DNA of 64,000 bases from Populus alba (taxonomy: Eukaryota > Streptophyta > Magnoliopsida > Malpighiales > Salicaceae), in contig NC_133292.1 in assembly GCF_005239225.2 (NCBI RefSeq), forward strand, positions 9,396,985-9,460,984, in the 5' to 3' direction. The position numbers and the translations under genes were made by a program. The notes beneath the pieces are model-generated. The model made no database searches. It was not told the DNA's origin and saw only the letters and a list, made by a program, of their open reading frames with translations. The number at the start of each line of letters is the position of its first letter. Position 1 is the first letter of the stretch. Positions 1 to 64,000 of the stretch are shown here, in pieces.

Positions 1-3000
1 GCAGGATCAGAATAGCTTCCTGCAGAAAGTGCAAAATATAAGCGAGGTTCAGGATGATCAATAGAATATGCTTTCCTTCCATCTCCAGCCTTGAATTTTG
101 TCTTGGAAGAAAATAGCTGCCACAGCCACTGCATCCAGATATATGCCATCATTATTAGGAAACCTTTGTTAAAACTGAAACTAAACCATACTATAGCAGG
201 CAATGTTGTTAAATAGAAGTCTCAGAGAAGCATATTTACCTGTCCTGGACGGAGAAGCCGACATCCCAGAATAGAACTCTGTATCATGTCTACATTAACT
301 GTATGACCCCCAACATTGTATGCTGCCTGAAACATACAACAGCTTTTAAATGGTGTTATACATGCTTTCTTCTTGAAGATGAGCACTGGAGTTATTCTCA
401 CCTTGAGTATTAAGGACATCCTTTTCATATTATTTTGTGGAATGCCATATACTAAATATGCCTGTTGGGAAACATAATGCAATGGAATGCATTAGTTCAG
501 AGACTGGAAGTAAAACTGCAAAAAGGAACAAAACAAAGTAGAATCTTGAGGATATATAATGAGCTTTAGAACCTCACATGCATCACAAGTGCATTGTGCA
601 CATTGATCCAAAACGCTAGTTTTTCCTCGTGTTTCATCTTCCTTGGATTAATCCCTTCTAGCTGAGAGACAAGTGACCTGAAACAGCATTAGCCAATAGT
701 AGTATTAGACCATATGGTGCAAAGTGCATTTTGTCAGCTATGGTCACTGAACTCACCTAAAATCTTGCAGCTTATGTTGAATATCTCTCAGCTTTTGACT
801 ATCTCTACAAATGCGTTGGACCATGGCCATTGAGCAGTATGGTCCACTGAATTCCTTGGAGGCTCCAATGTGGAAAGGATTGTCAATTGATGAGTTGAAG
901 GATGAAAAGTTCCCATACCGGGGGCTCCATATGTCACCATGGCCTTGAGATGGAAACTCGTTTGGTGATGAAGAGACTGAAATAGGAGAGGAAGCATAAT
1001 CAGGATTGATCAAAGGTGGGTCTGCAAGTTCACAATATATGGCTGAGATCCTCCTGATCATCTCCTCAGAAAGCCAGTTTGGCGACTCTACTACACCATA
1101 GCGAATAGAGTTTCCAAGATGATCTGCTAGACTGATTGCATTTGAAGTATCATTCCAAGCTTGCTGAAAAGAAAACGAAAGAGAACCGAATTCACAAAAA
1201 GTTACTAATTTTTACCGAAGTTTAGTTGTTTAAAAAACTTTGCAGGAGTGATTGCTAAGAACACTTCAAATATCAATCAGGTTACCTCCAGCATTGACAG
1301 TGGGAGAGAATGGTACGAGTCTATGGCTCTGGCTATAGATCGCGTTGGAGGAGAAGTTCCAATAGACCGCTGAGATATTGAGGAATGACATCGATGAATG
1401 CTGGAATCTAACAGTTTTTCCAGTCCCCAAGTGCCATTGCATTCCTTGGTTAGTGAAGTACGATGACTTGCATTATCAGTGGAATTGTCCTTAACTGACA
1501 CGATATCATTTCTAGGAACTGCTGGAAACATTCCTCTATGTGCGTCTGAACTCTTTTTGAATCTCTCATCCTCCCTTTCATCCTTGGTTGACAGAGATGA
1601 TGCTTGTTGGTCAAATGTTTTTCTATACAGTGAGAGAAGATATCGTTCCATATACACTACTTCCAGTTCCAATACTGCAATTTCCTTCATCAGATCCTTA
1701 GCGGGCTGCAATTTCAGTAAAATGAATGTCGCATTGCTGTTAGAAGCAGTTTCACTCAGCCTATTGCTAAGGTGAGAAAGGGAAACAGCTAGGCAAAGCA
1801 TTTAAATCAACAACTAGTAAATTACAGTGCATAGCAGCAGATATGTATGCATTGGCAAAATGTAACTTACTATGTGATTTACAGCAAGAAACCTTACCTT
1901 GGGGATTGACTTATCAGCCATGATATCATGGGAAAAAGACCTACTACTTAATGCCTTCTCCAAGGCACGGCGTACCAAAACCTGGTCCTGCAATCGGTCT
2001 TGAAGATCTAAAATCTGCATGAGGAAACAACTTGCAGTAAGTGAAAAGATTGTTGCATTCTAGAATATAAAGAATAACAAAGACTGTTCTCTGCTTGTCC
2101 TTTTTCTTCTCAGCTGTGGACCGTTGGATAGTTTTTCTCAAGCACTGGTGAATTATATAAATTACAAGTGTTCATAGCTTCCTCTGTAGATTGACCAAAT
2201 TTCTGGTCTAAACTTGCAATGGATAGCAAAAAGCTAAGAGCAAAGCATCTAGAGAGACTTCCTTGAAAGGAACTAACTTTTACAGAGGAGAAATAAACAG
2301 GGTTCTTGAGCAAGTACTGATATGAGCAATCTTAATGAATTTCTTAAAGCTTTTACACAGTTAGCACAGAAATAAGTCAAGAAATATATCCACCTCCTGC
2401 TTTAATGAATTCTGAACCTCTGTGTTAGGGAATTGCCTCTTCTTGACTTCAACACAGTCCTCAAGCTGTCCCATTTTCTTCTGTGAAAAAAAATTAACAA
2501 GCAAGCAAAGTTAACCTTAACGGAAGCAGTTATTGATAAATATCAACCAGTAAAGGCTTACCGATGTAAGGTGACAAAAATCTTCAAAGATGCTGTCTGG
2601 TTCTTGTTTAGCAACATCAAATTTTCTTTGAAATGGATCACTGTCAGTGAAAAGAACAGAACTGATCATGATAGATAGCAAAAGACATCGAAGAAGCATA
2701 AGTTCTTCTGTTTTTTACCCTACAACATGGTCCATCAGCAGCTAAACATGAACAACCAGAACAAGTGTGTGAGACTTGATGATTATTCACTGACTAGAAA
2801 GAAAAATGGAGGCAAAAGAAAAAATGAGTTCATGGTTTCTATTAGTAGAGATCTATTTCTAAGATCACTTGCAGAAGAGCCATATATCTAACAGCTGCTA
2901 GTATCTGCTGGGCCAAAAAAAGTATAAAGTATGGGCATGAAGCTACACCAATAGTATTATAAAGTTACAACAAGTAAAGGCTACCAACTGATAGCCATAA

Positions 3001-3423
3001 CCAGAAACCATCATATAGTATAACTTCTACTTCTAGGCTTCTACCATAGCAGCAATTTAAAACTGAAAATTAATTGCAAAACATAGACCCAGCAAGAAAA
3101 GTGTTCGTAGTCGTACCTAAGAAAGAAAGCTACTTATTTGTTAGCCTAAAAATGTTAAAGGTATGGACATGGAGCTGCACCAATATTAATGTTTAGATAC
3201 AGAATATGTCAGCTCTATCTCTTCCCAGAAACCATCTTTTTTATGATTTCCAGTCCTAGCATGCCTTCAGAAGGATAAAATAAGATTAGCAGCAATAATG
3301 ATTACTTTACTACTAAAGAAAACTGTGAAGCTACCTGTTAGAATGCTTGTGCCTTGAAACTCTTACTTCCATGGACTTGAACTGTTTAAAAGTTGAACCA
3401 GCCCGACACTTCACTACATGCAT
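1..3423 (-). CDS. MIP1 leucine-zipper / DUF547 family protein, 3' end beyond window
   Basis: Coding exons on the minus strand can be joined in frame: 3335-3423, 2562-2640, 2394-2480, 1898-2014, 1286-1705, 757-1163, 578-677, 402-461, 240-326 and 1-128, continuing off the left edge. The N-terminal half has a leucine-zipper pattern (LQDRLQDQVLVRRALEKAL, then DLMKEIAVLELEVVYMERYL), which matches the ternary-complex-factor MIP1 zipper of this plant family. The C-terminal exons read as DUF547 (EEKLAFWINVHNALVMH, AAYNVGGHTVNVDMIQSSIL). Such proteins are widespread in plants; their molecular function is poorly known and I infer none. The ATG at 3423 is the first in-frame methionine I can place. The frame stays open upstream to a possible acceptor near 3466, so an additional 5' exon is possible. 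The end of DUF547 is missing only because the window stops. Confidence 0.85.
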
Positions 3424-3466
3424 TGAGGCAAATAAGTTGTCTTTGGGCCCCACAGCTGAGGATTTT

Positions 3467-4970
3467 CTGAGATAGCATTAAATGGCTGGCAAATACTACC
3501 AGAAAGTATTGACATGCACTAAGCAAAGAAAAATACACTTCATGAAGGAAACATCCAAAAAACATTAAATGATAACAGAATAAACTCTGTTTATAAACAA
3601 AAGAACCACCTTGTTTGGAGAGAGACTAGTCATGCAAATGGGCTCCTTTTCTTTTTCTTTTTCTTTTTTTCTTTTCAAAAGCTGAGCAGAAACTAGTGGT
3701 TCAAGAAACCAAAGTCGGGTTTTAGCTATATCTATGCGAGCCCCCAAAAATCCAGTTGTTTTATTGATATGTAGCATAAAACTATAGCAAGTATGATGCA
3801 AATATAACATGCCTGTGGATAAGTGCTATATATATAGTGTCATAAATAGATAGTGCTTAAAGGGGTTGTCATTTTTTGACTAGTCCCTTTGTCTTAGAAA
3901 GCAATGCCACCTTTGAAGCTTTTGCCATGGTGGGCTTTTAGCATTGCATGAAAAGAAGCAAATGATCAGTTCATGGCTTTACCTTGTAATAAGATCTTAG
4001 AGGTGATGCTTAAAAGTGATTCAAAAGGAAGAAAGAGACAAGAAACAGAGAGGTTACTGACTTGTGCTGTATATATAGCAATTAGATTTCATGGGATTTG
4101 AGCTTCAACGAAATTTAAACTTCGCACTTCATTCGGCTTTTATGCCATTTAACTTTGAAAGCATGAATATAATAACAATATATATAGAGATCGAGATACT
4201 AACCTAACCAGTGGATCATCAAAATATTCAAATCATACGTTGTGTCATGTCTGCCACGCAACAGGACCATGTTTATCGACTAATTATAGTGATTTAATGA
4301 TTTTGATACTGAAAATAATTGAAGTATAATGTTTAGTTCATCATAACAGTTGGGTTTTCAATCTCATGATTCTCCTGTTCAAGTACTTGCAACACGTGCA
4401 AAGATTATACTTTTTGAAAAGCTGGGAATTGTATCGAATATGGATGCAAAGTGATCCTCCTTCGATACTCATCAGCTATATTGTCTTTATTTTTCCAATC
4501 ATAAAACGAAAGGACTCGTAGCCAGCGCTAGCTAGCACATTCTGCACTGGAGAAGACATTAACAGAGGCGTTGGTGGTCTGTTAGAACTAAAAAGAGAGA
4601 AGCATTTAGAAAAGGTGAAGGGACCTTAAAAGGGCTGAAAGGTAGAGGTCAAAGGAAAGGCAAAATACGATAAGATTGTTTTGGTATGAAATGACTGGTT
4701 TGGTGGGCTAACCATTGCCTAACCATGCAATGCTCCTTTTTTCTAGTCAAAAAAACAATACTTGCTGGGGAAAGCCTCTTGCCTTTATTTTGGGTAGAGT
4801 GCCATATACATGGTAAAATAAAAATTAATTAAATAAAAATAACAACATTGAAGGTCATACCCCCCAAGGAAGAAGAAGAAGAAAAAAAGATTCCATCGGT
4901 TGCTATAGGGGGAATTGTTTTGAAGTGGCACGTTTAACTAGAATTCCAGGACCTTATTTTATTATTATTA
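3467..4970. other. 5' flank of the DUF547 gene, no gene recognised
   Basis: This stretch probably holds the 5' UTR, possible 5' non-coding exons and promoter of the leftward DUF547 gene. A pyrimidine-rich tract (TTTCTTTTTC-type) lies near 3650-3680. No ORF here resembles a known protein. Confidence 0.4.
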
Positions 4971-4972
4971 AT

Positions 4973-5150
4973 GGGATGTCCGGGTCAGCTTGCATGTACC
5001 TCGACTAATTCCACGAGTCCTAAAATTAACAATTATGTAAACTTCCAGTAACCATCATATTAGCAATCACAAGATTCGAACATGATATCACAAGAAAAAT
5101 ATACCTCTTAATTTCAAGTTTTTACTACTGAATTACTAACGACCTTGTTT
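4973..5150 (-). mobile_element. tRNA-derived SINE copy, old
   Basis: On the minus strand this has a box-B-like motif (GTTCGAATCT, near 5071-5080). Its 3' end reads GAATTAGTCGAGGTACATGC then GACCCGGACATCCC, followed by an A/T-rich tail. The same 3' body recurs at 47244-47444 and 50880-50993, also on the minus strand, so it is one dispersed family. I did not find convincing target-site duplications here. Boundaries are approximate. Confidence 0.55.
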
Positions 5151-5219
5151 CGATAAATGGTGAAGTAGCGAAAGATACAAAAATAAACAAAAGTCTTGGA
5201 TAAAAAATTGACTGATTTC

Positions 5220-5400
5220 CTATATGATACAGTGTCAAAAGAAATTTTGATAGTGTTTAAAAATTTTAATTTTTAATTTTTTAAATCATTTTAGTATATT
5301 AATATCAAAAATAAATTTTTAAATAAAAAAATAATATTATTATAATATATTTTTAAGTAAATAATATTGTAAAAAATAATTATTACCCATAATCTAAATC
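5220..5400. repeat. AT-rich MITE-like repeat
   Basis: This is a very AT-rich block with the phrase AAATCATTTTAGTATATTAA and runs such as AATAATATTATTATAATATA. Near-identical wording appears around 14580-14700, so it is a dispersed short repeat and not simple sequence alone. No coding potential. Confidence 0.45.
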
Positions 5401-5409
5401 ATTTTAAAA

Positions 5410-7400
5410 ATATCCCTTTGCTGGGGGAAAAAAAAGGGAATTACTGATGATTTCAATAAATTTTTTTCTCTTATTTATTTTGCACCAAAGTATATCCACA
5501 CCGATTGGGTTCTTTGAGAAGACAAATGGCACTAATCCAATAATGCTGGGATAGGGAATTTTTTTTTTTTTTTTTTTATCTGGCTTTTCCTTTGCCTTTG
5601 GCTTACCAGATCCAATCCAGCGACAGAAAATATGGAGTCGTCGACAGAAGGAGTAGGAGCAATACACCTGTCAAAATGTTAACCCTACGCTGCTACACAA
5701 GCCTAACCACATGGGATGATGTCACTGCTCTTCTGGTCTTTGACGACTCCCAGGTCCTCTGTAAGTATATGTCTGAAATGCCCTTAACTCTTTTAAACTT
5801 GGGATACATGTCGTCTGATGCCAAGGAGAAAACCTCTGACCACAGACGACAAACTATCATAGGCTGACAGGCTACATGCCGTTGATGCATTCGCATATCC
5901 CATAGTTTTTTTTTTTTTGAATCACGTCCCTTCATATTAATTAATTTTATTTTTGAATGGACTGTAGATAAGTTTTGACCACAGATCGTATCTCAAGAAG
6001 TTTCTAATTTGTATCGAGGTGATGGGTCAACTTGGAAAATCCAATCATATAATCATAGATTATAAAGATGTTTAGCTTTTTAAACAGGCCATCGATTTCA
6101 TAAACTTATATAAAACCAATAACAAACAAAAATCCAATCCAAAATCCAAGAGCAATTTGACTTGATGGAGAGCAAGATACTCGAGATTTGCAGAGCAACG
6201 TGACACAGATAAGTTTCCGATTTGGTGGTATGAGGTGCGGCAACTCTGGCAGAAACATAGTAAGATTGAATCAAATTATAGTTTTTAGTTTCTATCTACC
6301 GATAAAACTTGATATAGACAAAATGACAGACAAGAGTCTCGTTCTTGAACAAGACAAGCATCAGTTTTCAAAGGAAACTGACAGACATGCTCCCTGGTGT
6401 TTATTTAAAATGTTGGCACTTGCATTTATTGTTTTTGTTTAACCCAAAAACAAACAAAAATCTCTACGAACTACGAACCCCATTTGATTGAGTGCAAAAT
6501 GTAGACATTAATTAGCATCTCTAAAAGATGGTGTTGGAAGGCAAGTCCACATCTCTATAATTTATTTCAAACCATCTGCTAGCATTTTCGGACCAGTTTC
6601 ATTCACTGTTCATGTTAAAAACCAGGAGAATCGTGATAGTCTCTTCTCTGTAACTTGTAGTCTTGAATTTAAACCCTAACGACATGAGAAGAATTATACC
6701 TCGAAGCCATTCAGACCCCTCATGCCAAAATCTCTATAACCATGGGATGGAAAGAATAGGATCTGATGAAAGGAAAATGTTCTCATTGGGTTTCAAACAT
6801 CAGGTTCCGTTTCCGCTTTTTAACATCGAATCTTCATGTCAAGACTAATGCGTTCTTGACTCCCGTCATACAGGAAGAGCCTCGTGGAATGGCATTATAG
6901 AGACCCAGGGAACAGACACATGAAGAAAGTGAAGTTTCCAATACCAGCTTCGTCAATGCCGATGATGAAAGATAGAACAACCAAAGGCATCTTCTGTTGG
7001 TTTTTGAGCTCTCATTTCCTGTTGCCTGCGAGTCTGATGACAGATTAAAAAACTTCCTTTCTTCAAAAATAGAGGACAGAAGCTTAAATTGTTGTTCATT
7101 TCATGTACAGATGTCAGGCTGTGCAATCACTAACACCTAAGTGAAAAAATATGAGCTCCACAGACAAAACCTAGAATCTAAGATCCTAGGGTTTGTCTAA
7201 CCCCATCAAACACAAAAGTTGTTGCTCTGGTGGATATGGCAAACCCACAACCAAAGGGGCGATTGTGGGACAAAAACCAGGCTGTTTTAGGTATCTAATT
7301 AAAAGTTTATTTATTTATTTATTGTATATAATAACTATTTTGATTTCTGCATCTGCATGTTTATTTGCACAAAGGAAGGTGAAAAAGAATACGAGGAGCT
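5410..7400. other. Intergenic region, nothing identified
   Basis: Several short open frames occur (near 5592-5867, 6188-6442, 6663-6848 and 7193-7402), but none resembles a family I know or has a convincing splice context. A poly-T run at 5560-5577 next to GC-richer sequence could be the tail of an old retroposed sequence on the minus strand. This is not supported further. Confidence 0.3.
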
Positions 7401-7704
7401 AACCTGCCACCAGTAAGACTATCATCATTTGTAAAATTACGACAAAGATATGTTTAAAGGCTACCTCAAATCTCTCAGGGAGACAGTATTACCAATCTAT
7501 TACCAGCCAGTGTCCTGATAAAAGGCTATGTACAATAAAAAAACAATAGGTAGACATGGAAAATCAGATTTGACTTCCAGAATATCCTAGGGTAACAGGC
7601 AAGCACTTGATGCTTAATCCACCAATTATCAATTCCATAGCAAAAGAAGAGGGTCCTGAGTTAGAGCTGTACAGCAGTATATATGGAGTCTGCAGTCTCT
7701 GGGT

Positions 7705-10700
7705 TCAGTTCCTGTCTACAATCTCTGCTGGCAAGTTCAGATCAAAAAACCCACCACCCTCCTTTTTAGCACGCTTCCGATAAGAGCATCCACTATCATC
7801 TGAACTCCCAGAACCAGAAGGTCTGTCATGTTCTGATGTCCCACCTACAATGCAAATCTGTCAGTGTGCCTTTTAAAAAATACACGAGCCTCAATTAGCT
7901 TCCTAACCTTGCATTGTCTTATTGGCACACAAGCTATAACCCAAGATCTAATACATAAAAAGAGAGCATACTCTATTAGAACCGCAATGGCTCCCTACTC
8001 CACATTGTAGACAAAGTATAGCAACAACAATACAAGACCTCATTCTGCATGTCACAAGATATGGTTGAATGAATAAAAGGTTTGAGATGAAGAAGATTGC
8101 TTATAAATAACTTCTGGCAGCATTATAGTAGCATTATGTGATTCACAAAATTGGACATTCATTTAGAATGGAATAATGCTTTTCTTTTCAAAGGTATGAA
8201 CAGTCTTTCCATCCTCCAAACAGAGAGCCCTTGCAGTTGAAAATCTGACAAACAAAAATCAACTGAAAGATTTTACAAAACAATAAAGGGCCCAACTTAA
8301 AAAAAAAAAAAATTGCTGACAAAAATGAGCACCACAGATGCAAAATCACCTGACAATTTACATATAGTAGAATATAGACATGCAATAATTACCTAAAACT
8401 TCCACATGATTCTAAAGAAGAAATAGATAGTTAAAATTGTTTTTGATGCAACACTACTGTATGGCTATTAAATGGCCGGCAGACAAAAAAGTAGTGTTTC
8501 TCCTCTACTAAAATGAAGCTTCATTGTTGGAACAGATTCAAACTCAAATTACCACTTGGTAGATATTCATCTGTAGAACCAAGTTTGGTGTTCCAACAAG
8601 AGGAAAGTTCCGATGCCCTTTCAATGCCCTTTGACTTGTAAGGAGCTATATGATGGGTGCCTAGATGAAGAGAACCCAACAAATCACTCTCAATGCATTC
8701 ATACCTGCAAATCCCTTTGTTAGTTTATGAGTTACAGTTTTTTAAAGATATTCAAAGCCATTGTAATCAGACTCACATTTTCTGACAGAGGGTATCAATG
8801 GTCACAGACAGATTGATGACACGCATCCTTATATCCATAACTTTATCCTGGCTGAACTGCTGAAAGGGCTCCTCCAGAAACATGGAGAGTTTCTCAACAT
8901 TCGACTCAAGCTGCTGTTGCTGATCCTCAAATAGATTCTTTTTTATTTCCCTTTCCTCGTCTGTCATCTCATCCTTAAAAAACTCTTCACCAAACATGTA
9001 AAATGCAAATGGGTACGAATAAGAAAGAACCCGTCTTGATCTGAAAAGTCTGTTGAGTCCATTAGTTACCCAGCTGAAATCTTTGAGTCTCAATTCCCTC
9101 TCTTCTGCAACAGACACCTTGTCCAGGATTGATTCCTTCAGTTTACTTTCAAGCTTAAAGGAATCTGTATGAGCCTTGAAGCGGTTATGATAATGCATAT
9201 ATCGATAGAGATCCCGTTTCGCCCTTTCAGTTTGTTTCTCTCTGTCTTCTTTGTAGCGACCACAACTGTGACCTGCTATTCTTGACCAAGTGTGGTCTCT
9301 ACCAGTAGCTCCACCACACACCCAACTGTGACAAGTGAAAAGGAAAAGGACAAAGTTTTAATGTCAGCCAACTTCACTGAAAGATATTATCAAAAGAATA
9401 AATATGTTGCAGCAATGCAGTAAATCAGTAAAATGAATCCACAAGAGATTGGTAGTGATGTAGGAAGAAAAAGGCAAAAAATAGCTAACATGGCCTTTGG
9501 CTGGTTGTCTGGGCTGAACAACCAGAAAAAAGAGATTATTTTTTATAGTAGCAGCACTTTAAATGCTAGCAAAATCACAAGTAAAATCTTTGCCCTTAAA
9601 ATAACTAAATCTTATCCGTCCAAACTAACACCATATATATTATATAAATAAGCTATTCAAAGAAAAACCCTAATTATAAGAAAGCTGCTGCAGTTCTAGC
9701 TCCTGCTTCAGGTAGTCAGCCACACTAAGTCAAACCCAACAATCCCAGCAGAAAAAGGGGCAGTCAAGTCATGCTAGACCATTCTGACAGGGCTGTATGA
9801 GTATGGAGGCATATTACCATGACTAATATTCAAGAAATGGAGAACAAATTTTTTAAATCCACAAACCTATGTTACAACTATAGGTATCTAATTCCTTTTC
9901 TTTTGGTCAAACAAGCATCAAGTTGCAAATTTACACATCAATGAGAGAGAGACAGGAAAGTATGCTGACCAAAATGACTGTCCACAGATGCAGCTAACAA
10001 GGTTGCAGCCACCATTTTTCTCGACAGGTTTGTAGCACTTTGGACAAGGCTTTGTATGAACCGTGATCCAGTTAACAGTTTCAGATTCATCGAGGCACTT
10101 CTTGCTCCAGCGCTCCCACATTAAGCATGAACAAGGCGAGTGTGCTTCTGATAAGCAACTGAAACAAAACTGCAGACCACATGAACATTCTACCTCGCAA
10201 AATTCATCCTCCTCAACTCGTATAGCTTTCCCACAATGAGGAATGCTCGGACACCATTTGACCATTTTATTGTCCTCGATATACGACTCAAGAAGAAAGC
10301 GATCAAATTTCTCTGCCAAATTAGGATGCCTTCTACTAACTAAATTCCTGACAATAGCTTCATCACAAATAGCACTACATCTGTGTGCCATGCACTGGAT
10401 GCGCCTGCTCTGGCCCTCATTTATTTTTATAATGAAGTGTTCTGTCCAGCCTTCAAACAGCAAAATCAGCAAAAGAGATATAGTTAGAAACAAGGTGTTT
10501 AAAAGAAAAGGAAGCTATGAAGAGGTTAATCATGATTGAAACATCAGCATTAGGTATATCCCCATATAGCATATCAATATACCACCAATACATTCATATA
10601 TCATCATCAGCTGCTAAAGCTCCAAATATCAGTTCAAAATGGCTCTACAACTGGCAAGCACAATTCAAGGATCTTGAATTGGAATTCAACAGACTTAGGT

Positions 10701-11899
10701 ACAAGTATCTAAAATAAAACTGTAGACAACCATACTAACTTTGACCAACTGATAAAGTCAAAATTAACCATATTTATAGAATTATGCATATCAGAAAAAG
10801 ATATAACCACGGCTGTAAGAAGAAAATCAATCATTAAGAATGGGTTAAGTGCTTACAATTGTTGCAGAAACAATGGCCACATTCCATTCTTGTGGCGTTA
10901 TCACTAGATGCATCCTCTATGCATATATCACAAGTTATTGTAGAAGATGAACTCAGTGGCACATCATCATCAACATTTTCAACCACAGTAACACCTGCTT
11001 CAGTAAACAAACACGATTTCCCTTTCTCCACAAGCACTGCAAGTAGCTTTTCAACATCCCATCGATAATGGATCAATAAAGTCCGTGCATGGTGTTCTTT
11101 TAGTGATAGCAACTCCATGACTCTCCGCAAATCTTCCCTCTAAATCAACAAATCCCAAATCAAAATATCAATAACTGGAACTATAAAGTACATATACAAG
11201 AAGACAGTTCAAAAGGTTTGATTTTTTTTTCTCGCTTTTAGAAGTATACCTGTGCAGCCAAGAGGGACTCTTTAGTGATCACCTGCAAGAAATCCAAAAA
11301 GGGTCACCAAATACAGAAACCACACTAAGAACCCAGCAACTATCCACACATAATCTTCGATTTAACCAACGATTCAAGCTCCATAAAGCTACCAATCACC
11401 ATATTTTACTTCTAACAGATATAACTGCCAACACACAATCTTCAATTTACAGCTTGATTAAGCTACTAATCACCAAAGTTTGCTTCTTTTAGGGCTTTTT
11501 TCTCACAATGGAGATTAAAAAAAAAAACTAATAAACCAAAAAGCTCAACAACTTACGCACAAAACACCCATTAACTCAAAACAATCACCAGCTACACACA
11601 CAACATTAACAAATTCCTCATTCAAATACCTCAAATCGCCCCAATTAAATAAATCACAGCCAAATTAAACACAGAAAACCTCGTACATAAAACACATAAA
11701 AGTTCAATCTTTTCCACGCTGAAAATCAAACAAACACAACAACCACAGAAAACAAGCATACCTTAGTAGTTGAGCCCTTAGGTGGAGCCCACTGTAAAGC
11801 AGAATCGTCATTGTCGGCAAGGCCGTCATGCGAGTCACCATCATCGGTGTAATAGTACTCCTCCTCTTCACTAAACCCATAATCCTCCTCACCCTCCAT
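7705..11899 (-). CDS. ARI: ARIADNE-type RBR E3 ubiquitin-protein ligase
   Basis: Seven exons join in frame: 11762-11899, 11250-11282, 10857-11139, 9970-10450, 8777-9325, 8553-8704 and 7705-7844. Together they give 591 aa, the usual length for plant ARI1/ARI2-like proteins. The order is an acidic N-terminus (MEGEEDYGFSEEEYYY), a UBA-like segment, RING1 (TCDICIED...ECGHCFCNNC), an in-between-RING region, and RING2 with PCPKCYKPVEKNGGCN. In this family the Cys of NGGC (about residue 300) accepts ubiquitin as a thioester. An Ariadne helical region (DHTWSRIAGHSCGRY onward) follows. All expected zinc ligands appear to be present. The C-terminus ends in FFDLNLP, an EAR-like motif. The 5' UTR carries a GA-rich stretch near 12100-12120. 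The exact paralogue number is not decidable here. Confidence 0.93.
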
Positions 11900-13450
11900 C
11901 TCTAATCAATTACAACTAAAATTATTCAAAATTGAATCCAAAATAATATGATTATCTTTTATGTGTCTCTCGTATATGTAACAAAAGCTGCTGAAATTGT
12001 GTTAGTTTGACGGTGGAGACTCAATTGTTGAGTCGAAATCGGTGATCGACGGTATTTTCCGGCGAGATCGAGGTGGCCGGCGATGGAGATGTGTGTGTGT
12101 TGAGAGAGAGAGAAAGCGAGCGAGATGTATAGAGAGAAGAGGCTTACAGCAGAAGCATTTTGTAGAGAGAGAAGCTCATAAGGACTCGCTTGTAATAGAC
12201 ATGAAATTTAATTATTTACTTTTTTTTAGTAATTTAATTTAATTTAATTTCTTGCCATGTAAATATGTCGGTTTTTTTAGATATACATTTTAGGTGGGAA
12301 ATAGTGGTTGTAACGGTGCCGTTATTGGAGTTTTTGAGAAAAAAAGCAGTGCCGTTTTTTGTGTTATTGAAAAAGTCTTGGTTGTGGTTTGTTGTGAAGG
12401 TTTTTTATATATAGAATTATTTAATTCCAAGTACAGCTAAATTTTTTTCTTGGATTTTTTGGCTTAATGATGTTGCCTTTTATGACCATATTTATTGGAT
12501 ACTTTAGTCTTGACGTGAATACTCTTTTTTAATTGGGTAAGAAAAATGATTTTAGTTTTAATAGGTTGAGGTTTTGTTCTCATTGTAATTCAATGGTGTT
12601 TTTTTAAATAATTTAATTTTTTATATATTTAAATTATTATTTTTAAATATTTTTATTATTATTTTTTATACATTGATATTTAAAATAATTTTTAATAGAT
12701 AAAAAATATTTTAACATGTTTTTAAATAAAAAAATTTAAAAAATAATATATATTCTACTCGCGGGCATGAGTTGAAGAATATTAATAAATTATAACACTA
12801 AAAATTATTTATGAGATAGTTAATTATATTTGAAAATTTTGTTCTATAGTATTGGTTTTGTACTATGATTATGAAAATTAATAAAATAATAATATATTGG
12901 TTTGTTAAGATGTTAGAGAAAATAATCATTTAGTAGGTGATTCAGTAATAAAAATTTGAGATCAAAAAATTTATTTTTCTATTGTTTCAAATTTGAGTCT
13001 TATGATTGTTAATATAATGACTATTAAAAATTTATATAATTATTAATTTTAAAATTTATAAAATTAATCAAGATACATAAAACGGAATCAATAGTACATA
13101 GTGAAAGAGAGATACTTGATGAAACACACCAAGCATAAGTGGTTTTGCGTTTTTGTTTAATGTCATTGAATAAAAAAAAAGTTTTTTTCTTCTCTTCTGA
13201 ACTAGTTTCCCCCCCTTCTTCTCGCTATTTATTCGTTAGAATTTAGAGTTGCACTGAATTTGACGCAAATATAAACTCGAGTTCTTAAGAATCTTATCAT
13301 AGCTAATAAATGAGAGAGAGAGAGGTCACATCTTATATGGTGACTAGTCAATTTGGCACGAACCAGCAAGGTTTTGATTTTCAAAACTCTTCAACTTTTT
13401 TTTAAACAAAGAAAACAAAAGTTTATATCCTGTATGATACGTGATAATCT
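11900..13450. other. Promoter and 5' UTR of ARI, then AT-rich intergenic DNA
   Basis: The first few hundred bases are the ARI leader and promoter, with CT/GA-rich stretches around 12040-12130. Beyond about 12500 the sequence is AT-rich repeat material (12600-12740 resembles the 14.6 kb repeat). No gene was seen. Confidence 0.4.
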
Positions 13451-13954
13451 ATTGATTTAAATAATATTTAATATGATTGTAGGGATTTTTATTAATGTAT
13501 TTTTATTTAAAAATACATTAGAATAATATATTTTAAAAAAATGTGATACCAATACCTTAAAACAATAAAAAAAACACAAAAAAAAAATTATATACAGCAA
13601 AACAAATTCAAAATGATATTCTCGTCCAGCATGATTATAATAAATCCACTCCATTTATTAATTTTATTTTGATTTTTTTTATAGTATAGTAAATATGTCA
13701 CTTGAGTTGAGTGAACTCAATGATAAAACTAATGGAATCAGAATATGGTAAAAATGATGTAAGAAAAATCTCTCTGAAAATCTTTCAATAAAGCAAAGCC
13801 ATGTCCTTAAAATGATCTTCTATTCTCGTCGTAGTTCCCTTAAAACCTCTCCGTTCCGGAGATTTAATCTCTTTATTTTAATATATTAAAATATGACACC
13901 GAGTTTACCTTGACTCTAAAATGAACGTTGCCGAGATATATCAACGGCACGTTT

Positions 13955-14205
13955 TGAATTGCGTAGTTTTAATTTAAAATATATTTTTTTAGAAATATAT
14001 TAATATAAGTTATTTATTTTTTGTGTTTTGAAAGAATATTTGAAAAAAGAATGATTTTTTTAAAATTAATATATTTTTTTGCATTTTCATATATTTTAAT
14101 GTGTTAAAATTAAAAATATTTTTTTTAAAATAAAAAATTTAATTTAATATTTTTTCTAATAAAAAAATAATTAAAATCACATTTCCAAACAACCGTGTTA
14201 TTTCA
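13955..14205. repeat. AT-rich MITE-like repeat of the TTTCCAAAC-ended family
   Basis: It starts near TTTGAATTGCGTAGTTTTAA, runs through long A/T tracts with AAATATATTAATAT, and ends ACATTTCCAAACAACCG. This resembles an abundant short AT-rich family in poplar DNA. Limits are approximate. Confidence 0.45.
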
Positions 14206-14524
14206 AATAATATTTTATAGAACATGAAAATGTCACGTCTACGTGGTTGCTGATTTGGGATGACGGACCGTTAATCAAAATATTTTAACTTCAACAGGTG
14301 GCACCATTCACCGATGGTTTTGCAGTTTTCTCAAGAAATCATAAATATTTGTAGTTTTTTGCCTTTCAACTTGTTATTATCTTTTTTTCATTGTTTTTTA
14401 TTTACTAGAATCATAACCAGTTACGGGATTATTATTAATTTGGCGTGAACTTGCATGGATTTATTTTTAAACAAACTCTCTACTACTGTAAGAATCACAC
14501 ATCGTAATAATCTATCAAGTCTAG

Positions 14525-14892
14525 ATTAAGAATGTTTAAAAAATATTTTTATAAAAAATTTTAAAAAATATTTTTTTCTTTACTTCAAATTAATTTTTTA
14601 ATATTTTCAAATCATTTTGATATACTGATGTAAAAAATAATTATATATATATATTATTGTAATATATTTTTAAACAAAAACATTTTAAAAAATAATTATT
14701 ACAAAGTTCTTAAACATCTTTTAGTGCCCGTGGTTGCTTTTCAAAGTATTTTTTATTTTGAAATGTATTAAAATAATATTTTTTTATTTTTTAAAAATTA
14801 TTTTTAAAATTAACATATAAAAATAATCCAAAACATAAAATAAAAATTAATTATTTTAAAAACATTGAATAATCTACGTGGAAACACGCTCT
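14525..14892. repeat. Two adjacent AT-rich MITE-like repeats
   Basis: Bases 14525-14715 contain AAATCATTTTGATATACTGA and are shared with 5220-5400. Bases 14725-14892 start GTGCCCGTGGTTGCTTTTCA and finish ACGTGGAAACACGCTCTTA, giving loosely complementary GC-richer ends around an A/T-rich body, as expected for a MITE. No TSD was proven. Confidence 0.45.
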
Positions 14893-15390
14893 TAAACTAG
14901 CAAGCAAAACACACATGATGTCAAACAATTTGACACGAACCAATATGATTTTTATTTTAAGAAACTATTGATTTATAGACAAAACAAGAGATCGTGTCTT
15001 GTATTATATGTGATAATCTATCGATACAAGACAATTGATAATAATGTCGACAAAATGATCTTCTCGCCCCATCACAATTCCAGTAAACTCACTTCGTTTA
15101 TTTTTTTCATATGTTATAAGTTACGGAACTCATGTGAACCCAATGATAAAATGGATATTAAATTTAAGTTGAAAAATACTATTATGAAAAATATCATCTC
15201 AGCGCCGAAAACACTGCTTCTCAATTTAGCAAGCCAAGAGTTTTTTTTTGGCTGCTTATTTTTATTTTTATAGTATATATGTATATATAAATAAAGTGAT
15301 TTTCCTTCCGCTTCTCTTACCACCAAAAGGTTAGAGTAAGCATTATCCCTTATTAGAACTACCTTATGATTCTTCAAAGCGTCATCATCT

Positions 15391-15407
15391 GCTGGAATAG
15401 CTCAGAT

Positions 15408-15440
<33 letters not shown>

Positions 15441-15464
15441 AAGGTTCAAGCCCTTCTTCTAGCG
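15391..15464 (+). tRNA. trnN-GUU: tRNA-Asn (GTT anticodon)
   Basis: A complete 74-base cloverleaf without intron. The acceptor stem GCTGGAA pairs with TTCTAGC (one G-T pair). The D arm contains TAGCTCAGATGGTTAGAGC, the anticodon arm TGTGGCTGTTAACCACA has GTT in the loop, and the T arm is GAAGG/TTCAAGC/CCTTC. A T-run starting directly after the gene suits RNA polymerase III termination. It stands alone in intergenic DNA. Confidence 0.96.
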
Positions 15465-15540
15465 TTTTTTATTTTAATACTTTGCATTTGTGAAAGGGCC
15501 GGCCCAACTTATTCGCAACCCAACATGTTAATAAAGCCCA

Positions 15541-15789
15541 TTGGGTATGGATCCGGATCCAGATCCAGTCAGTGACTCGAATGTACTGTGGGACCTGGGA
15601 GGCAAAAACACAATTTGTTGCCATCACTGCCCGGTAATGGCTTCAGAAAGAGATGTAAAGCCTTCTCTAATCCCTCTTCTATCAAATTCTCTTCCACTTC
15701 AATCAGTAGCTTTAACTTCGTTAATGGAGGCATTTGTTGCTAAGAGGGTGTACCAGAGAGTGATAGAAGTTTTTTTAAGGTATTTTTAG
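15541..15789 (+). other. Unassigned open frame
   Basis: An 82-codon open frame whose second half (from the ATG at 15637) reads MASERDVKPSLIPLLSNSLP and then an MEAF segment. I do not recognise it. The 16-base sequence TTAATGGAGGCATTTG inside it (15721-15736) recurs at 15989-16004. The frame ends in an AT-rich MITE-like block (15778-15880). It may be a gene remnant. Confidence 0.25.
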
Positions 15790-15964
15790 TTAGAAATATA
15801 TTAAAATAATATTTTTTTATTTTTAAAAAATGTTTTTGATAATAATATATCAAAACAATTTAAACAAAAAAATTAATGTGAAGCAATTTTTTTTAAAAAA
15901 CCAACAAAACGGTGATTTAACTGATACGCCAGACAAGGTCTCTATAAGTATAACCAAGACACCA

Positions 15965-16250
15965 TGCCGCAGCAGTAGGAGGTAACGGTTAATGGAGGCA
16001 TTTGCCACCACGTTGCCACCAAGATTCAAGATTACGACGTTCAACAGGAGCCTGTTTTGGCCAGCGAATCCCTTAGCTTTCAGAAACATACTCCAATTTA
16101 TATCCCTAAGCTTCCGACCGTTTCTGCATCTTCTCGACCGCAACAGCAGACAAGTCATTGCAAGTAATCTCAGTAATCCCATCTCTATAAATCTCTTCAC
16201 AAAACGGTGAATTCCCATAGCCAATCTCCAACACCTCCAATAAACCATTC
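15965..16250 (-). pseudogene. SAM-dependent methyltransferase fragment, decayed
   Basis: Read on the minus strand from about 16245, one frame gives LLEVLEIGYGNSPFCEEIYR and then DGITEITCNDLSAVAVEKMQ. This matches motif I and the following strand of plant METTL13/At4g34360-like methyltransferases, whose motif I normally reads LGCGNS. A stop precedes the segment, two in-frame stops follow shortly after, and the catalytic domain does not continue. No introns or flanking exons were found. It is a broken fragment, not a working gene. Confidence 0.6.
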
Positions 16251-16254
16251 AAAT

Positions 16255-16950
16255 TTTCTTGTTGCTAAAACAAGCACAGTAAAATGAGTCCTCGAGACAA
16301 ACGATTCTTGAAAGTCAAAATAAATAAAAGAACCCAACAGCAGGAAACAAGCGAGGGAGAGAGTGCGCAGAGGAGCTCGGAGGGACGTGGGCTTGAATTA
16401 GATGGCGAAAATGAGAGTAATCTTTGAACCATTCGTAATGTTCCTCCTTAGAGAATCTCTCGTTCCATTAGTGAGGATCCCGGTAAGCCAGAACAAAAAT
16501 GACAGCATCTATTAACGATGCTAGAAGCCGACCAATAATACACTTGAACCGATAAACCACATTTTGGAGCATAAACTTGCGGAATTTGCCACTGAAACTG
16601 ACCATTTAATAGAAGCAAACATTAGAGCCAGATGACATAACCGGTTAAACCACAAAGCAAATTCTCTTTGAAGCTGTTCATGGATGAATAGGGCTCCTAT
16701 CCATGAAACAAGATTGGAAGAAAAAATAGGTAAAACTGTCGAATTGATTTTGCTGAGTTTACATCAAATTGGTCAAAAGAATAATCAAGATAGAGTTGAT
16801 AAGAAAAATATTACAACGTAAACTTTATTATAAAAAACATAAAGAATTCCGCAATTTCTGCCGCTAGCCTTCATAGGTTGCAAGTAAAAATGCTGCACGA
16901 ATTCCCAAGTGTAATGTCATGATTGATACTTAGCTCTGTATTAGATCAGC
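16255..16950. other. Intergenic region downstream of TIC62
   Basis: No coding segment recognised. It includes the probable 3' UTR of TIC62 on its right side. Confidence 0.4.
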
Positions 16951-19900
16951 CTATAGCTTCAGCGACGGCGTTGGAGAAGCTGGAGGTTTTAAGTCTTCAT
17001 ACCTTGATATGGAAAGAAAAGAGAAACTCAGTGGCATAAAAGAAAAACACTTGGTGACATTATAAAATGAGTAATCTTTCTTGCAAATCTTCATCACAGG
17101 AAGCTTGAAGGAAAATAAATTGAGTCCGAGACATCAAGCTTACATGGGATAAGGTGAAAGTGGCCTTGGGTTTGGTTCTTTATGATGCTGATTGTCGATT
17201 GCGGCTGTTGGAGGTGCGTTGTTACCTGTCTTAGGCACTGCATTTATGGAGGTGGTTGTTGCGACTAATCCCACCGGTGCAGTTGGAGATGGTGATGTGG
17301 GGGGTTTGAGATCATCATATCTAAAAACATAATGAGATATAAATCACAACGGAGAACGAAAACCATCAATATGATACCTAGCATAAGATTTTGAGCAGAA
17401 TGAGAAACTTTCACAGTTCAAGATAACCCGAGAGTAACTAAAACTAGAGTACACAAGTCTCATTCTATTTCAAAAATATGTTTTATGTGCCAAAAGCAAT
17501 GGTTATTCGATAAATGAAGTGGTAGGAGCCTTAAAAGTGCAAAGTGGTAAAAGAAGGCTTACGCAACATAAGGAGAAAGAGGCCTTGCTGTCTTTGTTTC
17601 TACCGGGGCTGGTTTTGTCTCAGCTATTCCGGATGCTGACGCAGGAGAAGGATCCAGAGTATCAAGCATTGATACTGCTTCAACCGAATTGACATTTTCT
17701 TTCTTACCGCTAGGTTGAGTAGGAATGGGAGAAGTAGGCGGTTTCAAATCTTCATAACTGTCAAGAACAGTAAGATCATAACAAGGAAGACTAAATAACA
17801 GTACTATAATTGGATAACTTGGCAGCAAATTCAAAATAAGAGCATTTTGTTCAATGTTGTATTCCACAAGGAGCGCTTTTTTGTTTTTCATCAAATCACA
17901 GACACTTGATGAAAATTGCTGGATATTAGACCTTCACTTGCGGATTTTATGCCTTTTTGTAGAAGGTCTGCATGTGGCCCTGTAAGGCCAGGAAAGAGCT
18001 TCACGCAACTGGTTGTGTGCGTGACTTTACAAGAACCTAACATGGAAGTCCATTGCAGCAACAGAAAATAACACTCTTAACAACTCTAGCCTGATACAAA
18101 TGATACAGTAACAGAAAGGCTATCTTTATATGATCTTGCATTTGTAAGTCAAGATTTTGTACAATCAATCTAAAATAATAGTTCTTTAGGTAGCTGCTGA
18201 AACAAAGTGGGAATGTGTTAGAGTGGGCTTACGCAGTATAAGGAGAGAGTGGCCTGGTAACCACAGCTTTTGCCTGGGCAGGTTCTCTCTGAGAGGGAGA
18301 GCTTGGAGCCTCAGGTTCGACAATCTTAGGAGGCACGGACTTAGGCAGTTCTGCTGCGTCTGATTTCTGAGAACACAATATCACCAGTCACTAGTCACCT
18401 TTTCATATGATGCAGAGAAGGAAGAAGAAAGAGAAAAATAGCTAGAGCATTGGTAAATAGAGTGGCGATATGCTTCCCACATTCAAATTATTCTGTTACA
18501 ATCCCAAAGAAAATGAACTTGTCATTTCATTTTTCTAGAGTGAATGGAGTATACCTTTGGTTCAACACGTTGAGATGGTATTTTTGCGAGCAGTTCATCC
18601 ATAGGAGTCAAAGGTGCAGTTGTCTCTGCAATTACTTCCACCACTTTACAATATGAAAGTCCACGGTTTTTGGCCATAAACGCCATAAATTCCGCAACCT
18701 GCAATTTGGGACTGTCTTCTGTGAGTCTTCACTTTCTAGCATGCACCATAATTCTGGCCAGTAACTCCTAAGTTTTACATGAGATCATACCCACCATGCT
18801 ACCACGAATGAGTAAAATTAAACAGAAATATTGCTATCAATCCAGAGATATAAGCGACTTGAAAAAGAAAAATTGGACAGAAGAGTTTGGCCTAGTGCGG
18901 AAAAGGCAGCTAATTCCTCTACAACCTCCCCCAGAATTTTGAATATTTTTTAACAGGATTCTTACATATATTACAGGCACATGGAAAAGAGCTAAGAATC
19001 AGCATCGACGAAATACATCATCATCCTATGTTCTTCAGAAAGAGAAGTGGAAATGCACTAATGCAGACCAGAAGTGAGGGCTGTTCATTATTTCATTCTC
19101 TGTTCTAAAGCCTGAAGTTTAGTTTATTTTCCTTGCAATCAGGTGACAAATATGTCCAAAAAGAAATTTGAAGAATCTCAAATTTGAAAGTAAAAATTGA
19201 AATGAATCGCACCTGAAGATTTGACACCTGGCCACCAAATAGAGTATCTTCCTCTGAAACAGTAAGGTTATGGGTTTCCTTGTAAGCATCAGTAGGCCTC
19301 TCCATTCCACCAGGTCTCACTATCTGAAGAGAGCTATAAATAATCAAGCTCGAGCTAATATAAACTGGTATACTCATATAACCTGTGTGTCAGATGAATG
19401 TATCTGCAGGTTCTTACAGTGTAAGGAACACCACTTGCTATGAGTGCTTCTTCTGCTTTCCTCTTCCAAATTAGGACACCCCAAAACAAACTTTTACAGA
19501 AAAAGTGAAGGAAAATTAGTAATTGTCACCAACTAACAATTCATATGTTAATTCTCCTTCCAAATTACAAAATTTACTTTAGAATAGCTGCAGGAAATCC
19601 GAATTTGTTCGTTCCCAATGATGAAACCATAATAAAATGGTCGACCTTTGCAACAGTTGCTGCAAACAAAACAGTACTCAGTTATCTAAAACAAAAGACT
19701 TTAAGCGGTCACACTGGCATTAAACAATGCAATGTCTTTCTTACCTGCATCGACTAGGTTTTTAGTAGCCCGGTAGTCAATCCGACAAGGTCCTGTAACA
19801 TCAAACACCTCCTTCTCACTGGCACCAATGCAGCATAGAACCACGGATGCATTGCCTAATGCTGGTCCAATCTGATTCGGTTTTTCCAAATCACATTCCA

Positions 19901-20843
19901 CAGTTTCAAGCCTTTCCACAGCTGGGCTAAAGACCAAAGAATACCTGTTATAATGCATACATTGGAGGCCCTGTTGTCTATATCTAAATAATTTGTATCT
20001 TTAATTCATCACTATCTTAGTTTCTTTCAATTTTCAAATAAATTAGAAATGCTTTATTTTCTTACGCTGAGATCCTTCAACATCAAGCTTCATTTCCTTA
20101 ACACTCTGCAAATAGATTACTCTTTTAGTAAAACATGCTTTGAAAGAAAAACAAATGCAGTAAAATTCTCTTCTGAACTGTGAAATTTATACCTGCGCAA
20201 GAGCTTCTGCTTTCTGGGCACTCCTGACACCAGCTCTAACTCGAAATCCAAGCTTGAGAAGCTCCCTGAAGCAAATTCAATTGTCAAAGAATACTTGTAA
20301 ACCAACCACCAAGCTGGAAAAAGTAGAGCACTAGAAAACTACCTTACTGCTCTTGAGCCAACTTTGCCAGTAGCACCAGCGACAAATGCAAGATTCTCAT
20401 CTTTTGTTTCCGTTTCTTTTGAAATTGCCTCAACAGCCCCAGAGCTGAATTTTACAGCAACTTAAAAAAAAAAAAAAATTAAAATTGAATATCAGTCAAA
20501 GCTCAAAATTACTCAATGGCAATGGAACCCATCTTTCCGTTTATGACATTGAAGTTCCAAGATCATAACAGAGAGCTATCAAAACAATCAAGCAGGAAAT
20601 CTCAAAACAACCCATTTCATGAAACTAAAAACATAACAAATGAAGTTAGACTTGTTATCGTTGTGTACCTGAAGCTTGAGCTTTGATGTCTAGAATCTTG
20701 AGCTTTCTTGAATGTGCAAACTTACTTAAATTAGGAAACTTGAGGAACTGACCATGAATAGAAGGTTTCTCAATGAACCCACATTTGGTTAATGAGGTTG
20801 GTATGGTGGTTATAGCTGATGATTGCAGAGAACAACTCTCCAT
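16951..20843 (-). CDS. TIC62: Protein TIC62, chloroplastic (FNR-tethering Rossmann protein)
   Basis: Thirteen exons join in frame to 516 aa: 20669-20843, 20343-20460, 20193-20265, 20066-20105, 19745-19921, 19578-19659, 19418-19490, 19213-19323, 18555-18698, 18233-18366, 17563-17757, 17144-17320 and 16951-17002. The N-terminus is Ser/Thr-rich and basic, as in a transit peptide. An NAD(P)-binding Rossmann domain follows (VAGATGKVGSR, about residues 84-94; then VVLCCIGASEKEVFD, IVRPGGMERPTDAYKETHNL). The C-terminal third is Pro/Ser-rich with three PLSPY...(E/D)DLKPP(T/A)SP repeats. In TIC62 these bind ferredoxin-NADP reductase at the thylakoid or inner envelope. The acceptor of exon 5 at 19921 was chosen because it alone keeps frame and gives the family sequence GSQPVERLE. 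Confidence 0.93.
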
Positions 20844-22110
20844 TTTCAGGGAATAGTACTAATGTTGTTTCAATCCTGCCTACGTTGCTGAACTGAAAAC
20901 TCAAGAGACATACAAGTGGTTTTATTATCTCTTGCTACTCCTTTCCAGTTTGGCAGTTGTGGCGATCTCCACTCCATGTGGATATGATGGGTCCCAGAGG
21001 AATGTTCCATGGTTAGATTGTGGCCATTGCCTTATATGGTTCATTTGTTTTTTCCTGTTAATTTCTTGCTTATATAATTGCAATAAAGAGAATTCATATC
21101 AAATAAACAATTTATGCTCTCCTCTCGATGTAACCAAAGGATAAAAACCATATTTTCAAGCTAAAAATTGAACATGTAAAGAAATGTAATTCCCTTTTTA
21201 ATTTGGGATTTTGCAAGAGTTACCACTGGTCAAAAATTCCAAGCTACATTGTGGGAAAGAAATCTCCAAGCATCATCTGCCAAAATCCTTTCCAGCTTCT
21301 AAAGAATAGGCCTTGCAATTTGTTTGCTGAACCAGGTAAAAAAAACAAGATGATAAAAAAGATCTAAACCTTTTACAAAAACATCAAGACCTTCCACTTC
21401 TGTCCTAGAGTAACCCGTAGGATATGAATATAGCAGCAATCTGAGTAAAAATAAAATAAAGACTTAAATCAGAATAAAAATAGGTCGGGGATGGATTTAC
21501 TGTTAACAAAAACAAATTCAGGGTAGTTTTTAATTAATTAGAAAGATGCTCATTGTCTTATCGTTTTTGTGTGCCACTTTTAGGCCGGAACTCATCTTGG
21601 ATTGTGAGGGCTGCGCAACAATCATAAGCCATAACCCAAATAAGTACACAATCAATCAAGAGAATAATTATATCAGGTTTAAGGTAGATTTTGATATCTG
21701 CCAGCTACAAGACTTGAATTCCTTGATACCATCAGATCCTCCCACAGAATTTGTAGAGAATAATCTATATAATTTAAAACTCAATATCATTAGATCAATC
21801 TTAGCACACCAGAGCTAAGTCCCTTTTATTAGGTTGAGCTTTTATGATCTATATTTGAAGCAGAGGATAATCTTATTAAATACTTAAGCACGTAAAACAC
21901 CATTTAGTTAAGTAATTTACATTCCCATCACGCTTTCTATAAGCACAATTAATACATTAGAGTAAATCTAGGATCTCGACAATAATTTGGGTGGTTAATA
22001 CTAACATGTTTTACATTAACCTGAACACTCCATTCCACCTAAACAAAATTCTGACTACCATATGATATACCTTCCTTTGCCTACTTTTGATCTGCATCCC
22101 TGTCTTCGCT
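20844..22110. other. Intergenic region with unassigned short ORF
   Basis: It holds the TIC62 promoter/5' UTR and AT-rich DNA. A 90-codon open frame at 21546-21818 (plus) begins MLIVLSFLCATFRPELILDC and matches nothing I know. There is no splice or repeat evidence for it. Confidence 0.3.
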
Positions 22111-22118
22111 AATAAGAG

Positions 22119-24000
22119 ATGGTAAGAACTCCAAGTCTCTTTTCATGGTTATAATGTTCAAGTTTATCTTGGCCTTTCCACCGCTCTCTGCCTTTAACCT
22201 GTAACTAAATCTTTGATTTTCGTTTGTTTATTATAAAAACTTGTAGGCTCGATATTTAGACGACGAACTGGATGATATTGAACTTGCTACAAAGCTTTCT
22301 CTTATAGAGCTTGACGAGAAAGGAAAGAAGCATGCGCATGGTGAGGATGCTAAGTGAAGTCTTGTTACCATTCGTCAAATAATTAGTCATCCATCGTTTT
22401 GTTTCATGGCACCCAATTAAATGATTAGCCATGAACTGAAAGACAAAAACCAGTACTTCTCTTTACAATTGATCATTAATCACTCCTTTTTTTTTTACAT
22501 ACACTTTATAATAATTATTTTTTAATTATAAACATTAGGAGATGATGAAGAGGAACTTGCTAGAGCAATAGAAGAGAGTCTTAAATCTTCGAAAAATCAC
22601 AGGTAAAATGTAATCTTGAATTTCCTAATTTTCTTTCGTCGTGTTTTTTCTTTTCAAAGAACAGACTCATCCTATTTTCTTAAAATACTAAACTTAATTA
22701 GATATTATTAACTGAACTAAACTTGAGATTAACTAACATCACTGTTCGCCATGCATGTCTAGAAGTGTCGCTAACACCAACCCACGTCGGTCACGTAGTT
22801 TAATCTGCGATGCCTGTGACCATCTGGTAAGTTTTTCATTTTTCCTTTGCAAGATATATATCGAATATATCATCTGTTTTTTTCTATTTTAAAAAAAATG
22901 CTATTAGAACCAACATATTGTTCAGATGCTATGTATCGGAAACTATCCACCGAATTCTTAACAGATGCCCAGGCATCTAAATCCCACGATCGTGATTGAA
23001 TAGTTGAAACAACAAAGAGAACACAGAAGATATTACACCACATGATCCAACAAATTGGCATGGATTATATATATTGAAGATGAAAGCATGGTTTCATTCA
23101 AACTAAGGTTAACAAAGATCAACAAACAGAACTCCATATATATGAAGACACGACGGCATGTGTCAATTGCTACCACCACCAGGAGCAGCATGGACCTTGG
23201 TTGAAGCTCGATCCGTGATGAAGTTGATAGTCAGAAGATCTATATCCATGATCATGTTGACTTACTAATGACCATATCAGCAAATATACAGACAAGACTA
23301 CATGTGTTTTATGACACTACATAATTTACTTGTGAATGATACGTTATCTCAACGAAGAGTTTAATTAATTACTTGAAGTAGTTCACACCAAGCAATCTGT
23401 TTTCTGAGCAGATCCGAGGCCCGCACCTGAAACGTGAGTTCTGGAACCAAGTTTATTGTTATGATCACACGAGGGATGGCACTCATATATGCTGCTCCTG
23501 CAGGCGATTCGAGGTTTGTGTTAAAGAAGACTTATTTTTTTGTCAAAAAAAAGGAACCATTTTAATTAATACGATTGCCAACGGAGCATTTTTTTTTTTG
23601 AATTACGTATGTAATATTTTATCTTAGCTTATGCATGCATTCCATCAAAAGGCACATTTCCTGTAAACATAACTCTCTGACGACTAATTGAATGAGCACG
23701 TAGGATACGGTCAAAACTTCTAGACAAGGTTATATATACGGTCAAAACTTCTACGTATGAATATTGTCCAGGGGGAATATTCCTGCAAATAAAATACAGG
23801 AGCGTCTCAGATTCGATTTCTTATATTGAGTGATTGAAATGCATCTAAAACCCGAATCTAGACAAGGTTATATATAATTCAATTTCCTGTCCATGTTTCG
23901 TACTTGATCAATTCTCTTCATAATTGAGAATTAAAATATGCATGGGGGCATTTATTATTGTATCCGCATACAGATCTTATAAGTTTCATTTTTTAATTAA

Positions 24001-24054
<54 letters not shown>

Positions 24055-25693
24055 CTTTCATGCAGCCAAGAAATGAAAAATTCGTTAGCCTTGGTGATGA
24101 TCGAAGGGATGGTAGAAGAATATGCAACAACTGTTTTTCCACGGCTATCTTGGAGACACAAGGAATCGAACCTCTGGTACGCTATGTGCTAATATTCTTC
24201 GATCATTTGAATATGAAAATAAAGGCACCTATTCCTGTCTTCTCTGTTGATCGAGGGGAGATGAGGAGACAAACAGCAGGAGGAACTGCTGTGGGAGTCA
24301 AGTCAAATCCCTTCCTTTTTTTACTTGGCCTTTGTTTAAGATTGCGGTACAAATCGAGGTTTATGTGTTTAAATCCTAATTCATAACAATACTCGGAAGT
24401 CCATGGACGAAACTAAAAAACTAGTGAATAGTCTTGGAATTTATGTGTTTTTTGTCAAGAAAATTATGTCGTTTTCGGGATAGTACTTTCTGTGTTTTGG
24501 CAGTAAGTTTTGCTTTGAGAATTAGTTTTATACAGGACGTTTACACTTGGACATGTGTATTTAAAAATATTCTTCTTATTAACCTTTTCTTAATCACATT
24601 CCAAACCTATGGGAGGATCTTGAATTAATTATCGCTAATTAACAAGTAACAACGTTTTAATTAGTATAGTAAAGTATAAACTTCCAGCAGTGTTTTGGAA
24701 ATTAACTTCGGTTAATTAGCTGTTTGTGCATGTTACTTTCATTTTTAACATTTTTTCTTCTTCTTTTGACGTCGACGATCTCTGATATGTGTTTTGCAAA
24801 CAGCCTGTTCATCCAGACACCACGGTACTTGGACTCACTATGTGCTCACACAGGGACATCACTAGCGTAAGGATTGATTAACAATTAATTGTCAAAGTTG
24901 AAATTCCCATTGATTTATTTTATTGACAAATTAAAGAGAGAAGCTCAATATCAAAACAATGCTCTCAAGAATTAAAAAGAAATTCCCACCTTAAATTCAT
25001 GACTTTTTTTTTTTTTTTTGGAAATGATAGGTTGACAAGTCTCGGTTACAAGGGAGAAAAATTGTAACAGAAATGGAGACTTACCGTATCGGCCATGAAC
25101 ACAGAATAAAGATACTAGTTTTATTTGGCCTGCCCCTGTAACACTCTCCATCATATATATGAGATCATCAATCAGCCAAAGATAGATTAGGTTGATTTCC
25201 TGATCTGAAGATTTACTAATTTATTGATTTACAGGGTCATGACCGGAGGAATCTTAGCTCATGAGTTTATGCACGCATGGCTGAGGCTTCAAGGTGACCT
25301 TGATTTGATTATTTTGAGAAGAAGACGAGAAATATCTGATCAAGATTTGTGGTGGGATGCTAAAGACTCATGAATTACGCTTGACCCTTGTTTGTTTCTT
25401 GATTGAAAGGCGTGTCACGCTTGAACCCAGAAATCGAAGAAGGTATATGCCAGGTGATGGGTTACCAATGGCTGGACTGGTTCGAAGCAGTAGATCCAGA
25501 GGCATCGTCAAGCAGAAGTGAGAAGGCTCAGTTCATGAGGAACTTGAAGAAAACTTTCAAGGGTGAGGTAGAAAACATGTTGGATGGAGCTTATGGTGAT
25601 GGATTCAGAGATGCTCAATGGGCGGTCTCGAGATATGGCCTCGACCATGTCATCAGGCACATTATCCGCCATAAAACTCTTCCGAGAGAGTGA
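22119..25693 (+). CDS. DA1-related (DAR) ubiquitin-activated peptidase, short form
   Basis: Exons: ATG only at 22119-22121, then 22247-22340, 22539-22602, 22763-22826, 23412-23513, 24066 to about 24290, 24804-24866, 25031-25137, 25235-25293 and 25410-25693, giving about 355 aa. A clear ubiquitin-interacting motif (DDEEELARAIEESL) is followed by a LIM-like zinc region (CDACDHL...CYDHTRDGTHICCSC...CNNC) and the DA1 peptidase domain. The zinc site is HEFMH (about residue 250) with the downstream EEGICQ. DA1 family proteins cleave growth regulators and limit organ size. The usual first LIM domain (CxxC...GRFLNCL) is absent, so the protein is shorter than DA1. The one-codon first exon and the donor of the 24066 exon are the least certain joins; a 5' exon could be missing. 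Confidence 0.8.
24003..24052. repeat. (AT)n microsatellite in a DAR intron
   Basis: About 25 uninterrupted AT dinucleotides end roughly 13 bases before the acceptor of the exon starting at 24066. Likely length-polymorphic. Confidence 0.95.
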
Positions 25694-27092
25694 TGTTTAA
25701 TACCACAAAAAAAAAAAAAAATTAAAAAAATAAATCACGGAACGGTCTAGAAACTATGAAAGAAATACACAAGTTTGAATGGATGCTCGTTCTCTGGATT
25801 TTAAGCTGTCATGGTTCAATGATGTTGACTTTTTTTTCCCTCCTTATTATTAATCGAAGTATATGAATTTTAATAATTTATTTTAATGGCAGATTCTTTT
25901 TGTTGGTAAATCATGGACAGAATTTTTCAGTTAATATTTCAGAACGAGTTCAAGACTCTACGGATGTTGGGCAAGAATTTGATAAATTATGGAGACAAAC
26001 CCCCAAAAACCATCTCCTCCGGTGTAAAAAGAACAACTTTTCTCGATAGTTCAAAGTTTAATACTTAATCAATAGTGTATTGTAAAATATACTAAAATGA
26101 ATCAGTGGACTCTAAAGTATAATCCACAGTAAAACTTGAATCTAACACTTGAATTAGATATATTATTATATTAAATAAACTTGGGTCATACAATATTACT
26201 ATATTTAAATTTACTTAAATAATAATAATGATAATAAATTTTAATTGTGATTGTGATTTAAACAATTATTGCAGATGGGATAATATGCAACTAAACATTT
26301 TTTTTATTATTAATATAATGTTCAAATTAACTTATGTATATTTTAATTAATTTTATAAACTTTAAAATTAATAATTATATAAATATTTAGGATCTATTAT
26401 ATTAGCCACCACTAACAACTAAACATTCTTCCTGGAAAGAAATAGAGGTTTCTGCGTGTAACACACTCATGATTTATGTATTTACGTGTTGGACTAAAAT
26501 GCCGCATTTAATATGGCCAATTTAAAATAAATCATATTTCTTTTTGTATAATGGAAATAATAAAATATATACGCTTGAATATACAGTTTCACTAACTCTA
26601 TTTGAGTGTATTTTTTTTAAATCATTCAATGCATTTGTACAAAATTCACTAATGAATACAAATTATGGATTTATACATTGAACCTGCTAAATACAATGGT
26701 TCAACCATATTCTTGATTGTATAGTTAACATTTAGATTATCATTTACTATGTTACTTAAAAAAATACAAATTTATATATATAATTGATTCAAGAATATTT
26801 TACTTAAAAAAAAAAAAAAAACAGAATCGCTGAGCATTTCATTTTCTTCAAAATAATTAAACCTCCATTAACAACCACGTGATTTGGCATCCAAAAAACG
26901 ACTATAAACGCCAATCCTTGTCAACAAAACGACAAATCAACCCTCCGTCCACAATTAAAATTAAAAAGAAAAAAACCCGAAAAAAACATGGATCACGAGA
27001 TCCTCTCATTATTATAAGCCCCCCTCTATTAAAAATGCGCACCATTGGTGCACACTCCACATTAATTTCTGCCCTCTTAACTAACGTACGCC
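25694..27092. other. Intergenic region between DAR and HDR
   Basis: AT-rich, with short A-runs at 25707-25722 and 26808-26821. The last 200 bases should contain the HDR promoter and leader. No gene was seen. Confidence 0.4.
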
Positions 27093-29971
27093 ATGGCTAT
27101 CTCTCTCCAACTCTGCCGCGTATCACTCCGCTCCGACCTCTCCTCCGACAATCGCGTACCTATCCGCCGCCGTAGAACCACTTTCTCCGCCCGCTGCGCT
27201 GGCGGTGATGACTCTACTTCTTCAGTCTCTTTGGAATCGGAATTTGACGCTAAAGTCTTCAGACATAACCTGACAAGAAGCAAGAATTATAATCGTAGAG
27301 GTTTTGGTCACAAAGAAGAGACACTTGAGCTCATGAATCGCGAGTACACCAGTAAGTTATCTCGTATTATTATATTTTTTAATTTTTTTGTTAAAAAATA
27401 AAAACTAGTTAAGAAGACGCGAGAGACTTGAATTGCGAGTGAGTTTTGTTTGAATTTGTAGGTGATATAATAAAGAAATTGAAGGAGAATGGTTATGAGT
27501 ATACATGGGGAAATGTTACTGTCAAATTAGCCGAAGCTTATGGTTTTTGCTGGGGAGTAGAGCGAGCTGTTCAGATTGCTTACGAAGCCAGAAAACAGTT
27601 TCCAGATGACAAGATTTGGATTACTAACGAGATTATCCACAATCCGACTGTTAATAAGGTGCTATTAATTTTCTTTTTTCTTTTTTTAATTTGGCGAATC
27701 GGAGTGGAATAGAGCTGGATTGTGGCAGTGGAAAGCTATTTATGTTAAAAATTTCTTTGTTGTGATTCTATATTTAAGGAATAAATTGTTTCTGGTTAGT
27801 GATGGTACTGTGTTTTATTGTTGTTGCAGAGGTTAGAGGAGATGGAAGTTGAAAACGTTCCTGTTGAGGAAGGGAAGAAACAGTTTGAAGTTGTAAATGG
27901 TGGTGATGTTGTGATTTTGCCTGCATTTGGAGCGGCAGTGGATGAGATGTTGACTTTGAGTAACAAAAATGTACAAATTGTTGATACAACTTGCCCTTGG
28001 GTATCCAAGGTATGTTTTGGATGGAGTTTTAGCTGTATGATATTAGCTTATTGTTTGTAATTATTGGGATTTATATGTTCAATATATATGTTTTTTTAAT
28101 GACATGTATAAATATGCTTTGAAATCATGTGAAGGTTTGGACTACTGTTGAGAAGCACAAGAAGAGAGATTATACCTCAATTATTCATGGAAAATATGCT
28201 CACGAGGAAACTGTAGCAACCGCTTCTTTTGCAGGAAAGTACATTATTGTGAAGGATATGAAAGAGGTATGCTCCAAATACCAGTGGTGGTTAATATCCT
28301 TTCTTCTTTCGGTATATAAGAAAATCCTGGAATGTTTTTTTAACATGTTAGTCACGACTCACAAAGATAAAGGAAGAGTTGTGCATGATCTCTCTCTCTG
28401 TTTATTTTTTTTTTAATGCAAAAATTCTGAGAAGTTTCTATTTAATTCAGGCAATGTATGTGTGTGATTACATTCTTGGGGGTGAACTTAATGGATCTAG
28501 CTCAACCAGAGAGGAGTTTCTAGAGGTAAAGCTTTTTTTCTTGTTAACTTTGATTTGGTATTTTGGTATTTTGGATACTAAACAAAATCCTAATGTAATT
28601 GTTGGCTTGGTTGCAGAAATTTAAAAATGCAATTTCTAAGGGGTTTGATCCTGATAGTGACCTGGTGAAAGTTGGTATTGCAAATCAAACTACAATGCTC
28701 AAGGGAGAAACAGAAGACATTGGTAAGTTTTAGTTACGTTAAGCTACTGTTTGTTCTTAGAAATTGCCACTAGTGATCTCCGATTCATTGATTTTTCTTT
28801 TCTTGACAGGAAAATTGGTGGAGAGGATCATGATGCGCAAGTATGGAGTGGAAAATGTAAATGATCACTTCGTAAGCTTCAACACCATTTGTGATGCTAC
28901 TCAGGTGATCATCTCTTCTAGTCTCGCGATTCTACTTGTTCAGCTTTTCATTAGAGTTCGGTGAAACTCTTACCATTAGAGAGTCTTACCTAGTGTTCTT
29001 TCTTCTTACAATTTATAGAATTCAAATTCCATATGGTGCTTTTCTTCTCCCTTCACCACGCATCTCTAATCATAATTTCAAAATTTATCAACCTTAAAAA
29101 CTCCTTGAACCTTGAACTTCCCTTTTTCAAAGGAGAAGAGGATAGAGACAAGGAATGAATATCATGTATTAGAATTTCAAGTCTCCCAGTCCCACAACAA
29201 TTGTATAAATGTATGAAGCCAGGTTATGAATTAACTAAAAGCAAGATTCTTTTATGATAATTGTTTGGGTTCATGTTTTTTTATCTTATATTTGCAAGCT
29301 TTTTCTGCTTAATCTGCAGGAGAGACAAGATGCAATGTATAAACTGGTGGAGGACAAGTTGGATCTTATGTTAGTTGTTGGCGGGTGGAACTCAAGTAAC
29401 ACCTCCCACCTCCAAGAAATTGCTGAGCACCGTGGAATTCCTTCATACTGGATTGACAGTGAACAGAGGATCGGCCCAGGAAACAAAATAGCTTATAAGT
29501 TGAATGTAAGTGAAATTGCTCATGCTCCCTTTCTTTGACCAATTTTCTGATTTCAATTATAGATTTCTCATTTATTCATCTCGTACTAGCATGGGGAGTT
29601 GGTTGAGAAAGAGAACTGGCTTCCACAAGGCCCCATTACAATTGGTGTGACATCAGGCGCCTCTACACCAGACAAGGTAATTTTACTGCAATAATCCCTT
29701 GTCTATTTGTTGCTCTCTATAATTTTTTCTGCCCTAGACATGCAATTTCTGAAGTTTGAGATGATGGTATTGTAGGATTGCCATTCCTGCAAACCACGCG
29801 AATCTTTAAGTTTCCAGCTGTGCTAAATGTTATTAATATTACACACCTGGTGTTGAATGTTTGTAAAAAACTGATACTATTTACCTTTAAATCAATTTCT
29901 ATCAGGTTGTCGAAGATGCCCTTATCAAGGTGTTCGACATCAAACGTGAGGAAGCTTTACAAGTAGCATAA
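27093..29971 (+). CDS. ISPH: 4-hydroxy-3-methylbut-2-enyl diphosphate reductase, chloroplastic
   Basis: Ten exons join exactly in frame to 460 aa: 27093-27351, 27462-27658, 27830-28009, 28135-28266, 28451-28525, 28617-28722, 28810-28904, 29320-29505, 29590-29676 and 29906-29971. The enzyme (HDR/IspH) makes IPP and DMAPP in the last step of the plastid MEP pathway. The three Cys that hold its iron-sulfur cluster are visible in [12 protein letters not shown] (about C116), DTTCPWVSK (about C207) and NTICDATQ (C344). TSGASTPDK near the C-terminus is typical. The N-terminus ([20 protein letters not shown]) is a plausible transit peptide, and the plant-specific N-terminal domain precedes the catalytic core. 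No damage was seen. It converges on CCS1. Confidence 0.97.
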
Positions 29972-30760
29972 AGTTTAATGTGTTATTTATACAGAGCAGT
30001 AGAGAGTGCCAGTCAGATACTGTACCATTAAACACAAGATCAATGTATCATGAACAAGAGGTTCTAAAATATCCATGTAATATCCTTTCGAGCACCTGAG
30101 TTCTTGAGTTGAGCTCACAATATCAATACAGAGGTTGCAGTGGTAAAACAATGCCGAGTGGGGTCTCTTAAACGACAATGATCTTCTTTCACAAGAAGAC
30201 CCTCACGAAATATCGGGCAAAAACACGAGTCATATTTTGTTTATTTGCATTTTGTTGATAAATACTTGATTGGTGCTGGCTATCAAGAAAATTAATGGCA
30301 TTTTCAACTTTGCAGTGTCAAACCAGGAAGAGGTTGCGACGAGGCAAATAAGTGGAAAAATAGGAAATGCGAAAGCATGCCACTATAATAACCAGGAGAA
30401 GTTGGAAACAATATAATCCAAGTGAGTGAGAAAAACTACTGCATGTATTCGACTAAATGCCCCTTAAGTTATTTATCTTTAATTAGTACAAAAAATGGTC
30501 GATAGGCAACTATCTAGGGCCTCGAGTTCAGGCCCCAGCAGCGACACGCTGTAGTGTTGTCTATAATAATGCCTGTAGCTATACACATTTACAAGAATAA
30601 TCCATGGCTCTGCAAAGCGCTAAACCCCATGGCAAAAACCTCGGGCTTACAGATAGAGTGCCTGCTGCATTTCAAGGATTGGTATCTTGGTTTGACCTCA
30701 AAATTCAGAATCACATGTAAATCCCATTGTAAGTGTTCATCTCATTTCGAGCTGCGGAAA
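29972..30760. other. Intergenic space between convergent HDR and CCS1
   Basis: Contains the 3' UTRs of both genes. An open frame at 30554-30790 lies antisense to the last CCS1 exon and its 3' flank and has no independent support. Confidence 0.45.
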
Positions 30761-33700
30761 CTAGCCACTTGCAACATCAGATTGCTTTGAGAGAGACGAT
30801 TCAACTATCTCTGGAACCTTATCGAGCAAAAGATTTATCTCATATTGAAATTCAGCTTTTGCTCGGTTAGTCTTTCCTCCAACAATCACTGCTGTCCCGT
30901 CTTGTAAAGCCCATATCTTCGATTTGCCGGAATAAGAAACAAAATGAACGCAAACGTTTGCAATTAACTTCCATCATGGCATAAATGCTACCATCAGGCA
31001 TAAGCAATCTCAAAAACAACTTTCAGAGTTTAAACAGAAATCACCTATATAATTCATCAGAAAACCTGGTAAGATAGACTCAACATGTGAACATAATTCT
31101 CACCTGTGAATGGGATAAGTAACTCAGGCAAGTTGTGAGCATTAGAGCACCAAATCCAGCATACACAACGGGCACGCCTGGATCAGTCTGTGCAAAGAAA
31201 AGATTTAGCTCCATGTACCTATCACGCAACTGAAAGAAATTAATGCTGTAGCGAGTCTTTTGAGTCTAGACCTTTAATTCAAGACCGCTGCTTCCAATTG
31301 CATCTTCAATAATAATTTGCATGCCATCTATGTCAATCGGAAGCTTAGAGTTGGGTCTTCGCACTCCAACAAATTTCCCTTCTTGATCATAAAGGACGAT
31401 GGACTGTAGATCACGAGCAAGCATTGATCTGAAAATCAACATCAAAAGGGCTGAATGGCAATGCACAAACATAAAAAACAGAACTAATTTCAGCAAACAA
31501 AACAACTCTGGAGGACTGTCAACCAATAACAGCAGCATGTGAACAAGCTCAAGAATTTGATCCATTTATCTTGATGACCACGAGACTTGTTTAAAAATAA
31601 GCAACTATATGAAAATTCTCAGATATGGAAAAACTAAAACACTATCATAACCACAGCAAAGTGCAAATTTGACTAAGAAACTAAATTATTGTGTAAGAAG
31701 TATGTACAGAAGAAGAAGAAGAAGAAGAAGAAGAAGATTAGTTAAAGAAATACATACATTCCCTTGACATTAGGAGAGTTAACATCCCCTACTGGTAAGA
31801 AGGTTCCATAGAGTTTATTGTCTCCACTGATTTTTAATGGTGCCATAGCCAAATTGAAAGGCCCTTCATCATCCTTGCGTACCTGCAAGGCGGAAATGCT
31901 CCAGTCTGTCTGGTACATAGTGATCCCACCATAACGTAACGGATCATTTACACTAATTGTTTTCCTCATAACCTCCTTCCCATTAAGGTCAAATAGTGAC
32001 AGGTCAGTGTGAAATTGTTTGATCTACAAGAAGAAACAACATATAAGAGAAAATATGGAAAACATATATAAATTCAAGTATGCACAGCTGAAAAGGCAGG
32101 TACAGGCACTGATGTGAAAGAAAATCAACACCTACATCACCACCATCATAGTAGTCCATGTAGAATCTGTTGACATGAACCTCGGTATTGAAAGCTTCAG
32201 TGGGAGTTGAGAGAAACCCACTTGGTCCCAGTACATCTCCTACAACAAAATTCAGTCCTTGTGGAACTGTAACTGAGCCTCTAAAGCTCCCAGTGGCACT
32301 AAGAGTTGCTCCTCCCATTATCAGCAGCATAGCTAAATGTACTCCAATAGGGGAAAACCGACCGGCCAGCCCCTTAAATGCATATAGAGAGGGTCCTTTC
32401 AAGAATACCTACATTAATTAAACTGTGGATAGTGAGCACAAAAACATATATATATCAGGTACTAATGCTTGAGGAGCTGATAATAATGTAACATGAAGGT
32501 TGCTATTGTTAGCAACTCAGGATAAAGTATCTGCAGGCAATATAACTGTTCAATTTGTTGCAAGCAGAAATTGAAATGAGTGTATTCATGCTTAATAGCT
32601 TTTGAAGTGAGCTTCTTAAGTAACTCGTTATACTTCTGTGCATAATCTCGAATGTGTGTTTCTTGCACTGGATAACTAAAAATCATCACAAGCATGAACA
32701 GCCCAATAGGGAGGTAATGTTTGGCATTATGTTCGATAAACTAATTCCAACCAGAACAAAAGGAAAAAAAGAAAAAAGACAAAATCAGTGTTGCGAAAAA
32801 TGAGACTATAACGAGAAGAACAAACATCCAGTCTCATGACTCTCAATCATGCTGGCCAACGTTTCAAGACTTCAAGCTTATAAGCAATACACATAGTTTA
32901 AGAAAATAAAAAAGATTTCACAAATGCAACAAAATTGAAACTACTCCATAACCTCATATCCAGCTCCCATCAGAATAACTCCCAAATCTTGAACTGATGC
33001 CTTGGGCAAATTGTCGGAAAATTCCTGTTTACGAATAGCATCAGCAGAATGTAAGTAATTCCACCTGCATTTAACAACAAAGCTGTGTTAACAGTAAACT
33101 TCCTCTTTCCTAGTTTAATAGAGCAAGATGCCAAAAATCAAACCTTCTCGCAACCTTAGCCAGGGGGATCTGTGTGGTGTAAGTGCAGGCCATAAGAGAT
33201 ACTCCTAAGAGAGCCAACATTCCCAGGAAAACAGGGGATGAATACATGTGATCGAACCCGAGGGTGAGAACCCACTTCCAAGTGAAGAATCCTAATAAAG
33301 GATTCTCTTCTGGGAACTTTTGGAAATAGAATTCTGGAGCCTCCCCTTGATCAATAAGAGTACCTGCATAAAAATTGCATACACCTGATTAACAAATTCA
33401 AGACAACCAATGATGCTCTAATTCTAGCACTTAAATTTCATTTCTGACACTAACACTTCAGTTAACCTTCTGAAGACAGCAAGACTAGACACCAACAGAG
33501 GTTTTAACATACCTAGAGCCATTAGCACAGCAATAGAGAACATCTCTCCAATAGCCAAAGGCAAATTAGACAAAACAGCCAAAACCTTTCTAGGCAACCT
33601 CTTCAAGAACCCCAATGCTCCAGTTCCTGTCTTCACTGGAACTTTCTCTCCATTACCACCACCACCACCACTCTCCTCTGACAAAACAGGTGGAGCTGAA

Positions 33701-33942
33701 TTCGATAGAAGAATCTTCCCGGACGCGTTCTTGTCCTTTTCCTTGATCTCTTTAGATGTTTTGAGCTTGCTACAAGTTACAATGGTTACAGAAAGTCTAC
33801 TTCTCTTGTTGTTGTTGCTGTAAAGAGTGTGAGTTTGGGGTTTGAGCTTAAGAATTTTGGAGTTAAGGAGAAGAGTGGGTCTGCGAAAATGGGTGTTGAA
33901 TAGAGATGAGCTAAGGGGTTTTGTGGGGTTCAGAATATCCAT
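30761..33942 (-). CDS. CCS1: Cytochrome c biogenesis protein CCS1, chloroplastic (ResB family)
   Basis: Eight exons join in frame to 565 aa: 33513-33942, 33144-33363, 32953-33064, 32136-32408, 31758-32023, 31272-31428, 31104-31187 and 30761-30916. CCS1 works with CcsA in system II to attach haem to c-type cytochromes (f, c6) on the lumen side of the thylakoid. Features: a long Ser/Lys-rich plastid transit region, then membrane segments around [55 protein letters not shown] and [19 protein letters not shown] large lumenal domain lies between the last two ([16 protein letters not shown]...[10 protein letters not shown]). All match the ResB/Ccs1 family over full length. A (GAA)n run at about 31709-31737 lies in an intron. 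Confidence 0.95.
31707..31738. repeat. (AGA/GAA)n microsatellite in a CCS1 intron
   Basis: About ten tandem GAA triplets on the plus strand, inside the intron just left of the exon at 31758-32023. Confidence 0.9.
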
Positions 33943-35525
33943 TAATGGAAAACTTGGAGCTCTGTTTGTGGGTTTCAGTTGAAGATAAGAGAAGTAGCAG
34001 TTAAGACTTAGTTTATCCTGTTAGGAGATATTATGTTATTGGCGTGCCTTTTTACACACCTTTATATAACCTTGCCAAAATGCACTTGCCATGTTAATAC
34101 CTTCAATTTGGTTTTTGGGAGTGCTTACTTTCCTTCAATTTTGACAAAACTATTATTATTATTATTATTTTCCTGATTTTAACATTTAGGATGTTTTGAA
34201 TGATATCCTATCTATTGAATTTTATCCATTAAGTTGCATTTATTTTCTTATAAAATATCATAAAAACCTGGTCAAGAGAATTAAAAAAATAATAACTCCC
34301 CCCAACACTAGATAAAACATCATGTACAACCATGAAAAGATTACCATCAAGAAATTAACTTTCAAGAGTTTTATAATTTTTCATGAATTTTTAGTATTTT
34401 TTAAAGAAAAAAACATATGATTTTCATGTGATATCTAAATGCTAATTTGGAAGAAATTTAACACCAAGGTCAGGTCAGTTATAATAACCATAATTTAAAT
34501 GTTGAAATAAAAAAAAAAAATTCGGGCAACCAAAATGTATATTTCAATCAAGCTCCTAGTTTTATTTATTTTGCGAGCCGCTTGTTAAAGATCAAAGAGG
34601 CATGGGATACAGGCTTCTTGTGTTTCTTGGGCTTTAGGCCTTTAGCCCTCTCAAGTATCCCAAAAAAAAGAAAAGAGGCTTCATAGCATATCAACTCAAA
34701 AGTCGAAACAAGTATAAATTTAAAAGGTGTACATTGTTCATCCTTACTCATATTATTACTGTGGATAAGATTTTTTGTTTTTTTTTTAATTTAATTCTTA
34801 ATTTTTTTTGGGTAATTTAATTTTAATTAAAAATCAATTAATTTTGATTTTTCATGAAAAGATAAAATAAAAATAAAAATAAAAAATACACCATATAAGT
34901 TCTGAAAAAAAATATATTTTAGTCTTCAAACTTATTGAATTACATAAATTATTTGAAGAGTTTTTTATAATTTTTTTAATTTTTTGTATAGATAAATTTT
35001 ATTTTTTAAAATAGAGAAAATATATTCAAAGTGTTGTGTTGTGTTGTGTTTGTGACAGGCTTTGCAGCTGCTCCCTTTATGTGGAGAATCAGGACTCCAA
35101 TTTTAATTAATTTACAGGTTGTTTAGAACTTAAATTTGAATCAAATTAATAGATAAATTTAGAGAAAAATCTCGATTTATACCTACTCTGTTACTCGTAT
35201 TATCACTAAGATCTCGAAAGAATCCTCGAACATGCACTAGAGGATAGGAGATGATACTGGTTTCAACTATCTTTTCAAGACAAAAGAATACTAACACGAA
35301 ATTTCAAAGAAAAGGATGAAGGGACACCATTTTCAGTTAAAAAATATATGGCTTAATTAATTTCAGGAGAAGGTTTGCTTTCTAATGTGAGCAGATATGA
35401 AGAAGATTCTGATTTCCTCACTGGGACACACCTTTCTTTAGAATTGTTTTCCCACCACCAATCATTCAATTCTCGAACATCTATGATTCTTTCGACTTTA
35501 TATACGTGGACCAATCATTAAACAT
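33943..35525. other. CCS1 promoter and AT-rich intergenic DNA
   Basis: Bases 33943-34080 are the CCS1 leader and promoter. The rest is AT-rich with no supported gene. A short (TGTTG)n-like run sits at about 35030-35050. The 61-codon minus frame at 34566-34751 has no recognisable homology. Confidence 0.4.
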
Positions 35526-35527
35526 CG

Positions 35528-35778
35528 TGGGTTCTAAATAAGTTGAGATGAGATGGTTCTTTGACATGGTATCAGAGCCTTATGACCAAGTAGTCACGAG
35601 TTCGAATCTCATCATCCTCATTTATTTGATAAAAATTAAGCACAAGGTGATGTGGGTCTGTACAAGTTTCAAGCCCAAAAGGTTTTCACTTGAAGGGGTG
35701 TGTTAGAGAATAATATAAATCATATCCTAGAACCTCATTTAACAGCTTAAGTTTTTAGGTTGGGATGGTTCTTTGACA
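35528..35778 (+). mobile_element. TRIM-type miniature LTR retrotransposon, 5' LTR truncated
   Basis: A 3' LTR of about 78 bases (35701-35778) begins TGTTAGAGAATAATATAAAT and ends GATGGTTCTTTGACA. The last ~39 bases of a matching 5' LTR (35528-35566) end with the same GATGGTTCTTTGACA. Directly after it lies TGGTATCAGAGCC (35567-35579), the canonical primer-binding site complementary to initiator tRNA-Met. A purine tract (GAAGGGG) precedes the 3' LTR. The ~134-base interior has no coding capacity, which defines a TRIM. Terminal changes in both LTRs show age. Confidence 0.8.
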
Positions 35779-36700
35779 CTAATGCGCTCCTCAGCTCGCA
35801 GAACCTGCAATGTTTAGCAAATCTGTTAATCCTGCAAGAGATGATTGACAATTATACCAAAAGGAAAGGAAAAGCTAGAAGATGAAGCACGTTTCTTAGG
35901 TTGCTTAATTTATCATCCCTGGATTCCAGTCTTGTGCTTCTGCAGGCTGCAGCTTCTAACGGAGCAAACAAATTCAGGTTCTGGGATATGTAATTATGCA
36001 TGCTTTAAATTCTCATAAACTGCCTTAAATATTCGAAGGGCACCAAGTTTCTTCATACCTGTCACCCTTGCCAGTCACCGAGTGCTGGCTAGTCATGTCA
36101 TCATTTTTATATATTGAAAAATCTGTGATGTCTATATATTATCTGCGATTGAAATATAAACTTACTTCTTTTTTCCAGTTAATTGTAAGACAACATCCCT
36201 TGAACACCAAGCTTAAACTGGTAGCCAAGCGAGGCACCAGCAGGAAGTCCAGAGATGCAGTAACATGTAGTAGCGATCAAGGCAAAAAGTGAAATATTAA
36301 ATAATAGGTCGTTAATAGTAAACGTCATGTATATTGAGAAAACATTTTCAATTTCTAGGTATAAAAAGTGAAATATTGATAAATTTATGTGAATAAGAAA
36401 ATTATATATGGATGATATTGAAAAATTCTAATTATAAGAATTAAAATATATCATTTATAAATCTATGCGTACAGGAATGAATTTTTTTTTTTGAAAAAAA
36501 GGTATAAAGTCATTGTTAAAGGAACAATGGTGATGCGGTTTGTTATTCAAAATATAGGCTATTTAATAGCATGCTATTGAAACCTTTTAAGACTATAAGG
36601 TTTGCTATTGAAAATATTTCAATTATAGATATATAAGTGAATTATTTATGAAGTTATATGGTTGATAAAACTATAAGGGTGATATTTAAAAACCTTTAAG
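35779..36700. other. Intergenic region before the peptide-gene array
   Basis: AT-rich, with no gene recognised. Sequence homologous to the left end of array unit 4 begins near 36700. Confidence 0.35.
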
Positions 36701-38621
36701 CGTTCGGGACAAAGATAAAATTCGAATATGATTACACATATCCACATGTATTATTTTTATTCTTTTATATTGTATGTTTTCTGAATAATTGATTTTTTGA
36801 AATATTTTTTGTTGGATTTATATTTTGATTACTTATATTTAACTATGTAAGAGAGTTGTGATAAGATTCAACATTTAAATGAACTTAATATTAATTATTT
36901 CATGTATTTTAAAATAAAAATCTATTTTAAAAATCACATTACACCACAGTTTTAAACTTTTAAATGCACTTAGTTAGAGTTGAATTGTACAATTTATTAT
37001 TATTTTTAACCGTACATGTTAATTGAAATTGTCCGTAAAAAAATTGCGTTGATAGATACTAGTATATTGTTCACATATCTCTCTATCAAAACAAAAATTA
37101 CATTATTTACACTCCAAAAAAATTATAGTTCTAGTCAAATTAAATTATACAATTTAATGGAATTGACGACCAACATCAACATCGTAAATACCATGTGCTA
37201 ATTGACGTAGTTTGTAAAATTACTATGAATTTTTCCAATAAATCAAATATATGGAGATCTGAATTTCATGAACTAAAAGAAAAATTCATTTATATGATCT
37301 TTCTTTTGATCGAAGAAAAAAAAAGACAAGTTGGAGTGGTGGACCGGCGGTTGTAACGAGTGGCGGCTGCTGACGAGCGCACAAAAGGAGGACTTTCAGT
37401 GTAGTGCCTTGTAACCAAAAAGTCGTAGAATTTCTCAAGGCAGATTGAGGTTGCTTCCGGGAAACGCGGCTGTCTCCGCCGAATCCATTGGCGCGTTCCT
37501 GGTTTGGTTTGTACGGGCATAAATGTAGAAACCTGGTCACGCACTCGTTTTTTACTACGTTCAATCTTTCTAGAAAATATTTTATGAAAAATAATAGGGG
37601 ATTTCTTCTTGTTTTTTTTAATGGTAGTTTCAAAAATTTTAAGATCCAATATATTAAAAAATTATATTTAATATTCATTACTGTAATGAAATTTCAATGT
37701 TTCTAAGTTAGATTATATTGTTGGTTAGATTAATTTTTTTATTGTAAAAAAAAATCTTGATATTGCTAAGATGTTTTCTAATAGAAAAGTTTTTAATTGT
37801 TCGGGGTTGAATCCATATGTTTTGACCAACTTAACGGGTCTAATATCAATCTCAACAACTAATAAAAATATATTGAATTTATTCATGTTAATCTGAAATA
37901 AGTTGTTGAGTTCACGACCCGACCGTATAATAAGATTAAAATAACTACATAAAAATTAAATTAAAATAAATTATAAAATTTAAATATTAATTAATCCAAT
38001 ATCGAAAATAGATTTTCTATATAGGATAAAAACGACTCGAGCCCCCTTTCTACCAAACCCATCTGCAACTGCGAAGGCAAAAGGATGTCCTTAACAAGAA
38101 CACAACACCACAGGAACATAGAGAAGAATCTGAAGCCAAAACTTCTACATTAATCAGCTGCAGTCAAAACAGAGGATCTCCAACACAACAATGAGAATTT
38201 CATACTATTCTTTTCTAATCCCTAACCTCTTGTACAATACAACGATGAGATTTTCTATATAGGATAAAACATGTTGTTTTGATAAGGGTCTGTCGATCAT
38301 TTTTATCATTTTTTTTGTCAGTTTTTATGAATATGAACTTTTAAGTTATATTTTTAATTGAATTAGTTTGAACATGTAAATGGAAAAGCTTTCGTGTTCA
38401 TGCGATCCTCAAAGCTGTTTATGAGGCAAAATTGGTGTTTTGTTTTTCTGGCAAAAAACAATCTTATATATTTCAAGAAATAAGCTTAGAACAGCCCTAT
38501 TTCAAGAATTAAGATTTCAAACTACCCTAATCTTTATTAGCCACTCAATCTATGGCTAACATTTTGCAATAATACACTTCGGTTATCACAACAACAAAAA
38601 AATTAATAATAAAAAACAACA

Positions 38622-38627
38622 CACGTG
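38622..38627 (+). promoter_or_regulatory. G-box (CACGTG) upstream of peptide gene 1
   Basis: A perfect CACGTG palindrome about 140 bases upstream of the TATA box. The same element sits at 43156-43161 (copy 2) and 51278-51283 (copy 4), but not upstream of copy 3. Confidence 0.45.
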
Positions 38628-38759
38628 CTATATATGTTTTGCTTAGAAATTACCTTCTTGATGAAAAATGGAGTCGTCGTCCACATGCAAAGTCGACCAG
38701 CAAGTCTTGGGCTTCATTCTTCCCTGAATATATATATATATTTAACAACTTGTTGCTAT

Positions 38760-38766
38760 TATAAAT
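38760..38766 (+). promoter_or_regulatory. TATA box of peptide gene 1
   Basis: TATAAAT within the conserved CTATTATAAATGCACTT. It lies 210 bases before the chosen start codon and is conserved in all four copies (43296, 46663 and 51450). Confidence 0.6.
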
Positions 38767-38833
38767 GCACTTATACTTTTCAAAGTTGTCTTATTCAATA
38801 ATACAGAGGAGCGGACACGGTGATCAATTAACA

Positions 38834-38893
38834 ATGTCGTCTTGGGCACATGCATGTGAACTTTCAAGGTCACTTCCCTTCCAAAGCTGCTAA
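38834..38893 (+). other. Upstream ORF in the leader of peptide gene 1
   Basis: A 19-codon uORF (MSSWAHACELSRSLPFQSC then stop) lies between the TATA box and the main start. Copies 2, 3 and 4 have ATC or lack the ATG, so it is private to copy 1. Confidence 0.5.
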
Positions 38894-38969
38894 TTAAGAT
38901 CATGCATGCATGGTGGCTATAAATAAGAGTGGCAGCGAAGAGGCAATGATAAACACAAATATTTCCAAC

Positions 38970-39412
38970 ATGAAAGCCTTTCTTGTGATCATATGCATTC
39001 TCTTAGCAACAATCGTCTTCTCCCCCTCATCCACTTGCACTGCTCGAGAATTGCTGGGCGGGAAAGGTGAAAAACCTGTTTCTGTTTCCTTTTATTTAAT
39101 TTAAGATAATTAAGCAGCTCATATGTGTGTTCTATGTTTGTGTATGATCCTGCATGCATATATTTTAGGACCATGACTTAATTATGCTATAAATTAAGAT
39201 GCTGCTTGTTATCGCAGAGCATTTATTTATTTCTTTTTCGACTAACAATATAAATGTTTGCAGATCCATACACGGGATCTGGCCCCGCCAATTCAGGATC
39301 TCCATGCGGTGCTGATAAACAAAATTGCCTCCCTAATTCAAGTCCAGGATCGAATAAACCAAAAAAACGCTGTGACTCGCCTGTGGAGCAAACTGACTGT
39401 GACCCAAATTGA
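38970..39412 (+). CDS. Secreted cysteine-containing peptide, RISP-like, copy 1
   Basis: Two exons, 38970-39066 and 39264-39412, encode 81 aa. The precursor starts MKAFLVIICILLATIVFS, a strong signal peptide cleaved probably within STCTA/RELL. The mature part has a constant block (DPYTGSGPANSG) and four Cys spaced C-x6-C-x14-C-x9-C around a lysine-rich centre (NKPKKRC). An upstream in-frame ATG (38910) would add 20 polar residues before the signal peptide. I prefer 38970, which has A at -3 and puts the hydrophobic core at the N-terminus. By precursor length, secretion, Salicaceae context and the nearby LRR-RLP it fits the poplar RISP (rust-induced secreted peptide) family, reported as antifungal phytocytokines. 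That assignment is by context and recall, not by alignment. The mature peptide is nearly neutral and identical to copy 4. Confidence 0.8.
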
Positions 39413-39471
39413 AGATTGAAGGCGAGCAAAGTTGTATGCGTTCTTAAGAGTGACAACAACTAGTCATGTTA

Positions 39472-39492
39472 TGTGTGTGTGTGTGTGTGTGT
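39472..39492. repeat. (TG)n microsatellite in 3' UTR of copy 1
   Basis: A GT/TG run about 60 bases after the stop codon. It is present with different lengths in copies 2 and 4. Confidence 0.8.
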
Positions 39493-40209
39493 TACATATT
39501 TTGATTCCAGAACTATATATTTATGTAAGAAAAATAAATTGACTTCCCAGTACATGGTGACAGCAACTTGCATCATGATCAGGTTTTGATTTTTCTTGGT
39601 CTTGATTCCATGAAGTTGTGTAATCTTTGTTGAGGTTTATGCAAAATAAATAAAGAGCTTGATTGGTCTAGCTATCTCTTCTCTTCTATGATGCTCATAT
39701 GCCTTTGCTTTTGATTAACTTTATATCAACAAATAAAAAGATGGCCTTTAATGCTATCTCATCATAAACCCACAAGAACAAATATTTACATATAGGCTCG
39801 CGTGAAGAAGCACAGTGCCAGAGAGAGTATGGGATTTCTTTTTAATATCATTGTTATTGAAAATAATAATAATATAATTTTGAATATTATTTTAATATTA
39901 TTGTTATTGAAAATAGTAATGAAAAATAGTTTTTATACTTGGATGGTTTAATTAATTAAATTGAATCATGTTCAATTTAATTTAATGGCTTTTCAAGACC
40001 GAAACGGAACATGTGAAATGAAACCGGAACATTCTAAATAGAATTTAGTTGAAAAATCTAGAACGGGTTAAGATTTAAAATGAAATGAAAATAATTTTAT
40101 TTTATTTTATTTTTTAAATTATTATGAAATATTTCAGCTATTCCGGATAAAATGAAACGACATTGACAACCTTGAAGGAACTTGCTTTGCAACATGTGAT
40201 GATATATGG

Positions 40210-40500
40210 CAAGGTCCACACCTTCTACTTCTGGCTTAACAAAGGTTCAATGTTCGATGGATCCTTCCCCTTCTTTAATAAGGAATTGACCTGGAGCCAA
40301 GGCAGCCAGGAAGGAGCCACCGAGTGTCCGAAGAAAGAATGTCTTAAAATAAACCATTTGAGACCAAGTTGTCCAGTTTCAAGTCAAAAAGGGTCCAGAA
40401 GAGCAATGCCAGGATTTTAAATACAAGACAGAATTGAATTGTTGGCTGTCGGCTGGAGGAGCCCCGATTTTCAAGTCAAGGATGAGGGGCTACACTGGCT
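40210..40500. repeat. Conserved block D of unit 1 (unknown function)
   Basis: A ~290-base GC-richer block starting CCACACCTTCTACTTCTGGC. It is present once in every array unit (45449, 49776 and 54023). Each copy keeps an open frame containing ECPKKEC(L/F)KINHLRPSCPVSS, but without a consistent ATG or splice context. I do not recognise a family. Confidence 0.6.
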
Positions 40501-40516
40501 CCTTTCGTAAGGAGGC

Positions 40517-40620
40517 TTTTTTTATCTATTTATTTATTTATTTTATAAGCTCAAATACTTCTAGGAGGATTTGAACCCGTTTTGCAGGTGCAAGGAACTT
40601 ATTACCACTAAGGCGCATTG
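40517..40620 (-). mobile_element. Short tRNA-like SINE in unit 1
   Basis: On the minus strand: a box-A-like TTAGTGGTAATAAG, a box-B GGGTTCAAATCC, then a tail of ATAAATAAATAAATAGATAAAA. The same insertion lies in all four units, so it predates the tandem duplication. Confidence 0.65.
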
Positions 40621-40675
40621 GTTTTATAAACTATTAATTAACTTGTTTTCTTTCTAGGTACTTAAGGCTTACAGG

Positions 40676-40813
40676 CAGTGGCGGAGGGAGGGGGCTGGCA
40701 GGATTTCCTTATAAATATTTATAATTTTAATAAAAATAAGTGCAATATTTTCTTAGCTCCTTTTTAATTTATAACTTTGCCCCCTCTAATTTTTTTGTCT
40801 TGTTCCGCCCCTG
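40676..40813. mobile_element. hAT-type MITE, 138 bp, with 8-bp TSD
   Basis: Ends CAGTGGCGGA and TCCGCCCCTG form imperfect terminal inverted repeats. The element is flanked by the 8-base duplication CTTACAGG (40668-40675 and 40814-40821). Unit 3 at about 50218-50229 has the uninterrupted empty site GGCTTACAGGTTTAAATACG. An 8-bp TSD and CAGTGG ends indicate the hAT superfamily. Non-coding. Confidence 0.85.
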
Positions 40814-41235
40814 CTTACAGGTTTAAATACGACTTTTTTTATCGGAAGTTTAGTGGTTTTATAATGATTTTCACCAAGAAAATTCCCTTCTTTACTTACA
40901 GAAAAAAGCATGTTTTGTTTCCTTTTCTTGAGTTCTTTTATAATAATTTGTTTTGAGGAGAAATTCATCTTATATTTTCAAAAAATAAACAAAGTACACA
41001 AATAAAGAAAACCTAAAAAAAAAAAAAAGGAAAGTTGGAAGGACTGGACAAGCTAGACGCAGGGGCCTTTGCTTTTAATGGTTACTTGAATTTATGTGAA
41101 AAAAAATCCCAGTTGGCAAAAGGAAGCTTTTAAGAAATTCCAGTTTTAATCAATTTACACGGTGTTTGGAAGTTCAATTTAAAAAAATGAGAATTTTATA
41201 ATGCAAGAAATTTATTTAATGGTTATTTATTTACT

Positions 41236-41830
41236 TTCTCAAGGCAGATTGAGGTTGCCTCCTGGAAACGCGGCTGTCTCCGCCGAATCCATGTGCGTGT
41301 TACTGGTTTGGTTTATTCGGGCATAAATGTAGAAACTTGGTCAAGCACTCGTTTTTTACTACGTTCAATCTTCCTAGAAAATATTTTATGAAAAATATTA
41401 TGGCATTTATTTATTTTTTTAATGATATGTTTTAAAAAATTTAAAAAACCAAAATATAAAAAAACTTTATATTTAATTATTCATTATTATAATGAAATTT
41501 CAGTGTTTTTTTATTATATGCAAATGACTAGATTATTATTCATGTTATATTACAAGTTAGATTAATATTTTTTAATGGAAAAAAATATCTCAATATTTAT
41601 AACATGTTTTCTAGTAGAAACTTTTTTAATTGTTTGAGGTGATCTTATATGTCTCAATCAACTTAACGGGTTTAATAACAACCTGAACAACCAATAAAAA
41701 CATATTGGATCAATCCATGTCAACCTGAAGTAAGCTATCGAATTCACAACCCGAATAATAAAGTCGAGATAACCACATTGAAATCAAATCTAAATAAATT
41801 ATGAAATCTAAATCTCAATCAACTCAATAT
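41236..41830. repeat. Diverged second copy of the 37430-37960 segment
   Basis: Shares GGCAGATTGAGGTTGC, GAAACGCGGCTGTCTCCGCC and long downstream AT-rich homology with 37430-37960. It is more diverged than the gene copies are from one another. Minus-strand frames across it are not consistently open. Nature unknown; possibly an old mobile element. Confidence 0.6.
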
Positions 41831-42177
41831 TAAATAAAAAAAAATTATAAAAAAATTGATAAAAAAAAAGATTAAAAAAAAAAACAAACATCTTGAGTTA
41901 ACTTGAATTTACCCACCAAACTTGCAATTCAGTTTATGTGACTAAGATAACTCAACATAAATCAAATCAAAATAAATTATAAAGTTCAATTCTTAATTAA
42001 TCCATTATTAAAGGATAATTTTTTAAAAAAAAATAGTTAAATAAAAGGCACAAAAAATAACTCAAGTGAACACATCAAACTCGTGACTTAGATAATATGA
42101 CCACGATAACTTTATATAAAACAAACAAAAAAAATCATGAAATTTAATTTCAAATTAACAAAATATTAAATAATGAA

Positions 42178-42213
<36 letters not shown>

Positions 42214-42827
42214 ACTTGAGTTAACTCATTAAATTCGTAATTTAATTAAGCTATAAAACTGAGATAAAAAAAACTCATTAAAAGATAAAATTAAAGCAAA
42301 AAACTAAACCTAAAAAAAATAAAAAACAAAATAAATAAATAAAGCACTATTGAACAGTGCTCTTTGAGGAGGGGAACCCTCAATTAGTTTCTGTTAATAA
42401 TATAGAGGTCTTTTTGTAAAAACGTCTAATTTTAATTTAACGAGGAAATCAAAGATAGATTTGGGAGTGTATTTCCTCTTCTCCCTCCCCGTGTCGTTGG
42501 CCCCAAATCAATTTTTCGCATCCAAACTTCATAAAAACTCCATGTCTATTCTATCCAGGTAGATAAAGCCGGAAAATATTGGGGAAAACCTTCACATCAA
42601 TTTGGCATACATGTTCTTTAATTTGCAGCGGTGCATTCTTTCTTCCTCGTCAATTAGCTTATATGACGTAATAAAAAGATATAAGCATTGCCTAGCAATC
42701 TAAAACTTCACATTATTTTTTTTTCCGTGAACAGGATCACAATTTTTGTTAATAATAAGAGTGAATCAAAGTTTTAGGTTTACTAACAAGATTATGGTAA
42801 AACCCCTAATCTGTCTCCAAGTAAAAA
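41831..42827. other. Spacer between units 1 and 2
   Basis: Strongly AT-rich, with an (AT)n microsatellite at 42182-42211. No gene was seen. Confidence 0.4.
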
Positions 42828-43501
42828 CGACTCGAGCCCCCTTTCTACCTCAGCGATCTGCAACGGCGAAGGCAAGTTATATTTTTAATTGAATTAGTTT
42901 GAACATGTAAATGGAAAAGCTTTCGTGTTCATGCGATCCTCAAAGCTGTTTATGAGGAAACATTGGTGTTTTGTTTTTCTGGCAAAAAACAATCTTATAT
43001 ATTTCAAGAAATAAGCTTAGAACAGCCCTATTTCAAGAATTAAGATTTCAAACTACCCTAATCTTTATTAGCCACTCACTCTATGGCTAACATTCTGCAA
43101 TAATACACTTCGGTTATCACAACAAAAAAATAAAAAAAAAAATAAAAAAACAACACACGTGCTATATATGTTTTGCTTAGAAATTACCTTCTTGATGAAA
43201 AAAGGAGTCGTCATCCACATGCAAAGTCGACCAGCTAGTCTTGGGCTCTATTCTTCCCTGAATACACACACACACACTTAACAACTTGTTGCTATTATAA
43301 ATGCACTTGTACTTTTCAAAGTTGTCTTATTCAATAATACAAAGGAGTGGACACGGTGATCAATTAACAATCTCGTCTTGTGCCCATGTGAACTTTCAAG
43401 GTCACTTCCCTTCCAAAGCTGCTAATTAAGATCATGCATCCATGGTGGCTATAAATAAGAGTGGCAGCGAAGAGGCAATGATAAACACAAATATTTCCAA
43501 C

Positions 43502-43944
43502 ATGAATGCCTTTCTTGTGTTCATATGCATTCTCTTAGCAACCATCCTCTTCTCCCCCTCATCCACTTGCACTGCTCGAGAATTGCTGGGCGGGAAAGGT
43601 GAAAAACCTGTTTCTGTTTCCTTTTATTTAATTTAAGATAATTAAGCAGCTCATATGTGTGTTCTGTGTTTGTGTATCATCTTGCATGCATATATTTTAG
43701 GACCATGACTTAATTATGCTATAAATTAAGATGCTGCTTGTTATTGCAGAGCATTTATTTATTTCTTTTTCGACGAACAATATAAATGTTTGCAGATCCA
43801 TACACGGGATCTGGCCCCGCCAATTCAGGACCCCCATGCGGTCGTAGCAAACGAGATTGCAACCCCAGTTCAAAGCCAGGACCGACTAAACCAAAAAAAC
43901 GTTGTCGATCGCCTGTGGAGCAAGGTGACTGTGTCCCAAATTGA
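43502..43944 (+). CDS. Secreted cysteine-containing peptide, RISP-like, copy 2
   Basis: Exons 43502-43598 and 43796-43944 encode 81 aa with the same architecture as copy 1. Signal peptide MNAFLVFICILLATILFS, constant DPYTGSGPANSG, four Cys at identical spacing. The rest of the mature peptide is strongly changed (PPCGRSKRDCNPSSKPGPTK), making it clearly cationic (about +6 by hand count against about 0 in copy 1). The intron and UTRs remain almost identical to copy 1. An in-frame upstream ATG lies at 43442; the uORF of copy 1 is absent. Confidence 0.8.
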
Positions 43945-45718
43945 AGATTGAAGGCGAGCAAAGCTGTATGCGCTATTAAGAGGGACAACAACTAGTCTTG
44001 TTATATGTGTGTGTGTGTGTTACATATTTTGATTCCAGAACTATATATTTATGTAAGAAAAATAAATTAACTTCCCAGTACATGGTGACGGCAACTTGCA
44101 TCATGATCAGGTTTTGATTTTTCTTGGTCTTGATTCCATGAAGTTGTGTAATCTTTGTTGAGGTTTATGCAAAATAAATAAAGAGTTTGATCTCTTCTCT
44201 TCTATGATGCTCAGATGCCTTTGCTTTTGATTAACTTTATATCAACAAATAAAAAGATGGCCTTTAATGCTATCTCATCATAAACCCACAAGAACAAATA
44301 TGTACATATAGGCTCGCGTGAAGAAGCACAGTGCTAGAGAGAGTATGGGATTTTTTTTTAATTAGAAACTGGCCACTAAAATCAACAGCGCAGAAACCAT
44401 GAACAGATTTACTCCGGCTGCTCTTGTCATAGCAGCTTGTTCTTGTTTTTGGTGTTAATAATACGATCCCTGATCACTTAACAAAGAAAACTGTGAGCTA
44501 ATAAATCCCGTTTCTAAGATTAGTTGACATATATATTTCCAATAAATCAGGGACAGATCTAAATTTCAGAAACTGAAAGGCATATGCAACTATTCTTGGA
44601 GTATTGGAGAGATTTTCTGTATGGCCCAATAACTACAAATTAAATTAAAAACTAAAAAAAGCAAAGAGAAGCTTGTGACAAGGAAGATTTATGTTAACGA
44701 TCAATATAACATACTTAATTAGGAGAATATTCTGTCTGTGCAATTCTAGCATTCATGAGATGTTAATAATAAAAAAAGGAAAAATATACTGCAAAATTGT
44801 TCATTCCCGCGGGTTCGTTTCTTGAAGTTAAAAAAATGAAAGGGGGGGTAATTTCGAATGTTGTAGGAGATTGAATCAGGAAATGTAAAAAAAAATGATA
44901 AAATAAAGAAAAAAGATGATGCTATGATATGCATTACAAGAGAAAAACACAAGGAATTACTAATTTTATATCTTGAGCAGTATGTGTATCAGCTTATCTA
45001 TCTATACGTAATTAAGCTATATGTACACCTAAATAGGAAATAGAATATTCATAGTTTCTAAATTAATAGTGTAGGAATAATTAGAACCATGTACCCAAAC
45101 ACAAACACTGGTTAAATGAGTTTGTATTGCTGGTGTGGTAGGTTTGATGATAAAATAAGGGTCATGAACAAAATAACAGCTGGTGGACTTCAATTTCAAG
45201 GTATACGCTACATGTCCAGTTCTTTCTTCACCTTATTACATGCGGTACTGTGGCATCACACCAGCAAAGAGATGGGTTTTTCCCCCTAATACCCGAATCT
45301 GCTTTGCAATATTGAGAGTATTCTTTTGGAATCCATCTAACTATGTATCTCATCAGAATTAGTCTAGTCGTGATTTTATTCATTCAATAATATTATTCTA
45401 TCCTTAATAAATAAAACAAAATAAATATATTATATAACAGTAATGTCCACACCTTCTACTTCTGGCTTAACAAAGGTTCAATGTTCGACGGACCCTTCCC
45501 CTTCTTTAATAAAGACATGACTTGGAGCCACCGCAGCCAGGAAGGATCCATCGAGTGTCCAAAGAAAGAATGTCTTAAAATAAACCATTTGAGACCAAGT
45601 TGTCCAGTTTCAAGTCAAAAGGGGTCCAGAAGAGCAATGCCAAGACTTTAAATACAAGACAGAATTGTATTGTTGGCTGTCGGCTGGAGGAGCCCCGATT
45701 TTCAAGTCAAGTAAGGAG

Positions 45719-45825
45719 GCTTTTTTTATCTATTTATTTATGTTTTAAGCTCAACTACTTCTAGGAGGATTTGAATCCGTTTTGCAGGTGCAAGGAACTT
45801 ATTACCACTGAACCAAAGGCCCATT
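45719..45825 (-). mobile_element. Short tRNA-like SINE in unit 2
   Basis: Keeps the fuller head TTTGGTTCAGTGGTAATAAG. Units 1, 3 and 4 lack a few bases there (CCTTAGTGG), so this copy looks closest to the original insertion. Confidence 0.65.
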
Positions 45826-46868
45826 GGTTTTATAAATTATTGATTGACTTGTTTTCTTTTTAGTTACTTAGGCTTACTAGTTTTTTAATCGGAAGTCTAG
45901 TGGTTTTATAATGATTTTCACCAAGAAAATTCCCTTCTTTACTTACAGAAAAAGCATGTTTTATTTCCTTTTCTTGAGTTCTTTTATAATAATTTGTTTT
46001 GAGGAGAAATTCATCTTATATTTTCAAAAAATAAAATAAGTAGACAAATAAAGAAAACCTAAAAAAAAAAAAAAAGGAAAGTTGGAAGGACTGGACAAGC
46101 TAGACGCAGGCGCCTTTGCTTTTTTAATGGTTACTGAATTTATGTGAAAGAAAATCTCAGTTGGCAAAAGGAAGCTTTTTAAGAAATTCCAGTTTTAATC
46201 AATTTACATGTTGTTTGGAAGTTCAATTTGAAAAAAATGGAAATCTTTAAGGGCAACTTATGGCAATAACCGAGAAGCTGCATAGACATTTTCTGGATTC
46301 CTCCACTGGCTTACAAGCGTACAAGAAAAAAAAGAGGTCCATTCGAAAACGAACATATCTGCACATTCAAATTACAACATTTCTCTTTTCCTGGCTTTAG
46401 AGAGACGACTTGCCAAAATTAACATGCAGCCTTGGTGTTTTTTTTATATTATTATTATTTTATTTAATCAATTCAATAATTCTTTCTTTCTTCTTCTACT
46501 ACTACTACTATTATTTATTTGAATAAAAAATTATTTTAATAAAATAAATTTATCAAATATAATTAGATAGATGTCCTACCTTTTGATTTATATTTAACCA
46601 TGGATGGGCTTTATACTTCGCTGAATATATATATATATATATATATAACAACTTGTTACTATTATAAATGCACTTGTACTTTTAAAAGTTGTCTTATTCA
46701 ATAATACAAAGGAGCAGACGCGGTGATCAATAATCTCGTCTTGGGCGCATGCATGTGAACTTTCAAGGTCAGTTCCCTTCCAAAGCCGCTAATTAAGATC
46801 ATGCATGCATGGCGGCTATAAATAAGAGTGGCAGCGAAGAGGCAATGATAAACACAAATATTTCAAAC

Positions 46869-47638
46869 ATGAAAGCATTTCTTGTGGTCATATGCATTCT
46901 CTTAGCAACCATCGTCTTCTCTCCCTCATCCACTTGCACTGCGCAACAATTAGTGCGCGGGAAAGGTGAAAAACCTGTTTCTGTTTGCTTTTATTTAATT
47001 TAAGATAATTAAGCAGCTCATATGTGTGTTCTGTGTTTGTGTATGGTCTTGCATGCAAGTATTTTAGGACCATAACTTAATTAATGCTATGAATTAATTA
47101 AGAGGCTAGCAGTTATTTGTTGTCGCATAGCATTCAATATTTATTTCTTTTTCGTCGAACAATATTTTCACCATGAAACTATTATTTTGGTAGATACCAC
47201 ACTTTACTTTGAGTCTGTGATCATGACTAGAAAACATATTATTTTTTTTTTTTTTTGGTAACCCGGGGTGTCCGGGCCAGCTTACGCGCACCACGACTAT
47301 TCCCCGGGCCCACTGAACATCCTGCAAGCCCAGTAGGCAGGTAAGGCACCGCGGGGGTGACAGGCTGGTACTCTTGAGGATCGAACCAGGACCCTTCGCA
47401 AAGACAAGCTTTTGTTGTTGACCAATGTGCTAGACCCTCAAATGTAGAAAACATATTATTGATTAAGATATATCTATATAATTTTGCAGATCCATACAGG
47501 GGATCTGGCCCCGTCAATTCAGAACCTCCATGCGGTAGTAGCAAACGATATTGCCGCCCCAGTCCAAATCGAGGACCAAATAAACCAAATAAACGCTGTC
47601 AATCTTCTGCTAGGCAATCTGATTGTGACCCACATTGA
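46869..47638 (+). CDS. Secreted cysteine-containing peptide, RISP-like, copy 3
   Basis: Exons 46869-46965 and 47490-47638 encode 81 aa. Signal peptide MKAFLVVICILLATIVFS; mature part begins near QQLVRGKDPYRGSGPVNS. The four Cys and their spacing are kept, while most other mature residues differ from copies 1, 2 and 4. It is the most basic member (about +7 by hand count). The intron is 524 bases, against 197 in the other copies, because of a SINE insertion and local divergence. Splice sites remain intact (G/GTGAAA and TTGCAG). Confidence 0.78.
47228..47460 (-). mobile_element. tRNA-derived SINE in the intron of peptide gene 3, with 16-bp TSD
   Basis: A ~200-base element (47244-47444) is flanked by perfect 16-base duplications TAGAAAACATATTATT (47228-47243 and 47445-47460). 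On the minus strand it has a box-B-like GGTTCGATCC and a 3' poly-A (the T-run after 47243). It is a near full-length relative of the elements at 4973 and 50880. Confidence 0.92.
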
Positions 47639-50069
47639 AGATTGAAGACAATCAAGGTTGTATACGTGCTTAAGAGTGACACCAGCCAGCCATATTGTCA
47701 TGTGTGTGTATGCTATTTTCATTCGAGTCGAACTATATACATTTATGTAAGAAAAATAAATTAACTTCCAGCATCATGATCGGGTTTTGATTCCATGAAA
47801 TTGTGTAATCTTTGTTGGAGTTTATGCAAAATAAATAAAGAGCTTGCTATCTTCTCTTCTATGATGCTCATATGCCTTTGCTTTTATATATATGTATTAT
47901 GTTAGGACTAATAAAATTAATATTATGAACTGAATATTAATTTTTGTCTGGAGTGTCGCGATTAACTCTATATCAACAAATAAAAAGCTGGCCTTTAATG
48001 CTATCTCATCATAAACCCATGAGTACAAATATTTACATATAGGCTCGCGTGAAAAACCACAGTGCTAGAGAGAGTATGGGATTTTTTTTTTTTAATTATA
48101 AACTGGCCACTAAAGCTGCTCTTGTCATAGCAGGTTGTTCTTGTATCTTTCTCTCCAATCGGCTTTCCCTTTTGGTGTTAATAATATGATCCCTGACTTA
48201 CCAAAGAAAACTATATATGAGCTAATAAATCCCGTTTCTAAAATTAGTGTGTGTGTGTGTGATCTAAATTTCAAAAACTAAAAGGCATATGCAACTACTC
48301 TTGGAGTATTGGAGAGATTTTCGATATGGCCCAATAACTACAAATTAAATTAAAAACATAAAAAAGCAAAGAGAAGCTTGTGACAAGGAAGATTTATGTT
48401 AACGATCAATATTATAACATACCTAGGAGAATATTCTGTCTGTGCAATTCTAGCATTCATGAGATGTTAATAAAAAAAAAGGAAAAATATACTGAAAAAT
48501 TGTTCATTCCCGCAGGTTCGTTTCTTGAAGTCAAATATCATGTCTTCCACATTGAAAAAGTTAATGTTAATTTTATATAATGTTTATTTATTTTCTGATA
48601 AAAAAACATACTTTTTAAATAACTAGTTTTGAAACCCAAATTAAAACTGAAAAAATAATTTCTTAATTTTTTTTTGTAAGAGATTCCATTTTAATGAAAA
48701 AAAATGAAAGGGGGGGTGGTAATTTTCGAATGTTTGTAGGAGATTGAATCATGAAATGTATAAAAAAAAAGGATGTTAAAATAAAGAAAAAAGATAATGC
48801 TATGATTTACATTACAAGAGAAAAACACAAGGAATTATTAATTTTGTATCTTGAGCAGTATGTGTAGCAGCTTATAGCTATACACCTAAATAGGAAATAG
48901 AATATTCATAGTTTCTAAATTAATAGTGTAGGAGTAATTAGAACCATGTACCCAAACACAAACACTGGTTAAATTGCTGGTGTGGTAGGTTTGATGATAA
49001 AATAAGGGTTATGGACAAAATAATAGCAGATGGGATTTAATTTCAAGGTATACGCTTTATGTCAAGGTTCTTTCTTCACCTTATTACATGTCAAGGTACT
49101 GTGGCATCACACCAGCAAAGATGTGGGTTTTAAGAGCCGAATCTGCTTTGCAAGATTGAGATTATCCATTTGCAACCAATATAGTTTTGTATTGCTTAAT
49201 AAATCTATTAAAATTAATCTTAATCTTATACACTAAAAAATAACCAAAAATACTCTTACTAGAAGATAAAAAAATTAAATTCTAAATATTTGTCTTATGC
49301 AAAGCAAAAAATTCCTTATTTATACTAGATTTTGCATAAACAGAAAAAACAAAATATCACTTCAAAAAAATAAATTCCTATAGCAGAAGAAAAAAATACC
49401 AAAATAGTTGAATCCATGAAAAGTATATTGAATATTAAATGTCGCTTTATAAAACCAGCTATGATATAAAGTTTAAAATAATTTAATTATAATAAAAAAT
49501 AAATGCAAACATGAAAGAAAAAAAAAGACCAGAATTCTCCTTACTTCATTTCTCCAAAAAAAATCTTCCTTTAACATAAATACTACGATGTTAAAATAAT
49601 TTAAGTATCACAAAAATAAATAGGAATATGAAAGAAAAAAAGACCACAATTCTCCTCAATTCATTTCTCTAAAAGTTCTTCCTTTGACATAAATACAAAA
49701 AACTTGTTACACTAAAAATATTATTCTATTTTTAATAAATAAAACAAAATAAATATATTATTTAACGGTAATGTCCACACCTTCGACTCCTGGCTTAACA
49801 AAGGTTCAATGTTCGACGGACCCTTCCCCTTCTTTAATAAAGACTCATTGACTTGTTGCCATCGCAGCCAGGAAGGATCCAACGAGTGTCCAAAGAAAGA
49901 ATGTTTTAAAATAAACCATTTGAGACCAAGTTGTCCTGTTTCAAGTAAAAAAGGGTCCAGAAGAGCAATGCCAAGACTTACAAGACAGAACTGTATTGTT
50001 GGCTGTCGGCTTGGGAAGCCCCGATTTTCCAGTCAAGGATGAGGGGCTACGCTGGCTCCTTTCGTAAGG

Positions 50070-50172
50070 CTTTTTTATCTATTTATTTATTTATTTTATA
50101 AGCTCAAATACTTCTAGGAGGATTTGAATCCGTTTTGCAGGTGCAAGGAACTTATTACCACTAAGGCCCATT
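50070..50172 (-). mobile_element. Short tRNA-like SINE in unit 3
   Basis: The same ancestral insertion as in units 1, 2 and 4 (box B GGATTCAAATCC, tail of TAAATAAATAAATAG). Confidence 0.65.
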
Positions 50173-50865
50173 GGTTTTATAAACTATTAATTAACTTGTT
50201 TTCTTTCTAGGTACTTAGGCTTACAGGTTTAAATACGACTTGTTTTATCGGTAGTTTAGTAGTTTTATATATATATATATATGGAGATTAAAATTAAACA
50301 TTTGAAAAAAAAAAAAAAAAAAAACAAAGAGAGCATAGTTAAAGGAACAGTGCCCGCTCGGACAAAGATGAAATTCGAATATGATTACACATATCCATAT
50401 ATATTATTTTTCATTCTTTTATATTGTATATTTTCTTGAATAATTTATTTTTTGAAATATTTTTTTATTGGATTTATATTTTGATTACTCATATTTAACC
50501 ATGTATGAGAGTTGTGATAAGATTCAACATTTTTATGAACTTAATATTATTTTTTTATATATGATATTAACTATCAAATATCATTGCAAAATTATATATA
50601 TATCCTTACATGGTATATCCTTAACAAGAACACACCACCACAGGAACATAGAAAAGAATCTGAGGCCAAAACTTTTACCAGCTCATGCAGTCAAAACAGA
50701 GGATCTCCAACACAACAATGAGAATTTCATACTATTCTTTTCTAATCCCTAACCTCTTCTGTACAATACAACGATGAGATTTTCTATTTAGGATAAAACA
50801 TGTTGTTTTGATAAGGGTCTGTCGATCATTTTTATCATTTTTTTTTTGTCAGTTTTTATGAATAT

Positions 50866-51006
50866 GAACTTTTTAAGTTTTTTTTTTTTTTTTTAGTTTA
50901 ACGTAGGTGTTCGGGTCAGCTTGCGCGCACCTCGACTAATTCCACGGGTCCTGAAGTTAACGACCATGTAAGCCTCCAATGGCTATCATATGAGAACTTT
51001 TAAGTT
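50866..51006 (-). mobile_element. 5'-truncated SINE with TSD in unit 4
   Basis: The SINE body at 50880-50993 has a T-run on its left (minus-strand poly-A) and near-identical flanks GAACTTTTTAAGTT and GAACTTTTAAGTT. Unit 1 at about 38335-38350 has the empty site. It lacks the box-B end of the family, so it is 5' truncated. Confidence 0.85.
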
Positions 51007-51386
51007 ATATTTTTAATTGAATTAGTTTGAACATGTAAATGGAAAAGCTTTCGTGTTCATGCGATCCTCAAAGCTGTTTATGAGGCAAAATTGGTGTTTT
51101 GTTTTTCTGGCAAAAACAACCTTATTTCAAGAAATAAGCATAAATCAACGCTATTTCAAGAATTAAGATTTCAAACTACCCTAATCTTTATTAGCCACTC
51201 ACTTTATGGCTAACATTTTGCAACAATACACTTCGGTTATCACAACAAAAATAATAATAATAAAAAAAAAAACAACACACGTGCTATATATGTTTTGCTT
51301 AGAAATTACCTTCTTGATGAAAAATGGAGTCGTCGTCCCCATGCAAAGTCGACCAGCTAGTCTTGGGCTTCATTCTTCGCTGAATA

Positions 51387-51387
51387 T

Positions 51388-51431
<44 letters not shown>
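51387..51431. repeat. (TA)n microsatellite upstream of peptide gene 4
   Basis: A long TA run about 20 bases upstream of the TATA box region. Copy 1 has a shorter TA run, copy 2 an (AC)n run, and copy 3 a TA run at the same place. Confidence 0.9.
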
Positions 51432-51432
<1 letters not shown>

Positions 51433-51659
51433 CAACAACTTGTTGCTATTATAAATGCACTTCTACTTTTCAAAGTTGTCTTATTCAATAATACAAAGGA
51501 GTGGACACGGTGATCAATTAATTAACAATCTCGTCTTGTGCCCATGTGAACTTTCAAGGTCACTTCCCTTCCAAAGCTGCTAATTAAGATCATGCATCCA
51601 TGGTGGCTATAAATAAGAGTGGCAGCGAAGAGGCAATGATAAACACAAATATTTCCAAC

Positions 51660-52102
51660 ATGAAAGCCTTTCTTGTGATCATATGCATTCTCTTAGCAAC
51701 CATCCTCTTCTCCCCCTCATCCACTTGCACTGCTCGAGAATTGCTGGGCGGGAAAGGTGAAAAACCTGTTTCTGTTTCCTTTTATTTAATTTAAGATAAT
51801 TAAGCAGCTCATATGTGTGTTCTGTGTTTGTGTATCATCTTGCATGCATATATTTTAGGACCATGACTTAATTATGCTATAAATTAAGATGCTGCTTGTT
51901 ATCGCAGAGCATTTATTTATTTCTTTTTCGACTAACAATATAAATGTTTGCAGATCCATACACGGGATCTGGCCCCGCCAATTCAGGATCTCCATGCGGT
52001 GCTGATAAACAAAATTGCCTCCCTAATTCAAGTCCAGGATCGAATAAACCAAAAAAACGTTGTGACTCGCCTGTGGAGCAAACTGACTGTGACCCAAATT
52101 GA
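51660..52102 (+). CDS. Secreted cysteine-containing peptide, RISP-like, copy 4
   Basis: Exons 51660-51756 and 51954-52102 encode 81 aa. The mature peptide is identical to copy 1 (GADKQNCLPNSSPGSNKPKK centre). The leader and first half of the intron carry copy-2-type variants, while the second half of the intron, exon 2 and 3' UTR carry copy-1-type variants, so the gene is a mosaic. The in-frame upstream ATG is at 51600. It is the copy closest to the receptor gene (3.2 kb). Confidence 0.8.
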
Positions 52103-54324
52103 AGATTGAAGGCGAGCAAAGTTGTATGCGGTCTTAAGAGTGACAACAACTAGTCATGTTATGTGTGTGTGTGTGTGTGTGTGTGTTACATATTTTGATT
52201 CCAGAACTATACATTTATGTAAGAAAAATAAATTAACTTCCCAGTACATGGTGACAGCAACTTGCATCATGATCAGGTTTTGATTTTTCTTGGTCTTGAT
52301 TCCATGAAGTTGTGTAATCTTTGTTGAGGTTTATGCAAAATAAATAAAGAGCTTGATTGGTCTAGCTATCTCTTCTCTTCTATGATGCTCATATGCCTTT
52401 GCTTTTGATGAACTTTATACCAACAAATAAAAAGCTGGCCTTTAATACTATCTCATCATAAACCCACAAGAACAAATATTTACATATAGGCTCGCGTGAA
52501 GAAGCACAGTGCTAGAGAGAGTATGGGGTTTTTTTTAATTAGAAACTGGCCACTAAAATCAACAGCGCAGAAATCATGAACTGATTTTACTCCGGCTGCT
52601 CTTGTCATAGCAGCTTGTTCTTGTTTTTGGTGTTAATTATACGATCCCTGATCACTTAACAAAGAAAACTGTGAGCTAATAAATCCCGTTTCTAATATAT
52701 TTCCAATAAATCAGGGACAGATCTAAATTTCAGAAACTAAAAGGCATATGCAACTACTCTTGGAGTATTGGAGAGATTTTTGATATGGCCCAATAACTAC
52801 AAATTAAATTAAAAACTAAAAAAAAGCAAAGAAAAGCTTGTGACAAGGAAGATTTATGTTAACGATCAATATAACATACTTAATTAGGAGAATATTCTGT
52901 CTGTGCAATTCTAGCATTCATGAGATGTTAATAATAAAAAAAGGAAAAATATACTGCAAAATTGTTCATTCCCGCGGGTTCGTTTCTTGAAGTTAAAAAA
53001 ATGAAAGGGGGGGTAATTTCGAATGTTGTAGGAGATTGAATCAGGAAATGTAAAAAAAAAATGATAAAATAAAGAAAAACTATGATATACATTACAAGAG
53101 AAAAACACAAGGAATTACTAATTTTGTATCTTGAGCAGTATGTGTATCAGTTTATTTTTATGTAATTAAGCTATACACCTAAATAGGAAATAAAATATTC
53201 ATAGTTTCTAAATTAATGGTGTAGGAATAATTAGAACCATGTACCCAAACACAAACACTGGTTAAATGAGTTTGTAGTGCTGGTGTAGTAGGTTTGATGA
53301 TAAAATAAGGGTCATGAACAAAATAACAGCTGGTGGACTTCAATTTCAAGGTATACGCTACGTGTCCAGTTCTTTCTTCACCTTATTACATGCGGTACTG
53401 TGGCATCACACCAGCAAAGAGATGGGTTTTAAGAGCCGAATCTGCTTTGTAAAAGATTGAGAGAATCATTTTACAACCGATTTAGTTTTGTATAGCTTAA
53501 TAGATCTATTAAAATTAATCTTGATTTAATACATTTAATAATAATCAATAGCACTCTTATCCGTAGGTAAAGGAATCAAGTTTCAAGTATATGTCTTATA
53601 TAAAGTAAAAAGTTCTCAAATTCATACTAGATTTTGCAGAAATAAAAAACAATATTATTCTAAAAAAAACTTCCTTTAGCAGAAGATAAAATTACCAAAA
53701 TAGTTGGATATGTGAAAGTTGTGTTTGAAATTAAACCTCGTTTTATAAAACTAACTCTAATACTATATTAAAACAATTCAGTTAAATATAAATTCTAGCT
53801 TTATTTTATAAAATCAGCTATGATACTATATTAAAATAATTCAATTAACACAAAAATAAATACAAACATGGAAGAGAAGGAGGCTAGAATTCTCCCCAAT
53901 TTCATTTGTCTAAAAGTTCTTCCTTTAACATAATAAAAAAAACTTAGATATATGTTAAATTAAAAGTATTATCTTATTCTTAATAAATAAAACAAAATAA
54001 ATATATTATTTAACAGTACTGTCCACACCTTCTACTCCTGGCTTAACAAAGGTTCAATGTTCGACGGACCCTTCCCCTTCTTCAATAAAGACTCATTGAC
54101 TTGGAGCCATCGCAGCCGGGAAGGATCCAACGAGTGTCCAAAGAAAGAATGTTTTAAAATAAACCATTTGAGACCAAGTTGTCCTGTTTCAAGTCAAAAA
54201 GGGTCCAGAAGAGCAATGCCAAGCCTTTAAATACAAGACAGAACTGTATTGTTGGCTGTCGGCTTGGGGAGCCCCGATTTTCCAGTCAAGGATGAGGGGC
54301 TACGCTGGCTCCTTTCGTAAGGAG

Positions 54325-54420
54325 CTCTATTTATTTATTTATTTTATAAGCTCAAATACTTCTAGGAGGATTTGAACCGGTTTTGCAAGTGCAAGGAACT
54401 TATTACCACTAAGGCCCATT
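54325..54420 (-). mobile_element. Short tRNA-like SINE in unit 4
   Basis: Box-B-like GGTTCAAATCC and the TAAATAAATAAATAG tail, orthologous to those in the other units. Confidence 0.6.
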
Positions 54421-55082
54421 GGTTTTATAAACTATTCATTAACTTGTTTTCTTTTAAGGTACTTAGGCTTACTAGTTTAAATACGACTTTTTGTTATCGG
54501 AAGTTTAGTAGTTTTATAATGATTTTCACCAAGAAAATTCCCTTTTTTACTTACAGAAAAAGCATGTTTTATTTCCTATTCTTGATTTCTTTTATAATAA
54601 CTTTCTACATTGGAAGCACATCGGGAGTCATTTAGTTGAATGTTTCAAAACACGTATGTGCCTGAACAAACTCCCCTCGAAACAATGAGTTAAATGATAC
54701 TTGACGTCAAAAATCATCACATTTTCATATGACAATTTGTTTTGAGGAGAAATTCATCTTATATTTTCAAAAAGAATAATAATAAAGAAAACCTTGAAAA
54801 AAAAAAAGGAAAGTTGGAAAGGATTGGACAAGCTAGACGCAGGGGCCTTTGCTTTAAATGGTTACTTGAATTTATGTGAAAAAAATCTCAGTTGGCAAAA
54901 GGAAGCTTTTAAGAAATTCCATTGGTGAATTATACTTGAGGAAAACCAGTCTGATCATTTCAAAACTGTGACCACAATTTTTTCTTCCTCTAGTTGTTTT
55001 TATAAATTTCAGTAAAACATTTAGCAGCGCAGCCCAACTAATCCGCCCGCCAGGAGCTAAGTTGACACTCTTGCTTTTTTTA

Positions 55083-55118
55083 AAGAACCGAGCAAGTTGC
55101 AAGAACCGAGCAAGTTGC
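55083..55118. repeat. 18-bp perfect tandem duplication in the receptor promoter
   Basis: AAGAACCGAGCAAGTTGC occurs twice head to tail (55083-55100 and 55101-55118), about 120 bases upstream of the TATA box. Confidence 0.9.
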
Positions 55119-55237
55119 AAGAACACTGCTGTCTTGCAGAATAATGGGCCAAAAAAGGAAAGCGGTAGGAATCTTACTGTTTGCAATTAGTGATTTTATA
55201 ATTACGGCAAAAATTTGAGTCGCACAGTCAAGCTGTC

Positions 55238-55245
55238 TATAAATA
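55238..55245 (+). promoter_or_regulatory. TATA box of the LRR-RLP gene
   Basis: TATAAATA, 100 bases before the ATG at 55338, at the expected place for a short leader. Confidence 0.7.
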
Positions 55246-55337
55246 GTACAAAACACACATTTGATTTCCGTCTCACCCGAGTGCTCGAGCACCTTAATTT
55301 CATTTTGCGTCCACTGTTTTGAATACTGAAAGAGAAA

Positions 55338-58300
55338 ATGGGATGTTTACTACGGTTCACTCAGTCTGTGTCTTTAATTTTGTTTCTCTTGCATTTTAAT
55401 CCAACAGTTTCGTCATCCTTGTCTTCAAACTTCTCCTCTTCAGCTCAATTGTGTGCCCGTGACCAAAGTATTCATCTGCTCCAGTTCAAAGATTCTTTTT
55501 CCATTAATCCTTCTGCTTCTTTTGAGTATTGTGAAAATCCCAAGACAGAGTCATGGAAAGAGGGCACAGATTGCTGCTTGTGGGATGGGGTGACTTGTGA
55601 CATCAAGAGTGGGCAAGTCATTGGGCTTGACCTTGCCTGCAGCATGCTTTATGGCGCTCTCCATTCCAATAGCACTCTCTTCTCCCTTCATCATCTTCAA
55701 AAGCTCGACCTCTCTTACAATGATTTCAATCTCTCTCATATTTCATCTCAGTTTGGCGACTTTTCCAGTTTGACACATCTTAACCTAAACTATTCGGGTT
55801 TTACTGGCCTAGTTCCATCACAAATCTCTCATCTGTCCAAACTGGTTTCGCTTGATCTCTCTTATAATAACAAACTGGCACTAGAACCAATTCCTTTTAA
55901 CAAGCTTGTTCAAAACCTAACCAAGCTAAGAGAACTTCATTTGAGCGAGGTAGACATGTCAATGGTTGTACCCAGTTCCTTGATGAATCTTTCTTCTCCT
56001 TTGTCATCACTCCAGCTCATTAGATGTGGATTGCAAGGGAAATTACCAAGTAACGTCCATGGGCTATCAAACTTGCAGCTGCTTGATTTATCGGAGAACA
56101 TGGACCTTACTGGCTCTTTTCCACCATTCAATGTGAGTAATGCTCTTTCATACTTGGATCTATCAATGACGGGGATTTCAATACATCTAGAACATGATCC
56201 AGTTAATAATTTGAAGTCGGTGAAGCAATTGTATCTTAAACAATGCAATTTTACTGGCTCAAGTCTACCACGGCTTGGCAACCTCACACAACTCACTGTG
56301 TTGGACATTTCATATAACAACTTGAGTGGTCACATCCCTTTCTCTATAGGAAAACTTAAGCACCTCCAGACCTTGAATCTCGGATTCAACAATTTTACAG
56401 GTTCGGTTCCATCTGATTTTGAGCAGCTCACTGAGTTGGTTTCACTTGATCTCTCTGGGAACTCTTACCTGACACTAGATTCATCTTCTCTTAACAAGCT
56501 TGTTCAAAACCTAACCAAGTTAAGAAAACTCCTTTTGCGGTGGGTAAATATGTCTTTGGTTGTACCCAATTCCTTGAAGAATTTTCCGTCTTCTTTGTCA
56601 ATTCTTTCTTTCGGGAATTGTGGGCTGCGAGGGGAATTCCCAGCCAACATCTTTCTCTTACCAAACCTTGAATTTCTCAATTTGGGGGGTAACGTAGGCC
56701 TCACAGGTTCTTTTCCTTCCTCCAATGTGAGCAGTTCCCTCGAGGAGTTAGCTCTTTTTGATACGAAAATCTCAATTTCTATCGAGAATGACTTTATCAA
56801 TAATCTAAAGTCGTTGACAAAGCTGTATCTCAGTAACTGTAACATTAGCAAAAGATCAAATCTAGCCCTACTTGGTAACCTCACACAGCTTATTGAATTA
56901 GATCTCGCATTTAATAATTTGAGTGGCCGCATCCCGTCATCTCTTGCAAACCTTGTGAATCTCAATTTGTTGGATCTTAGTTCCAATAATTTCAAGGGTC
57001 AGATTCCAGATTTTTTGGGTAGCCTGACACAACTTGAACGTTTATTTTTATCAGATAATCAATTGCTAGGCCCTATCTCTCCTCAAATAACCAGCCTTCC
57101 AAATCTAATATCTCTCATGTTATCTGATAACTTGTTCACGGGCACAATACCGTCCTTTTTGTTTTCTCATCCCTCTCTGCAGTATTTGGACCTCCATGGT
57201 AACTTATTCACTGGGAATTTAAGTGAATTCCAGTACAATTCATTAAGATTGCTTGATTTGAGCAATAACCACTTGCATGGCCCAATTCCAAGTTCAGTTT
57301 TCAATCAAGAGAACTTGATAGTCCTTAAACTTGCATCCAACAAGTTAACAGGAGAGATTTCTTCTTCTGCTTGTAAGCTGACAGCCCTACAAGTACTTGA
57401 CTTGTCCAACAACAGCTTGAGTGGTTTTATACCACAATGTCTGGGGAGCTTGAGCGACAGTCTCTCAGTGTTGCATCTTGGCATGAATGATCTCCAAGGC
57501 ACAATCCTTTCAAGGTTTTTGGTGGGGAATAACTTGAGATATCTCAATCTCAATGGCAACGAATTGGAAGGGGAAATACCACCATCTATGATCAACTGTA
57601 CACAATTGGAGGTTCTTGATCTTGGCTTCAATAAGATAAAAGGCAAGTTCCCCTACTTTCTGGATACGCTTCAAGAGCTACAGGTTCTTGTTCTAAAATC
57701 CAACGAGCTCCATGGGTTTGTGAAAGGTCCGACGACCAGCTACGCCTTTTCAAAACTAAGGATTTTTGACATCTCCAGCAATAATTTTAGTGGACCATTG
57801 CCAACTGGGTATTTCAATGGTCTGGAAGCAATGAAGACCTTGGATCAAGATATGATTTACATGAAGGTTAGAAACATCAGTTATGATTATTCTGTAAAAC
57901 TGACGTGGAAAGGGCTGGAAATTGAGTTTGTGAAAATTAGAAGTACCCTCGCATTCATTGATTTGTCGCACAACAGTTTTATTGGAGAGATACCAGAGTC
58001 GATTGGAAAGCTTAATGCACTTCAACAGCTAAACTTCTCTCACAACTCCCTTACAGGATATATTCAACCTTCATTGGGGAATTTGGCCAATCTGGAATCG
58101 TTAGATCTCTCTTCAAATTTGCTTACGGGAAGGATTCCGATGCAGTTGGCAGATCTAACATTTCTTAGTGTCCTAAACCTTTCACATAACCAGCTAGAGG
58201 GACCCATACCTAAAGGAAAGCAGTTCAACACGTTCAATAAGGGCTCATTCGAAGGAAACTCGGGCTTGTGTGGATTTCAAATCTCAAATGAATGCAATAG

Positions 58301-58553
58301 TGGTGAGACACAACAACCACCACCATCAAACTCCGAAGAAGGAGATGATTCATCACTGTTTGGAGATGGATTTGGATGGAAAGCAGTTGTGATGGGGTAT
58401 GGATGTGGATTTGTGTTTGGAGCTACAGTGGGATACATAGTGTTTAGAACAAGAAAACCGGCATGGTTTGTGAGGATGGTCGAAGTTCAATGGAATCCGA
58501 AAACAAAAGGAAGAAAGAAGAAAGCTCACAGAAACGGTGCAAGAAGAAACTAA
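55338..58553 (+). CDS. LRR receptor-like protein (Cf/RLP type), candidate RALR-type receptor
   Basis: An intact intronless gene of 1071 aa. A signal peptide (about 1-25) precedes the LRRNT with paired Cys (C39; GTDCCLWDGVTCD, C79-C87). About thirty extracellular LRRs follow (LDLSxNxLxGxIPxxL), interrupted by a non-LRR island (about 825-868, containing SVKLTWKGLEIEF), then about four more repeats and a Cys cap ending at C986. An acidic juxtamembrane stretch leads to one membrane helix (about 1014-1036) with overlapping GxxxG motifs (GYGCGFVFGATVG). The 35-residue tail is basic and there is no kinase. RLPs of this form signal with the co-kinase SOBIR1 through the GxxxG helix. Its position next to the secreted-peptide array matches the reported RISP/RALR pairing. 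The ligand is inferred, not shown. Confidence 0.93.
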   Translation: MGCLLRFTQSVSLILFLLHFNPTVSSSLSSNFSSSAQLCARDQSIHLLQFKDSFSINPSASFEYCENPKTESWKEGTDCCLWDGVTCDIKSGQVIGLDLACSMLYGALHSNSTLFSLHHLQKLDLSYNDFNLSHISSQFGDFSSLTHLNLNYSGFTGLVPSQISHLSKLVSLDLSYNNKLALEPIPFNKLVQNLTKLRELHLSEVDMSMVVPSSLMNLSSPLSSLQLIRCGLQGKLPSNVHGLSNLQLLDLSENMDLTGSFPPFNVSNALSYLDLSMTGISIHLEHDPVNNLKSVKQLYLKQCNFTGSSLPRLGNLTQLTVLDISYNNLSGHIPFSIGKLKHLQTLNLGFNNFTGSVPSDFEQLTELVSLDLSGNSYLTLDSSSLNKLVQNLTKLRKLLLRWVNMSLVVPNSLKNFPSSLSILSFGNCGLRGEFPANIFLLPNLEFLNLGGNVGLTGSFPSSNVSSSLEELALFDTKISISIENDFINNLKSLTKLYLSNCNISKRSNLALLGNLTQLIELDLAFNNLSGRIPSSLANLVNLNLLDLSSNNFKGQIPDFLGSLTQLERLFLSDNQLLGPISPQITSLPNLISLMLSDNLFTGTIPSFLFSHPSLQYLDLHGNLFTGNLSEFQYNSLRLLDLSNNHLHGPIPSSVFNQENLIVLKLASNKLTGEISSSACKLTALQVLDLSNNSLSGFIPQCLGSLSDSLSVLHLGMNDLQGTILSRFLVGNNLRYLNLNGNELEGEIPPSMINCTQLEVLDLGFNKIKGKFPYFLDTLQELQVLVLKSNELHGFVKGPTTSYAFSKLRIFDISSNNFSGPLPTGYFNGLEAMKTLDQDMIYMKVRNISYDYSVKLTWKGLEIEFVKIRSTLAFIDLSHNSFIGEIPESIGKLNALQQLNFSHNSLTGYIQPSLGNLANLESLDLSSNLLTGRIPMQLADLTFLSVLNLSHNQLEGPIPKGKQFNTFNKGSFEGNSGLCGFQISNECNSGETQQPPPSNSEEGDDSSLFGDGFGWKAVVMGYGCGFVFGATVGYIVFRTRKPAWFVRMVEVQWNPKTKGRKKKAHRNGARRN

Positions 58554-60568
58554 CCGTTGAAGCAGGTATTTTCAGGTAATTTATTCAAGCGTCTGATGTA
58601 TTTTCAAGATGTCAGATATATATATAGTGAAGTTTCTATAATGTTTTTTTTCTATTGCATTGAACTTTTTTTTTTAACAGCAGAGCAGGCTATTCATTCA
58701 ACCACTAGGGAAATCTTCTACAAGAATACAACGAAGTTCATCTGGGTGGTTGTAAACCCAGTCAAGTAGACATTTGAAACATCTAGTCGCCCTGGCTTTC
58801 CACTCTGCGGCAACATTTGCACTTCTACCCACCCAAGCTACTGTCACAAATTGATAGCGCGGAGCACTTGTTTCTCATTATCAGTTTCTACAATCAATTG
58901 GCAAGTTGAAGACTGACTACCCAACGCAATATTCTACCTTATGTGATGCGTCGCCAATAATTGTAGCTGTGATTTTCTACCATGCGAATAACATTAGAAT
59001 GGAAGATTCATAGTGTTGGACCCACCTTCCACTCTACATCTGTTTTACTCTTCTGGTGTTGGGTTTTTTCTCTCTTTCCCTCCTTTTTCAATGGTTTTCT
59101 TGCAATGATGGGTGTTGATAAGGTGAAAACAGAGTCAATGTATGTTTAAAACCTTTCTGTTATATATAGTTAATTTCAAGCAGCCTGAATTTGGCATGGT
59201 GCGAGATTTATATTATTGACAAAACATCCGGTTTTCGACAGCTGAAAATGATTCAATCTATTCAATATTGGCTAATAAAGGTTGTAGCTTTCGATAGAAT
59301 GAAGTTTTAAGAATACAATTTTCTTTACAAAATAACGTTATAAACTGGATATTCTGTACAGAATATATACACGCTTAGAAATCCTTCTTTTACCAGTGCT
59401 CAATCGAAGCATGCGAATTGTTAAGAGCAACTAATTTTTCATGTAATAGAGTGAACAACCCAGTGATTGTTCCACGCACCGGTTTATAGTGGGATTAAAT
59501 GGCAGTAAATAAATAAATTAATATGGCAGCATGGGGTAAGTTACATACAGCCTCTCCAATGCTGAGAAATGATCTTGAAGCAATTTTTTATGCATCTTGA
59601 TCTACCGGCCTTGTACTGGACTGCTCAAATATTCAAGGCCAAAAGAAAGGCTTAATCCAGAGATCATGGTGAAGAGTGCAATAATCTGCTCCTAGTCGCC
59701 TAAATGGACACTGAATTGTACGCTATGATCCATATAATTTCACATTCGTTCGGCCTCTCGCCATCGTTAATTTATATTCGGCTTATTTAGCAGATTCAAT
59801 GGTCTGGGTCATGAATGTACAGAAAAAATAATCAACCCTTTGTATAGAAAAAAAACAATAACCATCTAAGTTATTATTTGTTTTATATATATAAAAGGCA
59901 GGTGCAGACAGCCACTCCCTTTTTCTTGATATTTTTTTTATTTAAATTCCTGGATTTTCTTGGTTTCATCTTCTTAATCAAGTTAAATCCAAATAAATAA
60001 CCATCTCTGTACTGAGCATTCACCAAAATTAAATTTTTTGAGGCTTTTTTATTTATAAGAAGGGATGGGGTGTGTCGGGTGTAGCCAAATTAAATTTTGC
60101 ATAAAATCCCCAAAGACCTCGTTGCATGCATGAGGTCAGCATATTCTTCAAACAATGGGGGACCCAGTCGCTGAGTCGATCTTCTCATCGCATGACCCGG
60201 GCTTCATCCAAACTAGAGGTCACTTCCTAACTGTCGATCCCTTTTATGAGCTTGTAGCTTTTGGTTTTTCCCAACAGTACTGCAAACGGGAAAAAGACGC
60301 GAGTCCTGGGTGAATATCCTTATTGAGATTTCTATCAGATATGTGCCCTGCCATGCAACTATTCTGCTACGCTAGTTAAGTACCCTCTGTTGTAGTTTAT
60401 CTTACGCATGAAAACTAATCCGTCTGTGCTAGTTATGCTATGCAGAGAGTAAAACTGGCTTATAGGTTTATGCATGCATTTTAAAGGCACACAAGTTTGC
60501 TCCATCGTCTGAATAAAAAGTCTATTTTAATACAGGTTTTAAAAAAAAGCACTTACCACAGACCAACA
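58554..60568. other. 3' region of the receptor gene and intergenic DNA
   Basis: Likely contains the receptor 3' UTR, possibly with an intron ending at the AACAG acceptor near 58680. No further coding sequence was recognised between here and the PLAA gene. Confidence 0.4.
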
Positions 60569-63500
60569 TCACTTCTGTTTTGTTAGCAGTTCAATGTCAG
60601 CTCCAACTTCTGCAATCTTCGTTTCTTTAGAAGCTTTGGCTGTTTTCGCAACATTCTCAACATCAAAGTCCAATGCAATTCTTTTCACCAGACCATCAAG
60701 CATCTGTGCAAGGAAGACATCAAGATGTTCCTGAATTAAACAATTGGTAGGACGCAAGTACTCTGATATATAAAACAATAGGCATCCCTCAAGAAACAAT
60801 CCAAGTGTAGCTCTCCCTATTTAAATTCGATTAACAACTTGCCTTGACTAACCGTGTTCTTTAAAATCTTTAAGATTCCAGTCACTTCTCTTAATATGTT
60901 CTTTTACTCGAAATTCAAGAAGTTGTGATTCATATTAATTCCCTGCTGGGATGCGTAAGGTAAAATGTAGCATACAAGCAATAAACATTAACACTAGAAG
61001 ATCCTAGAAGACCCTAAGCACTATGAAATTCATTTAGTACATATTGAGATCAAAACGTTACCATGGTATACAAGTAAAATTGTATTCCATCATGATATAC
61101 AAGAAAAAATGAAAGATTTATTTGAAAAATCCCTTCTCGATCAATTTCCTATATATTTGAGAAGGGGAGAAAATGCCCACTAAAAGAAAACCAAAACTGC
61201 TAGTTAGAAAAGTAAAATCACTGGGTATATGTAGAGAGAGTAAGATATACCAGTGATCCAACAGCAACTAAAGCCCGGAATTTTGAATCAACTTCAATAT
61301 TTTCCCCTTCTGCAATCTGTAGGGAAAAAGAGGGACACATTTTCAAGATAGGTAAGGATTCCCTTCTCTGGAAATCTAAGCAGAATACTAGATAGGCATT
61401 CTTCGTATTGCAGTCTGGAATAAAATCAGGATAGAACATGCAAAGCATGACCATTTCCAAAAGGTTGCAAGTAAATGATAAACCATACCTCAAGAGCTGC
61501 TGTAAGAACTTGGGATTGGCCTTCAAGATCTTTCTTTTCAATCAACAGCACGGCATAACTGTGAAAACAAATCATAGAATTGATGGAGGAAGGGAAAATA
61601 TATGTGCATCAATACTAGGAGAATATCATAAATCCATGCACTGATGTGGTAATTTAACAAAACTGCAAGAGGGGGGAAAATGTGCGAATGTATGGAGATG
61701 AGAAAATGCTCACTTGAGTATCATGGTAGCATAAGACAACTGCAAGTTCTTATTGGAAGATGAACAACAGCTTGAAAAAGCATCAAGAATCTGCATATCA
61801 GTTAAAAGGCATTATCACTATACATGCGATTGAAAAACAATCATGTGTGCAGAGTTTGCTAAGTATGCCGAAGCTGTGACAGGCTTATGAACATGCTCAA
61901 ACCTATACAGCCAATGATCAAAGTCAGATTTGGACAAAGGCCACAAAAGCATAAATATTTACAACTCCTAATGACCCCAGTAGACCACTATAATGCCAGA
62001 TGAAACATTAAGGCAAAGAACCTCTTAAGAAATAACAATTCAGCATCTTTAATGACAAGGATTATATCCCCTGGATAACAAAGTCAGGGTGACTTGTCAC
62101 TGGTTATTCATATCAACTTCCTATATGTAACTTTGATCTGAGAAAACATTGTGAAAGTTACCTCACTCTGGTGCTTTTGAAGCCAGGTATGGTAGGGTAA
62201 ATTCTTGAATAGATTAGTCACAGCACGGATGCCCGTTAAAAGGTTTGGAGGAAGTGGAGGATTTGTTGCAACTCTCTTGATCATTTCCATCAGGATATCT
62301 GATAGCAAATAAGGTCTACACTAAACATCAAATTTACACATAAAATTCTATAATAATCATAACTAAAACTTGTTCTGCAGTAAAAAAACTAGCATGTTTG
62401 CAGAGAAATTTCTGGTCAGGACACCCTACACCTCAATCCCTCATCATCTGGTCTCATCAACCACTCCATTCTATGTTTAGTGAAAAAAAGTGAGATAATT
62501 TGAAAGGGAACATGCAGAGATAATAGATAATATTTTTTGCAATCAAGTCTCTCAACTAGAACTAAAACATAGTTGCATCTCCAGGTACCATTTTCATCTT
62601 CAACATGCTTGAGAAGTACAGTCGCCCCATCTGGGTGTAGAACAAGCATCCTCAGAATATCAATAACTGAAACAAAACAGTGCACCAAGTGAGCAAAGAT
62701 TATGTACTCATCTATATGAAGGGGGAAAACTGCACTGATGAATTTGCATGAAGTGAGAACCAGTGTCATGCATAGCATTTTACACATGTGGGATGCATGT
62801 ATTACCGCAGGTTTTAAACAATTTTCTAAGCAGGTAACAGTATCTTTAAGTTTAGGTAATTTGAATTGGTAGTCCATGGTTCATCAAATGGAAGAGGGTC
62901 CCACTACATTGTAGAGAGGCATCAGCTATGTGCAATGGAAGCATTCAAGTTAAAAATAAGGCCAGTTCACTTCAATGTGGTTATTCCTATCCACAGAGAT
63001 ATCCTGGCCGCTGAAATATCAGGGGATTCAAGAAAAGGTCCAGCAGGCAAAAAAGCAACCTGTTTGATATCATCAATTTGAAAACCCTGAAAAAACCAAT
63101 GAGTTTGGGATCATCAGTTAAAATTCTGATAGTAATTAAAATTAGGCTTCTTGTAGGCTAATATTTCTCAAAGCTAGCTTTGGATTTTCCAGTGAAATGC
63201 AGTCCGTTGCCCAGAAAAATAGAGCTGAATTGGGTAATCTTTGAACAAACCCAAAGCATCTGTGATATCAGCTTAGTTCATTCTTTATTGAACCTCAAGC
63301 TGGTAAAATAAATATCTCAAATAGTGCTCAAAGTTAAAAGTGTTTGGGCAGGTTCTCAATGACTCTGCGAAAGCATTATCCAAATGGCACCAGTTGCCAT
63401 ATATAGAGAAAATCACAAAATATTAAGGATGAACATGCATAGAGGTTCACAATCAACAGCATGTATAATGTAAAATACTGACCTGGAAATATCATTGCCA

Positions 63501-64000
63501 GTGGCCAAGATTTTAGCAATTTCAGCAGCAAAGCAATGTCAGCATCTGCAAATCTACTTGTATGGTAATGTGATGTGTCCTTTAAAATTTTAATAACTGC
63601 ACCCAATCTTGATATCTCAAGCTCTGACAAAGACAGGTCCTTTTTGACCTTCGCAAAATTGACAATATATATTCAAGAAATAAATATAAGAAACTTAAAA
63701 CCACAATGATGAAACAGAAAACTAATAATTGTAAAACAACCTACAGGATCAGATAAAAGAGAATTGTGGAACTCTGTGATCTTTTTCAGGATCCCATCAA
63801 ACTGAGCCACGTCAAAAACAAGCATTCCTTTCTGGAAATGAAATGGAAAAGGATATTAAAGATTAAAAAGACCACTAGCAGAATTTGAGTTCATCAATCT
63901 TAGCATCACAAAAAACTCAAGACCATCAATACAAAAACATATAAAGAGTATTTCATCAAAAGAGAGTTGAACAGCAATGTGCTAAAAACAGTTTAATATA
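60569..64000 (-). CDS. PLAA: PLAA/DOA1 (UFD3)-like protein, C-terminal PUL domain, 5' part beyond window
   Basis: Eight exons join in frame: 63745-63831, 63483-63648, 62589-62666, 62162-62298, 61714-61790, 61489-61558, 61251-61316 and 60569-60703. The gene continues off the right edge. The encoded ~270 residues read VFDVAQFDGILKKITEFHNS...KILKDTSHYHTSRFADADI...NLPYHTWLQKHQSEILDAFS...KFRALVAVGSLMLDGLVKR and end VGADIELLTKQK. This is the Armadillo-like PUL domain of phospholipase A2-activating protein/DOA1, which binds the C-terminus of CDC48/p97 and links it to ubiquitinated clients. The N-terminal WD40 propeller and PFU domain expected for the family lie outside the window. No damage was seen. 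Confidence 0.92.

Follow-up and report, generated by a model that had tools for sequence, protein, structure and literature searches.

The question raised by this locus is whether four tandem genes for small cysteine-rich peptides and the gene of an LRR receptor-like protein (RLP) behind them form a ligand-receptor module of plant immunity. This had been proposed by an initial annotation of the window, which is the whole stretch of 64,000 nucleotides from Populus alba analysed here. We consider it quite probable that this DNA is the RISP/RALR locus known from poplar chromosome 9, in which the peptides, predicted to be secreted, likely bind the adjoining RLP and would trigger immune signalling. 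RALR is presumably the later name of the poplar RISP-associated LRR-RLP (LRR-RLP9/580). The module is a known one and not a new system; its pairing has already been published from other poplars and is enlarged here.

Peptide genes and their products

The features of the locus are as follows.

38970..39412, + strand, G1, RISP-family gene, exons 38970-39066 and 39264-39412, spliced translation 81 aa, predicted mature pI 5.96
40214..41198, no strand given, block P copy 1, between G1 and G2
43502..43944, + strand, G2, RISP-family gene with exons 43502-43598 and 43796-43944, product 81 aa, pI of the mature part 9.56, mature exon divergent
45445..46249, no strand given, block P copy 2, in the G2-G3 interval, roughly -1.4 to -0.6 kb relative to G3
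46869..47638, + strand, G3, RISP-family gene, exons 46869-46965 and 47490-47638, 81 aa, mature pI 9.84, clusters with P. trichocarpa RISP
49773..50260, no strand given, block P copy 3, in the G3-G4 interval, shorter than the others
51660..52102, + strand, G4, RISP-family gene, exons 51660-51756 and 51954-52102, 81 aa, mature peptide as that of G1
54021..54921, no strand given, block P copy 4, RLP upstream region, about -1.3 to -0.4 kb
55338..58553, + strand, LRR receptor-like protein, 1071 aa, intact ORF, same clade as the chromosome-9 RLP of P. trichocarpa (LRR-RLP9/RALR lineage)

Spliced translation and alignment confirmed the annotated four tandem genes at these positions, each encoding 81 aa with four cysteines in the mature part. 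Each gene has two exons with a GT-AG intron, and the TATA string TATAAATA lies 52 bp before each ATG. A second in-frame ATG is found 24 bp upstream of the chosen one in all four genes, and several database gene models begin there or earlier. In the alignment, the hydrophobic N-terminus is near-identical to that of RISP, from which secretion is predicted, and two extra cysteines (C9 and C23) lie inside or at the end of the signal region. G1 and G4 differ by one V/L exchange in the signal region and share the mature peptide, so that four genes give three distinct mature peptides (G1 = G4, G2 and G3).

Homology to RISP

The peptides are RISP homologues by sequence, as had been supposed from architecture and context, and this is borne out by the homologue search, the cysteine spacing and the tree. 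In the first homologue search (cut-off E<=0.001), 14 of 17 candidates passed, all of them from Populus or Salix. For example, G1 from its MKAF start is identical to P0004 of P. tomentosa, and two P. alba x berolinensis proteins whose locus tags follow each other are 96% identical to G2 and 95% to G3 from the same start. The cysteines of the predicted mature part (47, 54, 69 and 78) have the 7-15-9 spacing of RISP, whose cysteines are given as C48, 55, 70 and 79 in PMC4756128. In a tree of 29 chosen rows, G1-G4 fall in one clade with the poplar and willow chromosome-9-type RISPs (support 99/97), and G3 clusters with P0003 of P. trichocarpa (90/78). Identity to P0003 is 79% for G3, 75% for G1 and G2, and 74% for G4. 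This protein holds CGSSKQS, which is the published RISP forward primer translated by hand, and its mature part has 60 aa and a pI of 9.56, the published values being 60 aa and 9.5 in PMC3975113 and PMC4756128. The forward primer has its sole window match at G3 with 3 mismatches, while the reverse primer has two, the better at G3 (1 mismatch) and the other near G1 (3 mismatches). No Pfam family was found for G1 or G3 at E<=0.1, and solved-structure searches with a RISP profile and with P0180 returned chance matches only. According to PMC4756128, secondary structure could not be detected in RISP.

Besides, a second array of RISP relatives is present on contig C17, with no RLP-like match within the 110 kb read. 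Together with relatives in Jatropha and Ziziphus, this array suggests that RISP branched off within an older family and is not a Salicaceae orphan. Weak Pfam matches of RISP relatives, to RCR (0.0068), Smim3 (0.48) and, for the C17-type proteins P0142, P0141 and P0013, Conotoxin (0.0012-0.086), were below the cut-off or unconfirmed, and we took them as chance matches in small signal-bearing, cysteine-rich proteins; those of P0176 and P0178 are also at chance level.

Charge of the mature peptides

It turned out that the mature peptides of G2 and G3 are cationic (pI 9.56 and 9.84), as are most of the chromosome-9-type proteins examined (pI at least 8.7 in 12 of 15 rows, with P0010, which has two cysteines, and the partial P0169 set aside). 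The mature peptide of G1 and G4 is acidic and lacks the cationic property by which RISP was described, and the same acidic form occurs unchanged in P. tomentosa (P0004). By predicted charge, we therefore file G2 and G3 as RISP, and G1 and G4 as RISP paralogues without cationic charge because their mature part has a pI of 5.96 and net charge 0.

Divergence of exon 2

The mature-peptide exon (exon 2) of G2 differs by 15-16% from that of G1 and G4, while the introns differ by 1-2.5%. Between G2 and G4, 19 of about 125 nonsynonymous sites changed against 2 of 197 intron sites (Fisher 5.9e-7, from rounded counts). In the mature part, nonsynonymous compared with synonymous change does not by itself reach significance for G1-G2 (Fisher p 0.44), and synonymous change there is itself above the intron level (p 0.057 for G1-G2 and 0.010 for G2-G4). 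The copies also form a mosaic, in which G2 and G4 are alike in the 5' half and G1 and G4 share exon 2. This arrangement was reached in 0 of 2000 shuffles over sites up to +850, past which G1 is not homologous, and it points to recombination. As synonymous change is also above the intron level, exchange of older exons by recombination explains the data no less well than positive selection, and the latter as sole cause of the exon-2 divergence was set aside as not separable from recombination.

The receptor-like protein

The gene next to the array was annotated as an intact LRR-RLP with a TATA box, and both parts hold: the ORF at 55338-58553 is open over 1071 aa, and TATAAATA lies 100 bp before its ATG. 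About 3.2 kb separate the G4 stop from this ATG; they contain the G4 3' flank and block P, and no other gene was recognised in them. A tree was built by quick search and with midpoint rooting from 80 rows (the window RLP and those 79 of the 120 listed homologues that passed a length filter). In it, the window RLP and 8 other rows, including POPTR_009G112061v4, make up one side of a branch with SH-aLRT 100. The suggested kinship with RALR is upheld by this grouping, where that P. trichocarpa chromosome-9 RLP stands for the RALR lineage. LRR-RLP9 is the only LRR-RLP on chromosome 9 and is paired with RISP (Petre et al. 2014, PMC3975113), and POPTR_009G112061v4 is taken here as LRR-RLP9 of Petre et al. 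2014. P. x canadensis also has a RISP whose locus tag neighbours that of the closest RLP among the matches listed (Peur_073551/073550).

Block P and the shared upstream sequence

The locus consists of four alternating copies of a peptide gene and block P ahead of a single RLP. A genome search with block P, which passes over very common words, gave four matches, all at this locus, and a dispersed transposon is thus not supported. As to a possible coding role, the reading frame of 56-77 codons that starts at the ATG of block P is uninterrupted in each of the four copies, with a 3-bp difference that keeps the frame; pS of 0.03-0.18 against pN of 0.03-0.08 between copies is not decisive. The 1.5 kb upstream of each of the five genes contain 0-4 W-boxes, the mean for the window being 1.64, and no enrichment is claimed for them as a shared control element.

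An upstream stretch common to the RISP gene and its RLP, a "shared promoter", was described in 2014 (PMC3975113). Because block P and the peptide genes alternate, and because the block makes up the region upstream of the RLP and was matched nowhere else in the genome, this "shared promoter" is probably debris of tandem duplication. Block P would be a plain cause for it, and predicts that it is carried upstream by G2-G4 and not by G1.

Proposed module and its alternatives

We infer the ligand-receptor function of RISP and RLP. The peptides of G1-G4 would be secreted, their genes may be induced by rust or wounding, and the adjoining RLP would perceive them with a SOBIR1/SERK-type partner, while the two cationic forms, G2 and G3, may also act against fungi. 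Counting against this reading are the missing cationic charge of G1 and G4 and the support of only 90/78 that joins G3 to P. trichocarpa RISP. Historically, a RISP-P-RLP unit likely came first and was followed by repeated RISP-P duplication; later recombination would have given G2 and G4 similar 5' halves, with exon 2 common to G1 and G4. The earlier idea that one receptor may face several ligand variants stands, with the number of variants corrected from four to three mature forms, as G1 equals G4. Under a tentative and rather unlikely extension, the array would be a ligand-diversifying cassette, in which recombination holds promoter and signal exon alike and shuttles the hypervariable mature exon among copies. 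It would have yielded an acidic RISP (G1/G4) stripped of antifungal charge and acting on the single receptor only, as pure signal or as competitor of the cationic RISPs. If so, dual antifungal-and-signal peptides would here be divided into specialised forms read by one receptor. The acidic form would allow antifungal charge and a possible role in signalling to be told apart within one family.

A different and unlikely explanation is that the peptides serve mainly against fungi and lie next to the RLP as a by-product of a duplicating defence cluster, and that the RLP senses another thing, e.g., a fungal protein. RISP is indeed reported to inhibit rust growth (PMC4756128), the C17 relatives, with no RLP-like match in the 110 kb read, imply that the family needs no linked receptor, and RXEG1, the best-scoring solved RLP, binds a microbial enzyme. 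PMC4756128, however, reports that RISP also triggers alkalinisation of poplar cells, cooperation of RISP and RALR is reported (Lintz et al. 2025, as cited in a review), and the acidic G1/G4 peptide would be a poor fit to a cationic membrane-active agent.

Duplicates in arrays often decay, and one mature product comes from two of the four genes, so G1 and G4 might be redundant or decaying copies without separate function, with relaxed constraint after duplication behind the excess divergence of exon 2. We regard this as quite improbable: open frames, cysteines, splice sites and TATA are kept in all four peptide genes, exon 2 evolves faster than intron between G2 and G4, which relaxation alone does not give, and P. 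tomentosa keeps the acidic form. Membership of the peptides in RALF is not supported by Pfam scores, since none of 14 RISP relatives exceeds the 22-bit cut-off and only one matches at all (9.9 bits, E 2.2). It is therefore very improbable that they are divergent RALFs acting via FERONIA-type receptors and not via the adjoining RLP, even though the UniRef name Rapid ALkalinization Factor is attached to the P. trichocarpa homologue P0007 and, in a cut-off label, to the Ziziphus relative P0176, and cell cultures are alkalinised by RISP (PMC4756128). P0176 itself, P0180-P0182 and P0144-P0146 have no RALF match in Pfam. The RISP/RALR module remains our preferred reading, and what is new here are the three mature forms, the acidic form, the exon-2 divergence in a mosaic, the alternation of block P and the C17 array. 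Because, to our knowledge, plant peptide ligands are rarely known beside their own receptors, this combination of one receptor with three natural ligand variants would be a ready test of specificity evolution.

Comparison with known systems

The locus resembles P. trichocarpa RISP and LRR-RLP9/580, as described in PMC3975113 and PMC4756128, in its homologous peptides with the same cysteine spacing. In both cases a peptide gene adjoins an RLP, the RLPs belong to one clade, and peptide gene and RLP have upstream sequence in common. The locus here differs in having four peptide genes and three mature forms, one of them acidic, and its common upstream stretch is probably block P, which follows every peptide gene. 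Unlike LRR-RLPs of the Cf-9/RXEG1 type, whose ligands are microbial proteins, the proposed ligand here is the plant's own. In the SCR/SRK system of self-incompatibility, a variable small cysteine-rich ligand is genetically linked to its receptor, and SRK is a receptor kinase for pollen recognition. The locus is similar in that a variable cysteine-rich ligand is linked to its proposed receptor, but here several ligand genes stand beside one kinase-less receptor.

Identity of the peptides and their relatives

The initial annotation described four genes for 81-aa peptides, and spliced translation bears this out, as each of the tandem RISP-family genes G1, G2, G3 and G4 yields an 81-aa product from two exons. 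The similarity to RISP that it had suggested was also found among Salicaceae proteins: 14 of 17 candidates in the first homology search had E<=0.001, all from Populus or Salix. P. tomentosa and P. alba x berolinensis gave the best peptide matches, and P. x canadensis the best match by score of RLP, the LRR receptor-like protein gene 3' of G4; the source is therefore likely a poplar close to P. alba.

On sequence evidence P. trichocarpa P0003 is taken as RISP, because it contains CGSSKQS, which the qPCR forward primer published for RISP encodes (translated by hand), and because its mature part is 60 aa long with pI 9.56 (83 aa in total from the MKAF start). Published RISP has 82 aa and a mature form of 60 aa with pI 9.5, according to PMC3975113 and PMC4756128. 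In the peptide tree of 29 rows (G1-G4 plus 25 hand-chosen homologues, with a long-branch warning for Ziziphus and Jatropha), G3 and P0003 share one group (support 90/78), while G1 and G4 group with P. trichocarpa P0007 and P0009 (85/85) and G2 with P. alba x berolinensis P0005 (99/97). The RISP primers have 3 mismatches (first primer) and 1 mismatch (second) to G3.

Repeated block and proposed origin of the array

Self-comparison of the window showed that a repeated block (block P) separates each peptide gene from the next gene, with a copy after each of G1, G2, G3 and G4. The fourth makes up the upstream region of RLP, and none was found in the window 5' of G1. A 460-bp probe of the block had 4 matches in the genome (416 Mb, 96 contigs), all at this locus on contig C9. 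Relative to G3 the block lies at about -1.4 to -0.6 kb, and relative to RLP at about -1.3 to -0.4 kb. The simplest history of the array would be an ancestral order RISP-P-RLP, followed by duplication of the RISP-P unit. We infer that block P is the upstream stretch published as shared by RISP and its RLP, and it is the likely cause of the published shared promoter, which we count as a new point.

All four copies keep open an ORF, with CPKKEC...SCPVSS, that may be coding (40214-40420, 45445-45650, 49773-50042 and 54021-54230).

Mosaic pattern and divergence of the mature exon

The sequences of G1, G2 and G4 form a mosaic. In the segment from -160 to +180, G2 is joined with G4 at 11 of 13 three-way sites, and in the remainder of -350 to +845, G1 is joined with G4 at 44 of 48, a partition matched by none of 2000 shuffles. 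We read this as recombination plus diversification. G1 and G4 differ at 1/149 sites in exon 2, 3/197 in the intron and 2/97 in exon 1; the corresponding values are 23/149, 2/197 and 2/97 for G2 and G4, and 24/149, 5/197 and 4/97 for G1 and G2. G3 differs from the others by 18-21% in exon 2, about 10% in the intron and 19-22% in the next 200 bases, and because its flank and intron are also divergent, only the comparison of G2 with G1/G4 shows a strong contrast between exon 2 and intron. At the 23 exon-2 sites where G1 and G4 agree and G2 differs, G3 equals G2 at 12, G1/G4 at 7 and neither at 4; therefore the G2 and G1/G4 lineages both seem to have changed.

By NG86 (residues 26-81), dN and dS are 0.174 and 0.114 for G1-G2, 0.174 and 0.087 for G2-G4, 0.272 and 0.194 for G1-G3, 0.231 and 0.186 for G2-G3, and 0.272 and 0.227 for G3-G4. 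Nonsynonymous change exceeds intron change (p 5.9e-7 for G2-G4 and 4.0e-5 for G1-G2, with counts rounded), and so does synonymous change in exon 2 (p 0.010 and 0.057, respectively); nonsynonymous against synonymous change by itself gives p 0.44 for G1-G2.

The predicted pI of the mature peptide is 5.96 for G1/G4, 9.56 for G2 and 9.84 for G3. Among the chr9-type rows, 12 of 15 have pI of at least 8.7; G1, G4 and P. tomentosa P0004 make up the remaining three, at 5.96. PMC7472956 describes RISP as one of a family of cationic, cysteine-rich secreted peptides specific to Salicaceae. The acidic ligand variant is one of the locus's new points.

A second array and wider relatives

A genome search with RISP exon 1 gave 12 matches: 4 in the window, 7 on C17 (16.65-16.69 Mb) and 1 on C4. 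The exon 1 matches on C17 define a further array:

C17:16649366-16690206 (loci L025-L029), RISP relatives in tandem, with 7 first exons

A donor-like GGTG stands near nucleotide 91 in all 7 copies, at 88 in the one whose first exon is disrupted. In 5 of the 7 there is a second exon with four cysteines, of the form CGRGxRYC...Y(K/Q)RxC; none was recognised in the other 2. No RLP-like match at E<=0.01 was found in 110 kb around this array, nor in 20 kb beyond each window end. Pieces of the G4 proximal promoter and exon 1 have matches of 67-87% in the C17 region, part of the G4 3' flank has one of 67%, and block P has none. No mention of the array was seen in the literature passages searched, and it may already have been described, for instance in Lintz et al. 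2025. The lone C4 match (C4:9701515-9701616, L024) is weak (E 0.088) and has a stop codon. Two models, P0136 (Salix viminalis) and P0138 (S. dunnii), join two C17-type peptides in one protein and may be annotation errors.

A profile search with 14 relatives, whose scores are partly due to the signal region, gave 61 proteins at E<=1, among them matches in Jatropha (2.6e-8), Ziziphus (4e-4), Gossypium (0.026 and 0.13) and Liquidambar (0.23). RISP has been described as having one paralogue and no homologue in other plants (Petre et al. 2014, PMC3975113).

Other features of the window

The intron of G3 is 524 bp long vs 197 bp in G1, G2 and G4, and its extra stretch (47240-47453) looks by eye like a reversed SINE (poly-T, tRNA box-B-like motif). 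A 26-aa LRR of RLP (residues 284-309, window 56187-56264) is also present in P. x canadensis P0016 and Salix viminalis P0024, and absent from P. trichocarpa P0020 and P. alba x berolinensis P0018. Further features are:

15391-15464, tRNA gene (Rfam RF00005, 70.2 bits)
8773-10493, minus, ORF, which we take to resemble an ARIADNE-type RBR ubiquitin ligase
32004-33942, minus, ORF, presumably resembling a chloroplast CCS1-like protein

Comparison with the known module

Signalling by RISP and RALR (RISP-associated LRR-RLP) reportedly involves ROS and MAPK. An expanded locus had been proposed initially, and judged by its genes this is a real, enlarged instance of the known ligand/receptor module, with that role as its candidate function. 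One review sentence (PMC13157962) and the title of Lintz et al. 2025 describe RISP and RALR as acting together in immune signalling, and RISP is reported to inhibit rust and trigger alkalinisation (PMC4756128). Compared with the known RISP/RALR module, this locus has an acidic ligand variant and offers a likely cause for the shared promoter.
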